Below, piece by piece: positions 1-64,000 of a DNA stretch of 64,000 nucleotides. The stretch comes from Pascua guehoae (Eukaryota; Basidiomycota; Tremellomycetes; Trichosporonales; Trichosporonaceae), in NCBI GenBank assembly GCA_001600415.1, contig BCJX01000001.1:491877-555876 (forward strand), in the 5' to 3' direction. Under the pieces are notes generated by a model. That model was not told the DNA's origin and searched no databases. It worked only from the letters and a program-made list of their open reading frames with translations. The position numbers were made by a program, and so were the translations under genes. Every line of letters begins with the position of its first letter. Within the stretch, counting starts at the first letter, position 1.

Positions 1-2
1 CA

Positions 3-1093
3 CCGGTCCTCGCCGCCCCGAACGCCTCGCTGCCTGTTGAGGTATGGGACGTTGTCTGTGATCACCTTGCAGCAGACGGCCGCGATGCTCTCATCAACTT
101 CATGTGCACGTCGTCCTGGGGCTACCATTCGGCCGCTCGCTCTCTTTACAACACACTCGAGATCGGCTCAAACTTTCCCCGCCTGGTGACCGACCTGCTC
201 CTCTCCTATCAGCAAGGCGTACGTCACTGGTGTAATCGGCATGACGGTTGGTGTGTGGTTGACGACATTTCTCCACCCTCGCCGTCAATGCAGGCACCCA
301 TTGGGAGGCTGGTACTCTTGCAGCGCTATGTCCGCACCCTCCTCATTGGCGACTTGACCGACTTGCTCCTCGGAGTGGTAGAGCAGATCACCGACACGAT
401 CGGTAATCCTGCTCGGACACATTGTGAGGGGTCTGATTCTGAGGAATGCACGAGGCATTGGACGACGACGCGCTCTATGTTGTTTCCCAGGGCCCGGTGC
501 GTCTGGGTGACACCCGCCGGGTACCTTTCGCTTCAAGACCACGCTTCGACTGGGAGGGCGCGCATTTCGGGCCCCGAACTCCACCCTCTGTTGAAGTTCC
601 TCGCATCCGAGTGCAAGCCGTTCCGCCTCGTCCTTCAGTACCCAGACTCCAATGATATCTGTGGTCATCTCAGGGTCTTGACATACGGACGCGAAGTCAT
701 GGACAAATATCGAAACAATCCACAGAGCTTTAGCTGGCGGGATTGGCCGAGGCCGCCTGCGATCAGCCTGGACACAACAACCAAGTACAGTGGCGTAGCC
801 AAGGCAGGGTGGCTGGGCAATCTCACTTGCCAGTGGACAATCACGGAGCTCAAAGTATACTTTTGGCACAAGGCTATGGACCTCTCCGGCATTTGCCCCA
901 AAGTTTCGGATGTTACCGTGATAGACCGAAGGTCTCACGAGCACGGTACGTTGATTGCCCCATCAGTCCATGTACACGTTTCCGGGAGTCAATCTGACTC
1001 GCAGTACAACTTTCACGAGAAGATATCGAAGAGCTCGCTAGGAAATCTGAGGCTTGGGGTCTGCGGAGGATGAAGCTGAAGTTCTCGTCGTAG
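3..1093 (+). CDS. F-box-like family protein, copy 1 (5' truncated by window)
   Basis: The open frame enters from the window edge. It begins with a segment resembling the first helix of an F-box (LPVEVWDVVCDHL), then the family blocks: MCTSSWGYHSAARSLY, HWCNRHDGWC, APIGRLVLLQRYVRTLLIGD, LFPRARCVWVTPAGYLSLQD and a C-terminal region of about 150 residues. Reading straight through ends at 1073. A spliced model is better: donor GTACGT at 946, acceptor CTGACTCGCAG ending at 1004 (phase 1), and a last exon 1005-1093 whose peptide VQLSREDIEELAR matches the last exon of copy 5. By analogy with F-box proteins it may recruit a substrate to an SCF ubiquitin ligase, but no substrate domain is recognised. 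The upstream exons lie outside the window. Confidence 0.72.
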
Positions 1094-1458
1094 GTTGGGG
1101 ATGGGAGGGGATGTTGTATGAGAAAGCAACTGTGTGAGCTGTGGAGCTGGTTGGCGTGGCTCAACATCCTGCCCAGAGTCGAAAGCATGCAAATGTGATG
1201 GACGGCAGCAAGACAGTATGAAGTGAGCACCATCACACGTGCCTCACTCGGGGCTAGAAGCATAGCCGAGATAGCCGAGATTGCCGGCAAGACCGGCAAG
1301 CCACCACGTGATGGATGATGGGCGGTGCGCGGTGCGCCAGATTGAAATGGTCCATCCATCCATCCACTTTGACCACTTTGGCGTGTGTTTGTCTCTTTCC
1401 TTTTCACCTCGTCCTCTTGTTCCACCTCGACAACCTTTCTCTCGCCTTTCACACAGAA
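1094..1458. other. Intergenic, copies 1-2
   Basis: No gene is seen. The right half becomes pyrimidine-rich (about 1390-1455) and probably holds the promoter and leader of copy 2. Confidence 0.5.
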
Positions 1459-2610
1459 ATGAGCTTCCTTCCTTTGTTCCGCAAGTGCACCAGCAGGTCT
1501 GCATGGTTCACCGACAGGCCGGCGCCGAACCGTGCGCCGCCGCAGGCACGGAACCCTTCAGCACTGCCTCCACCACCCCCTACGCCGCCGACGCCACCGG
1601 ATATCCAGCGACGCCACCTGTCTCCCCACCTTGGCGAGAAGCGAGGCTTGGGCGACACTCCCTCCGTTGTCGACGACGCTCTCTCCCAGCCCCGTGACGA
1701 GCAACTCGATGGAGCCCAGCCCCCGCACCGCCCATCATGCCACTCCAGTGGTGGCGTCGCGACCTCCTTCCGTCACAAGAGTCTCCCCTCGCTCCCCTCG
1801 GACGTCTGGATGATGGTGTGCGATCTTCTCGAGGCCGACACCGACCCCAGGTCACGCTGCGCACTGGTCAGCTTCATGCGCACCTCTAGCTGGGCATACC
1901 ACGTCGGCGCGCGCTCTCTTTACCGGACGATAGAGATCGGGCCAGACTTCTTGCGTATCGTCGGCGACCTCCAGCCCGCCACCCAATGGCCCATCAAACC
2001 GAGCGGCGAAGGGCGGTGGTGCAGTCACCATGGCGGCTGGTGCGCGGCAGATGATTCCTGGTCGTGCCCATCCTCGATCCCCGCGCCCATTGGCAAGCTG
2101 GCGCTTTTGCGGTACACGCGCACGCTGATTATCGGGGACGTGTCCAAGATCGACAACTCTGCAATCAAGGCACTTATCGACCGACTTGGCGCACGGACTC
2201 GCGCACACTCGCGCATGGGCCCCGACGGCGTCAGCGCGTGGATTGGGAGGCGTCCGGCCGTCTTTGGCCGCGTGTGCAACGTGCGGATAACAGTCCAGGG
2301 TTACTTCACTCCACCGGGTCGTTGGTCTGCGGTGGTGCCATGCCCCTGGCGCCCCCCTCCAGACTCACTGCTCATCCAGTTTCTCTCTACCGAGGCTGCC
2401 CCACAAACGCTTCAAATTGAACAGCCCTCACTGTCCCAACTCGCTGAGATTCTTCGGGGCAAACATGAAGGACCACCCGTCAACATCTCCGATCCCACCC
2501 TCGTCTCCGCGTTGCGCGACTGGTTTCCCGACGGCAGCACCCCACCTTGGGCCACCGATCTAGGCCGCCACTGGTCTCTCGAACCGTCCACAGTGCACAG
2601 TCTCGCGTGA
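1459..2610 (+). CDS. F-box-like family protein, copy 2
   Basis: A single-exon frame of 383 residues. I chose the ATG at 1459 over the upstream in-frame ATG at 1315 because the resulting N-terminus, MSFLPLFRKC, resembles the short basic N-termini of sister copies (MGCFPPFRKR, MRLFNRTRK), and because the sequence before it is a pyrimidine-rich leader. Residues 1 to about 110 are Pro/Ser/Arg-rich and look disordered. The F-box-like block starts near residue 112 (LPSDVWMMVCDLLEADTD), followed by SFMRTSSWAYHVGARSLYRT, the RWCSHHGGWC motif, APIGKLALLRYTRTLIIGD and the C-terminal block ending WATDLGRHWSL. This copy lacks the phase-0 intron found in most others, and lacks the long C-terminal tail of copies 1, 5 and 9. 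Function is unknown beyond the likely F-box relationship. Confidence 0.75.
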   Translation: MSFLPLFRKCTSRSAWFTDRPAPNRAPPQARNPSALPPPPPTPPTPPDIQRRHLSPHLGEKRGLGDTPSVVDDALSQPRDEQLDGAQPPHRPSCHSSGGVATSFRHKSLPSLPSDVWMMVCDLLEADTDPRSRCALVSFMRTSSWAYHVGARSLYRTIEIGPDFLRIVGDLQPATQWPIKPSGEGRWCSHHGGWCAADDSWSCPSSIPAPIGKLALLRYTRTLIIGDVSKIDNSAIKALIDRLGARTRAHSRMGPDGVSAWIGRRPAVFGRVCNVRITVQGYFTPPGRWSAVVPCPWRPPPDSLLIQFLSTEAAPQTLQIEQPSLSQLAEILRGKHEGPPVNISDPTLVSALRDWFPDGSTPPWATDLGRHWSLEPSTVHSLA

Positions 2611-3058
2611 CGCCCCCTCACCCAAAGCCCCTCGCTCATACGTCTTCACACTGTCTATCCGTAGGAGGTTCACAGTCTCTCCCCAGCCAGTCCCAACTTG
2701 TAGTTTATAGCGCTCTTCGAGTGTGTGCTCCATAGTGTCTTTGGGCGTGAGCCGCTGACTTTCTCGTACCACAACACAGTACCACAACACATCGCATGAA
2801 CTACTGTAGTGACGTGCTGTGACGTGCAAACGACGAATGTGACTGTTTGGCTGCAAGCTAGACTCACGCTGCGCGTAGCTATGCTCGGTTGCAGGCACGC
2901 CACACTGGCAGCCCACAGGCCACAGGGTGCACCCAGGGTCCAACCCTAATCCAATCGCACAAACACTCACTCACTCACTCACCCCACAACCCATCGTCTT
3001 CTGTCCTCTTCCAATCTCTTACCGCCAGAACCCACCTTCTCCCCCCTCTCTCCACACA
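2611..3058. other. Intergenic, copies 2-3
   Basis: No gene is seen. A CA- and CT-rich stretch from 2960 to 3055 with repeated cactcact units precedes the start of copy 3 and looks like its leader. Confidence 0.5.
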
Positions 3059-4381
3059 ATGCGCCTCTTCAACCGCACGCGCAAACCAAAGACCGCGGCA
3101 GATCCCAAGGCGCACACCGAGAAACCCTTAAACGCCCCAGCTGCCACCACCCCACCGCCACCCCCCGCTCCGACCCCACCGGACGAGCCCAAACTCCCCC
3201 GTCGCCGCAGCCACAGCGACGCACACGCCCAGGCGCCCAACGCCTGTCCACTCACCTCGCGCCGTGCGCACTGGAGCCTGGCGATTCGACGCTGCTGGAC
3301 GCGCGCGTCTGTGATCCCCGTGGGTGCCAAGGCTGGCGATGGAGCGTCGCCGACACAGACTGTGAGTTAAGGTCTCCAGATGCCCACAACCATGAGTAGC
3401 GATGCGTTTCTGCGTATTCGAGCTGGGATAAGTATGGAACCAACACAGTCTTGAGGTCAACTTGGTCAAGTCGAACGGGACACCTGACCATGTGTGCAAA
3501 GGAGGATAGCTGAGGATTCCATTCTCCCACACAGCCCACTCGACACACGCCGCGTGCCAGTACTGACGACCCAGAGCCCCAACGCCCCCGCACGCCCGCA
3601 CATCCCCCTCCCCCTCGACATTTTGGCGCTCATCTGCGACTTTCTCGAGTGCGACGACAACCACGAGTCGCGCGCCGCGCTCGGCCGCATCATGCTAGCC
3701 GGGCGATGGGGATACCATGTCGCCGCACGCGCGCTCTATCGCACCGTCGTGATGAATGACGGGTTTGCTGAGTTGCTCATCGACCTCCAACCCGTCCCCA
3801 CCGACATGCGGTGCCGTGCGTGTGTGCACTGCGGGGTCAAACGCTCGCCAGACCCGTCGTGCCTCTCTGCACCCATTGGGAAGGCGTCCCTCTTGGCCTA
3901 TACGCGCAAGCTCGTGATTGGCGACATTGGCTTGCTTGTATCCAAGCACGCTGAGCTCTGGCACCTCATCGATGAGGGGTTGGGGAGGGCGACGCACGTG
4001 CGTTCGGCCATGGTCGGGGGTAGTCACTCGGTGTGGAAGGAATCGCGACCGACTCTGTTCCCCTCTGTGAGGGCCGTTAACATGACGGCTGAAGGGTACA
4101 TGGCCCTTCAAGACCTCCACCACATGCGCGGCCGCGGATGGGACATAGTACGCCATCTAGACCCTCACCCCTTCGTCCGCATCCTCGTCGCCGTGGTCTC
4201 CCCGACCACTCTTACGTTCACTCTTCCCACCAGGTCTCAGGTGCGGTCCCATGTGATTCCGAACCGCCGCGCGCTGCTTGCTCCCACCTCGTGGCTTGAC
4301 AACAAGTACAAGAAGTTGCATACCACCACACCCTGGATCGCTGCCCTCATCGACGCATGGCCTCTTGAACGCTCGGCATGA
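3059..4381 (+). CDS. F-box-like family protein, copy 3
   Basis: Two exons, 3059-3361 and 3575-4381, give 369 residues. The donor is GTGAGT at 3362 and the acceptor TACTGACGACCCAG ends at 3574; both joins are phase 0. Exon 1 encodes a basic start (MRLFNRTRKPKT) and a Pro-rich disordered segment. Exon 2 starts just before the F-box-like helix (IPLPLDILALICDFLECDD), followed by LAGRWGYHVAARALYRT, a degenerate Cys/His motif (CRACVHCG in place of WCxxHxxWC), APIGKASLLAYTRKLVIGD, LFPSVRAVNMTAEGYMALQD and a short end (WIAALIDAWPLERSA). The 213-nt intron sits at the same place and phase as in copies 4, 6, 7, 8 and 9, which supports both homology and the gene model. Confidence 0.75.
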
Positions 4382-5383
4382 TCTCGCGTTGTTCGTCGGG
4401 GTTGGCGTAGGTTTGGCACGCTAGTTGGAGCTATAGGAGTAGCATGAGATACATTATTGTCGAGCACCAAAGTGAAACGTTGCAGCCCAGGTATCTAGAC
4501 GTTTCCAAATGGTCACGTTTGTTCAGTTCACTAGTTCACGAAATGGTACGGTTTCAACACCGAAGCATGCAGGGGGATAAATGACGCAAGGCAAGCGAGC
4601 ATCACATGCTACTCTTGGGCGGCAATCAGCAGCCGAATAGCGTCGTCTGCCGTTCTCCCTCCAAAAAAGGAAACAAAAACAAAACCAAAACAAAACAAAT
4701 TACTTGTGGTGTTATTCGTCTTGATTCTGCGTCTCCGTCCCCCTCACATACGTGGTTTCTGTTAACATGTTCATTTAGAACCGAACGTAAGGCTATGATC
4801 TAGCGCAATGAATTGCTTACCGATTTTGGGGCTGCCACATGGAGTCAAAACCTCTAGTGGAATGAGGTCACGTGATCTCGGGTCTCCATTTCACGTGGCA
4901 TTTCACGTAGCATTACACATGGCATTAATGGCATGGACATTAGCATGGATTGAACTACATTGGACTGCAGACATGGCTGTACTATGCATGTGTACACTGC
5001 CTCTGGAATGCTGCTTGTTGGAGGTGGAAAAGTAGGAAATGAGGTACTGTGGGGCGAATGGGTGCACCGTGCGCCAGTGTGGCAGTCCACAAATGCGCCA
5101 CATTGCCATTTTCGCACTTTTTCCACCATGCATCACAGCCCACAGCGCCAGCCACGCGGCCACGAGGCCACGAGGCCTGCACGAGGCGGGTCCAAATTGC
5201 TCCCGATGCTGTGCAGTGCACGCTAGATGCTGCGCATGGTGTCCAAACAAACAAACAAACACACTCTTCTTCCAACTCGCATCCCACACCCTCTTCAGTC
5301 CACCTTACCTTCGCCCCTGTTGTCCCTCCTCCTCCTCCTCTCTTTCTCTTTTGCTGCTTCCTCGTCCCTCTCCGTCGTCACCA
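4382..5383. other. Intergenic, copies 3-4
   Basis: About 1 kb with no convincing gene. The stretch 4880-4960 repeats short words around catttcacgt and catggcatt. A pyrimidine-rich leader (5280-5380) runs into the start of copy 4. Confidence 0.5.
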
Positions 5384-7451
5384 ATGGGCTGCTTTCCCCC
5401 GTTCAGAAAGCGCAGGCCTGCCGCCAAGCCTCGACCTGGGCCCGTGCGTCACGGCGCCCCCCTTCCTCCCGAGCAACCCCCAACCTCCAAACTCGACCAC
5501 TACGTGTTTACCGAGTTTACCGTCCCCATAAGTGTCACCCAAAGTGTCCCCACAAGTGTCCCCACAAGTGGAGCGAGCCAGACCACCCTCGACGACCAGA
5601 AAAAGCCTCCTCTTCTCCAACCACCTCTCGCGTACCTCCCTTCGCGGAACCCCCGCGCGCACGTCGGTGGCGACAGTCTGTCTCGCGGCTACGACGTTAT
5701 ACAGGCCCAAGTCGCCGAAACATTGCAGCCAAACAAGGCTGACGAGAATTGGATGCCAGATTGGCTGCCAACCCTGCGGTCTGGTGAGGTCATCCGTTGT
5801 TCTTTTACCTTTTCCGGGACGCTCACCGTCAGGTCTGCCCCACTACCACCCGGCCCCTGTCGGTCCGTACGGCGCGTCCGTGCTCTCTGCAACGTCGCCC
5901 TGTGAGAATCCCCAGCCCCAGCGCGCGCCCACAGTCAATGCGGTACCCCAAGCGCCACCACCCCCGGCCACGCCGTCCTCTGCCCTCCCGCCCTCTGCCG
6001 CTGCGAGCTCCTCGGCGGCCCCTTTGGATATCCCGCTCGCCGCGACCCAGCAAGTGGAGACCTCGCCCTCGACACCCCCTGGCCCTCCAACGACGAGCGC
6101 GGCAGCCTGGCCCCGCCGGGGTTTTGTTTCCACGCTCCCCGATGACGACGACGACATGGCGTTGAGTATGCCCCCTCCATTGTTCGATCGCTACGGTGAC
6201 CGAGTTTGGTCCTCGACAGCCCTGGTGTGGGGCGACCAGAATGTGGACGAAGAGGTCGCGGTTGAGCGCACCAATGTAAGTGAAGACTCTGTGAGAGATC
6301 TGGGGGTCACTGTTAAGTGTAAGGGTGTGGCAGGAAGATTTTGTCGTTGTGAACAACTGGCGATGAGATTGACATCAGTGTGCTTCTCACGGATGTTGTT
6401 GAGAATGGACAAGTTAAACGTTACAGTGAAAGACGATTGTGCCAACTCATGTGCACAATTGTGCCGACTCATGTGCACAATTGTGCCGACCCATGTGCAC
6501 AGAAAGCCGAGGTTCACTCCCCCACTGCGTCCCTGTTATCCAACTCCAATCTCCCGTGTTCCAAATCCCGCGCTTGTGCTGACAACCCAGATCCCTCTGG
6601 ATGAGGGGCTACCCCCACTGCCTCACGACCTGCTGTACATTGTGTGCGACCATCTCGGGGCGAGCAACGACCGGGAGTCACGGGCGGCGTTGGTCAGCAT
6701 TATGCGCACCGCGTCGTGGGCGTATTACGCTGCTGCCCGGTCTCTCTATCATACCCTCGAAGTCGGGCGGGATTTGTTCCTCGTACTCGACGACCCGAAT
6801 GACAAAATGTGGTTTGTCGCTCCCATGCTACCCATGGCCATCCGTGATGAACATCACTGGTGTGACAGGCACAATCGTTGGTGCGACTTGGAGACTACTT
6901 CCCGGTCGCCGTCCTCTATGAAACCACCTATCGGCAAGCTGGCACTCTTTCGATACACCAAAATCATCATCGTGGCCAATCTCTCCGGCTATTGCTCCTG
7001 GAGGTTTCTGATTAAATATCATTCACACAGACACCCGGCTACTAGCGCACACGGTGGGCCGGAAATGTGGACGGCCAGAGGCAATCTCTTCCCCAGCGTT
7101 AGGCAGGTTAGAGTGGGACCAGAAGCGTACCTCAGCCTGGGTAACTATGATAATTGGGAGGAACGAAAGGCTCGTCGTCCAGGTGCAAAATACGAGGCGC
7201 ACGGAATTTTGGAGTTGCTAGTTGCGGAGGCAGCTCCGACCTCTCTGTATTTGGACCTCCCAACTCTGTCGGAGGTGGAGGCGTTCGTTGAGGACCCGAA
7301 CTTGCTGCTCACTTTTGCGCGGGGTCTCCTGTCTGAAGGTGCCCAATCATCCATTCGCCCTCCTCAATGGTTGACATTCCTCCGCTCACGATGGGGATTC
7401 GACAAACCGACGGTATCCCACCAGGAACCTCAAGTTAGTCACGCCAGCTGA
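5384..7451 (+). CDS. F-box-like family protein, copy 4 (three exons)
   Basis: Exons 5384-5783, 5833-6275 and 6591-7451 give 567 residues. Intron 1 is 49 nt (GTGAGG...CTCACCGTCAG, phase 1); intron 2 is 315 nt (GTAAGT...TGCTGACAACCCAG, phase 0) at the family position. The protein starts MGCFPPFRKRRP. Residues 1-281 are mostly Pro/Ser/Ala-rich, with a run of five Asp. The F-box-like block follows (LPHDLLYIVCDHLGASND), then IMRTASWAYYAAARSLYHTL, HHWCDRHNRWC, PPIGKLALFRYTKIIIVANL, LFPSVRQVRVGPEAYLSLG and the short end WLTFLRSRWGF. Gly2-Cys3 would fit membrane anchoring by acylation, but position 6 is Pro, which is poor for N-myristoyltransferase. The long intron carries a 22-bp repeat, listed separately. 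Confidence 0.75.
6436..6501 (+). repeat. 22-bp tandem repeat, three copies, in intron 2 of copy 4
   Basis: Three head-to-tail units, ATTGTGCC(A/G)AC(T/C)CATGTGCACA, at 6436, 6458 and 6480 differ at only two positions. GTGCAC and the ACAATTGT junction are palindromic. It lies wholly within the intron. Confidence 0.9.
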
Positions 7452-8492
7452 AACCGCCCCCTGCTGCAAGATCCATGGCGTTATCGTACGTGGACTCATG
7501 GTGACTGCTAAAGCTAATGTTCAGATTGAGACGACAACACGGGCACGATGAGCGCTGTAGGAGACACTATAGCTGTACAGGAGATGTATGAACCAAATGG
7601 TCTTCACTGCCCAGTTGCAACAGGTGCCAGACAGTCCAATAGAAGGGAGCAGTGAGGATACGAACATGCAAATTCCATCTATGAACATGCACACAAACGG
7701 TGACAGCCACGAATGATCTGTTGTGGGGACTCGAGCACGTGCACATGCGCACCTTCGCACATACCCCCGAGCCGCCGCCGTTCCCTCTACAAATACTTGC
7801 CCTCGCGCACTCATCCTATACATCACTCTATCGCTCAGAACAACAGATCAAGTCGGATGATCAAGGTGTCGAGCGAGGAATGGAGCGATAGAGCGATGCA
7901 TGTTGAATACAGTCTACCGAGATGGCCTATGTACTGCGTGCGAGCGAGCGAGCGAGCGCGCACAGCTCGTTCAAGCTCGGGCCCACCAACACAAGGCGTC
8001 TAAACTCTACCTGCCCAATGATGCCTAGATGAGCAGTCAAATGGGGGGGTCTTATGATAAAAGCCAGTGTAATAGAAACGATGAATCAGACCGGCCACGC
8101 TCGACAATGAGCAGCGCAGCCCATGGTCAGGGGAATTGACATGAACGTTCCGGGAACATCGTCCTGGCTCGCAGCGTCGAATATCACCATGGAGCCATCA
8201 TTGAGTGTTGAAATGGGTCGTACACAGCGCGCTCCCTGTTCTGAGAAACCGAGATTATGTACAAAATTGGTGCAAATGAGTGTCATTTGTATCACTCTGT
8301 CCATGGACGGAAGTAAAAACTGCCACATCTCAGCCAGCCACGCGCCAGTGCCGAGGGACAAATTACAAACACATGAACACACTCCCTCGTCTTTGAGTCC
8401 AATACTCTACTCACCACCTCTCCACGTTTAATACCCCATCCTCCTCCCCATCCTCCTCCCCATCCTCCTCCCCTCTGTGTATAGCTACAACC
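7452..8492. other. Intergenic, copies 4-5
   Basis: No gene is seen. It contains one copy of the dispersed tRNA-like repeat (7881-7992) and, just before copy 5, a 12-bp tandem repeat (cccatcctcctc, about 8435-8472) in the pyrimidine-rich leader. Confidence 0.55.
7881..7992 (+). repeat. Dispersed SINE-like repeat, subfamily A, copy 1
   Basis: The unit begins GAGCGATAGAGCGATGCATG and runs through ACAGTCTACCGAGATGG, a CG-rich GAGC tetramer run and AGCTCGGGCC. The same order of blocks recurs at 15223 (+) and, reverse-complemented, at about 13090-13255. There is no coding capacity. Confidence 0.65.
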
Positions 8493-10408
8493 ATGGGCTG
8501 CCTACCGCGATTCCGCATCGGCCGGCGTGGCCCCAAACCGCATCCGCGCACAGGATCGACCCCTCTCGAGCAACCTCTACCCTCCCAGCGTGGAACCGAC
8601 CTGATCACCCCAGAGCCCCCCACTCTTACTCTCGACAGCACGTTGTTTGGCGCGCTTACACTCCCGGCCTTTGAAGATTTCAGCCAAATGCATCCGCCAA
8701 GCCCTCCGCCCAAGCAGCACACGGGTGGTGCCAAGCAGTCTACCCCGGCTCTCCCAGGCCTCGTACACGACATCGGCGCTTCGCCTTCGGGCTCTCTGGA
8801 CGTAGCAGACAACGGGGCTACGACCCCCGAAGGTCCATCTGGATCCCGCTACAAGCTCGCGTCACAGCGGCGCTCATCGTTAGTCGAGGTCGTGAGCAAG
8901 CCTGCCGACCCTGCTGTTCATCTCGAGGAGTTACCCGCGCGCTCGTCGGCAAATATGGCCATCTCGTCCCCCGCAAACCCGCGCTCGTCGACGCCGCGCG
9001 TCTCGCCCCCTCTGCCACCCTCGCTCCCGGCGACGTCATCCTCGACCTCGCGCTCGTCGGTGCCACCGTCTGCGGCTTTACCCTCGGTGACTTTGCCGGT
9101 GGCGACTTTGCCCTCGGGGCCCACGCTTACTGCCGCCTCGCCCGCTGTGCTCTCTCCCTCTGTTCCCTCGCCCTCGGTTCCCTCGCCCTCTGGCCCCTCT
9201 CCCTCGGCTCCCTCGGCCTCCGCTCCCTCCCCCGCTGCTCCCTCTCCCTCCGCTCCCTCCCCCGCTGCTCCCTTGCCGCCGGTGGACTCCTCTCCCACCG
9301 TGGCCACCCGCGCCGCGTCCCCGCCACTCGACACCGCCAGCTCGACTATGCCACCCCTCGGCCCCATGAGTTCCCCGCTTCCGTTCGAGCTTTGGTACGT
9401 CATCTGCGACCACCTGGGGGCTTCCCAGGACCAAGCTTCTCGTGCGGCGCTCGCTCAGGTCATGCGCACTTGCCACGCACTGTACCACGTGGCCGCGCTG
9501 CGGCTCTACCAAACAATCGTCATCGACAAAAACTTTGGCCGACTTGTCGAGTGCTTGCCATCCCTTCCCAAGAAGCATGGTGAACAGCGCTGGTGCGACA
9601 TGCACAAAACGATGTGTGGTACGCTAGACATTCCGTGGGCGCCACCAGCGCAAGCTCCGTTGGGGACCCTGGAGCTCGTTCGGCGCTTCTGCACCACCGT
9701 TGTTGCCAATGTACTGTGCAATGACGTGTTGCGAAAGTGGTTTGACAGGGTGGGCAAGAGGACGAGGGACCACTGGAACTTTGGCATGCGGAGCGAGATG
9801 GCCACCGACGATTTTGCAGGGCTGCCGTGGCATACTTCACGCCCCGCCCTGTTTCCTCGCGTTGGCCAGGTCGTCATAACCGGGCGAGCCTACATGGTCC
9901 TGCAGGACTTTTACCTCGGGACCCGCAGGCAACACCCGCTTGTGGAGCTCATTGGGACCGAAGCCGAGCCCGACAGTCTCTGTGTCAACTACCCGACGTT
10001 AGCAGAAATCCGTCGGCACGTCCGCCCCGCTGTTGCGGATGACCCGGGGCGTCTATGCTTCTTTACTAAGGAGTACACGGAACACGAGTCGCGTTGGTTG
10101 GGGGTGTTTACGTTTCATTGGCGACTCGCACGCCTCACGCTCCACACAACGAGTGACTCGCACGACATGTCCAGAATCGACCCTTCAGTGCGCAGCGTAG
10201 CAACAATCAACCGCTACACTGGGAAGTTTGGTAAGTTGACTCGTCCCTCTCCTCGCGCGTCAGAGGGCATTAGATCTGACTAGTAGCACAAGTGTCGCAC
10301 GAGCAACTCGAGCAGGCTCGGAACGCCGCCAAAGAGCACCATCAGAATGGTCCTCGTAGAAACTTCTCCTGGACGGAGGACGTGGGTAGGCAAGGCGACT
10401 ATTACTAG
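8493..10408 (+). CDS. F-box-like family protein, copy 5 (long Ser/Pro/Ala region)
   Basis: Starts MGCLPRFRIGRRGP. The first exon, 8493-10230, carries about 290 disordered residues, including an (A/S)PSxPS repeat tract at about residues 215-266. The F-box-like block follows (LPFELWYVICDHLGASQD), then QVMRTCHALYHVAALRLYQT, QRWCDMHKTMC, LFPRVGQVVITGRAYMVLQD and a long C-terminal region. Reading straight on stops at 10283. A better model splices from GTAAGT at 10231 (phase 1) to a tandem acceptor ending at 10283 or 10286; the last exon to 10408 then encodes AQVSHEQLEQARNAAKEHH, which matches the last exon of copy 1. Total is about 620 residues. The family phase-0 intron is absent. Confidence 0.72.
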
Positions 10409-10875
10409 GACGTCCAGGGCAGCCATGGTGTCATCGCTAGAGTACAAAGGGTAGATACGGTCTCTATGCAAGAGGGTACAGGTAGTTGCACGCATTACGA
10501 GTGGAGGATCCAGGTCCGTCGCCGGGTGCCATACTGACACACAGTATCCACGCTGCCACACTGTCACATGCCACATGCCACATGGCAAACGCCGAGGCCC
10601 GACATGGGCCGTCGAGTCCCCAGCTAGCCTAGCTGCTAGCATTTAGCATTTGTAACTACCTACACTAGTGTCAGACAACAGAACATACACAAACACAAAC
10701 ACGTTCACTCGACTCAACACCATTCGCTTCCATTCTCTTTAGCTGTGCCATTTTTCTCCTCCCTCCCCAGAGCAACGCAACCCCAGTGCCGACCAAGCGT
10801 AAGTTCAAGCTCAACCTCTAACGCCACAGAGCTAACCCCAAGTCTCGCAGCGTGCACGCCGCCTTCCCGCCCGCC
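10409..10875. other. Intergenic and leader of copy 6
   Basis: No separate gene. A typical small intron (donor GTAAGT at 10799, acceptor at 10850, 52 nt) lies just before the chosen start of copy 6 and is probably a 5'UTR intron, since no ATG is seen in the upstream exon. Confidence 0.5.
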
Positions 10876-12308
10876 ATGTCCTCTCCCACAACGAGCTCCG
10901 CACCCGACCCCGTGGGCCCGAGCACGGCGCACCCCTCGACATTGTCTGAAGCCGACGCGACGACCACCGACGTCGCGGCACCGAGCCCCACCCCGTCCAC
11001 CCGGCTGCGCACCCGCCCGAAACCCCCGCCAAGTACATGGCGCACAGGCCCTCCCCCGGCTTCCGTGTCGCTCAAGGGCAATTCTCCCCCGTGCGCGGGC
11101 GCCCAGAGACACGCCAAGGTCGTCGCTGCGGCGCTTGCCAAAGTGGCCGCTGCACCGTACCCGCAGACTGGTGAGATCTGGGCGGGTAGCGCATCATGTG
11201 CCCAGAGTGGGAGCGAGCAGAGTCCACCTGTGAGTGAACATTCTCCCAACATGATTAACTGTGGGGATCAGACTATGTTTATGTGGGCTAGCCTTGTCCA
11301 GTATAGCAACCATATTGGATGTTCCCGGTGCCGAGTTGAAGATGGCATCAGGGAGCGATTGTGCAGAGAATGGCAACGGACAGAGGATGGCGATTTGCCC
11401 AGCACGGCGATGTATCGAGAATTGCTATCCCCCAGACTACCCCAATCCAAACTCTAGTGCTGACAACCCAGCTTCGCGATAGGAAGACGAGTGAACCCAT
11501 CCTTCTGGAAACGCTGGCCCACATCTGCGACACTCTCGGCGCATCCGACGATGCCGAATCGCGCGCAACGCTGGCTACAGTCATGAGAGTGTGCAAGAGT
11601 GCCTATTACACATGGGCTCTCGCACTCTACCGAACACTCGTGGTCGGACCACAACTGGGTCGCGTGCTCGCGGACCTGCAGCCGTTCGCCGCCGAGGAGG
11701 ACGCGGCCGAGAAATTGCCACTGCCGTCCTCGCTCCCTCCGCTGATCGGCAAGCGGGCCCTTCTCGGATTTACCCGCCACCTCGTCGTCGGCGACGTCAA
11801 GCTCCTCCACTCTGGCGTGTTGCTCCGCATCACCCAGGTGCTGGGCGAGCGGATGCCGGCTCTGTCGGAGACAGATGGCCCCCAAAGGCGCATGGCAACA
11901 TGGGCAACGAAGAGGCCAGCCCTGTTCCACGCAGTGCGCACGGTGACAATGTCCGCCACCGGACTGATGTCACTGCAAGACTTGTACTCGAGCGACCACA
12001 GCAATACATTCTTCTCCGACCAGAGTTCCCACCCCATCACCCCCTTCCTCTACTCGGAAGTGGAACCGACCTCGGTAATTTTCAGAATGCCGACGAGGTC
12101 CCATATCCGCGTCTACCTCGATCTGCGTGTGCCTGGCAGGAGGGGCTCGCTTTATCACTTCATCGCCGAGGGCAAGTTTCTACAGTGCCTCGACAAGTAC
12201 CGCGGACAGTGGAAAGATGCCGCCTGGTACGTGGCTCTGCGTCGCCACTGGCCACTCGACGAACTGTCGTGCACTGGTGATGTCGCGGGGGACGAGGAGG
12301 AAGATTGA
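10876..12308 (+). CDS. F-box-like family protein, copy 6
   Basis: Exons 10876-11229 and 11472-12308 give 396 residues. The donor is GTGAGT and the acceptor TGCTGACAACCCAG, phase 0, at the family position. Exon 1 (MSSPTTSSAPDP...) is Pro/Thr/Ala-rich and, unlike its sisters, lacks the basic MGC-type start. Exon 2 starts with an F-box-like helix (ILLETLAHICDTLGASDD), then TVMRVCKSAYYTWALALYRT. The Cys/His motif is missing. PLIGKRALLGFTRHLVVGD, LFHAVRTVTMSATGLMSLQD and AAWYVALRRHWPLDEL follow, with an acidic end. This copy is the closest relative of the broken copy at 13466-13852. Confidence 0.75.
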
Positions 12309-12625
12309 CGACGACCATATGGCATCCTTTGCTGTCCTTCACACTTGATAGGTAGTTTTCTCATTAGTCTGCAACAGTGTTTATGTGACTCGAAACTTCA
12401 GTGGCATGTCCATCATACGTGTGGAGGCTCCTGAGATGTTGCAGAGTAGGCCGCCCATCGTGATGAAGACGACTACGTGACACTCGATGAAGACAGAGCA
12501 TTTACACACAATGTGTCAACCACGGTGCGTGAGTCTCAGCGAGTACAAAAAAAAAAAAAAAAAACAATTCAGAATAACCAAGAGTTTGTTGCTCAGCCGC
12601 TATGGTTGAGACCAGAAATGTCGAA

Positions 12626-12757
12626 TGAGCGATAGAGCGATGCATCGCATGAATGCGCGCGAGCGCGTATATGAAGGGTATGAGCGATGGCTCGTGCGTA
12701 CGCGCGACGGCCCATGCGTACGTACGACAGCGCGTGCGAGGCTCGAGTCCCACAACC
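12626..12757 (+). repeat. Dispersed SINE-like repeat, subfamily B, copy 1
   Basis: Begins GAGCGATAGAGCGATGCAT, passes a TATATGAAGG stretch and ends GTGCGAGGCTCGAGTCCC. TGGCTCGTGCG about 50 nt before the end resembles a tRNA A box, and GGCTCGAGTCC is one base from the B-box consensus. The same arrangement occurs at 15425 and 31589. Confidence 0.6.
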
Positions 12758-13089
12758 CCAACGCCATGCCATGGTACAGGTGCGTCCCCAAATTCATGAG
12801 ACTACACGGCCAAATGATGGCATGGCAAGCAACCACGCTGGTGTTCCCTACTCGTTGTACCCTGCATTTCGTGCGTGTGCGTGCACCCAAGCTCACCGTG
12901 GCAGTCTCACAACTTTTCCGACACACCTGCCTGAATGCTGAAAGGAGCCGTGTTGGGCGTGTCTAGTGAATACGTTTCATGTGGTACACGTGCTCTGGCA
13001 ACTCTAGGTTGTCCCAAAACTGGCCTTGGCTTGCCAGTTACAAGACCAGAGGGCACTAGCACAATTATGCCAACTGGCTCATTCTGCCA

Positions 13090-13255
13090 CATCCACGATG
13101 TGTTGGTTGGAGCGAGCTCGCCCGAGCTCGCCCGGGCTCCCACCTTGATCGAGTGAGCTGTGCGCGTACGCACGCAGTATATAGGCCATCTCGGTAGACT
13201 GTATTCAGCATACATCGCTCTATCCCTCGCTCGGCACGATGCACTATACGACATT
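13090..13255 (-). repeat. Dispersed SINE-like repeat, subfamily A, copy 2 (inverted)
   Basis: Read on the minus strand, it shows the GATAGAGCGATG start, the block ACAGTCTACCGAGATGGCC and GAGCTCGGGCGAGCTCG, in the same order as the copy at 7881. Confidence 0.65.
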
Positions 13256-13465
13256 AGACGGAACAATAGATCTCGCCTGTACAGCACACTCTGCGTGATG
13301 GGCACACATCCCCTGATGTGTACACCTGTCTCACTGCCATGTGATGTGATGTGCACAGCACTCTTGCATCACAGCGGGCACCCACCAGCTATATAGAACT
13401 AGCCGACCCAACTCTTGTTACTCTCTTTCACCAGGCCCTCTCTTCTTCCCCGTCATACCATCTAA

Positions 13466-13852
13466 ATGCAGACTCGGTCCCATATCCGCGTCTACACCCA
13501 CCGCCACCCAAAGTCGGTGCATGGTTACGGGTCCGACCTGCAATTTGAAACCTGCCTCAATAAGCACCAGTGACAGTGGAGAGAGCTCGATTCGTACGTG
13601 GCTCTAAGTCGCCACTGGCCCCTCGACGAAGGGTCGTGCACCAGCGATTTGACGGCCAGCTGTCCCCGCCGAGCGTCGACCAGGCCACGTTTGGCCATCC
13701 CCAACCTGGGGTTGACGATTCGCTCCGCCTCTGTGCAGAGGAAAGGAATGATCGGGTGGGCCGCCGGGTGAAGCAGAGTGGTTTGCCCCTTTGGGCGCGT
13801 GCAAGTCTTGCAGTGACATTAGTCCCGTGGCGGACATTGTTTGTCGACAAGG
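13466..13852. pseudogene. Broken, partly inverted relic of copy 6
   Basis: On +, 13471-13648 repeats two pieces from the 3' end of copy 6 (TCCCATATCCGCGTCTAC and CGTACGTGGCTCT..GTCGCCACTGGCC) with frame breaks. On -, about 13848-13700 repeats the preceding part of the same gene, including ACAATGTCCGCCACSGGACT and a peptide block SATGLMSLQDL. The two parts now point in opposite directions, so the copy was duplicated, split and partly inverted. It cannot encode the family protein. Part of it may have been taken up as a 5' exon of copy 7 (donor GTGAGT at 13891). Confidence 0.75.
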
Positions 13853-14017
13853 CGTGCCATGCGGTTGATGTGGACGGAGCGCTATGGCCTGTGAGTTAGA
13901 ACCTCCCGTGCACAGCTGCTACATCTGTAGCGGTAGGGACTGCAACGAGCTTGAGTGTGTCGGATTGGGGATGGACTTGAACCAGAACGTGCCCAGATCT
14001 CAGGCTGACCACCCCAG

Positions 14018-14782
14018 ACCTCCAACCATCAAGGGCGCCCCCCTCCCCCCGACGTCCTCGCCACAATATGCGAGATCCTCATTGAGACCAATGACAAGGC
14101 ATCCGTTGCAACCATCATGCGTTGCTGCACGTGGTCTTACCACGTTGGCGCATGCGTGCTCTACCGTACGCTCGAGCCCGGGCCCAAATTTGCGCGTCTC
14201 GTCCAAGATGTGCGTGGAATGCGCACGCGACCAGAGGTGAAGGGGCGCCGCTGCGACCTGCATCGTGAGGTGTGCGACACCGAGGATGGGTGCTCGGGGG
14301 CAGAGTCGCTGCCCGCTCCCATCGGTAAGGCGGCGTTGCTTCGGTACTGCCGCACGCTTGTCATCGCGGACGTATTCGCCCAGTACCCCATCGTCCTCCA
14401 CAACCTCGTCACGCGTCTCGGGGACAGAACTCTTCGCCACTCGTCGACACGCGGGGGTCGAGTCGCGACGTGGAGCACAACACGACCCATGCTCTTTGCC
14501 GGGGTGAAGGCCGTGCGCGTCACACCCCAAGGCTTCTTGGCCGTCAACTGGCTGTGCCGCCCCCACCGACATTATTCGCGCCCGCCCCACCCCGAACACG
14601 GCTTCATCCGTTTCCTGTCCACCGAAGTGGCACCGCCCACCTTCGATGTCACGTACCCATCGGATTCGGAAATGGCCCAGCACTTCGGCGTCTCTCTTGC
14701 CGTCTCCGCGAACAATGTCGCCCAATTCCGCCAACAAGCTTCTTGGGTCGGCGCGCTCCGCTCACACTGGCGCATTTGGTAG
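14018..14782 (+). CDS. F-box-like family protein, copy 7 (5' exon unresolved)
   Basis: The second exon is clear: acceptor CTGACCACCCCAG ends at 14017, phase 0 as in the other copies, and the frame runs to 14782 (254 codons plus stop). Blocks are PPPPDVLATICEILIETND, TIMRCCTWSYHVGACVLYRT, RRCDLHREVC, APIGKAALLRYCRTLVIADV, LFAGVKAVRVTPQGFLAVN and the end SWVGALRSHWRIW. No good start codon exon was found. An open frame without ATG ending at a phase-0 donor at 13891 precedes it, but that frame is made from the inverted relic of copy 6. The gene may therefore be 5'-damaged, or may use an upstream start I cannot identify. Confidence 0.62.
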   Translation, partial: TSNHQGRPPPPDVLATICEILIETNDKASVATIMRCCTWSYHVGACVLYRTLEPGPKFARLVQDVRGMRTRPEVKGRRCDLHREVCDTEDGCSGAESLPAPIGKAALLRYCRTLVIADVFAQYPIVLHNLVTRLGDRTLRHSSTRGGRVATWSTTRPMLFAGVKAVRVTPQGFLAVNWLCRPHRHYSRPPHPEHGFIRFLSTEVAPPTFDVTYPSDSEMAQHFGVSLAVSANNVAQFRQQASWVGALRSHWRIW

Positions 14783-15222
14783 ACCGAATTCGGTAGACCG
14801 CATTTGGTTAAGGTGTGGGTGTGTTCGTGGAGTGGATGTGTTGTACAGCACCACGGTGACACTCTGTTGAGACAACTGTGCTTGGTGTCATTGCCATGCA
14901 TAGCATTGAGGTGGTGGGGACGTGGGGACTAGAGTGTTGGAGCATTTGTGGCGTTGCAGTGTTTGGTTCCCTCGACCATGTGGCCTGGCCCTTGTCCGTT
15001 GAATGGCTGGTCGGATCGTGGGACCCTCGCCGAATCTCCATCTACTTTTCACTTTGTAAACTCCCTCGTGCAAATTCGCTCGACTCGTTGCCATAACATA
15101 GAGGCAATTACGGTGGCACACACTGAGGCTCCTAGTCGGCTCCTAGTCGGCTCCAACGTCCAAGATCAACACTCGTACTCTGAATCCCCCTCTTGTCCCA
15201 GGCCGCGCTCGCAAAGTATTGC

Positions 15223-15340
15223 TGTCAATAGAGCGATAGAGCGATGCATGTTGAACACAGTCTACCGAGATGGTCTGTATACTGTGTGCGAGCGAGTGAG
15301 GAGCGAGCTCAATGAGCTCAAGCTCGGGCCAACCAACAAT
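15223..15340 (+). repeat. Dispersed SINE-like repeat, subfamily A, copy 3
   Basis: Has AGAGCGATAGAGCGATGCAT, ACAGTCTACCGAGATGG, a GCGAGCGAG run and AAGCTCGGGCCAACC, in the same order as at 7881. Confidence 0.65.
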
Positions 15341-15424
15341 TGCGACTACCACTTTCACTTTGAGCTTGAGTGTGAAGTTGAGCATCGGCATGTTCTGCGT
15401 AAGCCCAAAGGTACGATATGTGTT

Positions 15425-15560
15425 GTAGTGAGCGATAGCGCAATGCGTAGATAGAGTGCGCGCGAGATTATATGTACTGCAGAGAGCACTCGGTAGCTCG
15501 AGTGTATGTATGACGGCGAGTGCGTGTGCGCACGTGCGAGGCTCGAGTCCCTACAACAAG
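15425..15560 (+). repeat. Dispersed SINE-like repeat, subfamily B, copy 2
   Basis: Starts GAGCGATAGCGCAATGCGT and ends GTGCGAGGCTCGAGTCCC. GGTAGCTCGAGTG resembles a tRNA D-arm/A box, and GGCTCGAGTCC a B box. Confidence 0.6.
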
Positions 15561-15955
15561 ATCTCCCTGTTACTGACGATTCATGCATGTTTGGTCCTGT
15601 ATTTCCTTGAAGAAAAAGGCCCTGAAAAGGTGACATGCGCTCACCGAGCTCAAAGTTAGACCTCCTCAATGCTTAGCGAACGCGCCTGTGGATTGCGCTG
15701 TAATAGACAGTTTACTGTAGCCAGATGTCGGGAGAGATGCAAAAATACAGCACATTCAGAATGCAGGCTTGCAGGATGGCTTACTGCCACATCGCCACAT
15801 GTGGAATTCTGACCCGCGTACCCTGCACCCTGCACCCGGCGACACACCAACGCTGGACAATACTGACAAACACTTGTCAACTCGACAACCCTTCCATTCT
15901 CTACTTCTCTTTCGTCTCTTGTACCACTTCTTCCCCATTCTGTAGTGTAACCACC

Positions 15956-17680
15956 ATGGGCTGCTTGTTCTCCTTCAAACAGCTGACCCTCCACAAGCGC
16001 CGGCGTGGCCGCCAGCAAGAGCAGCCCGGCCACCCACCTCCCCATCCCGACACCCACGCCTCTCCGCGGCCGCCGAGACTTCCCCCGATCCCAGGTGCCG
16101 CGAGCGCACTCGCCGCGTCCACGCCGCTCCCTGGAGCGCACACCAGCACTTCCGGGGCTGGGACGGTCCCAAACGTCCCCACGCTACCCTCCGCGCCCTC
16201 CACTGCCGGCTGGGCGAGCTCCGTGTTGGCCACCGCGGTACTCGCGGCGGGAATGACAGTTGGGCCGTCGACAGACGCCGTCCCCGCTCCCACCGCGCTC
16301 CCTACCGCGCCCCCCACCGCGCCGCCCACCCCAGCCACCGTTAGTGTTGACGAGACGCAAGGAGAGAGTGTGAGTGACCACCAACCAGACCCCAATCGTG
16401 GAGGGCAGGAGGATAAACGAATGCTCCTCTCGGTGCAAGGGCTCCCAAGTATTCAAAGTTATGGTGCTGATGGTCCAGGAGCAAAAGAACGGCATTGTCC
16501 AGGACACGGTTGTTGGAGACAGCCCAGAAGACCAGGTGAGCAACTTACATGTCCTAGCTCGGCCTACGTTATCGGTTGGGTCACCGCCTTGAAGGACATG
16601 GATGGCCAAATGACCACCGTCTGCGCCAATTCTCACACCTAACGTGTTTCAGTACTGACAAGCTAGAAGAGTCTGAGGCACGCAGTCGAGGAGCCGGCTG
16701 TTACCGTTAGCGAGCACGAGCTAGGAGAGAGCGAGAGTACCACCTGCCCCTCACCGTTCATGGAGCCATCTCGATATCAGGTCACAGACGACTTGGACCA
16801 AATTGGGCATCTACCTCTACACCCTCGATATACCGTGCTGACAACCCAGGCGTCACAGAGTGATGCGCACCAGAAGACCGTTGTTGGTGACCGTCGAGCC
16901 GAGAGCGATCCTGTGCAGCTGCCGCACGACATGCTGTACCTTGTCATCCGCCACCTGGGTGACGACAAGGACCAACTCTCTCGCGCAGCTCTCTCCGCCA
17001 TCATGCAGACGTCTCGGTGGGCGTATCGCGCCGCCGCGGGCGTGTTGTACGAAACGATAAAGCTAGACCGAGACGCGCACCGCTTGTTTTCAGACCTGGC
17101 GCCCATCTGCATGGCGGGACACGACAAGGACAAGAGTCTGTACGGGCGTTGCCTGTGCAAGCGGTGCAATCAAGGGAGTGCGCCATCAGCAGGTGCTGCG
17201 ACTGTTCCTATGGGCAAGAGGGCGCTCCTGCGCTACACGCGCCACCTCATTGTGCACGATATGCACCTCTTCCCAACTGTAGCGCAGTCAATTGTCTCCA
17301 AAGTCGGGCCGAGGTTCAACTACCACCGCGACCCTCCACCATCGACGAGGTACTACAGTTGTAGGTTCTGGAAGACGGGCCGCGAAGCCATCTTCAGCGG
17401 CGTCCACTGCGTGACGATTACGGGAAGAGGCTACATGACACTTGTGGGACTCGGGTGGATTTCAACGGACCCAGAGAACCCATCTCTCACGTTCCTCCGT
17501 CACGAGGTAGCCCCGACCACTCTGCGGTACGTGAGGATCCGCCCCCACACCGAGGACACCACGCCCCCGAGCCCGGATTCGGTCAAGCCCACCTATTGCT
17601 CTCACTGGTGGTGGCTCGATATGTCGCTCCGTCCCTACTGGTCTCTTCAAGAGCCCCCGTTCGAAGTCAGCCTTGAGTAG
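15956..17680 (+). CDS. F-box-like family protein, copy 8
   Basis: Exons 15956-16369 and 16850-17680 give 414 residues. The intron is 480 nt (GTGAGT...TGCTGACAACCCAG), phase 0, at the family position. It starts MGCLFSFKQLTLHKRRRGR. Gly2, Cys3 and Ser6 make this the copy that best fits an N-myristoylation plus palmitoylation signal. A Pro/Ala/Thr-rich segment follows, then in exon 2 LPHDMLYLVIRHLGDDKD, AIMQTSRWAYRAAAGVLYET, a degenerate Cys motif (RCLCKRC), VPMGKRALLRYTRHLIVHD, a GVHCVTITGRGYMTLVGL block and the short end YWSLQEPPFEVSLE. The long intron could hide a further small exon. The stop lies about 450 bp from the convergent copy 9. Confidence 0.73.
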
Positions 17681-18129
17681 CGCGTGGCAGGCGCGGCAGG
17701 CGCTCGTGATCATCCGACTTGGCCATCCGAGGATAACCCTACTCGACTGCTGTTTGCTCGTCTCACGTGGTCGGTCGATCGGTCTGTCTCTCGCTCAACC
17801 ACAATCCACTCTGGTCATTGCACTCTGCCCTATGCAAACTCATTGGTTCTGTTTCTACAACACATGAAGAGTCAATATTATCTGGGCCCATGAGCCGCGT
17901 TCGAGTTCGTTGGGAGACTGCCGTCGAGAGAGACCGCCTTAGGACGTCGTGAAAATGTTTGGCATCAATGGACGTGACTCGTGACTAGAGTAGTATAGCT
18001 ATGATACACGCTACGGCTCTTTAGTAGGCTCAAACCAACGCCAGCACTCTGAAACCGCCGCGGGCCGGCACGGCCAATGCTAGTGACTACCGTAGTGCGT
18101 CCAAGTGCAGTTCGCAGTCGAAACACGCA
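17681..18129. other. Convergent 3' intergenic, copies 8-9
   Basis: Nothing recognisable. It separates the 3' ends of two convergent genes. Confidence 0.5.
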
Positions 18130-20785
18130 TCAAAAGCGCGGCGCAGACAGCGAACGGCTGCTGCTGCGCGAGCTGGCGCGCTTCTGGCGAATCATGCCCG
18201 TGACGCCGTCGTCGGCCCATGCGTGAGTCTTGTCCTGGCGGTCAGCACGTGCTTGGGGATGGTGATAAAGTCGGCCAGCGGCGGCGGCAAAGATCCAGCC
18301 ACCGCTCGGCTACCTAGCCGCGGTTTATGACAACTGGTGCCGTCCCACTTTGTGCCTGTACAGTGTGGATGGGTTTCCGATCACCGATCGTGGGTGGGAA
18401 CAAGACCCCGCAATTGAGGGACGGCAGGGATGCAGTGGAGACCGAGGAGGATGCAGGCACAAGGACAGGCAAAAGTACGATTGTGGCAGGAACGAGGCAC
18501 AGGAACCACCCAAAAACAAAAACGTTTCCGGCCCTACGAGCTGCATCTCGTGGCAATCACGCGCATACACGCACATGTGCGCATGATCGTACGCCAGATT
18601 GGGCCAGATGGCTCGATGGATCGATGACAAGCTCATCGAAACTCTAAACTCACACAGGTGCGGTTGAAGTTTGCGGGGTCAATCTCGTGGTCCTGCAGTG
18701 CGCTGCCTCGGGCCGTCCGGCCGCAGCAGGCGCACGGCGAGACGTCGGCGTGGTGCGGCATGGACAGGACGAATGCGTCACCGACATCGGCCGCAATGTG
18801 TTCCTTGTAGCACGCAATGACCTCGGTGTACTCTTCGGCACAGTCGCAGTCGAGGACAAAGTTGGCGCCGACGTTGGCGAGCTCGAGTTCGCGGACCTTG
18901 CGTGTGCTGCTGAGCATGCGGATCATGCGCGCGCAATCGTGCCACATGCCGCCAGAGTTGCGCACGCCATCGGGGTCTTGACAGGTGGTGCTGGTCGTGT
19001 TGGGGAAGGTCTCCGTCGAGGGAGTGTGGTCGTTGGTGGCGTCGTGATTGTCGTTATGGTCGTGATAGTCGTTGTGAGGTGGGTCGTGATGGTCGTTAAG
19101 ATCAATGGAGGTGATGGCTGTCTCTGTGGGGGGAATGTCGCTTGCAGGGTTGTGCTGGAGGGCAAAGATGCGCATGCGTCTCGCGGTAAAGCTCGGGAAG
19201 TGGTGGAAAGCAAAGTCATGCAGGGTAATCTCGTCGATGGGCCAGTATGCGCACAGCTCAACGAGCCACGGGGCAACGTCGCGCACATACTTGCGGCGTC
19301 TCGTCCCGGACTTGCTCTGGACGTCCGCCATGGTGGGGTACTGCACGCATACGGTGGGAGGGGCAACGTCGGCGGCGAGCATGGCGACGAGCGGGTGCGG
19401 TTGCTTGTGGTACTTGGGGTTCAGGTGGTGCCGTTGGAAGTCGAGGTATGCCTGCGCGCTGATGGTGACTCTCTTTACGCGGCTGAATACTGGCGAGCGG
19501 GCTGCGTCCCACACCTCCATGCCGCTGTCTCCTTTGGCCCAGTGCCGGTCCGTCCGTGGACCGAGCTGGGAGACAACGCGAGCCGCCGCCTCGGATGGGG
19601 GGATGCCAGTGATGACCAGGTGCTGGGTATAGCGGAAGAGTGCTAGCTTGCCGATCGGCGACGGGGCTGAGGACGGTGATCGGTCCGAGTTCGGGGTCGA
19701 AGCGTTCGGGACCTGGCACCGGGCGTTGTGCTTCTCACACCACCGCCCTTGGTCGTTCCCGAGAGTCTCTGCACGGATGCCCGCAAACAGACGCTCCAGA
19801 TTGTGTGCGCGGATCTCAATGCGGCGATACAGCGACCGTGCGGCTGCGTGGTAGGCGTAGCTGGCCGTGCGCATGACGTTTGCGAGGGCGGCACGCGAGG
19901 CATCATCGTCGTCGTTGGCGAGGTGGTCGCACACAAGGCAGAGGATCTCTGGGGGCAGAGGACCGCGCTTGTCGACTACACGGCGCTATGTCGTCAGCGT
20001 GGGGTGTATGGCGGTGAGTTGGAGATGGGAACCGGGTGTATGGCGGTGAGGTTGGAGATGGGAACCTGCCACACGATGGCAACATGCTATCCAACACATG
20101 CATGAGTGCCGCTCGTCAACGACAGCACGACAGTGGACTGCTGGAAACGGCAGCCACCTGTCCTCCTTCTGCAGTATCGCGGAGTGTTGAGGCCGAGGCT
20201 GAGACACCTGCCAAGGATATCTACCCCGCCAACGTTGCGGCCAGCACCGGCAGCATTACAGAGCCCTCGGCTGCTGGGAAGAAGGAGCGCAAGCTTGCGT
20301 ACCCCGCTTCCCCAGTCTCCTGACTCATACTGTTGCAGAGCACGTTCATCAAGCTGAAATGCCCATGCCCCTTGGCGTCACACAGCGCCCAGTGCCGTCC
20401 TCCACCAACGATCGCCCGAAGCACGGCCATTGTCCTCCTGAGGGAGATTGTTACTCACGCGTTTCCTCGGCGCCAGGTCGCTCTCGCCACCCTCTGGGTC
20501 CATACTCAGGCCATGGAAGATGGAGACAGTCGACGGCGTGAGGGGGCTCCCGGGCGCAAAGCTCGTCCTACGCGACGAAGCCCTGGACGAAGCCCGCGAC
20601 GGCGACCGTGCACGCGGGTCAAAGAGCCGGGGGTCGAGGCGGAGGAGAGGCTTGTCACGCTTGAGCGTGTCGACGACGGGGATGCGGCGCGGACAGAGCT
20701 TGTAGAAGGGGTCCATGGCATTGCCGAGGTCGATGATGTCCGTGTCGTCGTCGAGGACGACGGTGGGCTGGTATACCACGGCCAT
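18130..20785 (-). CDS. F-box-like family protein, copy 9 (minus strand, His/Asp-rich insert)
   Basis: Proposed exons are 20785-20459, 19985-18654 and 18234-18130; all joins are phase 0 and total about 587 residues. Exon 1 starts MAVVYQPTVVLDDDTDIIDL and is Ser/Arg-rich near its end. The 473-nt intron ends CTGACGACATAG and could contain another small exon. Exon 2 has LPPEILCLVCDHLANDDD, VMRTASYAYHAAARSLYRR, GRWCEKHNARC, SPIGKLALFRYTQHLVITG, FSRVKRVTISAQAYLDFQ, WLVELCAYWPIDEITLHDF, then a low-complexity insert rich in His, Asp and Asn, and a CACCGR segment. The last exon (donor GTGAGT at 18653, acceptor CTGACCGCCAG) encodes DKTHAWADDGVTG and a Ser/Arg-rich end. Reading through instead would stop at 18633. 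The F-box-like core is firm; the first and last joins are tentative. Confidence 0.68.
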
Positions 20786-23700
20786 AGTGGTGTCGTGGTG
20801 TGGTGTTGTTGGGAGAGAGACAAGAGGGGGGATGAGGAAATGAGGATCGAAGGGCGTTTATGGGTCAAGTGACACTGGTTGTCTGAGATATATTCGTGCC
20901 ACTGGGTGTGGATGGCGGTATGCCGGCATGATGTAGGTGCTGTCATGCCATGACGGCAGTGGAGGAGCAAGTTTTGTGTTGGGTTCTCGACAGGCGAGTG
21001 CCCAGAATGGGTGGTCCATTCAGTGCTTGAGCTAATCAGCCATCAGGACCCAGCTTGCCCTGCGGCGGCATTTCACCCCCCCCCCCTCCGACCCACCCGG
21101 ATCGCCCGGATCGCCTAGCGTGGCGTCCTCCACCTTTGGACCCTGAATCCATCGGCTTTCCCCCTTGGGTGGATTGCCTCCGCGAGTCTGTGCGCACCCC
21201 TTGGCGTGCCCGTGCGCCTGGACCAGGGCCCAGAGGAGGGGGACGTGCTTGGCGTCGCATGCGTGGGTGCCATATTTTTGTTTGTGCCTTTTGCCTTGTT
21301 GGGCCAAACTGCCCAGGGGTGCCCAGGTGGGTCATGCATGTCACAGAAATGCACATTGAACTCTATTGATTCCACCGGAACACCAATGACAGCAATTATT
21401 AACAATAGAGTTTACCATCCGAAGGCCCCGCACGACAACGAACAACGGAGCAGGACCTGGGACCAGGACCGGGTACGGTTCCGGTGCCGCGGTGCGTGTC
21501 GGGCCAACTTTACAGTTGCAGACTGTCACGCTTTTGAAGTTTAGTCGCATCCACTAGATGGCAGGCGAACAACCATGGTACGCAAGCACGCACAAGGGGG
21601 GGACGCGCAGAGATGAGTACCCATTGGCCGGACATGGCTGCCGAAGCTTGCATCCTTCGCGTCCTCTGCCCCCGTCCACCCTCCAGCCTCTCCAAGCCAC
21701 AAGCTGCACTTCAAGGCCAGCAGCTGCCAGGGCCTCAGATCTCCATGGCCAGGTAGCGTCCTAAAGCCTAACGTAACACTTAACCGACCCCTTTCCCAGA
21801 CTTTGTTGTCGTCGACAGGGATACCGCGCTAATGCTCCTCTTCGACACGAGCCACTAGCTCTCCAGCACACCCAGCACAGTCCTCAAAGGGGAGGTTTGA
21901 GGGTATCGCATGCACCTGAAACGCATCGGCCCCTACCCTGTGGCCCCATGTTGCTTTTTTTTTTCAGACGGCCCCCTGTTGTCCTGTTGTCGAGTCCCAT
22001 GCGCAAACGGGGCCTCCCGTGCCGTACGTGCAAGCTGCTCCGCATGCATGCATGCTGTCAGCCCGCATCCGCACCGTGTCGTCTGCGTCGTCGACGTCGC
22101 GTGTGGTGGTGAGGACGGGTCTGGACGGTACAGGTGGTTACGCAAGGCGGTACACACTCGTCGCCGGCTGCGTTTCACCTTGTCGTACATGGCTGGCGTC
22201 GGGCTCGTGCGACGGCTAGCCCGCTCTAACGTCGCCACTAACGTCGCCATGGCTGCCGCGTCAGAACCGTCGCCAGACTCAGCCCAACGCCAAGAGTCGC
22301 CCTTCATGCATGTCGTACCGGTCCTCGTGGGTCGCCACGCTCTCCACGTCACCCTCGGTGGTGGACCGAGGGTGCCCCACGCTGATAACACAAAGCCCTG
22401 GACATATCGTGCCTTAGCATGCGGTGACACTGAGACTGAGACGAGTACGACCGCATGCCCAGACAAACCAGACACGACACGAGCACGTTGTCATACATGT
22501 GGGATGTCGTGTTCCGGCGATCCGGCGAGCGGCGTCCGTCGAGCTTCGTACTTGATCTTTGCACGGTGCCTGCGCTAACCGACTTGGTTTGCGCTACCGA
22601 GTTGACCCGCCACTGGTGCTCAAGCCAGACCCACGCTCGAGTTTGTTCTTGGCCGTCTGGGCCTCGAGAGCTAAGATAAGCATGTCCGTCTCCGCGGCCG
22701 TCTACAACATGGGTACGCACACATTGCGTGGGTAAGAACATGAGATAAGACTTGGCTGTCCATGTCCTACTCTCATGACGCAGAAGGTGTAGTGCAGGGA
22801 ATAGTCCGTGCGCCGACTATAGGGTTAAGGTTTGTGTGTCTGATGTGCCTGTGGGTAGAAGGGACGGCTCGCTAAGCCCTTGTTCTCACAATCACACATC
22901 CGGTTCCTCGCCAGGCCGGAAAGATCCTGTTATCGCACTCTCGCAGCCGCTACCATTCTCACTTGAACATGTCCGAAGGCACACTATGTGGCCGAGAACG
23001 TACTGGTCTCTTTGCTAGCGCAACGCCTCTGGCTGAAATGGTGAAACATGACATCGGTTAAGTCGTACCCAAGGAGGCGTCCGCTTGCTTGGACCTCCGT
23101 TCCATGGGTTCTTGACATAGCCGCCAGACTGGCACAGCAGTGGGTATGCTCGTACCCCCAACCACTCTCACAAGTCCATTCTCTGTTGAGCATAGTTCAC
23201 GACCCACCGGTGTCTGTAACTGGCCACAGGTAGCTTCATTGGGACTAGCTCTACCTCTTGCAACCCACAGCGCACAGCGCACACCTCGTCTCTTGCCCGC
23301 TCGCCAAGCACGTGCCGTCCATACTGGACGCCGAAGAAGACTAAACACGGAGCATCGGCAGCGGTGTTCGAATAATGCGAAACATTGCTAACTCAGGGTC
23401 AACGAGTGAGCGCCCGTGACAGTGGGCCGAGCCGCGGTTAGTGTTGGCGTGTCCAGCCTCTGCATGATCTACGTGCATGGCGAATGGGTAGGAGTGAACA
23501 TGTGGCCATGATCTCGGTGGCTGTGATCGACGACGGCGCCGAGGTAGAGAAGCAGTGACGCCAATGTGCGATGTTCTGTGACGAGCGGGAAGAGAGTACT
23601 AAGTGCTGAATTGGTGTTACCATTGTCACGGTGCGTGACGCGTGACCCCCACACGCGAGTGAATAGCTTTTTCTCGTTTTTGGGGTCGTACACTTCGTTA

Positions 23701-24207
23701 GTCGATAATACCATTCTTTTAGTCCATGTCACTTGTATTGTAGTTTCCCGTGTCTATCAGTCCTCCTTTCTGAATGGGAGTGAAATACCATTCGTGACGA
23801 TTGAAGGTGCTGGTGAAGGAGATGGTTGAATGTGAAGTGCCACCAGTGAGGACACTACGGCTCGATCAGACGTGCCGAGTCGGCTTGATGTGGAGGTCGT
23901 CCACATGGCAATTCATAGCGCTCGACTACTGAATGGCGTGGATGGTACGCGACCCATTGAGCACGTGCTCACTGAGAGGGGCAGGAGCCTTGCTGCGGCG
24001 TCTGGTTGTTGAGCAGCTGCTCCTGTTGTTCAACCAGAGTCAAGTTGCAATGCTCGTCCCTCGTCACTCGTGGCTCGCGACTTGCGGCGTCGGACAGCGG
24101 GCAGTTCGGCACCAGGCCTAGACCTTGATTGACTATATGCTCCCTTCTATGCAAACTTGTTCACTCGCCTCCGTTTGAACAGCAAGTTTCGAGTAGGTCT
24201 TCTCTCG

Positions 24208-24379
24208 TGTTGCTCGACTCTCGGTGTGTTGCTCGACTCTCGGTGTGTTGCTCGACTCTCGGTGTGTTGCTCGACTCTCGGTGTGTTGCTCGACTCTCGG
24301 TGTGTTGCTCGACTCTCGGTGTGTTGCTCGACTCTCGGTGTGTTGCTCGACTCTCGGTGTGTTGCTCGACTCTCGGCGT
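24208..24379 (+). repeat. 19-bp minisatellite, about nine copies
   Basis: The unit GTTGCTCGACTCTCGGTGT repeats almost perfectly head to tail; the last copy has CGGCGTG. There are no spacers, so it is not a CRISPR array. The period is not a multiple of three, so the repetitive peptides in all frames are by-products. Confidence 0.95.
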
Positions 24380-24391
24380 GTCACAGTTCGA

Positions 24392-24497
24392 GTAAGTCAT
24401 CTCCAGTGTAGCCATCTCCAGTGTAGTCATCCCCAGCGTAGTCATCTCCAGCGTAGTTCATCTCCCAAGTAGTTCATCTTCCATGTAGTTCACTCCA
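24392..24497 (+). repeat. Degenerate ~15-bp repeat
   Basis: Units of the form GTAGTCATCTCCAGC, with variation, follow directly after the 19-bp minisatellite, about six or seven times. Confidence 0.75.
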
Positions 24498-24752
24498 CCA
24501 GTTGGTCACCTCTCGCGTTCAGGTTCCAGGTGAGACCGTAGAGCATTTAAGCTGCCACCTTGGCTCATGGATCCGCAACCATACCGCGTCATGCAGGGAA
24601 TACGCAAGAGGTTCCCCCTTTGCAGCTCTGGCCGCATTATCCACGATACAGCTAGCCTTGGTGATTTGAAGTGCTGCAGAGGTCAAACCAATCGACAGTG
24701 AACTCGGAGTCTTCATCTCCTCAACCGGCCTGCCACTTGTCGAGTAGGTACA

Positions 24753-24891
24753 CAGAGGGTGTCAAAAAGGAACGAGAAATGGCACAGGGTGAGACTGGCA
24801 GACTCTTGCCAGGTCTGGACGTCTGCAGCAGGTCAACATCTGCATGCCTCGGTATCCCTGCGCCTTTCTCGTTCCTTTAGGACACCCTCTG
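24753..24891. mobile_element. 139-bp element with inverted terminal repeats (MITE-like)
   Basis: The left end CAGAGGGTGTC followed two bases later by AAAGGAACGAGAAA (24753-24779) is matched in inverted orientation at the right end (24865-24891), with mismatches only at the two central bases. The right end is followed by TA; the left is preceded by CA after TA, so a TA target duplication is possible but imperfect. There is no coding capacity. It resembles a non-autonomous Tc1/mariner-type element. Confidence 0.65.
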
Positions 24892-25300
24892 TATGTCTCT
24901 GAGCTCCAGACGGGTATCACCAGTTGGACCACCGTTCGGATTCGGAGCTCGCATGCGATTCTCGCCCGGCGCGAGGAATGTTGGATCTTCGTGGCTGCAC
25001 AGGATGCTCCGCACAGAATCGGCGCCCCCTCTGTCAGTGGCGCTCGTTTGGATGGCATACCGCGCAGTCTCAGTGATGAATTGGGCCCAACACCGAGTGT
25101 GTGAAACCTCCCACCGTGCCAGAGCGGCCGTGATGAGCTCATTGATCTTCATCTGACAGTGGTTTTACTCATAAGGCCGAGATCAGTCTACGCCCCATTG
25201 TGTACTCGTCTCACCACCTCGCCAACGTTCGGCGGCCGGTGGTGGGATCATGGCCGCCTCATTCCAATTGCGTCATGGCCAAACTTGCGGTCCACGTCGA

Positions 25301-25306
25301 TATAAG
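25301..25306 (+). promoter_or_regulatory. TATA-like box
   Basis: TATAAG about 110 bp before the ATG at 25415, followed by a C-rich leader. Confidence 0.4.
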
Positions 25307-25414
25307 CCTCTCCAACGCTACCCGGACACCGCATCCCACGCTCACCACCCCTTCACAACCCCACCACAACCACCACCCAACCCTCCCAACCTCACCCCAA
25401 ACAAACCCACCACA

Positions 25415-25747
25415 ATGCCAATCTTCCCCTCATCCCGCCGCGACCGCTCGCCCCGCCCTCCCATCGTCGTGGTACCCCCACGCACGCCGGTCGTCATCGC
25501 CCCGCGCCCCATCATCGCGGGCCCGCGTCCTGTCGTCGTCGTCCCGCCGCGCTCTCCGCGCCCCGTCGTCGTCGTGCCCCCGCCGCGTTCCCCGCGTCCC
25601 GTCGTAGTGGTGCCCCCGCCCTCGCCCAGGCCCGTTGTCGTCGTGCCCCCGCGGCGCTCGCCGGCGCCCGTCGTCGTTGTCAAGCCGTCGCGCTCGCCGG
25701 CGCCCGTCGTCGTGGTGCCGCCGCCCCGTCCGCCGCGTCGCTGGTAG
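25415..25747 (+). CDS. Small Val/Pro repeat protein
   Basis: A single exon of 110 residues, MPIFPSSRRDRSPRPP..., made almost entirely of about seven tandem copies of a unit close to (R/K)SPxPVVVVPPP. The ATG at 25415 has good context (cacaATGCC) after a C/A-rich leader, and an in-frame longer start at 25250 would translate that leader. There is no signal peptide and no membrane helix. I recognise no family. The codon-level repeats vary at third positions while Val and Pro are kept, which argues for selection on the protein. The alternating VVVV blocks and proline spacers could form short beta strands, and the PxxP with Arg pattern could bind SH3 domains; both are guesses. Confidence 0.6.
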   Translation: MPIFPSSRRDRSPRPPIVVVPPRTPVVIAPRPIIAGPRPVVVVPPRSPRPVVVVPPPRSPRPVVVVPPPSPRPVVVVPPRRSPAPVVVVKPSRSPAPVVVVPPPRPPRRW

Positions 25748-26136
25748 AGCTCTGGAGCACGCGAGTCGCGGCCTTCCAAGTGTTGACCGACCCCACCCTC
25801 CGCCTCTGACCGTATCGTCTCCGAGCCTGCGCGAGCCCCAAGCGACGCCCGCAGGTAGCGACAATGACCGTTTCTCGTCCCGTACACGACGCCACACACG
25901 GTTCCCGAGCCGAGTTTCCAGAAAGTCCCATATGTTCATAAGTAGTTAGAGATGTCATCGTATACTCGTTCGTCTTGGTCAAAGAAACAGTGGCTGGGAA
26001 GTGTGAGAGGCCAATTCTTGGAATGACGCGGTGGCGGAGATGAGATGTGTCTTGTGTACGAGATCGACCCGTGAGACCCAGCCCTGTGGAGGGTTGGCAC
26101 GCTGTTGCAAAGGGAGATTGTCGAAAAACAAAAGAT
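25748..26136. other. Intergenic, repeat protein to tRNA
   Basis: Nothing recognisable. Confidence 0.5.
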
Positions 26137-26226
26137 CTCTCGACTGTGAGTCGAACACAGGACCTGCGGATTAAAGTGGGGGTAACCAATTACAGTCCGA
26201 CGCTCTACCAACTGAGCTATCGAGAG
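26137..26226 (-). tRNA. tRNA-Tyr (anticodon GUA) with intron
   Basis: On the minus strand a full cloverleaf can be drawn: acceptor CTCTCGA/TCGAGAG, D stem GCTC/GAGC with loop AGTTGGTA, anticodon loop CTGTAA with GTA at 26193-26191, T stem CTGTG/CACAG with loop TTCGACT, and discriminator A. An intron of about 18 nt (26189-26172) follows the base after the anticodon, the usual eukaryotic position; tRNA-Tyr genes typically carry one. Four to five T residues follow the 3' end as a Pol III terminator. One anticodon-stem pair (T-C) is mismatched and the variable loop is four bases. Confidence 0.93.
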
Positions 26227-26541
26227 GATTACGTAAATTCTAACCCAACATTGGGGACGACGCGGGGCGGTGGCAATACGGAAATAGCACTTGTTTATGC
26301 CGCGGAATCAAAAATGAGAGCCACTAACCACCTGGGGGCGCGTTCCGCCCTGTGCTGCCATGTTCAGGCACGGGTCATGGAATGAGTCTGGATTTCGTCA
26401 CCATGAATGACCCACCCCCACCCCCACCGCCAGACGCGCCCACCCACCACCCATGTCCATTATCCCCCCTCTTCTCTTTCCCAACAACCACCCCATCCCC
26501 CACTCACGACCTCACCTCTTGCACATCCATCCACCCCCACA
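26227..26541. other. Intergenic, tRNA to peroxiredoxin
   Basis: Divergent upstream regions. From 26405 it is C-rich, forming the leader of the peroxiredoxin gene. Confidence 0.5.
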
Positions 26542-28345
26542 ATGCCCAAGTCTGACACGCCCGCTACTCGCCGCTCGGCGCGCGTCGCTGGCCGCGCCGC
26601 GGGCCCGGCCGCTGCAAAGGTGAGTCTCAGTTGTGGCGGGGATAAACAAAAGAGGGCATTTTTGAACCACAACAATGCGCCGTCCGACGCGCGGCCCGGT
26701 AGTGGCCACTGTCGCCTGTTTCCATCCGCTGACCCCAGCCTGCTCCCGAGGTGAAGAAGGCCGCGCCAAAGGTGGCCAAGCCCAAGCCTGTGGAGAAGGT
26801 CGAGGACAAGGTTGAGAAGACGGAGAAGCCCGCGTCCAAGCCAAAGTCCAAGGGCGCGTCCAAGGCCGAGGCTGACAAGCCCGCGTCCAAGGCCGCTGAC
26901 AAGCCCGCATCCAAGCCCGCTTCCAAGCCTGCATCCAAGCCTGCATCCAAGCCCGCGTCCAAGCCAAAGGTCGCATCCAAGGCCAAGGACACCAAGGTCG
27001 CATCCAAGCCCGACTCGAATGCAAAGGACGCCAAACCCGCGTCCAAGCTCGCGTCCAAGCCCGACTCCAAGGCCAAGACGGCATCCAAGACTGCGTCCAA
27101 GGGCGAGTCCAAGTCCAAGGCCGAGGACAAGGAGGAGGCCGCCGGACCGCCAACGTCGGCCGGTACCGTCGCTCTCAAGCTCGGCCAGACCCTGCCGTCC
27201 ATCACTGTCCAGGACAACACGGGCGCCGACGTTGACGTGTCGACGCTCGCGGGCGAGAAGGGCGTGGTCATCTTCCTGTACCCCAAGGTAAGTGGATCGT
27301 GGGCTCGTGGGACAGATTAAGGTGGTTTATTGTTCCGTCGGGGTTCTGGGCGATATTCAGATGGGCCATGGGGGGACCAAGGCCGTGTGGGTGTACACGT
27401 GTCCATGGCTACGGCGAACGTTTGGCCACTGGATGAGGACTACCCCGCCATCATCCACAAGGGGAAACTAAACGTTCTCTTGGCCGAGTACGCGAGAACG
27501 CGCACATCCTTCCCCTTGGCGTGTTCAACACTGTTGGTGGGACGTATTGCGCTGTCATTGGACTCGTCTCTGTCTGCTCTGAGACCAGGCTGTGGAGGCT
27601 GAATGTCCACTCGTGACAGCCACGTATCTCTTGACCCTGTCAAACTAAACTCTGAGAAGTCTTCATGCTCTGAGTACATGGGTTTCAATGGGCTCCACGC
27701 TGCTTTTTCACCCCAGCTATGTCGGGAACCTCTACTGGTGACCCCGTTTCAAAGCACCATCGTCTAGATCCCACCGCTGAACAGTGTGCTGACACCCCAG
27801 GCCGACACGCCAGGATGCACCAACCAGGCGTGCGGGTTCCGCGACGCGCACGATGAGATCCGCGACCTTGGCTACGAGATCTACGGCTTGAGCAAGGACA
27901 AGCCGGCCGCGCAGCAGAAGGTGAGTATTGGCGCGGATGGCCGGTCCATGCCGGACATTGGCGAATAGACGAGGGTCTGCAGAGACTAACCTCCCAGTGG
28001 ATCAACAAGAAGGAGCTCACGTACAAGCTCTTGTGCGACCCCGAGAGCAAGCTGATCAAGAAGTGAGTACCACGAGAGCGTACGTCGCTAACCACAGGCT
28101 CGGCGCTTTTGTCCTCCCCAACAAGTGAGTGCTCCTAACGTGCACCATCGCCACCACATGTGTCTAGGCTAACGTGGCAGCACCAAGCGGTCGCACTTTA
28201 TCTTCGAGAAGGGCACCGGCAAGCTCGTCGACATTGCGCTCGGCGTCAAGCCTGCGAATGAGTGAGTCGCATGCGTGAGCTGCAAGCCGTTTCGCTGACA
28301 CGCAGCCCCGGAAACGTGCTCAAGTTCCTCACGTCCCACCACTAA
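26542..28345 (+). CDS. DOT5: Nuclear thiol peroxidase, Dot5/PrxQ-BCP type, with Lys-rich N-terminal tail
   Basis: Seven exons: 26542-26619, 26739-27287, 27801-27920, 27998-28062, 28098-28124, 28181-28261 and 28306-28345 (319 residues). Residues 1 to about 150 are Lys/Ala/Ser/Pro-rich with repeated SKPASKPA units like a histone H1 tail. The peroxiredoxin domain then starts (GQTLPSITVQDNTGADVDV), with VVIFLYPK and the active-site block ADTPGCTNQACGFRD, where Cys215 would be peroxidatic and Cys220 resolving, spaced as in BCP/PrxQ. It would reduce peroxides with thioredoxin; a nuclear location is inferred from the tail and from yeast Dot5. The third exon starts exactly at the active site. Intron 2 is 513 nt, long for this genome, and the fifth exon is only 27 nt. 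Confidence 0.92.
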
Positions 28346-29599
28346 TCGGCGGCGCTCCGCGCGCTGCGTAGACCTGCACCTTTGGGCTCATCTAGGTTCT
28401 TCCTGTTGTGTCGTGTCGTGTCCCTTCGTCTCGTCTCGTTTCGTTTCGTCTCGTGTTCGTCTGGTTTTCGTTCGTGCTCCCCCTCCAGTACCGTAATCTT
28501 GCTGTCGTCCTTGCTGTCGTGCTCACTGTCGTGCTCTGTATGGTAGATACCGTATGCATTGGTGTATACTGCGATCACCTGGGCGATATGGTGCTGCTCC
28601 AGCGCTATAAACTACGAGCGTTCCGCCTCGAACCACAGAGGTAGAGAGTCGCAAAGGCACATGGCCATCCGGACCAGGACGGTTGATACTGGACCGCAAA
28701 CAGCAATCAGCGGGGATAGCTCATCGACATACGTCAAAGGTCTCGCTCGAACGGATGTAAAACTAACAAGACATGCAAGACATGGGACTTACCGGGTTCT
28801 TCGCAATGCGACTGTTCCCACCTCATACACTCTGCTTCTCCAATAGACGAAATCGAAATTGAACCCGTGCAGTTGATAAACCCCTCCGGTTTCACCTTGT
28901 CATCGCCCATGTGCCTGAGGCAGTGCACCCGTCCCCATTTAGACCTCGTTGCGATGCATGCTATGCAAGCCAGGCGATGCGGCGGCGGTGCGTGAGCGGC
29001 CTGGAACGTTCTTCCGCCCAGAGCTTGTTTACAGCGCTTCGAGATGCGGTGCGAGGGGCTCAAGGCGTGTGGTTGAGGCTGCACCGCCTCTGAGTTTGGC
29101 ATGAAGAGCGGTGTGTTTTAAGGTTAACTGCCTGACAGGTGACAGGCATGAAAGGGGTGGGCACAGGTTGCACAGGGCACAGGGCAGACAAGGTTATGTA
29201 TGACCTCATGAGCTGCAGGTTGCAGAAAACCCCCGTCACCCCTGCCGTCACAACAAGCTCTGACATCTGTTGACCACAGCCTTGCACCGCCTGCTGGGTA
29301 CAGGTGGGCGTGTCCAGGTGTCCAGAACGCCATCGAGTCTTGAAACACGCAACGGTTGTCGCTGTGCGGCCCTGGGGCAAGTCTTATTAATACAACCCCG
29401 CTTCCATCCGTCAGTGTTGAGTTTGAAGCTGTGCGCTGAAACTCGTAGGTCTGCAAGGGGCGGTCTCAGTGCCAAGCTCAGCATTCTGACCACTCGTCAC
29501 GATCTATATATACCGCAACTGGTACCCCCCAGGCCCAGATCCCCCCGCAACACCACTTACCATACCGTACACGCTGTCGCAATCGTACACTTTCCAGCC
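28346..29599. other. Intergenic, peroxiredoxin to pepsin-like gene
   Basis: No supported gene. A tcgtttcgtctcgt-type simple repeat occurs at about 28420-28470. A TATATATA box near the right end serves the next gene. Confidence 0.5.
29505..29512 (+). promoter_or_regulatory. TATA box of pepsin-like gene
   Basis: TATATATA about 90 bp before the start codon at 29600. Confidence 0.5.
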
Positions 29600-31473
29600 A
29601 TGGGCCAATCCCTCTCCCGGGTACACAACTGGCCACTAGAGAGACGCGGCAGGCGGCCTGTTGTTATACCCCTCCATCTCACCAGCCCCCATCCTGACGA
29701 GTAAGTTGAGTTGTGTCCTGGCATGGAGCAGTTACTAAGCGCACCCAGCGTGACTATCGACAACTGCCAGAGCTCAATCTCGACCCACATCAGCGTCGGC
29801 AAGGACGCAAAGCCGTTCCGCGCCATCCTAGACCTAAACTGCTCGTACATTGCCCTCTACGACAAGCGGTATAGGCGCAAACATGAACGACGGCACGGGT
29901 ACGACCCAGCGCGCAAGTCGGTGGGGACGTACCGCCAGACGATGCAGTGGAAGGAGCTCGACTTTAGAGGTGGGCAGTATGCGCATGGACACGTCGTGTA
30001 CGACCGCGTAACGCTCGGTGGCGATATTGAGTATAGTCAGATCCTTGGTACGTTTTGCCTCAAAGTCGCGGATGCCTTGATACATCGAGCCGTGCTGGGT
30101 CCACCGCTGACGCCGCACAGTGCATGCCGAGAACGTAAAGGACGACTCTGGCCCAGACATCTCGGGCGTGATTGGGTTCGGACTGCCAGAGGACGGGGCC
30201 CAGGGCGACCCATTCTGGATCAACGCCTGTGTGCTTTGTACCAAGGACAACTGGAGGCAGCAGTTTGGCCTCTGCATCAGGCGTCAGCCTCGGGATGACG
30301 GCGAGGGCGCGACGGACGACGGCGACATCACTATCGGGTAAGATGCGTCCATTGTGTTGTTGATGATGTTTCGTGAGGGGGTACCGAGCATCGAGCGAGC
30401 TATTCGAGTACCAGAGATGCGGACAATCCGACAATATTGAGGCCAACAGCCGGCTCTCTGACCCCATCGACCTCCCTCCCACCACGGCACCACAAACACA
30501 CACACACACAATCCTTCGATCTCCTCACCCCCCGCCCCTAGCCTGCCATGTGGAGACCCTCGGAATCTTCCACGTGGTTTATCGCGACCATCTTCGCTTT
30601 CTATCATACATAGATGTCTTGTGGCCACGAGAGCTAACGCACAGCGGGGTGAATACCAACCGGATCAAAGGCGACATGCACTGGACGCCCATTTTGCGTC
30701 CCGACATCGGCGCCGAGCGCGAGTGGAAACTCATCAACGGCAATTCCGTCCTCCGGCAAGCCCCCGAAAACCAGCCCCGGTGGGAGGTGCCGATGGCGGG
30801 CACGGCGGTGTGGAAGCGCGGCACGCCAGAGTACTTTTGCGGGGGCACAGCGCTGTTCGACACGCGCACGGCACACATCTCGGGGCCGGAGGAGACGGTG
30901 GACCGGATGTACCAGTCGATCGGGGGCGTGCGGTACACCGACTCGACCCGGCCAGACGGGTGGTATATCCCCCACTTGCCAGAGGACGTGCACGTGTCGT
31001 TTGGGTTTGGGGACAGGGCGTTCCCTGTCGACATTGAGGATCTGTTCGTTTGGGATCCGGTGCGCGACGAGTACCGAGGCTTGATGACGGGGACGGATAC
31101 GCCGTGAGTTGTGTAAAAGTTGGTGAGTGCTGACGGATGTAGTGATAAATGGACACTGGGGATCCGATTCCTCCAAAGCGTCTACACGGCATACGGGAAA
31201 CACGAGGGCGAGTGGCAGGTCGGTATCGCCGAGCTCGCACAGGGGTCGCCTGGACCGCCTGAGGATTTCTCACTGGTCGATGCCCCAGTACAAGAGTGCG
31301 TGGGAGAAGAAGAGAGCCCGAGTGTGAGCTCGGGCTGGGGTGATATACCCTACATCCAGACCCTTGGACTTCGGCCAGCTGAGAGCGGGACTAGGATCAG
31401 TTACGTGGGCCCGAAGTCGAGCTCCGCATCTCATAGCCCTGTTTTGCCTTGCCTTGGGACGACTGTGTGGTGA
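29600..31473 (+). CDS. Pepsin-fold (A1 family) protein with altered catalytic motifs, no signal peptide
   Basis: Exons 29600-29700, 29749-30047, 30121-30337, 30645-31103 and 31143-31473 give 468 residues. Family features are the N-lobe block FRAILDLNCSYIALYD, DISGVIGFGLPEDGA, DITIGGVNTNRIKGDMHW (the junction typical of fungal pepsins), the second motif block GGTALFDTRTAHISGP, and WTLGIRFLQSVYTAYG near the end. The catalytic triplets, normally DTG or DSG, read DLN and DTR: both aspartates remain but their glycines are gone. The start MGQSLSRVHN is not a secretory signal; Gly2 and Ser6 fit N-myristoylation. It may be an inactive or altered intracellular pepsin homologue. Only the catalytic consequence and location are inferred. 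Confidence 0.82.
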
Positions 31474-32660
31474 GCGCGCTAGAGTAGCCGTCCATGAGCG
31501 CGCTAGAGTAGCCGTTGAGTGTAAGTAGTCCCATCAAGTGATAGTGTTGTACAACATAGAGAATAGAGTAGCATGAAGAAGGTGTTGTATTGAGCGATGA
31601 AGCCTTGCATACATTGAATGTGCGCGCGCGAATATATGTGGCGGCGCGCCGCGGCTCAGACGCACGTGCGACGGCGCGGGCGTGCGCGTGTGTGCGTGAG
31701 GCTCGAGCCCTTACAACAGAAGAGAGATGGAGAGTTGTGCCTTTCCGTTGCAAATGTTGTATAGAGACAACCTTGTGGCTGTGTCACGGTGGAGTGGCGG
31801 GTGCGCGAGGGTAAACTATCGAGCAGTGTCGTGGCGAAGTGCTAGGTATGAGAGACTAGACTATACATTCGCCGAAGGACATGTATAAGGTCAACAGGAT
31901 ACTTGTATATATCTTCGCCGAATGTGTCCAGTATAGTGGCGCAATATGGAAGGTCCGCTGCGCGGGTGCTTTGGTGTTGCAGTTGCTGGTATTGGCGCGC
32001 GCATGGCCACATGGCTTGTAGCGCAACCCCAGGGATCAACTACCAATTTCCAGTTGCCCATCACACCACAGCGCGGCGCCGTATGCGGCGCCGCATCAAA
32101 CCCTTGGCTGTCAGTTGCCAGTTGAAGGGTGCGTTTCGCGTCCATTTCTGAGACCAAGCTACTGAGCCTGAGGCATCCTCTGCCTGCACAGGTGTACAGT
32201 AGGACGAGAGTTCTATGAGTGGCACTGTGGGTGCGTGCCACAGCCTGTGCCACCTGGCGGCACGCTCTTAAGGGTAGAAGAGCCTATCTCCGTTCTTCAT
32301 GATACTCTATCCTCCAGTTTCTACAACAGCGAAGAGCCACTGTGAGCATTTGGTTGAAGATTTGTAAACATTGATACGATGCAACATGTCCAAGTCCATC
32401 AGTCTGTTACAATGCCACATAGAACTTGTTGTTGCTCCAACCATCGTCACATCTCCAGGCCGCCAAGACTCTCTACCTGGTCACACCCTGCTACCGTCCC
32501 ATCTTGACCGCCCAGTATAGCTAACACCATCAAAGGACTACGACCGAGAGACGAGGGCCTGAGGTCAGCACGTTCCCTTGTTACGCTAGTCAGAGCAATC
32601 CCACTCTGGGGACAAGTATTCACCGTTGCCAATACAAACGTTGTTGTCTGAGTGTTAGAT
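31474..32660. other. Intergenic, pepsin-like gene to RRM-like gene A
   Basis: No supported gene. It contains a short duplicated word (gcgctagagtagccgt twice, 31478-31516), one dispersed SINE-like repeat and a short CG-rich palindrome, gcggcgccgtatgcggcgccgc (about 32073-32094). Confidence 0.5.
31589..31716 (+). repeat. Dispersed SINE-like repeat, subfamily B, copy 3
   Basis: Starts TTGAGCGATGAAGC and ends GTGAGGCTCGAGCCC. CGGCTCAGACG resembles an A box and GGCTCGAGCCC a B box. It is more diverged than the copies at 12626 and 15425, and the only one seen outside the F-box-like array. Confidence 0.55.
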
Positions 32661-33617
32661 TTAGGAAGGACTCATTTGGTTATCAAACTCACAGAGCTGC
32701 GCCGCTCTCTCGGCGTAGTAGTCAACAAAGGTTACTACTACAAACTGGCCACCCAGGGTCGGCTCCACAGTCTCGACGGCGCCGACTCTTCTGAAGAGGG
32801 GCATCACAGCCTCTGGAGACCAGTACAACACTGGCCCAACCAGGACTTGTCGTCCCTGGAGAGGACGGGTTGGAAGGGTGTGGGGCGGGGAGAGCCGGTA
32901 CTCGAGTGGCAAGCCCCTCTCGTATGTCGTAAACGACGGCGCGTATGGCGCCGGGCGGTACTCCACGTTGGTTGTCGTGCCCCGGAAGTTGTGATTCCTG
33001 TCAAAAGTCGCCCCGAAGGCCGACGAGGGGATCCAGGAGGGGGCTGGGGCGGCTGGCTTGGGTACAGTCACTTTGGGCACTTGACGAGCATACGGCGCAA
33101 ACCTTGGCCTCGGGCGTCCGCTCACGGTCCGCATGGCGGATGGCGTCTGGCGCTGTGGGGGAGTCGCCAGGACCTCGGTCTTGGGCTTGACCGGAGACTT
33201 GCCGCGCTGGCGCTTGCGCGCGCGCCGCTGTGTCGCCTGCACGTTGTCATGCCCGACAGCGAGGAGTGGGACCGGTGGCGAGATCCGATCGAGCAGGGGG
33301 GTAGCCTTCGGGGTCGAGACGAGACATTTGACCTCCGGAGATGATGTGTCGGGAGGCGGAATGGCATGGGATGCATCCTGCAGAGGGCTGACCGGGCAGC
33401 GGACCGGGCTGCCAGGCGAGCGACGCCACGAGTATGGCGAGTCATCCCGCCGGATCGGCGTGTACAACACGTCCGGGTCAATGTCCATCGGAGATCCCGC
33501 GTACGACGCGGGCGCGCAGGGGGGCGTGATGGCGCCCGAAGCCGTGGCCGAGGACGGCGCACCTGTTCCAGATGGTCCGCATGGGGTGGGTGACGGCGAC
33601 AACGACAAACGGGACAT
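32661..33617 (-). CDS. Unrecognised protein with C-terminal RRM-like segment (gene A)
   Basis: The frame from the ATG at 33617 encodes MSRLSLSPSPTPCGP and about 300 Pro/Ser/Arg-rich residues, including MDIDPDVLYTP and a basic RRARKRQRGKSPVKPK stretch, a likely nuclear signal. It ends in a segment with an RRM-like beta-alpha-beta-beta rhythm (VLVGPVLYWSPEAVMPLFRR, then QFVVVTFVDYYAERAAQLC). A phase-1 donor GTGAGT at 32692 lies at the place where gene B has its intron, so the last codons (to 32661) are probably intron and the true end lies further downstream; acceptors at about 32650 or about 32560 are possible. Upstream in-frame codons to 33971 look like leader. Function is unknown; binding of RNA or DNA is a guess. 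Confidence 0.6.
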   Translation of the reverse strand: MSRLSLSPSPTPCGPSGTGAPSSATASGAITPPCAPASYAGSPMDIDPDVLYTPIRRDDSPYSWRRSPGSPVRCPVSPLQDASHAIPPPDTSSPEVKCLVSTPKATPLLDRISPPVPLLAVGHDNVQATQRRARKRQRGKSPVKPKTEVLATPPQRQTPSAMRTVSGRPRPRFAPYARQVPKVTVPKPAAPAPSWIPSSAFGATFDRNHNFRGTTTNVEYRPAPYAPSFTTYERGLPLEYRLSPPHTLPTRPLQGRQVLVGPVLYWSPEAVMPLFRRVGAVETVEPTLGGQFVVVTFVDYYAERAAQLCEFDNQMSPS

Positions 33618-34180
33618 CTTGAGCAGTTTGACGAGGGCGGTGGCGACGGAGACGGGGCTGGGAGGCGAGCGTCGGGGGGAGACGTGGGGAGCGGTAGTGG
33701 CACCGGGCCAGAGTCGTGGGGGATGAACAAGAAGGGTATGCACAACACGCACGAAATGAAAGAAGGAGTTAGAAATTACAAGAAAGAGAATAGGCAATGG
33801 GTGGAAGAGTGATGGGAGAATGAAAGGGACACACGACACACGGCAAACACGCCATTTGCTTCCATCCTCCACCGTCCAGTGTCCAATGTGGCACCCACAA
33901 ATCCCCAGTCCACACAATGCGTCCAACCCGCATTCTCGCACCACTGGACCCGCACAATACATACTCGACATGCATTCAGCTCTTACATGCTCCTAGCTCT
34001 ACAAGACGTCGTCTCACACTCACTGACCACGCACACAGCTCACGCCTACCGCCCACACACTGAGCACCCACCCCCACTCCCCTCGTCCTGGGCCTGCTGG
34101 TTATGGGGCTCGACCTCGTCGGCGGCCCTGTACGCAAACTGGCGCTGGTACTCCACATGGCGCTCCAGGTCGTGTGTTGA
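33618..34180. other. Intergenic, genes A and B
   Basis: Promoter and leader of gene A and 3' flank of gene B. No other gene is seen. Confidence 0.5.
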
Positions 34181-35058
34181 TTAAGGTTCACTGCGACGGG
34201 GGGAACGCGAGACCGAGGCGCTGGACACGGACGGCTGGCCCTGTGCGTGTGTGGCACGGCGCACGGGCTTGGGTTGGATGATAGGCACGGCGTATGCGCA
34301 CAAGCGGCCTGTCATCAGCCATCGGTTGGGTTGTAGCCATTCAGTCCACGTGCATACTCACAACCATCAATCGCAAAGTTGCGAACTGGAATCAGTACAT
34401 GATCACAACCGGCATCCCCCGTGCCAAACTCACACATGTTGGCAGCCTGCAACGCGTCCGCGTTGCGAAAGTATACAATCGCAACGTCTCCCACGAGCTC
34501 GATGCGCACCACCGGCCCGACCTTGGCCTCGAGCGCGGCCTCGAGGTCCGTCTTGCGCACAGAGTTGGGGATGGGGAACAGTACCATCTTACGCGAGCGG
34601 GTGGGTGTGGCACGGCTCGCTTGCGTAGTGGTGAGGCGGGAGAGTATGGGGGGTGGGTCGGGTGTGTACACAGGTCGCCTGCTGGAGGGCGAGGGTGGCG
34701 TCGTGCAGTGGGGGGCGGGTGTGGGTTTGGCGCTACGGGCCATCGGGGCGGGTGTCGCACTCTGGGTCATTGGAGGGGGTGTCGTGCTGCGAGTGACCGG
34801 CAGGGGTGTCGCCCTTCGCGCATTAGATGTCGCCACGAGCGATTCGCTGCGCAGCACCGAGTCCACCATGGCGTTGGTCCAGTGACGCGTCGCCTGCGGG
34901 TGTGCGGCGGCACGCTCTGCTGGCTCGCGCAAAGGCTGTGAGCCTTGGGCGTTGCGCGAGAGGCGCAGCTTGGCCATGAACTGGACACTGTCAGCAGACG
35001 AAGGAGGATGGAGACCTACCTCATCCAGGTCGAGGTCAATGTCCATGGGCTCTCCCAT
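34181..35058 (-). CDS. Unrecognised protein with RRM-like segment (gene B, paralogue of A)
   Basis: Exons 35058-34434 and 34308-34181 give 250 residues. It starts MGEPMDIDLDLDEVG; MDID also occurs in gene A. A Thr/Pro-rich middle with repeats such as RSTTPPPMTQSATPAPMARS follows, then an RRM-like segment (KMVLFPIPNSVRKTDLEAAL, VVRIELVGDVAIVYFRNADA) ending AANMC at the phase-1 donor GTGAGT. The last exon (acceptor GCTGATGACAG) reads RLCAYAVPIIQPKPVRRA and ends RSPRRSEP. A 39-nt in-frame stretch (about 35023-34985) looks like a very short intron and may be removed. Genes A and B are adjacent, in the same direction, and share layout and intron position, so they are a tandem pair. Confidence 0.65.
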
Positions 35059-35594
35059 GGTGACTTGTGCGCAAGGATGGCGGATTGGCAATGGAGTAAC
35101 GAGTGAGGTGTGGGGTGAAGGGAGAATGTAAATAGGCAAGAAAGATGAAGAATGGAGTAAAGAGAGATGAAAGAAAGAGAAAGTGAGAAATGGACAAATT
35201 GAAAAGATTAGAAATGGCAGTCGGCAAAACATGGACAGTACGTGGCGTCCATCCTATGCACATTCCTTCCCTTCCTATACACTTCCAAACCCGACGTGTC
35301 GTTCATGACGCGTCATGTCCCTTGGGCATTTTTGCGTGTCCTCTACCCTATTTTTCGGGCATTCTGTTTGTTCCCTGCTTGTTCCTCATCGCGGCTCTGC
35401 TCGGGCGATACTTGGCCATTGCGGTGTTTGGCAAAATGGCATGACCGTGGCCATGGCTGGCACCTGGCGGTGCGCTCTACCGAGCTACAGGATACAAGCA
35501 AGCTACACGCTAAACTCATCACTCCATGCCTACTTCAGCACCCCTATCTCAATGTATCTCTTGTGACTCTTCCCCAGTGACTCTTGTCCCTTCT
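35059..35594. other. Intergenic, gene B to orphan gene
   Basis: The region next to gene B is A/G-rich on + (pyrimidine-rich leader on -). No gene is seen in the rest. Confidence 0.5.
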
Positions 35595-36280
35595 CTACAT
35601 CGCGGAGGTGGTGGCAGCGGGCGGCGGCGCGTTGATACCGCTGAGAATGCACCGATCCGTCATGAGGTTCGAGATGTCGGTAGCAGTCGTAGAGTATGCC
35701 GAAAAGCAGATTACGACTTGGGGCAACGTCTTCCCCAGGGACAGACGGCGCATAATCGCAGCCTGCACACAGGGGCAGATAACGGAGGGGAAGGGCGAGC
35801 CACCTGGCCACTGACCAACCGGGTTTAATGTCGGGTTGTTTGTGCCGTACCCCGGGGGGAAGGTAGCCAGCAAAGGACAGCCGGGAAGGGCGGAAAACCC
35901 GCCGCCGGGGAGCGGCCTCGGGGTCTGATACATGTACACGCGTGTCGACTCGGGGGCGCGCCACCCTGCATCGCGTGACGTGGACCCCAGGTCGGCCGTC
36001 GCGGTCTCGCCCTGGGTTCATCAGCAGAGCACCAACTCAGAGTCAGTGGAGGACATACCGCTGACGGCCCTGCCATACTCTCCATGGGGGCGGCATTGTT
36101 CTCCTGGCTGCCAGGGCGCGGGTTCCGGGCAAGACCGTTGACCTCGTCGTATCTGTGTGGGCTGCTGTGGACCTGAATTCATCAGCCAGGGAATAAGAAA
36201 AGGACGTGAACATCTCCAGAGGAAACGAAACGGACACACACCCTGTCGTCGAACGAGTACAGACGCCTGAAGAGCCCCAT
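35595..36280 (-). CDS. Orphan three-exon gene
   Basis: Exons 36280-36242, 36172-36059 and 36011-35595, all phase 0, give 189 residues. Exon 1 encodes MGLFRRLYSFDDR (donor GTGTGT); exon 2 starts VHSSPHRYDEVNGLARNP (acceptor TGATGAATTCAG); exon 3 starts GETATADLGSTSRDAG (acceptor GCTGATGAACCCAG). The middle, VYMYQTPRPLPGGGFSAL to GTNNPTLNPVGQWPGG, is Pro/Gly-rich; the end has a conserved-looking stretch, VVICFSAYSTTATDISNL. The model rests on three consistent phases, good acceptors and a pyrimidine-rich leader. No family is recognised and no signal peptide or membrane helix is seen. The donor of exon 1 is not the usual type. Confidence 0.6.
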
Positions 36281-36619
36281 TGTGGGCACTGTCGGCTAGG
36301 GCGATGTGGGATGGGGTGGGGAGAAGGTGGGTTTTGCGAGGAATGAAGAATTGGGGGGCTGGTAGGGGAGGATGGAACAGGGGACACTGAGAGAGAAGAG
36401 AAGAGAAGAGTAGAATGGTGAGTGGATAATGGAGAGACGTGTAAACAGGTTTAGACTGCCCGGGGGGCGCTGGGGGGCAGTGTAAAGTGGTGGCAACGAT
36501 AAAGGACCGTCAATGCGGCACCTGTCGCCATGTCGCCCCCATCTCGCGCATGCCCAGCCATGTGGCGTGCGTGTGGCATGTGGCACAATCGCCCTTCGTC
36601 AATTACATTCAATCCAATC
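36281..36619. other. Intergenic, orphan gene to GST
   Basis: Pyrimidine-rich leader of the orphan gene on -, then the 3' flank of the GST gene. Confidence 0.5.
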
Positions 36620-37706
36620 CTACGAAACGGGCTCAAACTTGACCTTGACGCCAGTCTTGTCCTTCATCCTCGCCACCCACGCCTTGACGTGGGGCACATC
36701 CGTGTGCTCCCAGAGCAGCTCGTTGACGGCGGGCGCGCCAGCCTGCGACGAGAGGTACCAGCCAAACAGGGTCGAGTCGCCGTGACCCGGCTCGTTGCCG
36801 TGGATGAACGGTCCCTGGTCGGCCAGGATCTTGTCAGCATAGGCCAGCTTGCCGCGCGCGGCCTTGGCGATCGCCTCGACCTCGCCCTTGCGCTTGGGGT
36901 TGCGCAGCCTGTCGACGCTGTCGCGCAGGCCCGCGGCGTCGTTGGCGCACTTGACCTTGAGGAAGTAGTCGGCCGAGGGGGCGTCGTTGAGCGTCCAGAA
37001 GAGCGGGCGGAAGAGGTCGCGCATCGCGGGCGCCAGCTCGAGGTCGCACCAGCGCGTGAACGACGCACCCGACTCGCCAGAGAAGAGGTTGTGCGAGGGC
37101 GTGCCGTGCGTCTTGTTCAGCTGTGCAGGTGTAAGCCAGGTAAGCAAATGAAGCAGCTCAGACTGGGCGTGCTTTCAACAGAGGATACGATTGAGCCAGA
37201 CACCCAGAATCACTGCACACACATTACAGACTCTCCACACGAATACACACCACCTCGAACGCCGCGTTTCAACCTCCTGTCCATTCCCAACTGACCAAAC
37301 TCTACTCACATACTCTGCAATCTTGAGCGAGTCGGTAATGTACTCGCCCTCCTTGGTCTTGAGCGTCGGCACCGTGACCTTGTCGTTACCCGTCTCCTTG
37401 GCGAGCTCGTTGCGGATCTGGAGGAACGTGAGGGGCACGCGGTCGTACTTGAGGCCGAGGAGGCTGGGCCATTAGCTGGTGAGCGCCGGTGGGGCGACGG
37501 GTGACACAGAGAGAGTGTGGTCGAGCTCGAGCGGCCCGGGAGCTGCACCCCAGCCATACCGCGCAGCACTCGCACATGTGCTATCGCCCAACACACGAGA
37601 CTCACGCAAAGTCAACGACGGTGCGGAGGACAAACGGGCTGTGGCTGTCCTGGCCCGCGGCGTCGGCCTCGCGCGCGACGAGGACGTAGAGCGTGTACTC
37701 TGGCAT
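36620..37706 (-). CDS. Glutathione S-transferase-like protein
   Basis: Exons 37706-37606, 37463-37310 and 37120-36620 give 251 residues. The N-terminal thioredoxin-like domain (MPEYTLYVLVAREADAA, SPFVLRTVVDFALLGLKYDR, DKVTVPTLKTKEGEYITDSL with the TVPTL turn and a D-S pair that would contact glutathione) is followed by an all-helical C-terminal domain (WCDLELAPAMRDLFRPLFW, LADQGPFIHGNEPGHGDSTL). Residue 19-25, AGQDSHSP, occupies the position of the usual catalytic Ser/Cys; a serine is present. The layout matches fungal Gst/Ure2-like and beta-etherase-like proteins, and I cannot choose between them. The probable role is glutathione conjugation or reduction in the cytosol. Confidence 0.82.
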
Positions 37707-38807
37707 CGGTGGTCGGGGTGGTGGATGTGGATGCGTGTCGCAGACGAGGTGCCGAGGTGGTTTCGGCGAGCAGAACAGCGGGCGAGGGGGAGAGACGGCG
37801 GTGCAGGTCGTGTCAAACTCTAGCTCAGATGGGTCTCATGATGGTGCTTCACCACTGGGTTCATCGGTATTTAGCCTGGTTGGGCCATGGGTTGATTGGG
37901 GACCGATGACGCTTGCCGCCGGCAATCGCCGAATTTGCCGCGTTTCGCTTTGTCATCCGGCCACGATCGGGGGCGCACGGCCACGACGCCACAGTCGCAT
38001 TTCAGGCACTGCACGCAGATAACGGAGCATGACTCGCCGCATGCCGCACAGGTCGGTGCCGTTTCGGTTCGTGGAATCGCGCGTCGTCATCGGTTCGCTT
38101 GGGCGCGTTGGGTGAGTACTGTAAAACAACTGTAAATAGGAATTTTATCTGTAAACCCTACTTAGTGGGGTACAGGATTCTGCGTCTGTGACCTGTGACA
38201 GGACCGGACAGGAGCGGATTTCGGCCAATAAAAGGTAGATTTGGCAGAAAGGATTGGAATATTGACCAAAACAACCGGACTGGGCCTCTTGTGACACTGT
38301 GACAGGACAGGATTTTTGCCGTGACGCCTGTCCTATTTACAGTTGTTTTACAGTAAACAACGCTCCGTGCGGCCTTCTTGGCACACGAGCATGCAGCGCT
38401 TGGCGGCTTGCTGACATAGATTGTCGGCCGCACGACTGCTGCGCGGATATGACTTGCTGGCAAGGTGGGAACAGTCTGGTCCGAGCTACATGGGAAGATG
38501 TCCTGTGCATATTCATCAGTCATCCATCACATGCCGCACGCGTGGCAGTGATCCGGATCGGATATCGGGCGGGTCTCGGAAAGTGTGTAGTTGATGACCA
38601 TGCATGTAAATGTAGCAATCCGTACACCGGCCCGGCGCACAGCCGCTCCCCAGCCGTCCCCTCTCCCCCATTCTAAATACTTCTGTCCCGCGGCGACCAC
38701 CTAGATTGCCGGCTGAAGCGTCTCCGCTCAACGCGTCGAAGGGCGCGTTGGGGAGCTCCACTACACATTTGGCTTTGTTGGGTCGCACCCCCGCCTCGTG
38801 TATCCGT
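37707..38807. other. Intergenic, GST to RPC2, containing a MITE
   Basis: No gene is seen. It contains the inverted-repeat element 38117-38355. The rest carries nothing recognisable. Confidence 0.5.
38117..38355. mobile_element. 239-bp MITE with perfect 25-bp inverted ends
   Basis: Bases 38117-38141 (TACTGTAAAACAACTGTAAA plus TAGGA) are the exact reverse complement of 38331-38355. Both ends start and finish with TA, so a TA target duplication with 23-bp repeats is equally possible. The inside repeats gacagga words and has no coding frame. It has the form of a Tc1/mariner-type non-autonomous element. The perfect ends suggest recent movement. Confidence 0.85.
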
Positions 38808-41800
38808 CTACACCGTGTCCTCCATCATCAAGCGGGGGAGAATGTTCATGCCGATGAGCTCCTGGATGAGGAGCTTGGCGGCATACGGCATGGTGATCTT
38901 GACGACCGCCTTGGACGAGGCGCAGCCCTTGCACCAGCCAGAGTACGCGAGCATGCCACAGGTCTCGCAGACCTCGGCGTCAAAGGCGTCGGACGAGATC
39001 ATGAGACGCTCGAGGAGGAGCTGCGTCGCGCCGTAACCGATGAGACTGGGAGTCAGTTCATGTTGTACGTGTCGGAATGGGCGAGAATGCAGAGACAAGT
39101 GTGTGCTTGTGCGCGTGCGCAGGTTCGGGGGCAAGTTCCGATGCTCGGTAACGTCCCAGCCCAGCCGTCCGCTGCACACTGGGAATCGGCCCACAGTGTC
39201 CCGTGAACACATGTGAGGCCAACAAGCTGCGCCATGCAATCTCGGCGAGGGTTCCAGGCAGAGACCATGTCTGCCTCCCGCGACGCGTGTGTGCCTAACT
39301 GCGGCGCAGCTGGACGGGATCGAGCTCATGCTGTCCGCATTGGACAGCACACTCAACCACCGAAGTGCCTTTCTACACGGCCAGACCACCAAACGCGACT
39401 CTACTCACCAATCACGCTCCATTTCACCGAGACGCAGACCACCGTCCTTGGAACGACCTTCAGTTGGCTGACGCGTGAGGTTGGCCTTTGGACCCGTCGG
39501 ACGCGCGTGCATCTTGTCCATGACCATGTGCTGGGATGTTAGGGGAAGTTCCGAGCGCGCTCTGGTGTGGGAGCAACCGCGAGAGCAGCTCAAGTCAAGC
39601 TCCGCCTGCAACTGGGGTACTCACCTTGAGCTTCTGGTAGTAGATGGGGCCAAAGTACACATAGCACTCGAGGGGCTCGCCCGTAATGCCAGACTGCAGC
39701 ATGTCCTTGCCGCCGTACGAGAAGCCGTTGTCGATGAGAATCTGCGACATGTCGACGACCTTGGAGCCGCCAAACGCCGTGCCGTACTGGAGCTTGCCAG
39801 ACACGACACCTGCCTTGCCAGAGAGTAGCTCAATCATCTTGCCGACCGTCCTGGTGGTTAGCTCTCTTAGACGCCGCGTAACCACTCACATTCGGGAGGG
39901 GAAACCGTGGGGGTTCATGATAATGTCGGGGCAGATACCCTGGTCGTTGAACGGCATGTCCTGCTGGGGCACAATCAGACCACAGACACCCTTTTGACCG
40001 TGACGCGACGAGAACTTGTCACCCAGCTCGGGACGACGCGTCTGGCGGGTGAGAATCTTGATGAGCTGGTTGCCATCTTCGGTATCGGTGACCATGACCT
40101 TGTCAATGTTGGCCGCCTCGGGGAGCTTGTGGACGACAGGCGAGGGCTTGAAGCCGACTGTGGGACCGGGGCCACGGGTGTCGATGGGGGTCTCGCGCGC
40201 GGCGAGGACGTCGCCCTGCGATACCACAGAGCCAGGCGCAACGAGACCGTCCGAGTCGAGCCACGAGAATGTGTCTGGCCGCTCGTCGACAGGTGGCATC
40301 GCGAGGCGCTCCTGCGTACCGTTGGGGAAGGAGCGGATGGGAATTGTCTGCTTCTTGAGTACGTGGCAGCGACCAAAGCCGCGGTCTGCAGATGCGCGGT
40401 TCACAATCAGCGCGTCCTCGATATCGTAGCCAGAATACGACATGACAGCAACAGTCGCGTTCTGACCAGCAGGAAGCTTGTCGTAGCCGACGAGCTCGAT
40501 TGTCTTGGTCTTGACCATTGGCTGCTGAGGGTACGTCATGAGGTAGAGAAGTGTGTCGATGCGGTTGAGCTGGTTGTACGCGATCGCGCCAATGGCCTGC
40601 TTGCCCATGGCACACTGGTACGTGTTACGCGGCGACTGGTTGTGGTGAGGGTAGGGAATGAGACCAGCGACGGCGCCGAGAATGGTAAACGGCTCGATCT
40701 CGAGGTGGGTGGTGTCTTCCGTAATCTCAGATTCGTAACATGCGATAAACGAGTCGTTCTCCTCGTTGACATCGAGGTACTCGACCAAACCAGAGCGAAG
40801 GAAGTGGTCGAACGTAACCTTGCCCGACTTGAGGAGCTTCATGTGCTCGGTCGTGACGCGAGGCTGGCCGTTCTCGACAATGATCAGCGGGCGACAGATA
40901 CGTCCTCCGTCTGATGCAATGTAGATGACGCGCTGGTGCTGGTTCATAAAGATGGAGACAAACTCGGACGTACGTCCCGAGCGACGCAGCTTGCGGAAGT
41001 TTTGGACGAATCGTCGTGGCATCGCCGTCACACCGAGCAGGGAACCGTTGACCTGGACGAGGTAGACGCCTGGGCGGTAGAGCTCGTTGCCAGTCATGAG
41101 GGAGATGTCCTCGATGCCAAGCATGAACGCCATGCGAATGAGCGAGTCCTCTGGCACGTCGGTGGTAATGTGGGTCATAAGCGCGAGGTTCTTGACGAGA
41201 CCGCACGCCTCTCCTTCTGGCGTATCCGATGGGCACAGCATACCCCATTGACTTGGTTGGAGAGCACGAGGACCAGAGACCTTGCGGGTCTTTTCGAACT
41301 GCGACGTGATACGCGTCATCATACCCAGCGCGGCAATGAAGGACAAGCGGGAAAGAACGTGGGTAACACCAGCACGCTCGACGTGGAAACGCTTGAGCGA
41401 CCAGTTACCAGTCGAGATTGAGCGCACGAATGCCGACGTGATAATGTCGCTGCCACCAGTGCGCACAAGTGTACTGGCGTCAAACGGCCCCGCGCGCGTC
41501 TTCTTCTCTAGAATCTTGTCCATCCGCTTCTTCAGGTCACTGTTGAATGTCTTGAACGAGTCCTCGAATAGCAGCGACAGCAGCTGACCAGCAAGCTCGA
41601 GACGTTTGTTTCCGACATAGTCGCGGTCATCGACCATGTTGACGTCGATCATGGCCATGAGGACACGACGCGTCATGGTAGCGAGGTAGATCGATTTCGG
41701 ACGGAAGTTCATGTCACGAACAGGTACGTGGCCGAGAACCATGGCCGCGAGCGCTTGCATGGCAATGTCGGATGGGGTCAACTTTTGGCCGCCTGCCGAG

Positions 41801-43110
41801 CGGTCCTGGTTCTCCTGGTTGGGCGAAACACGCGCACCAATCCATTCGAGTGCCTGTCGCCGAGTATAGATTCGAAGCCTGCGAGTCAGTGGGTTACTCT
41901 ACAGAACGATCACCCACTTTGCAGCCTCTTCCAGCGACACGCCAAACGCCTCCTGGAAACGTTCGTCGGGTCCGCACGTGAGCTGGAGAATTTCCTTGTC
42001 AGAAGTGATGCCCATGGCCTTGAGCGCGACGACGATAGGGATGAGCTCCTTGAACGAGTTGTGGCGAAGGTAGATGCGCTTGGCCTGCGTCATGACATAG
42101 GTCTTGACGACTCGGTCGTGGGTCGACGAAGTGACTTCGGCAATGACAACGTCCTTTTTGGGGTCGGTCATGACAATGATACGGTTCTTGCTCAGCTGCT
42201 CCTGGACGAGAATGACCTTTTCCGTTCCCTTGACGACAAAGTAGCCGCCTGGGTCCAGTGGGCACTCGCCCATGCGCGCAAGCTCGGCCTGGTCTTTGCC
42301 CGCAAGGTGGCAAAGGTCGGAGCGGAGCATGATGGGAAGGAAGCCAATGTGGATACCCTGCTGCTTTCTAATCTTGTCCTCGTGCGTGTACTCGATGTCA
42401 ACGTAGATACCGCCCGAGTACGTGTTGTCCGTCAGACGGCACTCCATCGGCGTCATGCGCGAGTGGACCGCGCCGACCTCTTTACGCGTCGGTCGTCCAA
42501 TTCGAATGTCCGTGTATCGGATGTAGTATCTCGGGTTGGCATCAGAGACGACGAGCGAGTTGGCGTGCAGGATCGCCTTGATGTCGGTATGCACAAAGTA
42601 GTTGAACGAGTCGAGGTGCTGCTTGACGAGACCCTTGACCTTGAGGAAGGCCGGTAGCAACTCCCACTTATCCTGGGGTTGTCAGCTTGATAACCTAATA
42701 GACGTATAAGCTGTCTAACCCACCTCAACAGTCTTGACACCTCGGGCGTACCAGTCGGCGCTCTTCTGTTGGTCGTGGGTATGCTTCATGAGCTCGACCC
42801 ATTCTTCCTCGCCCTCTTGGAGGTTGGAAGCTGGCGTGGCCTTTGGCTTGGCTGCGGCGACGGTAGTCGCGGGTCGGAGTGGAGCCTTTCCTTTTCTTGC
42901 TGCAGCTGCGGACGCCGAAGACGCCGCGGCAGCGTTCCCTGCCGCCGACTGAGTCGCGCGTGCGGGGGCGGCGACCCGGGGCTGAGCCGCTGCCGCCGTT
43001 GCACCGGCGGAGCGGCTGTTGCGCGCCGGGGGTGGTGCGCGCTGAGAAGCGGATGCGGCAGCTGCTCGCCTCGGGGGACGTGATGGACCTGCAGCGGGTG
43101 GAGGTACCAT
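38808..43110 (-). CDS. RPC2: DNA-directed RNA polymerase III second-largest subunit
   Basis: Six exons: 43110-42724, 42672-41918, 41878-39890, 39850-39625, 39530-39409 and 39045-38808 give 1238 residues, the usual order of length for this subunit. It forms much of the catalytic cleft with the largest subunit and makes tRNA, 5S and other small RNAs in the nucleus. Pol III rather than Pol I/II origin is seen in blocks such as [95 protein letters not shown] and the C-terminal zinc ribbon (Cys1186, 1189, 1198, 1201). Odd feature: the first 110 residues are a Pro/Ala/Ser/Arg-rich extension ([18 protein letters not shown]), not part of the family core. Confidence 0.97.
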
Positions 43111-44240
43111 GATGGAGTGGGAGTGTGGTCGTTGGTCGTAAAACGAGTCGTTCTAGCGCTGTTGCAGCTGACGTCGGTGTTGCAACTTCAAAAGAACTTT
43201 AGCCACCCGCGGAACCAAATTCCCCAAGCCGACGGTGGCAAAACGAGAAGAGGGACGCAGGGCAATCGTGGGAGAGTTTTCCCACGTGTTCATCAGCAAG
43301 CTAAATGTGGGGCCTATTGTGGCTGGGGCGATGCGGGGGGAAGGTTGCCTGATGGAACCAATAGCTGCTGCACAGTGCATAACCCCTTGGAGACTTTGCA
43401 CCGCGACGCGTCCTGTGCAGGTAGAGCAGTGTCAGGCTGTGTACGGTGGGCGGTGCAGTGCAGGCGGTGCAGTGGCAGTGGAGGCTGAAAGGCGGGTAGA
43501 GGATGGATGGTGCAAGCTCTGGAGGGTTGGATTGGTTGCACAAGGGGAAAGGACAAGCGAGGACGTGGGATGCCGTCAAGAGACCCTCCTCTGGCCTCTG
43601 GTCTCTGCCCTCTGGCCTCTGCCCTCTGGCCTCTTGGAGGAGGGGGGTGGCCCATTTTGGGTCGGTTTGGGCGGTTCGTTTCAGGATTCAAAAAAAGGCG
43701 GTGCCTGATACCTGAGCGCCGGGAGATGATGGCCTGGGGCCTGGGCGGCAGGGGGCGCGGCCGGTCCGCGCCTGACCGCGCGTGTGGCCTGCCGCCTGGC
43801 CCGCCTGGCCCAAGGCTGTCTCGACGACAAGCTCGAGCCGGCGACTGGATTGGCCTGTAGGTAGTATCGGCAAAGGCGGTGGTGTCCAGGCGGTGTCGCA
43901 GAGATTGATGACGCGCCAGAGCTGCACCGCAATATACAGTACACCAACACAACCCACTACTACTCTCTTTGACCTCTATGGTCTGATTTCTGTGCCTTAT
44001 TACAGTATCTCTCTACCCGGGACTCTTGCTCGTTTTGAACCACCCACCCACCCACACGCGCCAACTGTCACCCCGACCCACACGCCCGCCTCTCCCCTCT
44101 GCCGCACCTCACCTTCCCCCATTGTTCCTCGCCATCCCGCCCTCCAACGCGTCTTTTCCCTTGCTTCTTCCACGCCGCCTACTCTTAATCTCCAACCTTC
44201 CTTTGCTCATCTCTTTCCTTCATCCATCCACTCTTCCACC
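43111..44240. other. Divergent promoter region, RPC2 / MPK1
   Basis: No gene is supported. It holds a short simple repeat of ctctggcctctgcc (about 43588-43634) and, from about 44030, a long pyrimidine-rich leader of the MAP kinase gene. Confidence 0.55.
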
Positions 44241-46070
<1,830 letters not shown>

Positions 46071-46185
46071 AATCACCGTGCCTGCAGGCGTTTAACGAGT
46101 GTAGACCGTGTAGACCACACGGACAGTTGACTTTGTGGATCGTATGTGATCGTATGCATCTTCTCTAAGACTCTAATTGATCTTG

Positions 46186-47608
46186 CTACCTACGCTGGCT
46201 CTTGGCGTAGTAGTCAAGGAAGCTCGCCTTCTCCACCCAGCCCATACCGGGGACGCGGCGCACGCGGCCAGTCTCGGCGAGCACAACGGCGCACGCCTCG
46301 CGCCAGGCCGCGCGCTCGTCGCGCACACCAGCGAGACCCGCGGGCTGCGTGGCTAACACCTCGGAGGGAAGGAAGGAGGGTGATGATGGGGAAGCTGACG
46401 GATGCAGCGTGCGCACGACGGCCGTGCGTGGCAGAGGGAGGGTACACACAAACGCGCGGAGGTGGGCGAGCGGCGACGGGATCGGGCAGGCCGCGGCAGG
46501 GAGGAGAGCCGAGGGGGCCGCGTGGCTGCTGTCAGCGCTAGCTCGAGAAGACGGTTAATGCAACAGAGACAGTACGCAGTAAACCGAAATTGTGTAGCCA
46601 CCATGAGGAGCTGCACCATAAAGCCTCGTTCGGCAAACACCCCGCCCCGATCTTCACTAGCCTCGACCCCTGTCCTCGACCTACTCACCGAATAAACTTG
46701 ACCCACACCATCCCATCGCCCATCTCCTCACTCAACACACCCTCGACGAAGCGCAGCACGGCACGCCCGTTCGACGTCGTCGCCTCGGGGAAGAGCACGA
46801 GGGGGCCAGTGGCCTTGCGGCGCGCGTCTGCGAGCGTCTTGTGCACGACGGCGGTGGGGAGGTCGTCTGCGGAGGGTGGAAGCGATCCAGTACGCGCCAG
46901 CATCGAGAGGGCGGACACCTCGGCGTAGCCGGCGCACTCGGACGACGAGGCGGGAGGGCGGATCGAGGCCGAGCCCGTACCGCTCGAGCGGCCAAAGGCG
47001 TCCGAGGTCGCCGACGAGGTGAAGACCGGGAGGAGGAAAGTGGGGTTGTACCTTTTGTGTCAGTGTGTGAAGTTAGAGTGTGGGCGGCTTCCATGTCGGC
47101 TCGAGGGTGAGTGGTAGAACCGAAAGAAGGTAACAGAAGGAGGTAGTGGAGGCAAGGACACACGGCGGCTCACCTAAACGTGTAGTAAAGGACATCGATG
47201 TAACCCGTCCAGTTGGCAATAATCAGATCCCCCGTACGCATAGAAGGGACAGCCTGTGCAATACCCTTCTTTACGCGCTTGGCGGACACAGTCTCGGCCG
47301 GAATCCAGTAGTAACCGAGCACGCCGAGCGCGGCGCGGGCGAGCACCGCGATGAACGGCGTGGTGATGAGGCGCGCGGCCGGGAGCCGGTTGAGCAGTGC
47401 AAACGGTGTATACACCACGAACAGGGCGGTGAGGAGGAGCGCACGGAGGAGCCCAAATACAATGTTGAACGGGACGAGGAGGACGACGAGCGGGGACGCA
47501 CGCGGGGCCTGGAGGGGCAGGAAGGGCTGGATGCCCGTCGACGGGTCCTGGTTGTCAACAGGGCAGGAGCAGGGTGGGACGTACCCTCCACTTTGAGAAC
47601 TTTTCCAT
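46186..47608 (-). CDS. Lysophosphatidic acid acyltransferase-like protein (Loa1/Vps66 type)
   Basis: Exons 47608-47585, 47547-47174, 47051-46689 and 46528-46186 give 367 residues. After MEKFSKWR the protein has two hydrophobic segments (about residues 25-75: VVLLVPFNIVFGLLRALLLT and TALFVVYTPFALL) that should anchor it in the ER or lipid-droplet membrane. The acyltransferase motifs are NWTGYIDVLYYTFR (from Asn120, in place of the usual NHxxxxD) and FPEATTSNGR (residues 220-229, in place of FPEGTR); this pair is typical of the yeast Loa1/Vps66 group. The C-terminal exon ends MGWVEKASFLDYYAKSQRR. The expected role is acylation of lysophosphatidic acid in triacylglycerol or phospholipid synthesis. 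The last intron (160 nt) is the least certain join. Confidence 0.8.
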
Positions 47609-47974
47609 CGGGGATACCCAGGAGGTTGGACAGGCGACGGGGTGAAAGGACACGAGAGAGTGGAGAGGGACGAGGTCGGGGACACAGAAGACGGGAAAGA
47701 GAGACGGAGCAGAGATGGATGTGGACACCAAACTATCTTGTCCACCACCAGCAGATCCAGCAAAGGCACGTCGATCGGCGGAGATTGGACCCATGTCCGC
47801 GGATTGGCGGCCCGACACGGCCTTTAACGACTCGACAATCCGAACTCGAAGTCAAAGACAGTCACCGCCAGCCGCCAGCCCCGCCTTTGTAACCCCCCAA
47901 CCCCACTTGTCCCGTCTCTTCCACCCCCCTCCCTCTCCCCCTCACTCTCCCCCACCCCCGCGATCACAACCAAA
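47609..47974. other. Divergent promoter region, LOA1-like / TRP1
   Basis: No gene is seen. It is C/T-rich next to TRP1 (47880-47970), as in other leaders here. Confidence 0.5.
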
Positions 47975-50618
47975 ATGGGCTTCACCCTCGTGATCGACAA
48001 CTACGACTCGTTTACGTGGAACGTCTACGCCGACCTCTCGGTGCTCGGCGGCAACCCGCTCGTCGTCCGCAATGACAAGATTACCCTCGCGGAAATCGAG
48101 GACATGTACGCGCGCGGCGAGGTGGACCGTGTCGTCATCTCGCCCGGCCCGGGACACCCCCGTACCGACTCGGGCATCTCGCGCGAGGTGATCCAGTGGG
48201 CTATGGGAAAGGTGCCCCTCATGGGCGTGTGCATGGGTCTCGAGTGTGTCGTTGACGTGCTCGGTGGTGACGTGAGTTATGCGTCGGTTGAAGCGGGGTG
48301 GTCGAGGACGGGCGGTGGTTGAGGGGTGGGAGTGGAAACGGGAGGCCAGGTGTACTTGTTGAGCAGGGATAACTGTGGAGACTGGAGCTGGTCCAACCCG
48401 GGTCCAACCCGAGAGAGAGCGGACGGAGGGACTGAAAGCGGGGCACCTGTGCTTGCCTTCAGCGAGGGCAAGCGCCGAGGAAATGATAGACGACCAGCGG
48501 GCCAGAGTGACCTGCCCGATACCTTGTTCCCGAAGGTCACTGTTGCGCTTGTTCCGCGACGAGCTCTCCTTGACTTGCGCTCCTTGAACTGCTCCTGACA
48601 CACACCAGATTGCATACGCAGGCGAGATCAAGCACGGCAAGACGTCCAAGGTCAAGCACGACAGCCTGGGCTGCTTCCACGGCCTCGACCCGCTCCTGCC
48701 GTCTACGCGCTACCACTCTCTGGCTGCGCGCCTGCTCTCGCTCCCTGCCGACCTGCAGGTGACGTCTACGACGGAGGAGTCTGGCGTGATCATGGGCGTG
48801 CGGCACCGGACGTACACTGTCGAGGCGGTGCAGTACCACCCCGAGAGCTGTATGAGCGAGGGTGGCCGTGGACTGTTTTCCAACTTTTTGAAGCTCAAGG
48901 GCGGCTTCTGGGGTGGGGAGAATGCGTGGTGCGGTGTGCCTGCGTCGCCCGAGGCGACGGCACAGGCGCAGGCGTCGTCGTCGGCCAAGACGCCAGTGGC
49001 CAACGGGTCTGGGTCAGCGCCCTCGCTGCCCTCTATTCTGAACAAGATTTGTGACCAGCGTCTTGCAGATGTCGAGGCCGCCAAGAAGGTGCAGGCGACG
49101 ACGGCGGCCAACCTGCGCGCCCAGCTCAAGCTCGACGTGGCGCCGCCGCTCATCAATGTGGTGGACCGGATCAAGTCGACGCCGCACACGGCCGTCATGT
49201 CCGAGATCAAGCGCGCGTCGCCGTCCAAGGGCGCGATTGCGCCCGACGCGAGCGCGCCAGAGCAGGCGCTGCGGTACGCGATTGCGGGGGCGAGTGTGAT
49301 TTCGGTCCTGACCGAGCCGACGTGGTTCAAGGGGACGCTCGACGACATGCGCGCCGTGCGCGACGCGGTCGACTCGATGCCGAACCGCCCCGCCATTCTC
49401 CGCAAGGACTTTATCCTCGACACGTACCAGATTGACGAGGCGCGCCTGCACGGCGCCGACACGGTGCTGCTGATTGTCGCGTGCCTCGAGCCCGCAAAGC
49501 TGCGCGAGCTGTACGACTACTCGGTGTCGCTGGGCATGGAGCCGCTCGTCGAGGTAAACAATGCGGCCGAGCTCGCGGTCGCGCTCGACATTGGCTCCAA
49601 GCTCGTGGGTGTCAACAACCGCAACCTGCACGACTTTAACGTCGACATGGGCACGACGTCGCGCGTCAACGACGCGCTCCGCGCACACGGCCGCGATGTC
49701 ATTCTGTGCGCGCTGTCGGGCATCTCGTCCCGCGCCGATGTCGACAAGTATGTCGCCGAGGGTGTCCGCGCCGTGCTCGTGGGCGAGTCGCTCATGCGTG
49801 CGCCCGACGCCGGAGCCTTCCTGCGCGACCTCATCGGCCTCCCGCCCTACGCGTCCGCGCCCGCCCCCAAGCCCCTCGTCAAGATCTGCGGTGTGCGGAC
49901 ACCCGCCGACGCGCGCGTGGCCGTCGACGCCGGCGCAGACATGATCGGCATCATCCTCGTCCCCGGCACACGCCGGTGCGTCGACGTCGCGACCGCGCGC
50001 GAGATTGCAGACGTCGTCCACGCCGCCCGCCGCCAGGCATCCACCACCCTCTCGTCGGCCGCCACCTCGTCACCGCTCTGGTTTGGCACCCACGCGCGCC
50101 GGATGCACGCGCGCCGCCGCCCGCTCCTCGTCGGCGTCGTCCGCAACCAGCCCCTCGACGAGGTCTGCGAGCTCGTCGACGCCATCGGCCTCGACCTCGT
50201 CCAGCTCCACGGCGACGAGTCGCAGGGATCCGCAAAGCACCTCGCCGTGCCGGCCATCAAGGCCTTCCGCGTCGGCTCGGACGGCGCCATCCGCGGCGGC
50301 CAGGTCGCGCGCCCCGGCGCCAACGCCTATGTCCTCCTCGACGCCGCGGGCGCGGGCGGCTCGGCAGGCGGCGGCGAGGGCAAGTCGTTTGACTGGACGA
50401 TTGCGCGCGATATCATCAACGCAGGCGAGCTCGGGAGCGAGGGAAAGCTCCCCCTCCCCGTCATCCTGGCGGGTGGGTTGCGGCCCGATAACGTCAGGGA
50501 CGCCATCACGCAGGTCGGCCACGTCCTCGCCGTCGACGTCAGCAGTGGTGTCGAGGGCGCGGATGGCGCAAAGGATCCCGCAAAGGTCGCGGCGTTTGTC
50601 AAGGCTGTCAAGGGATAG
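47975..50618 (+). CDS. TRP1: Trifunctional tryptophan biosynthesis protein (GATase / IGPS / PRAI)
   Basis: Two exons, 47975-48271 and 48609-50618, encode 768 residues with one 337-nt phase-0 intron just after the active-site block. Domains in order: glutamine amidotransferase of anthranilate synthase (1 to about 230; nucleophile Cys86 in GVCMGLEC, His176 and Glu178 in QYHPES), indole-3-glycerol-phosphate synthase (about 240-510; SEIKRASPSKG, LTEPTWFKG, LRKDFILDTYQ) and phosphoribosylanthranilate isomerase (about 520-768; VKICGVRTPADARVAVDAG). The first domain supplies ammonia to the separate TRP2 product; the others carry out the following two ring-forming steps in reverse order. This fusion is the standard filamentous-fungal and basidiomycete arrangement. 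The exon is very GC-rich at third positions, as expected for a well-expressed gene here. Confidence 0.97.
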
Positions 50619-51056
50619 GTCGTGGAGGGTTGTTAGTATGATGCATGGTGTAGATTGGTTAGTGGTTGGGAGCGATATGCGTAATGGGCGCGAGCCGTCG
50701 AGGAGACAGATGCGCCGGCGTCACAGCCGCTTGGCAGCGCTGTATGCTGGTTTTGTATGGTTTCTCAACACAAGAGTGGGCACACTGCAGTATCTCCACC
50801 GTGAGCTACTCCGTTCAAGCGCGTTGGTCTGTCTCCGAGTTTAAAACTGCTCCTCTCCTCGTGTGCTGGAATAGCCGACTGCAGCCAAACGCCAGCGTCT
50901 ATATGAACAAATGCATGGATACAGTGGAATACAAACATGTACGGGCAGTGATGCTGTGCTGGCCTAGTGGTTGGTCTGTTGTTGGATGGTTGAGACATGC
51001 CTGTCAGAGTTGGAATCATCTATCCTCCGTGCGGCCTACGCGCCCCGGGGTCTGCG
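50619..51056. other. Convergent intergenic, TRP1 / unknown gene
   Basis: Shared 3' flank of two convergent genes. Nothing else is recognised. Confidence 0.5.
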
Positions 51057-52778
51057 CTACTCGGTCGCCATCCCCTTCTCGAACGTCGCCACTGCCGCGC
51101 GGAGGGCGGCACGGACGAGCGGCTTGGTTGTGTCGAAATCCTTCGCCGTCTCCCATGCCTCGTCGTGTGGGTCCAGACGTGCCAGGACCGTGACGAGGTG
51201 GGCAGCGAGGACGGCGGCGCGTTCTTCCTCGTCGGGGGTTGGCCTTTCCGACTCGGCCGAGTGTCCATTTGACCCTCGGCCGCGTGCAGATCGCCCGCTA
51301 GTGCGACGTGAACTCGTACTCGTGCCAGGTTCTTTGTGGCCGACTTTGCCCACTAATTCGAGGGCATATGCGACGTGCGGCTCGGCCCACGGGCCCGGCT
51401 TGAAGCCGACCGCCTTGGTCTTGTGTGCGCTAGTACGCTCGTCACGGATGCCTAGCGCATCCTCGAGTGCAAGGGCGAGGATGTGTGCTAGTGTCGACGG
51501 TGGGAGATCCGCCGCACGCAGGGCGGCGAGCAGTGCCCCGAGTGGACCCGGAGGGGCACGGAGGAGCGAGACGAGGTCGGACGTGAGGGCCGACACGTGA
51601 AAGGGCGGTTTCGGAGGCGCAGCGAGCTGGATAAGGAGGGCCAGGAGGGTGGCTGCCGTCCTGCGCCGGCGGTAGAGGTCAGGGAGAGGTAGTGAGGTTG
51701 GGGCGGGCGGGGAAGTGGAGGAAGACGTAAGATTGAACGCCTGTCGCACAATCGCAAGTGGTACCGACGCGTCGTCGTGGGCCATGTTGCCCCCCATCGG
51801 GGGACGGAGTTGTGCGAGGAGGCCAGAAGAGCGACCCTCGGGACCCGCTTCTGCCGCCCAGAGCGCGACGAGGAACTCGAGCACCATCCATCCCTCTTCG
51901 CTGAGTGTTCGCGGACCCGACTCCGAGTCCGAGTCGGCGTCGGACAGCTGCGAGATCTCTGAGAGCTCGGACGAGTCGTCCCAGTCGGGCACTTGGCTTT
52001 CCTCGTCGAACCGTAATCGCTTTTTGGGACTGCGGCTACGCTTGTTCGGGCTGGTGCTCTTGCTCTTACTCCTACTCCTGCTCTTTCCCTTGCCCTTTCG
52101 GTCCGGTTCGCGCTTTACCTTTGGCCGGCCTTCCTTCTTGACCCGCACCTCGGGCTCGGAAAGCAACGCCCACACGCCCTCGTCGCGGCACGCGTCCATG
52201 CGCCGCTTGACGCGTTTGTCAGGCTTGTTGAACGCGTGCCATGTGAGCCATGGCGGCGTATCGGTCTCGGCTTGTTTCTGTGGCGAGCTGCCGCGGCGCG
52301 TCTTGTTGGGTCTTGGTGGAATGAAGATGGACGGGATGCAGGGGAGGAGGTGCTCGGGGCCGACGGCGTCGAGGATCCGGTATAGAAGTCCTAATGGCGA
52401 GGGGACGCCGTCAAAGTTGATCGTATCTCCAGTGTTTAAGAGCGCCGAGGGCGGTGTGATGCAGAGGTAGAGGAGGAGCTGGACATGCTGGCTGGGGTGT
52501 CAGCCAGTGACAAACTCCGTGGAGGTAAGAGATGAGTCTCTTGACATGGAGAGATTACACCCGTGAGATATCATAGCTTCGCTGTTACCGTCATCTCGAA
52601 GCTACTACTCACTTGGATGGAGCATAGTGTCCGTCGACCATGAGCCCCTCGATCGCGACGAGTGCCTCGGGAACTGCAGTCAGCGCGTGGGCAGCAGTGG
52701 CGACGTACATAGGCCCTCCTCTACGGACTGGGCAATCGTCGCGTTCCAATTTTGTGGAAGGGGGATGATGTTGGTCAT
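51057..52778 (-). CDS. Unrecognised nuclear-looking protein
   Basis: Exons 52778-52709, 52673-52613 and 52491-51057 give 521 residues (phases 1 and 2, good donors GTACGT/GTGAGT and acceptors). The N-terminal 110 residues look folded and conserved (MTNIIPLPQNWNATIAQSVE, PEALVAIEGLMVDGHYAPS, QHVQLLLYLCITPPSALL, GPEHLLPCIPSIFIPPRP). A basic Ser/Arg/Lys tract (KGKGKSRSRSKSKSTSP, about residues 170-200) then suggests a nuclear signal, followed by an acidic Ser/Asp tract and helical segments such as RRRRTAATLLALLIQLAA and SLLRAPPGPLGALLAALR. I do not recognise the family. The first two exons were joined by splice logic; without them, the frame would begin at Met142. Confidence 0.75.
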
Positions 52779-53097
52779 GGTGCAACGTCGACGATGACTG
52801 GGAGGATGTAGAGAAGGAGGGAGGGCGACGAACCAAATATCGAGGGAAGGTTCAGTCATGTCAACAACCTCCACCGCGCGCGTCTGGTCACCAACACCCT
52901 CCAAGTGCCACATCGCGGAAATAGCCACGTGGCGCCACCTGGCCTCCACGCGCCCGCCCGCGTCATGCTCATGCTTCCACGCCCACGTCTCATGTCAACG
53001 GCCAGACGACGACGAGCGCACCCCGCACGCCCAGCAACGGTCGTTTCCTCGTCACCAGAACCAGAACAACACTCCATCCCACATCCTAGAAACAAAC
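52779..53097. other. Divergent promoter region, unknown gene / CLC1
   Basis: Shared upstream region of two divergent genes. No TATA is seen. Confidence 0.5.
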
Positions 53098-54846
53098 ATG
53101 TCCGACGACCCGACTGCCGACTTCCTCGCGCGCGAGAAGGCCATCCTTGGCGACGACGCCGACCTGTTCGCGAGCGGCGACATTCCGAGCGCGCCCTCGG
53201 GCATGGACTTTGCCGACTTCTGTGCGTCGAGTGTGAGCGCGGCGCACGCACGGGGCCAACACGGCGAGCGGGAATGAAGCTACGACGATGGCGCGGCGTG
53301 TGCATGGCGAGAGAGTACTGCTGAGCGAGGGAAACACGGGGCAGCTGTTGCACCTTCCCATATGAGCTGCACCTGTTGTCAACCCCCCGCACTCCCACAT
53401 CGCACGTCGCAGGTCCTTCCTCGCTCCCACCTGTTCAATGTGCTGCCCTTTGCGCCGCGCTCACTCGGAAACGCTTCGTACGCGCGCTGACGCCCAGCTT
53501 CCCCGGTCAAGTCGCCCGCAAAGTCGCCTGCAAAGTCGCCCGAACCCATGGGCATTGACGCCTTCCCCTCCCTTGACGACGACCTCCTCGGCGGCGGCAG
53601 CTCCGAGGTGCGCGTCACCGGCGCCGTTGGACTTGGTGAGGACCCCGAGCGCGAGCAGTTTGAGTCGGCCTTCCCCGACCTCTCGGGCGAGATCTCGTCT
53701 GATCCTGTGAGTGCTAGTTCCCGAGGGAAGGGACTGGAGGAAGGGTGGGGTGAGGGGTGTTGCAGTGTCGCTGGGTGCTCGTCGGGGCGCTGGCCTTGCC
53801 CTGTGCGCGAGCGCGCTTGCGCCTTTGCCTCTTCTGTGCCCGACGGGACGATACAGGCTCAGTGAGGTGGCCGATCAAGGGGCGACGAACGTGGGGTGAA
53901 GATCGAGACACCCGTGTCTCGGCGGCACGAGCTGGCAAATGGCGTGCATGACAACGCTGGCGCGCAACTCACCTTGCGCTACAATGTCGTGACCAGATCG
54001 ACTCTGCTATACGAGACAAATATCTCCACCTTCCCTCGTTCCACACCTTCTGCTCCTGCTCAGCACATGCTAATTCCAAGGTTGCGGACAAGCCCGTGTT
54101 CAACGCACACGCGCCGCAGGCGTACGCGTACGGCCAGTCCCCATACGCGCCAGTGACGGCACCGCAGCCCCGGTCCGCCGCATCCATCCTCCCCGCCCCG
54201 ACATTCGCCAACACCCTCCCAGACACGGAGGAGGAGACCGAGCCGATCCGCCAGTGGCGCGAGCGCCAGGCCGAGGAGATTGCGCGCCGCAACGAGGAGG
54301 ACCAGAAGAAGCGCGACGAAATGGCCAACAAGGCCGAAAAGGCTATTGACCAGTTTTACGAGGAGTACAACAAGGAGAAGGAGAAGAACATTCGCGAGAA
54401 CAAGTGCGTCGAGGTGGTGCTGAGCTCAGAGCTGCTGTCGGTCTCCAGAAAGTCCAGCAGCACTGAGACCCAACACAACCTGTAGCATGTTCGCTGACGC
54501 CGCAGGGAGAACGAGGCCAAGTTTGTCGAAAAGCTCAAGGACGACATTGCAAAGGGCACGGCATGGGAGCGCATCACCGACCTCATTGGTCTCGAGAACT
54601 CTCGTGAGTGAACCGACGGCAAGTCACAGAGGCTGGGCATCTGTTGGAACCTGCAACATTTGCCACATTGCCACATTGCTATCCTTCTTGGCCGGCTTCA
54701 TCCCGCATCACACACACCGCTGACCTACAGAGTCCAAGACGATCCGCCCTGCCGTTCCCGGCGGCTCCGACCTCTCGCGCATGAAGGAGATTCTCCTCGC
54801 ACTCCGCCGCGAGGGCGACAAGGCGCCCGGCGCCGCGGGCTTCTAA
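53098..54846 (+). CDS. CLC1: Clathrin light chain
   Basis: Exons 53098-53221, 53498-53706, 54081-54403, 54506-54603 and 54731-54846 give 289 residues. The acidic N-terminus (MSDDPTADFLAREKAILGDD), a SPVKSPAKSPAKSPEP segment, and FPSLDDDLLGGG precede the central heavy-chain-binding coiled coil (EPIRQWRERQAEEIARRNEE through EEYNKEKEKNIRENK). The C-terminal domain follows (AWERITDLIGLENSQSK, LSRMKEILLALRREG), a typical clathrin light chain ending. It binds and stiffens the clathrin triskelion in vesicle coats at the Golgi and plasma membrane. The first two introns are unusually long (276 and 374 nt). Confidence 0.95.
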
Positions 54847-57049
54847 GCGCTGCCCGCGTGTGTGAATGGCGCCCGGAAGAGAGGATGAGCGCCGAGCACA
54901 GTCGCGCCCGTCCTCCCTCCCAAACCATGTCCATCTATGTGCGCAGATGTAGGCGCAGACCGTGGCAGGGATGCCGATAGAGGCGCGGCGATGTCGACGC
55001 GCGCCGGGCCAGAGACACCCGATGGCTTGTATATCTCCCGAGGGAGGGTTATGTTATCATGAGCGAGACTGAGCCGGAGCGGTGGAGGTAGCCACCGGTT
55101 GACAGAGGTGGAGATGGGAGCATGTGCCGAGCACAGGGTCATGTGCAGCTGGGTGTGGGTCTGAGGAGAGACCGAGTTCTGAATGCCACCCTTTGATCCA
55201 GCTTGCCTGCGATCCCACTGTCCTCGAACGGCGATCACCGTGAGGAGTTTGCAGTCTCTGGAATGTGGGGCTTCACAGGGTGTGCAGGGAGCAGCCCAAA
55301 GCCCACAGGGCCATCCGCGTATGCTCGCAGCATTTCTTCCACTGCACCGGCTGGGCACACACACCAATGGAGAGCTTGCCCGATAAAGTCAGGGATGGCT
55401 TCTGTCCCGGAGGGCACCCCAGCTCCATTAGACCCCTTACACCCGTTCTCGACAACAACACCAATAAAGAGCTACCGTGACAAATAAACAGGGGAAACGG
55501 GGCGATAACCGCGTGGATCGCTCAGACCAAGCGGCATCCTACAGGATGTCCAGTGGCTGGTGGGACTCGCGGGTGGTGGAGCGGTGATGACCGGCCAGGT
55601 TATCGTGCCAAGTTGTCACAACATGACACAGCCGGGCTTCTGAAGTATCCACGGGATTGTCCCAGTTGTCACACAACATTTGTTGCACAGTGGCAAGACG
55701 TGGCTGGATCCGGCTGGAGGGCGGGGTGTTGGCAACCCCGACAAACTCGACAAGGAGGTGTTGGACAGTGACAAGTCCAGACTTTGCCCATCATGATCTT
55801 CTGCTCCAACGGTGTGTGACAGTCTCTACCCCAACTGTGCCAACTGTGCCAATACGACCAGTGAATGTCACATTCCAAACCACTTCCGCGCGTCCGCGAC
55901 TGATTGCGACTTGCAACGCGCCACCTTGGCAATCACGACAAGGCGCGTCCATGCAAGTGGGGTGATTCTCGGTGTGCGTGCCGATAGCGTCTATGCGGTG
56001 CGAGATCGGGCCAAGTGCCGTCTTTATGACTAGCATGTGACTGGAGGACAGTAGCTGTGGTATGCGGCATTGGCAAGCGTCGCGGTGCAAGCATGCGAGG
56101 TGCGAGCATGCGAGGTGCGAGCGCATTTGGTCACATTGCCCCTCATCATCTGCACGTGTGATAGTCACCGCGCACGTTGCTTTGCACGGGTACTACACGT
56201 CGGTGACTGCTCCAGTACTGTAGCGGTTAGTACTCTACTCTGGGACGCATCAGTGCACCCGACGGCCCGATGGAGGTGGTGCACACCCGTGCGCAGCCTG
56301 TGACTGCCAATCGCCACCATGGCCGGATCGATATGCGAATCACGACGGCTGAAATATTTGCGTCAGTCGCTTGGTTACTGCATTCGTTTGATACTCGCAT
56401 CGTGGCGCACAGGTTTGGATCGACCGGACGGACAGACTGGCGCCCGTGTCAGTATCAGTGTGTGGGGTGCATGTGGTGACCAGTGACAAGGTGCGTGTCA
56501 CCGGTGCGAGACGAGGTGCGAGATGAGGTGCGAGAGCGGTGCGAGCGCGGTAGAAGGCATGCAAGGTCAGTCGAGAGGGTGCGAGGAGGTTTGGTGCATC
56601 GTGAGTGGGTGAGTCGTTGGTTAGAATCCTCAAGTCTAGGCACCAGCGGTTGCTGTTTTCACGTGGGGCGCATCGGCTGGCCTGCAATGCCCTGCATGGG
56701 CCGCCGGTTGCGCTGACGATGGTCATCTGTCGTTGGCTGATCTTGTTCTGATATTGTGATTCTCGCACCGATCAATGGGATGGGGATATGGGGGGTGGAT
56801 GTGCACTGGCATTGGCAAACGACCCATTTGTTGACAGGCAATAATACAGGGTCGACGTCATGCATCCTGGCTTGGGGGCGAGAAAAACGGTGACGGTGCG
56901 AGCAAAGATGGGTGCGAACCACTCACAGCACACGCACACTGACGGACGCGTCTGGTGGGTGCGCTGGGTGGGCGCCACATGCGGCGTTTTACCAAAATTT
57001 CCGCAAACGCCGGGTGGGTTGCCACCGCCTGGCAGCCGGGGTCGCAGTG

Positions 57050-57055
57050 TATAAG
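57050..57055 (+). promoter_or_regulatory. TATA box upstream of candidate U3 RNA
   Basis: TATAAG about 40 bp before the proposed RNA 5' end at 57091. Confidence 0.4.
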
Positions 57056-57090
57056 AACCCACGAAGCGTGCATCTCTCTTTCTCTTCATC

Positions 57091-57400
57091 GACTGTACTT
57101 TACAGGTAAGCCTACCCCACCTTTCCCCTCTCCCCTCGCCCCTCTCCCCCGTCCTCGCCATCGCTACCTTCTTGCTCGCGACCAGTGCTAACATTGTCCA
57201 GGATCTCTGTTTAGTATCTGTCTTTTCTCGCTAGTTCATACTAGCCACATTTTCCACGTCGAGGCGATGATAGAGTCCCTCTTTGCCCTTCACAGAGCGC
57301 TCGAACCCGCCTCGGCGGGTTCGCGAAGACGCGGCGGACCGCCGAGCCCAAACCTCACGGCGAGGGCGAGGCGCGACGTGGGCACCGAGGGCTTTCTGAT
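57091..57400 (+). ncRNA. Candidate U3 snoRNA, split by an intron
   Basis: GACTGTACTTTACAG (57091-57105) is followed by a classical intron: GTAAGC, branch TGCTAAC, CCAG ending at 57201. Joining to GATCTCTGTTTAGT gives a 5' end much like U3 RNA, and the intron sits where yeast U3 genes are interrupted, just before GGATC. About 80 nt into the spliced RNA, GATGATAGAGTCCC and then CAGAGCG resemble U3 boxes C' and B in order and spacing. A perfect 10-bp hairpin (about 57301-57322) and other GC-rich stems follow, with CTGA near 57397. Against it: the stretch matching box A is not the expected invariant sequence, and the 3' end and last boxes are not certain. Confidence 0.4.
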
Positions 57401-57790
57401 CGACGTCCCCCTTCCTTCCCCTTCACTCTTTCCCATCCACCCCTCGTACACGCACTTGACAAACACCACTGTTGGTAGCAAGCTAGCTCCGTTAAGGATG
57501 CATAATGGTGAGCCTTTACCTTCCGAGTCTTCCCCCTTCTCCACTTCTCTCGTCGCATCCCCACCCTTCCCCCCCGCGACCTGTCATCGGTGATGACCCG
57601 AGTGCATTTGGCTTTAGGGAGGCGCGCGGCCGTCATGGTCGTCGTCACCGCTGCTGAAAAACCCTCGCTACCTTAAACTTTTTACTTCTGAAACCCACTT
57701 TCGTCCTTCCTGTCTCTTTTTCGCAAAATTTTCATGCTGGGAACACGGGAGCTGACCAAACAGATTACAAGCAACTGTCGCACATGTCTG

Positions 57791-57872
57791 CCGTCGCCGC
57801 TTTCGGAACACTAACATCTCCTTCTATCCTCCCGTCGCCGCTTTCGGAACACTAACATCTCCTTCTATCCTC
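57791..57872 (+). repeat. 41-bp perfect tandem duplication
   Basis: The 41-bp unit beginning CCGTCGCCGCTTTCGGAACA is present twice without change (57791-57831, 57832-57872). Confidence 0.95.
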
Positions 57873-58353
57873 GTTGTAGTTTTCTCTTGTACTGTAGCAA
57901 TGCACGCATCTCTTGTCTTGTTGTCCAGTGTTTGTCTGTTGTGTGCCTTGGTTAGTGCATGACGTCGTGCTTCAGTCGCGTGTGTGCTTTGAGTTTCGTC
58001 AGAGCTTCAGAGTGGCTAGCCAGCACGTGTGGCCGTGTTTGTTATTGTTTTGACGCGCCGATCCACGATCCACAGCCAGCCATACCACAGCAAGCAGTAC
58101 CCACCACGCACATTGTCCACATACCAACACGGACCTTGTGTTTCAATCAAACCACAGGACAGGTACGCGGTACAACCAGCCACCGAGACCACATAGACAC
58201 CCAGCAGATCGCAGACTGTTTGTACGCCAGTTGGGCCTAGCTTTTATATCCGGCACCTCCAACCGCACCGACTCCATGGCGGCCTTTGAGTTGTGCACCG
58301 TGCCTCCCCCGTACGTACGCTTGGCTGCATGCAACCCAGATGAGAACGATCCG

Positions 58354-58777
58354 CAGGTAGTGTGTGCAGCTGCGCCTGTCATACGACTGAAGTGTCAAGA
58401 ATTCAATGGTGGCACTAGCGTCCACGAGCAAAAGTGCGACACCAGAACTTGTCAGTTTTGTAACCCTACCAAACCCCCCCGTCTTGGCTCCATGCCTCGT
58501 ACTCTACTCTTCAAGTCCACTCACCACATGGACAAACGCCGGCTGGTCTGGGTAGGATACACTGCCAGGTAGAGTGCGCAGCTGGGCTAGTCATACAGCT
58601 GCAGTTTCCAGAGTTCAATGTTGGCACGAGCGTTCAGCAGTTAAAGTGCGAGACCCACACTTGCCAGTGCTCTACCCCCATCAAGACGTGGCATAGCTCC
58701 ATGTCTCGCTCGTACTATGCTCTTCAAGCCCAGACCACATGGGCACAAAGCCGGCGTAGTATAAACTGCCAGCATGG
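58354..58777 (+). repeat. Diverged 212-bp tandem duplication
   Basis: Two units start CAGGTAGTGTGTGCAGCTG (58354) and CAGGTAGAGTGCGCAGCTG (58566). They remain alignable along their length, and one reading frame is similar in both: EFNGGTSVHEQKCDTRTCQ against EFNVGTSVQQLKCETHTCQ. No intact gene contains either. Confidence 0.75.
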
Positions 58778-59716
58778 GAACCAGTGTCGGGAAATGGCAT
58801 GATACTCGGGGCACGACTGACATTCCTGGTCCTGGTCCAGTTTCGATTGCAGCTGTGCCATGTCTGATCTTGAAAGTGTCACTCGTTGATATGTCAATAT
58901 CCATCCCAGTTGCTAGCCGTACACACAGCACTTCCAGGTTTATTTCAATGTGTGACCGAGAATAGTGGTGGTTATGTGATGAAAGAGTTTATACCCATAT
59001 TACCCTCGAACCCTCTTTCTACACCCTCCTCCTGCTGTCCATATAGGAGTGAACTACTACCATGACCGCTATCCATGTACGCTCCATCCCAGCCCCAATA
59101 GTTTTGACAGGTGCATGAATTGTTTAATGTTGACTGTTTAATGTTGAGTTCCAATGTAGCCGCCAACGCGAGGAGCCGCACCAATAAAATCCTCATTGGC
59201 TGTCGTGTCGCTGTCGGCAGTAGAATATCCATGATGTAAAAGGCACAGTCTGCCTCGACGGTACCTAGAATACCTTTGGAGAATAGGCATTGCACGATAT
59301 CGTGGTGTCGAGGCACAAAAGGCTGACGGATAACTGCCAGCCGTGCTCGATCGCGGACTCTAGAGGCATGATCGACCATCTACTGGCACAGAATACTGTT
59401 ATGGAAATGCTGAGGCTAACAACGTGCCAAGCTCTGCTGGCAGACCCACTGCAGCCACACTCTGATACCTCATCACTATTCCTCGTTGCGACCAGGGCTA
59501 TGGACATGTCCAGCGCGTCCAGCTGCGGTACAACATCCACACCCCAACCATTCTTGTCACAAACCAGCTCCCGATCCGCATAGAGCAGTCCCACTACAAC
59601 CTTGCAACGGCTGTCGCCTCGGAGAAGTAGCACAAGTCACAAGTAACCCATATCATGTACCGTATACCCTGCATTGCCCTAATCTACACCAACATGCACT
59701 CTCGCCACCACCCCGT

Positions 59717-61510
<1,794 letters not shown>

Positions 61511-61861
61511 GGCGGTGAGGTGCCCGGAGGGGTTGGAAAAGAGAAGGTGGGGAGCGCGAAAAGGAAGGTTGAGAGAGAGAGATGAGTTGATGGTGGCGGC
61601 GGTGGCTGTTGTGATGGGCACAGCCAGGCGAGACACGCAGAGTCAACTCGCTCCGTCCACCCAGGCCACCCAGGGGCAAGACCGACCGGGCCGCCAGAAA
61701 TGACGCGTGGCCCCATTCCCACGTGGCTTATTTGGTTCCGTCGCCAAGCGTCGATCGGATCAAGTGCCCGAAGCGTACCCTGGGCGGCATCTTGACATTG
61801 CAACAACCACCAACCACCACTCTACTCAACCTTCACCCCTCCCTCTGACGCGCAGTCGACA
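61511..61861. other. Divergent promoter region, VPS4 / SPT20
   Basis: No gene. Short leaders lie on both sides. Confidence 0.5.
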
Positions 61862-63347
61862 ATGTCGAGTGCATCCGGCTACAACTATCATCGCTTTGCG
61901 CGTGCAGTCCTGAAAAAGGCGCGCAAATGGGAGCCATCATTGTCCATCCAGCTCTACCCCACCTACTGGCGCTTTGAGAACAGTGTAAGTATACGACCTC
62001 GGCTTTGTCTCGGCTTTGTCCTTTTGCCCAACTCGATAAACAAGATGCACACCATCCTGTCACATTATAACCGTATTGCTTACACACAGGAACTCAACTT
62101 TCTCTACGATGGTCCCATGAAGCCGTTCCTCATGGCGCTGCGCGCGCAGGTCATCCCCGCCGCGCTCATCCCGTTCCTATACGACATCCGCCCGCCCGTC
62201 TCGTTTGTCGATGGATGTCTCGTGGTCGAGCTACAAGACTTTCGCAAAGTCCCAGAAGTGCGGACACGAGTGGTCATGCGACCCGCGCCGGAGACGCTAC
62301 CTCTCACGATCGACATTATGCTCGAACGGCGAAACGAGAGCTGGGATGACCAGATGACGCTCGAGCTCGAGTCGCGGATAATGGTGAGTTGGATTGGGCT
62401 GTATGATATGTTGCGCGGGTGAGGGGAGATGGTGGGGTTATGTGCGCGTCGGCTTGGGAATGGGCTGGAGTGCTCTCCCAGGTGCTTCCCCAAGCTCTCG
62501 CGCCGTGGCACCAGGCTTTTCACGAGCAAACCACGACAGCAGCTAACTCCAGGCCGCAACGTCTCCACCACTCTACCTTGGCACCTCGCTCCTCGCATCA
62601 CGCAACGCCGCACTCTCCCTGGCGCTCACTGCCCCCGCGGGTCCGAACACGGCGGCGGACGGCGCGTTCCGCTCGACGCACGACAAGGGCGAGGACGAAG
62701 ACAGCGAGACCGAGACGCTCCGCAAGCTGCTCGGCGCGGGCGCGGCCAACGCGCGTGGTGCGGGCGGTGCGTTCCAGCCCAACTGGTCGATTCTGCGGCT
62801 GCTCGAGCGCATCAAGCAGCACAACAAGCAAAAGGAGGAGGCGGCGCGCGCGGCGGCCGCGCGAGGCAACCAGCCCGAAGGCGCCGCGGCCGGAGCCGCT
62901 GGCGGACCACCACCACCGCCGGGCCCCGAGGAGAAGAAGAAGACCAAGAAGAAGCGCCCCGCGCCCGCGGCGGCCGACGAGGAGGAGAAGAAGCCGGCCA
63001 AGAAGAAGAAGGCCGCGCCGGCGGACAAGAAGAAGGACAAGGACAAGGAGGAGGAAAAGGAAAAGGAGAAGGAGAAGCCTGCAAAGGGCAAGAAGGCGGA
63101 CAAGGGCGACAAGGGGGACAAGGGGGATAAGGACGACAAGGACGACGAGAAGAAGGACAAGCCGGCCAAGGGCAAGGATAAGGGCAAGAAGGAGGCAAAG
63201 GGGGACGCCAAGGGGGACAAGGAAAAGAAGGACGACGACAAGAAGCCCGAGCCCAAGAAGAAGGCGACAAAGGCGGCGACCGAGAAGAAGAAGAAGGCGC
63301 CCGCGCCCAAGAAGGACGACAAGGATAAGGACAAGGACAAGAAGTAG
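61862..63347 (+). CDS. SPT20: SAGA complex subunit Spt20
   Basis: Exons 61862-61984, 62090-62383 and 62553-63347, all phase 0, give 403 residues. The Spt20 domain is clear (LYPTYWRFENSELNFLYDGP, MKPFLMALRAQVIPAALIPF, PVSFVDGCLVVELQDFRK), followed by TLPLTIDIMLERRNESWDDQ and PNWSILRLLERIKQHNKQKE. From about residue 245 the protein is an extreme Lys/Asp/Glu/Ala tail (repeated KKDKDK, KGDKGDKGDK). Spt20 is a structural subunit of the SAGA co-activator in the nucleus. Intron 1 is 105 nt, a multiple of three with no in-frame stop, so failure to splice would add 35 residues rather than truncate the protein. The tail is not part of the family core. Confidence 0.92.
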
Positions 63348-63654
63348 GGAGAGTAGCGGGGATGGCGGGAGAGCGGAGTTGTAGCCTGTTGTACGCATGT
63401 ATCGTAGTTGTCATGGCACGAGTTGTCTTTCGAGCAAGTGGGAGAGTGTTTGTGGGGGGCCTCGAGGTAACGTGTAATTGGCATCAGTACTGGCAGCTGA
63501 AAGGCAGATCGTGATGTAGCAACCGGTGTACCTCTACCCACTGCTCCAACTGTCAATCACAGCAACATCGTGCGCGCATGCTCCACCCAAGTCATCAGCA
63601 GACAAATGCAGTGCATAATGCAGTACGATACAACCCAAACGCTCTAAATGCCAT
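63348..63654. other. Convergent intergenic, SPT20 / unknown gene
   Basis: Nothing recognised. Confidence 0.5.
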
Positions 63655-64000
63655 CTAATAAGTCAAGACGCGCCCCATGCCAATACTCCCCGCCCCTCCC
63701 TTTTCCTCCCCGCGCTCGGCGTCTCGCCGCTTGCGCCGTACTTCGACGAGGCTGCGCACAAACTCGAGCACCTTTTCCACGGCGGCGGCGTCGCTCTCGC
63801 TCGGCTCGGCGCGGGCGTACCGCGCCCTGTCGACAATGGACGCGTACGACGCGACAAAGACGCGTAGGGGGTCGGGCTTTGTGGGGTCTGTGTTGCCGTT
63901 GTATGTCTCGGCGGCTTGGATGAGGGGGACGAGGGCGTGGGGTGGGGCGGAGGAGCCGTGGGGGAGGAGGATGCGGCCTGGCGTTAGTGGTGCCGCGGGG
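63655..64000 (-). CDS. 3' end of an unrecognised gene (runs off the window)
   Basis: The last exon 63977-63655 follows an acceptor CTAACGCCAG ending at 63978. It encodes about 106 residues: RILLPHGSSAPPHALVPLIQ, ETYNGNTDPTKPDPLRVFVA, SYASIVDRARYARAEPSESD, AVEKVLEFVRSLVEVRRKR and a Gly-rich end, MGRVLTY. It looks soluble and helical at the end. The family cannot be named from this piece. The remainder lies beyond 64000. Confidence 0.6.
   Translation of the reverse strand, partial: PAAPLTPGRILLPHGSSAPPHALVPLIQAAETYNGNTDPTKPDPLRVFVASYASIVDRARYARAEPSESDAAAVEKVLEFVRSLVEVRRKRRDAERGEEKGGAGSIGMGRVLTY

Follow-up and report, generated by a model that had tools for sequence, protein, structure and literature searches.

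What do the divergent neighbouring genes at the left end of this window encode, and what keeps them so different from each other? The window is the whole stretch of DNA that was analysed, the 64,000 nucleotides at C1:491877-555876; the genome has 28 contigs and measures 33.6 Mb. Nine related genes had been described at positions 1-20785 in an earlier note, and this was confirmed by 15 invariant columns in a nine-row alignment and by searches of the genome itself. A tenth member, gene 0, was located upstream of the window, so the array counts ten rather than nine F-box-like genes, all very divergent, with copies at 488-512 kb of contig C1. Eight of the nine members in the window are on the forward strand, and gene 9 is on the reverse strand. 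In our reading, to which we give a probability of roughly three in four, the ten genes form an old tandem array, and their divergent F-box/LRR-like products most likely serve as substrate adaptors of an SCF ubiquitin ligase. The members and the relics were as follows, with window positions unless C1 is named.

C1:488489-490069, upstream of the window: gene 0, single open frame from ATG
1..1073, forward: gene 1, 3' part (F-box and LRR-like body) of a single 638-aa open frame from ATG; aligned
1459..2610, forward: gene 2, single exon, 383 aa, open frame from ATG, head MSFLPLFRK
3059..4381, forward: gene 3, putative exons 3059-3361 and 3575-4381, 369 aa, head MRLFNRTRK
5384..7451, forward: gene 4, head exon from 5384 (MGCFPPFRK), F-box exon 6591-7451
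8493..10283, forward: gene 5, single exon, 596 aa, open frame from ATG, head MGCLPRFRI
10876..12308, forward: gene 6, putative exons 10876-11229 and 11472-12308, without MGC-like head
13466..13657, forward: gene-6-like body relic, 48.5% over 68 aa, E 4e-13 (tblastn)
13723..13840, reverse: inverted gene-6-like relic, E 1.4e-4 (tblastn); DNA 73.8% over 122 columns to 11946-12064
14018..14782, forward: gene 7, F-box exon, from alignment and inspection of the intron end
15956..17680, forward: gene 8, putative exons 15956-16369 and 16850-17680, 414 aa, head MGCLFSFKQ
18633..20785, reverse: gene 9, putative exons 20785-20459 and 19985-18633, 559 aa
C1:373528-374904: truncated array copy with an inverted gene-1-like piece (L010; tblastn)
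C1:437563-439747: broken array copy (tblastn)

Gene 1 is cut by the left edge of the window, and its ATG lies outside at C1:491033 with the start MGCLPRFRK. We inferred the splice models of genes 3, 6, 8 and 9 from the sequence. Just before the F-box, the introns of genes 3, 4, 6, 7 and 8 end almost identically, with CTGAC and then an ACCCAG-like acceptor, and the corresponding end in gene 9 is CTGACGACATAG; when genes 3, 6, 8 and 9 were spliced at these ends, the frame was kept and the junction always fell between codons. The putative introns of gene 3 (213 bp, GTGAGT...CTGACGACCCAG) and gene 8 (480 bp, GTGAGT...CTGACAACCCAG) both preserve the frame. In gene 4, an intron at 6276-6590 was placed by inspection, the region 5384-5587 was matched by the head of gene 5 (37%, E 0.001, tblastn), and inspection of splice sites for an earlier, first intron found none. 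For gene 9, a plausible first exon starts with the ATG at position 20785; this exon had neither a second copy in the genome, where the one further row had E 0.42, nor a match in Pfam.

Genome searches with genes 4 and 9 confined the family to C1, where the ten copies, the truncated copy at 374 kb and the broken copy at 438 kb were recovered. Gene 4 returned 14 rows at E ≤ 0.001 and gene 9 returned 20 rows at E ≤ 10; the remaining six rows of the gene 9 search were weak (E 5.5e-4 to 0.19), and those that were traced proved to be other F-box genes. Across 11 rows (the cores of the nine window genes, gene 0 and the 374-kb copy), 12 columns were invariant.

The F-box-like character claimed in the earlier note was supported in two ways: profile-profile comparison showed homology to other F-box proteins of this genome, and the fold prediction agreed. 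None of the nine window proteins passed the Pfam cut-off for F-box-like PF12937 (24.3 bits); two scored below it (12.4 and 14.8 bits), and the other seven gave nothing relevant. Such a cut-off gauges distance from the model, and homology was assessed separately by profile-profile comparison. Weak genome hits of gene 9, followed by a second search that recovered gene 9 (E 0.015), led to a dispersed group of proteins that combine an F-box with an LFPxV strand and a PCxxCG tail. Their profile (A3) comprised 12 rows drawn from weak genome hits with E up to 0.28. Four loci were excluded: L026 and L027 because of long inserts, L029 because it had no similar frame, and L037 because it matched in the tail only. 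A PCxxCG-like tail was seen by eye in eight of the 12 rows, and the tail of gene 9, SPCACCG, resembles it, also by eye. Among ten dispersed proteins scanned in Pfam, eight matched F-box-like at E < 1 and two passed the cut-off. The array profile (11 rows) matched A3 at 97.6% and E 3.1e-12, with a score of 93.6 against a maximum of 14.3 in 12 shuffles. The F-box portion alone, without a shuffle control of its own, reached 98.1% and E 1.3e-13 in hhalign, and the portion after the F-box reached 15.2% and E 0.0017 (score 31.2, against a maximum of 12.9 in 12 column shuffles). The array genes were assigned to the F-box proteins because of this hhalign match to a set including two Pfam-positive members. 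Among PDB sequences, the dispersed profile matched a C-P lyase at E 0.0018, which was taken as chance over the cysteine-bearing part, and the array profile had no match. Skp1 is encoded by one gene in the genome, at C14:275521-275688.

Three adjoining F-box genes of the dispersed family form another small cluster at C10:271500-280500 (L034). The smaller contigs C15, C16 and C22 each carry two F-box-like hits above the Pfam cut-off, which are possibly another expansion.

Structure prediction had been proposed earlier as a check on the F-box and the C-terminal fold. The model of the gene 9 core (pLDDT 79.5, pTM 0.73) contained three F-box helices at residues 4-16, 20-30 and 34-44, with pLDDT of 83-90 per block of ten, and after them strands and helices alternated. 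Seven of the best 12 rows of VIA-align were F-box/LRR entries with modest Z, and Foldseek returned no significant hit for the array model. The LRR-like body has few, irregular repeats without a recognisable LRR motif.

The N-terminal halves had been described as completely different, which was contradicted for the opening block. Seven of the ten genes (0, 1, 2, 3, 4, 5 and 8) share an opening of the MGCLPxFRK type, the head of gene 0 being MGFLAKFRK. None of 5000 random sets of 12-mers from the same proteins reached the summed similarity of the seven heads, which had been chosen by eye before the randomisation, gene 3 being the weakest. The stricter DNA pattern MGC[LF]..F occurred four times in the 33.6-Mb genome, at the starts of genes 1, 4, 5 and 8 and nowhere outside the array, against one occurrence of the reversed control pattern; within the window it occurred three times, against none in 100 shuffles. 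This array-only head is the most distinctive part of the family. The head is separated from the F-box by a variable linker, rich in P, S and A, in which a second short block resembling LxLxxSxFGxF was seen by eye, without a statistic, in genes 0, 1 and 5 and less clearly in gene 4. When the first 140 residues of gene 1 were searched against the genome, eight rows were returned at E ≤ 10, three of them gene 1 itself and gene 0 (two rows); the best further match (C9:770453, E 0.003) showed no similar start by eye in its three forward frames, and the remaining four rows had E > 1.5. Gly2 is present in five of the seven heads and Cys3 in four. The pattern M-G-{EDRKHPFYW}-x-x-[STAGCN]-{P}, which we take to be the start required for N-myristoylation, fitted one head of the seven (gene 8) and does not describe the group, and acylation of the head would be a guess.

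How the copies diverged was examined by tree and codon comparisons. The low identity between neighbours was borne out, at 32-41% over 45 pairs, and the expansion holds within this genome: in a 23-row tree, a 99/99 branch separated the array from the 12 dispersed relatives. Inside it the array was star-like, with only genes 0 and 1 and gene 4 and the 374-kb copy as well-supported pairs, and the tip lengths of 0.28-1.61 changes per column point to an old radiation. The branch of gene 9 was the shortest in this tree (0.28), yet 1.08 in the 11-row tree, and no starred fork put gene 9 first. Of the array genes, gene 9 appears nearest to the dispersed family, the presumed source of the array. Mean identity was 46% in the F-box part and 34, 28 and 29% in the three following parts, as would be seen if the part facing Skp1 were constrained and the body freer; it is no demonstration of positive selection.

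Diversifying selection had been suggested from this divergence, and it could arise in a conflict such as non-self recognition or defence against viruses or selfish elements. The less conserved body and the turnover of copies, seen in the relics and the mosaic, agree with such a conflict, and the codon counts give it no support: pN (0.40-0.50) was below pS (0.64-0.81) in all 45 pairs. Synonymous sites are saturated, so this test has little power either way. Only gene 4 and the 374-kb copy are less diverged from each other, with dN/dS 0.30, and this value is itself blurred by copying or conversion, since pS changes sharply along the pair (0.29 in the F-box, 0.88 and 0.69 in the next two parts) and the DNA similarity of 88% covers just 235 bp. 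The tree explains the divergence by age alone, and we consider a conflict-driven origin unlikely.

The adaptor reading rests on the following: the genes are one family, the F-box is homologous to that of other proteins of the genome and better conserved than the body, the fold model agrees, the frames have stayed open while synonymous change reached saturation, there are partial, inverted and broken copies nearby, and part of the members share a head found in the array only. In the proposed mechanism, the F-box would bind Skp1 and the LRR-like body would bind a target that differs from copy to copy, while the variable linker and the head would determine where in the cell the adaptor sits, perhaps at a membrane; Cul1-Rbx1 would then ubiquitinate the bound target. 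Some yeast F-box proteins act outside SCF ligases, and the array proteins might likewise bind Skp1 and work in trafficking or as scaffolds, with the head for localisation. The F-box is conserved, and a head common to seven of ten genes does suggest localisation. The diversified LRR-like body of the fold model is, on the other side, the usual layout of substrate receptors, which makes a role outside SCF quite unlikely.

The SCF adaptor array would evolve by birth and death, through duplication, partial copying, inversion and loss. The 373.5-374.9 kb locus is a mosaic: one piece resembles gene 1 and is inverted (81% DNA identity to window 491-824), the other resembles gene 4 and lies forward (88% to 6539-6773), and the DNA similarity ends sharply. 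Relics of this kind within and near the array, a gene 7 without clear N-terminus, and the C-terminal half of gene 9, which as a query was matched in no other array gene, could also indicate decay with most copies nonfunctional. Against this, every one of the ten cores has kept an open frame despite synonymous saturation, pN is below pS in all 45 pairs, and the 11-row alignment has 12 invariant columns, whereas the relics in the neighbourhood are short or disrupted; general decay is accordingly very doubtful. Finally, an unrelated helical domain merely resembling an F-box, which the sub-threshold or absent Pfam scores and the modest Z would allow, is highly improbable given the profile match to F-box proteins at E 1.3e-13, the shuffle maximum of 14.3 against 93.6 for the full profile, and the three-helix model at the right place.

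Two short repeats were also noticed. One of about 125 bp lies in the gaps between array genes (window 7867-7995, 13169-13228 and 15227-15338) and is dispersed over the genome, with 43 matching places at 75-100% identity, itself counted. A second of about 130 bp (7715-7848, 12624-12756 and 15418-15563; 68-72% in the window) occurs in both orientations, with more copies in other C1 stretches examined.

Relatives elsewhere were sought in a protein database by a word-based search; the database may miss genes with introns, and its gene calling is of unstated kind. The F-box and body of gene 5 gave nothing at E ≤ 10 among 1210 candidates, nor did the 11-row alignment among 7991 candidates scored. 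Each array member has 7-44 exact five-letter words in common with the remaining ten rows; a relative no more distant than a paralogue would therefore be expected among the candidates, within the number scored. The control query, the window's RPC2 gene, had relatives of up to 91% identity in that database, and the closest named organisms among the matches listed were mushroom-forming basidiomycetes, at about 71%, which makes a basidiomycete source likely. This gene, at 39886-42660 on the reverse strand, encodes the RNA polymerase III subunit RPC2, its nearest database protein being 91% identical; an identity as RPB2 was dropped, as the database relatives show RPC2. The open-access PMC papers searched contained no description of a family like the array. 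No described family of this sort came up in the protein searches made, in Pfam, among PDB sequences or in these papers, and the array is a new subfamily of a familiar type, since F-box/LRR proteins, like F-box expansions in tandem, are well known.

The closest known systems are FBXL-type substrate receptors (plant D3 and MAX2; Skp2, FBXL2, FBXL5 and FBXL17), from which the array differs in its few irregular repeats without recognisable LRR motif or significant Foldseek hit, and in its long N-terminal linker with a common head. With the dispersed F-box family it has the F-box and the LFPxV strand in common, and in gene 9 also the PCxxCG-like tail, but it forms a clade of its own (99/99), and the MGC head is absent from the dispersed genes examined. 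Passages of two papers describe tandem, fast-evolving F-box families in plants and Caenorhabditis with large divergence, gain and loss (PMC3030570, PMC8665587). As far as those passages go, the array is likewise tandem and highly divergent with gain and loss, but it has ten copies, is old and star-like, and is known here from one genome. N-myristoylated F-box proteins, TgFBXO1 and FBXL7, are mentioned in parts of two further papers (PMC6685633, PMC9338262); in these terms the array resembles them in the Gly2 of five of seven heads, but fits the presumed myristoylation pattern in one of seven.

At long odds, the array could be a locus of membrane-placed F-box adaptors, with a perhaps acylated or basic-aromatic head and bodies recognising changing non-self or selfish-element targets, which would make it a degradation-based recognition locus. 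Plants and nematodes have tandem F-box families whose targets are mostly unknown. The array is an F-box clade that Pfam models score below cut-off, and as a compact fungal set of ten genes with a head of its own it would offer a small system for asking what such arrays recognise.
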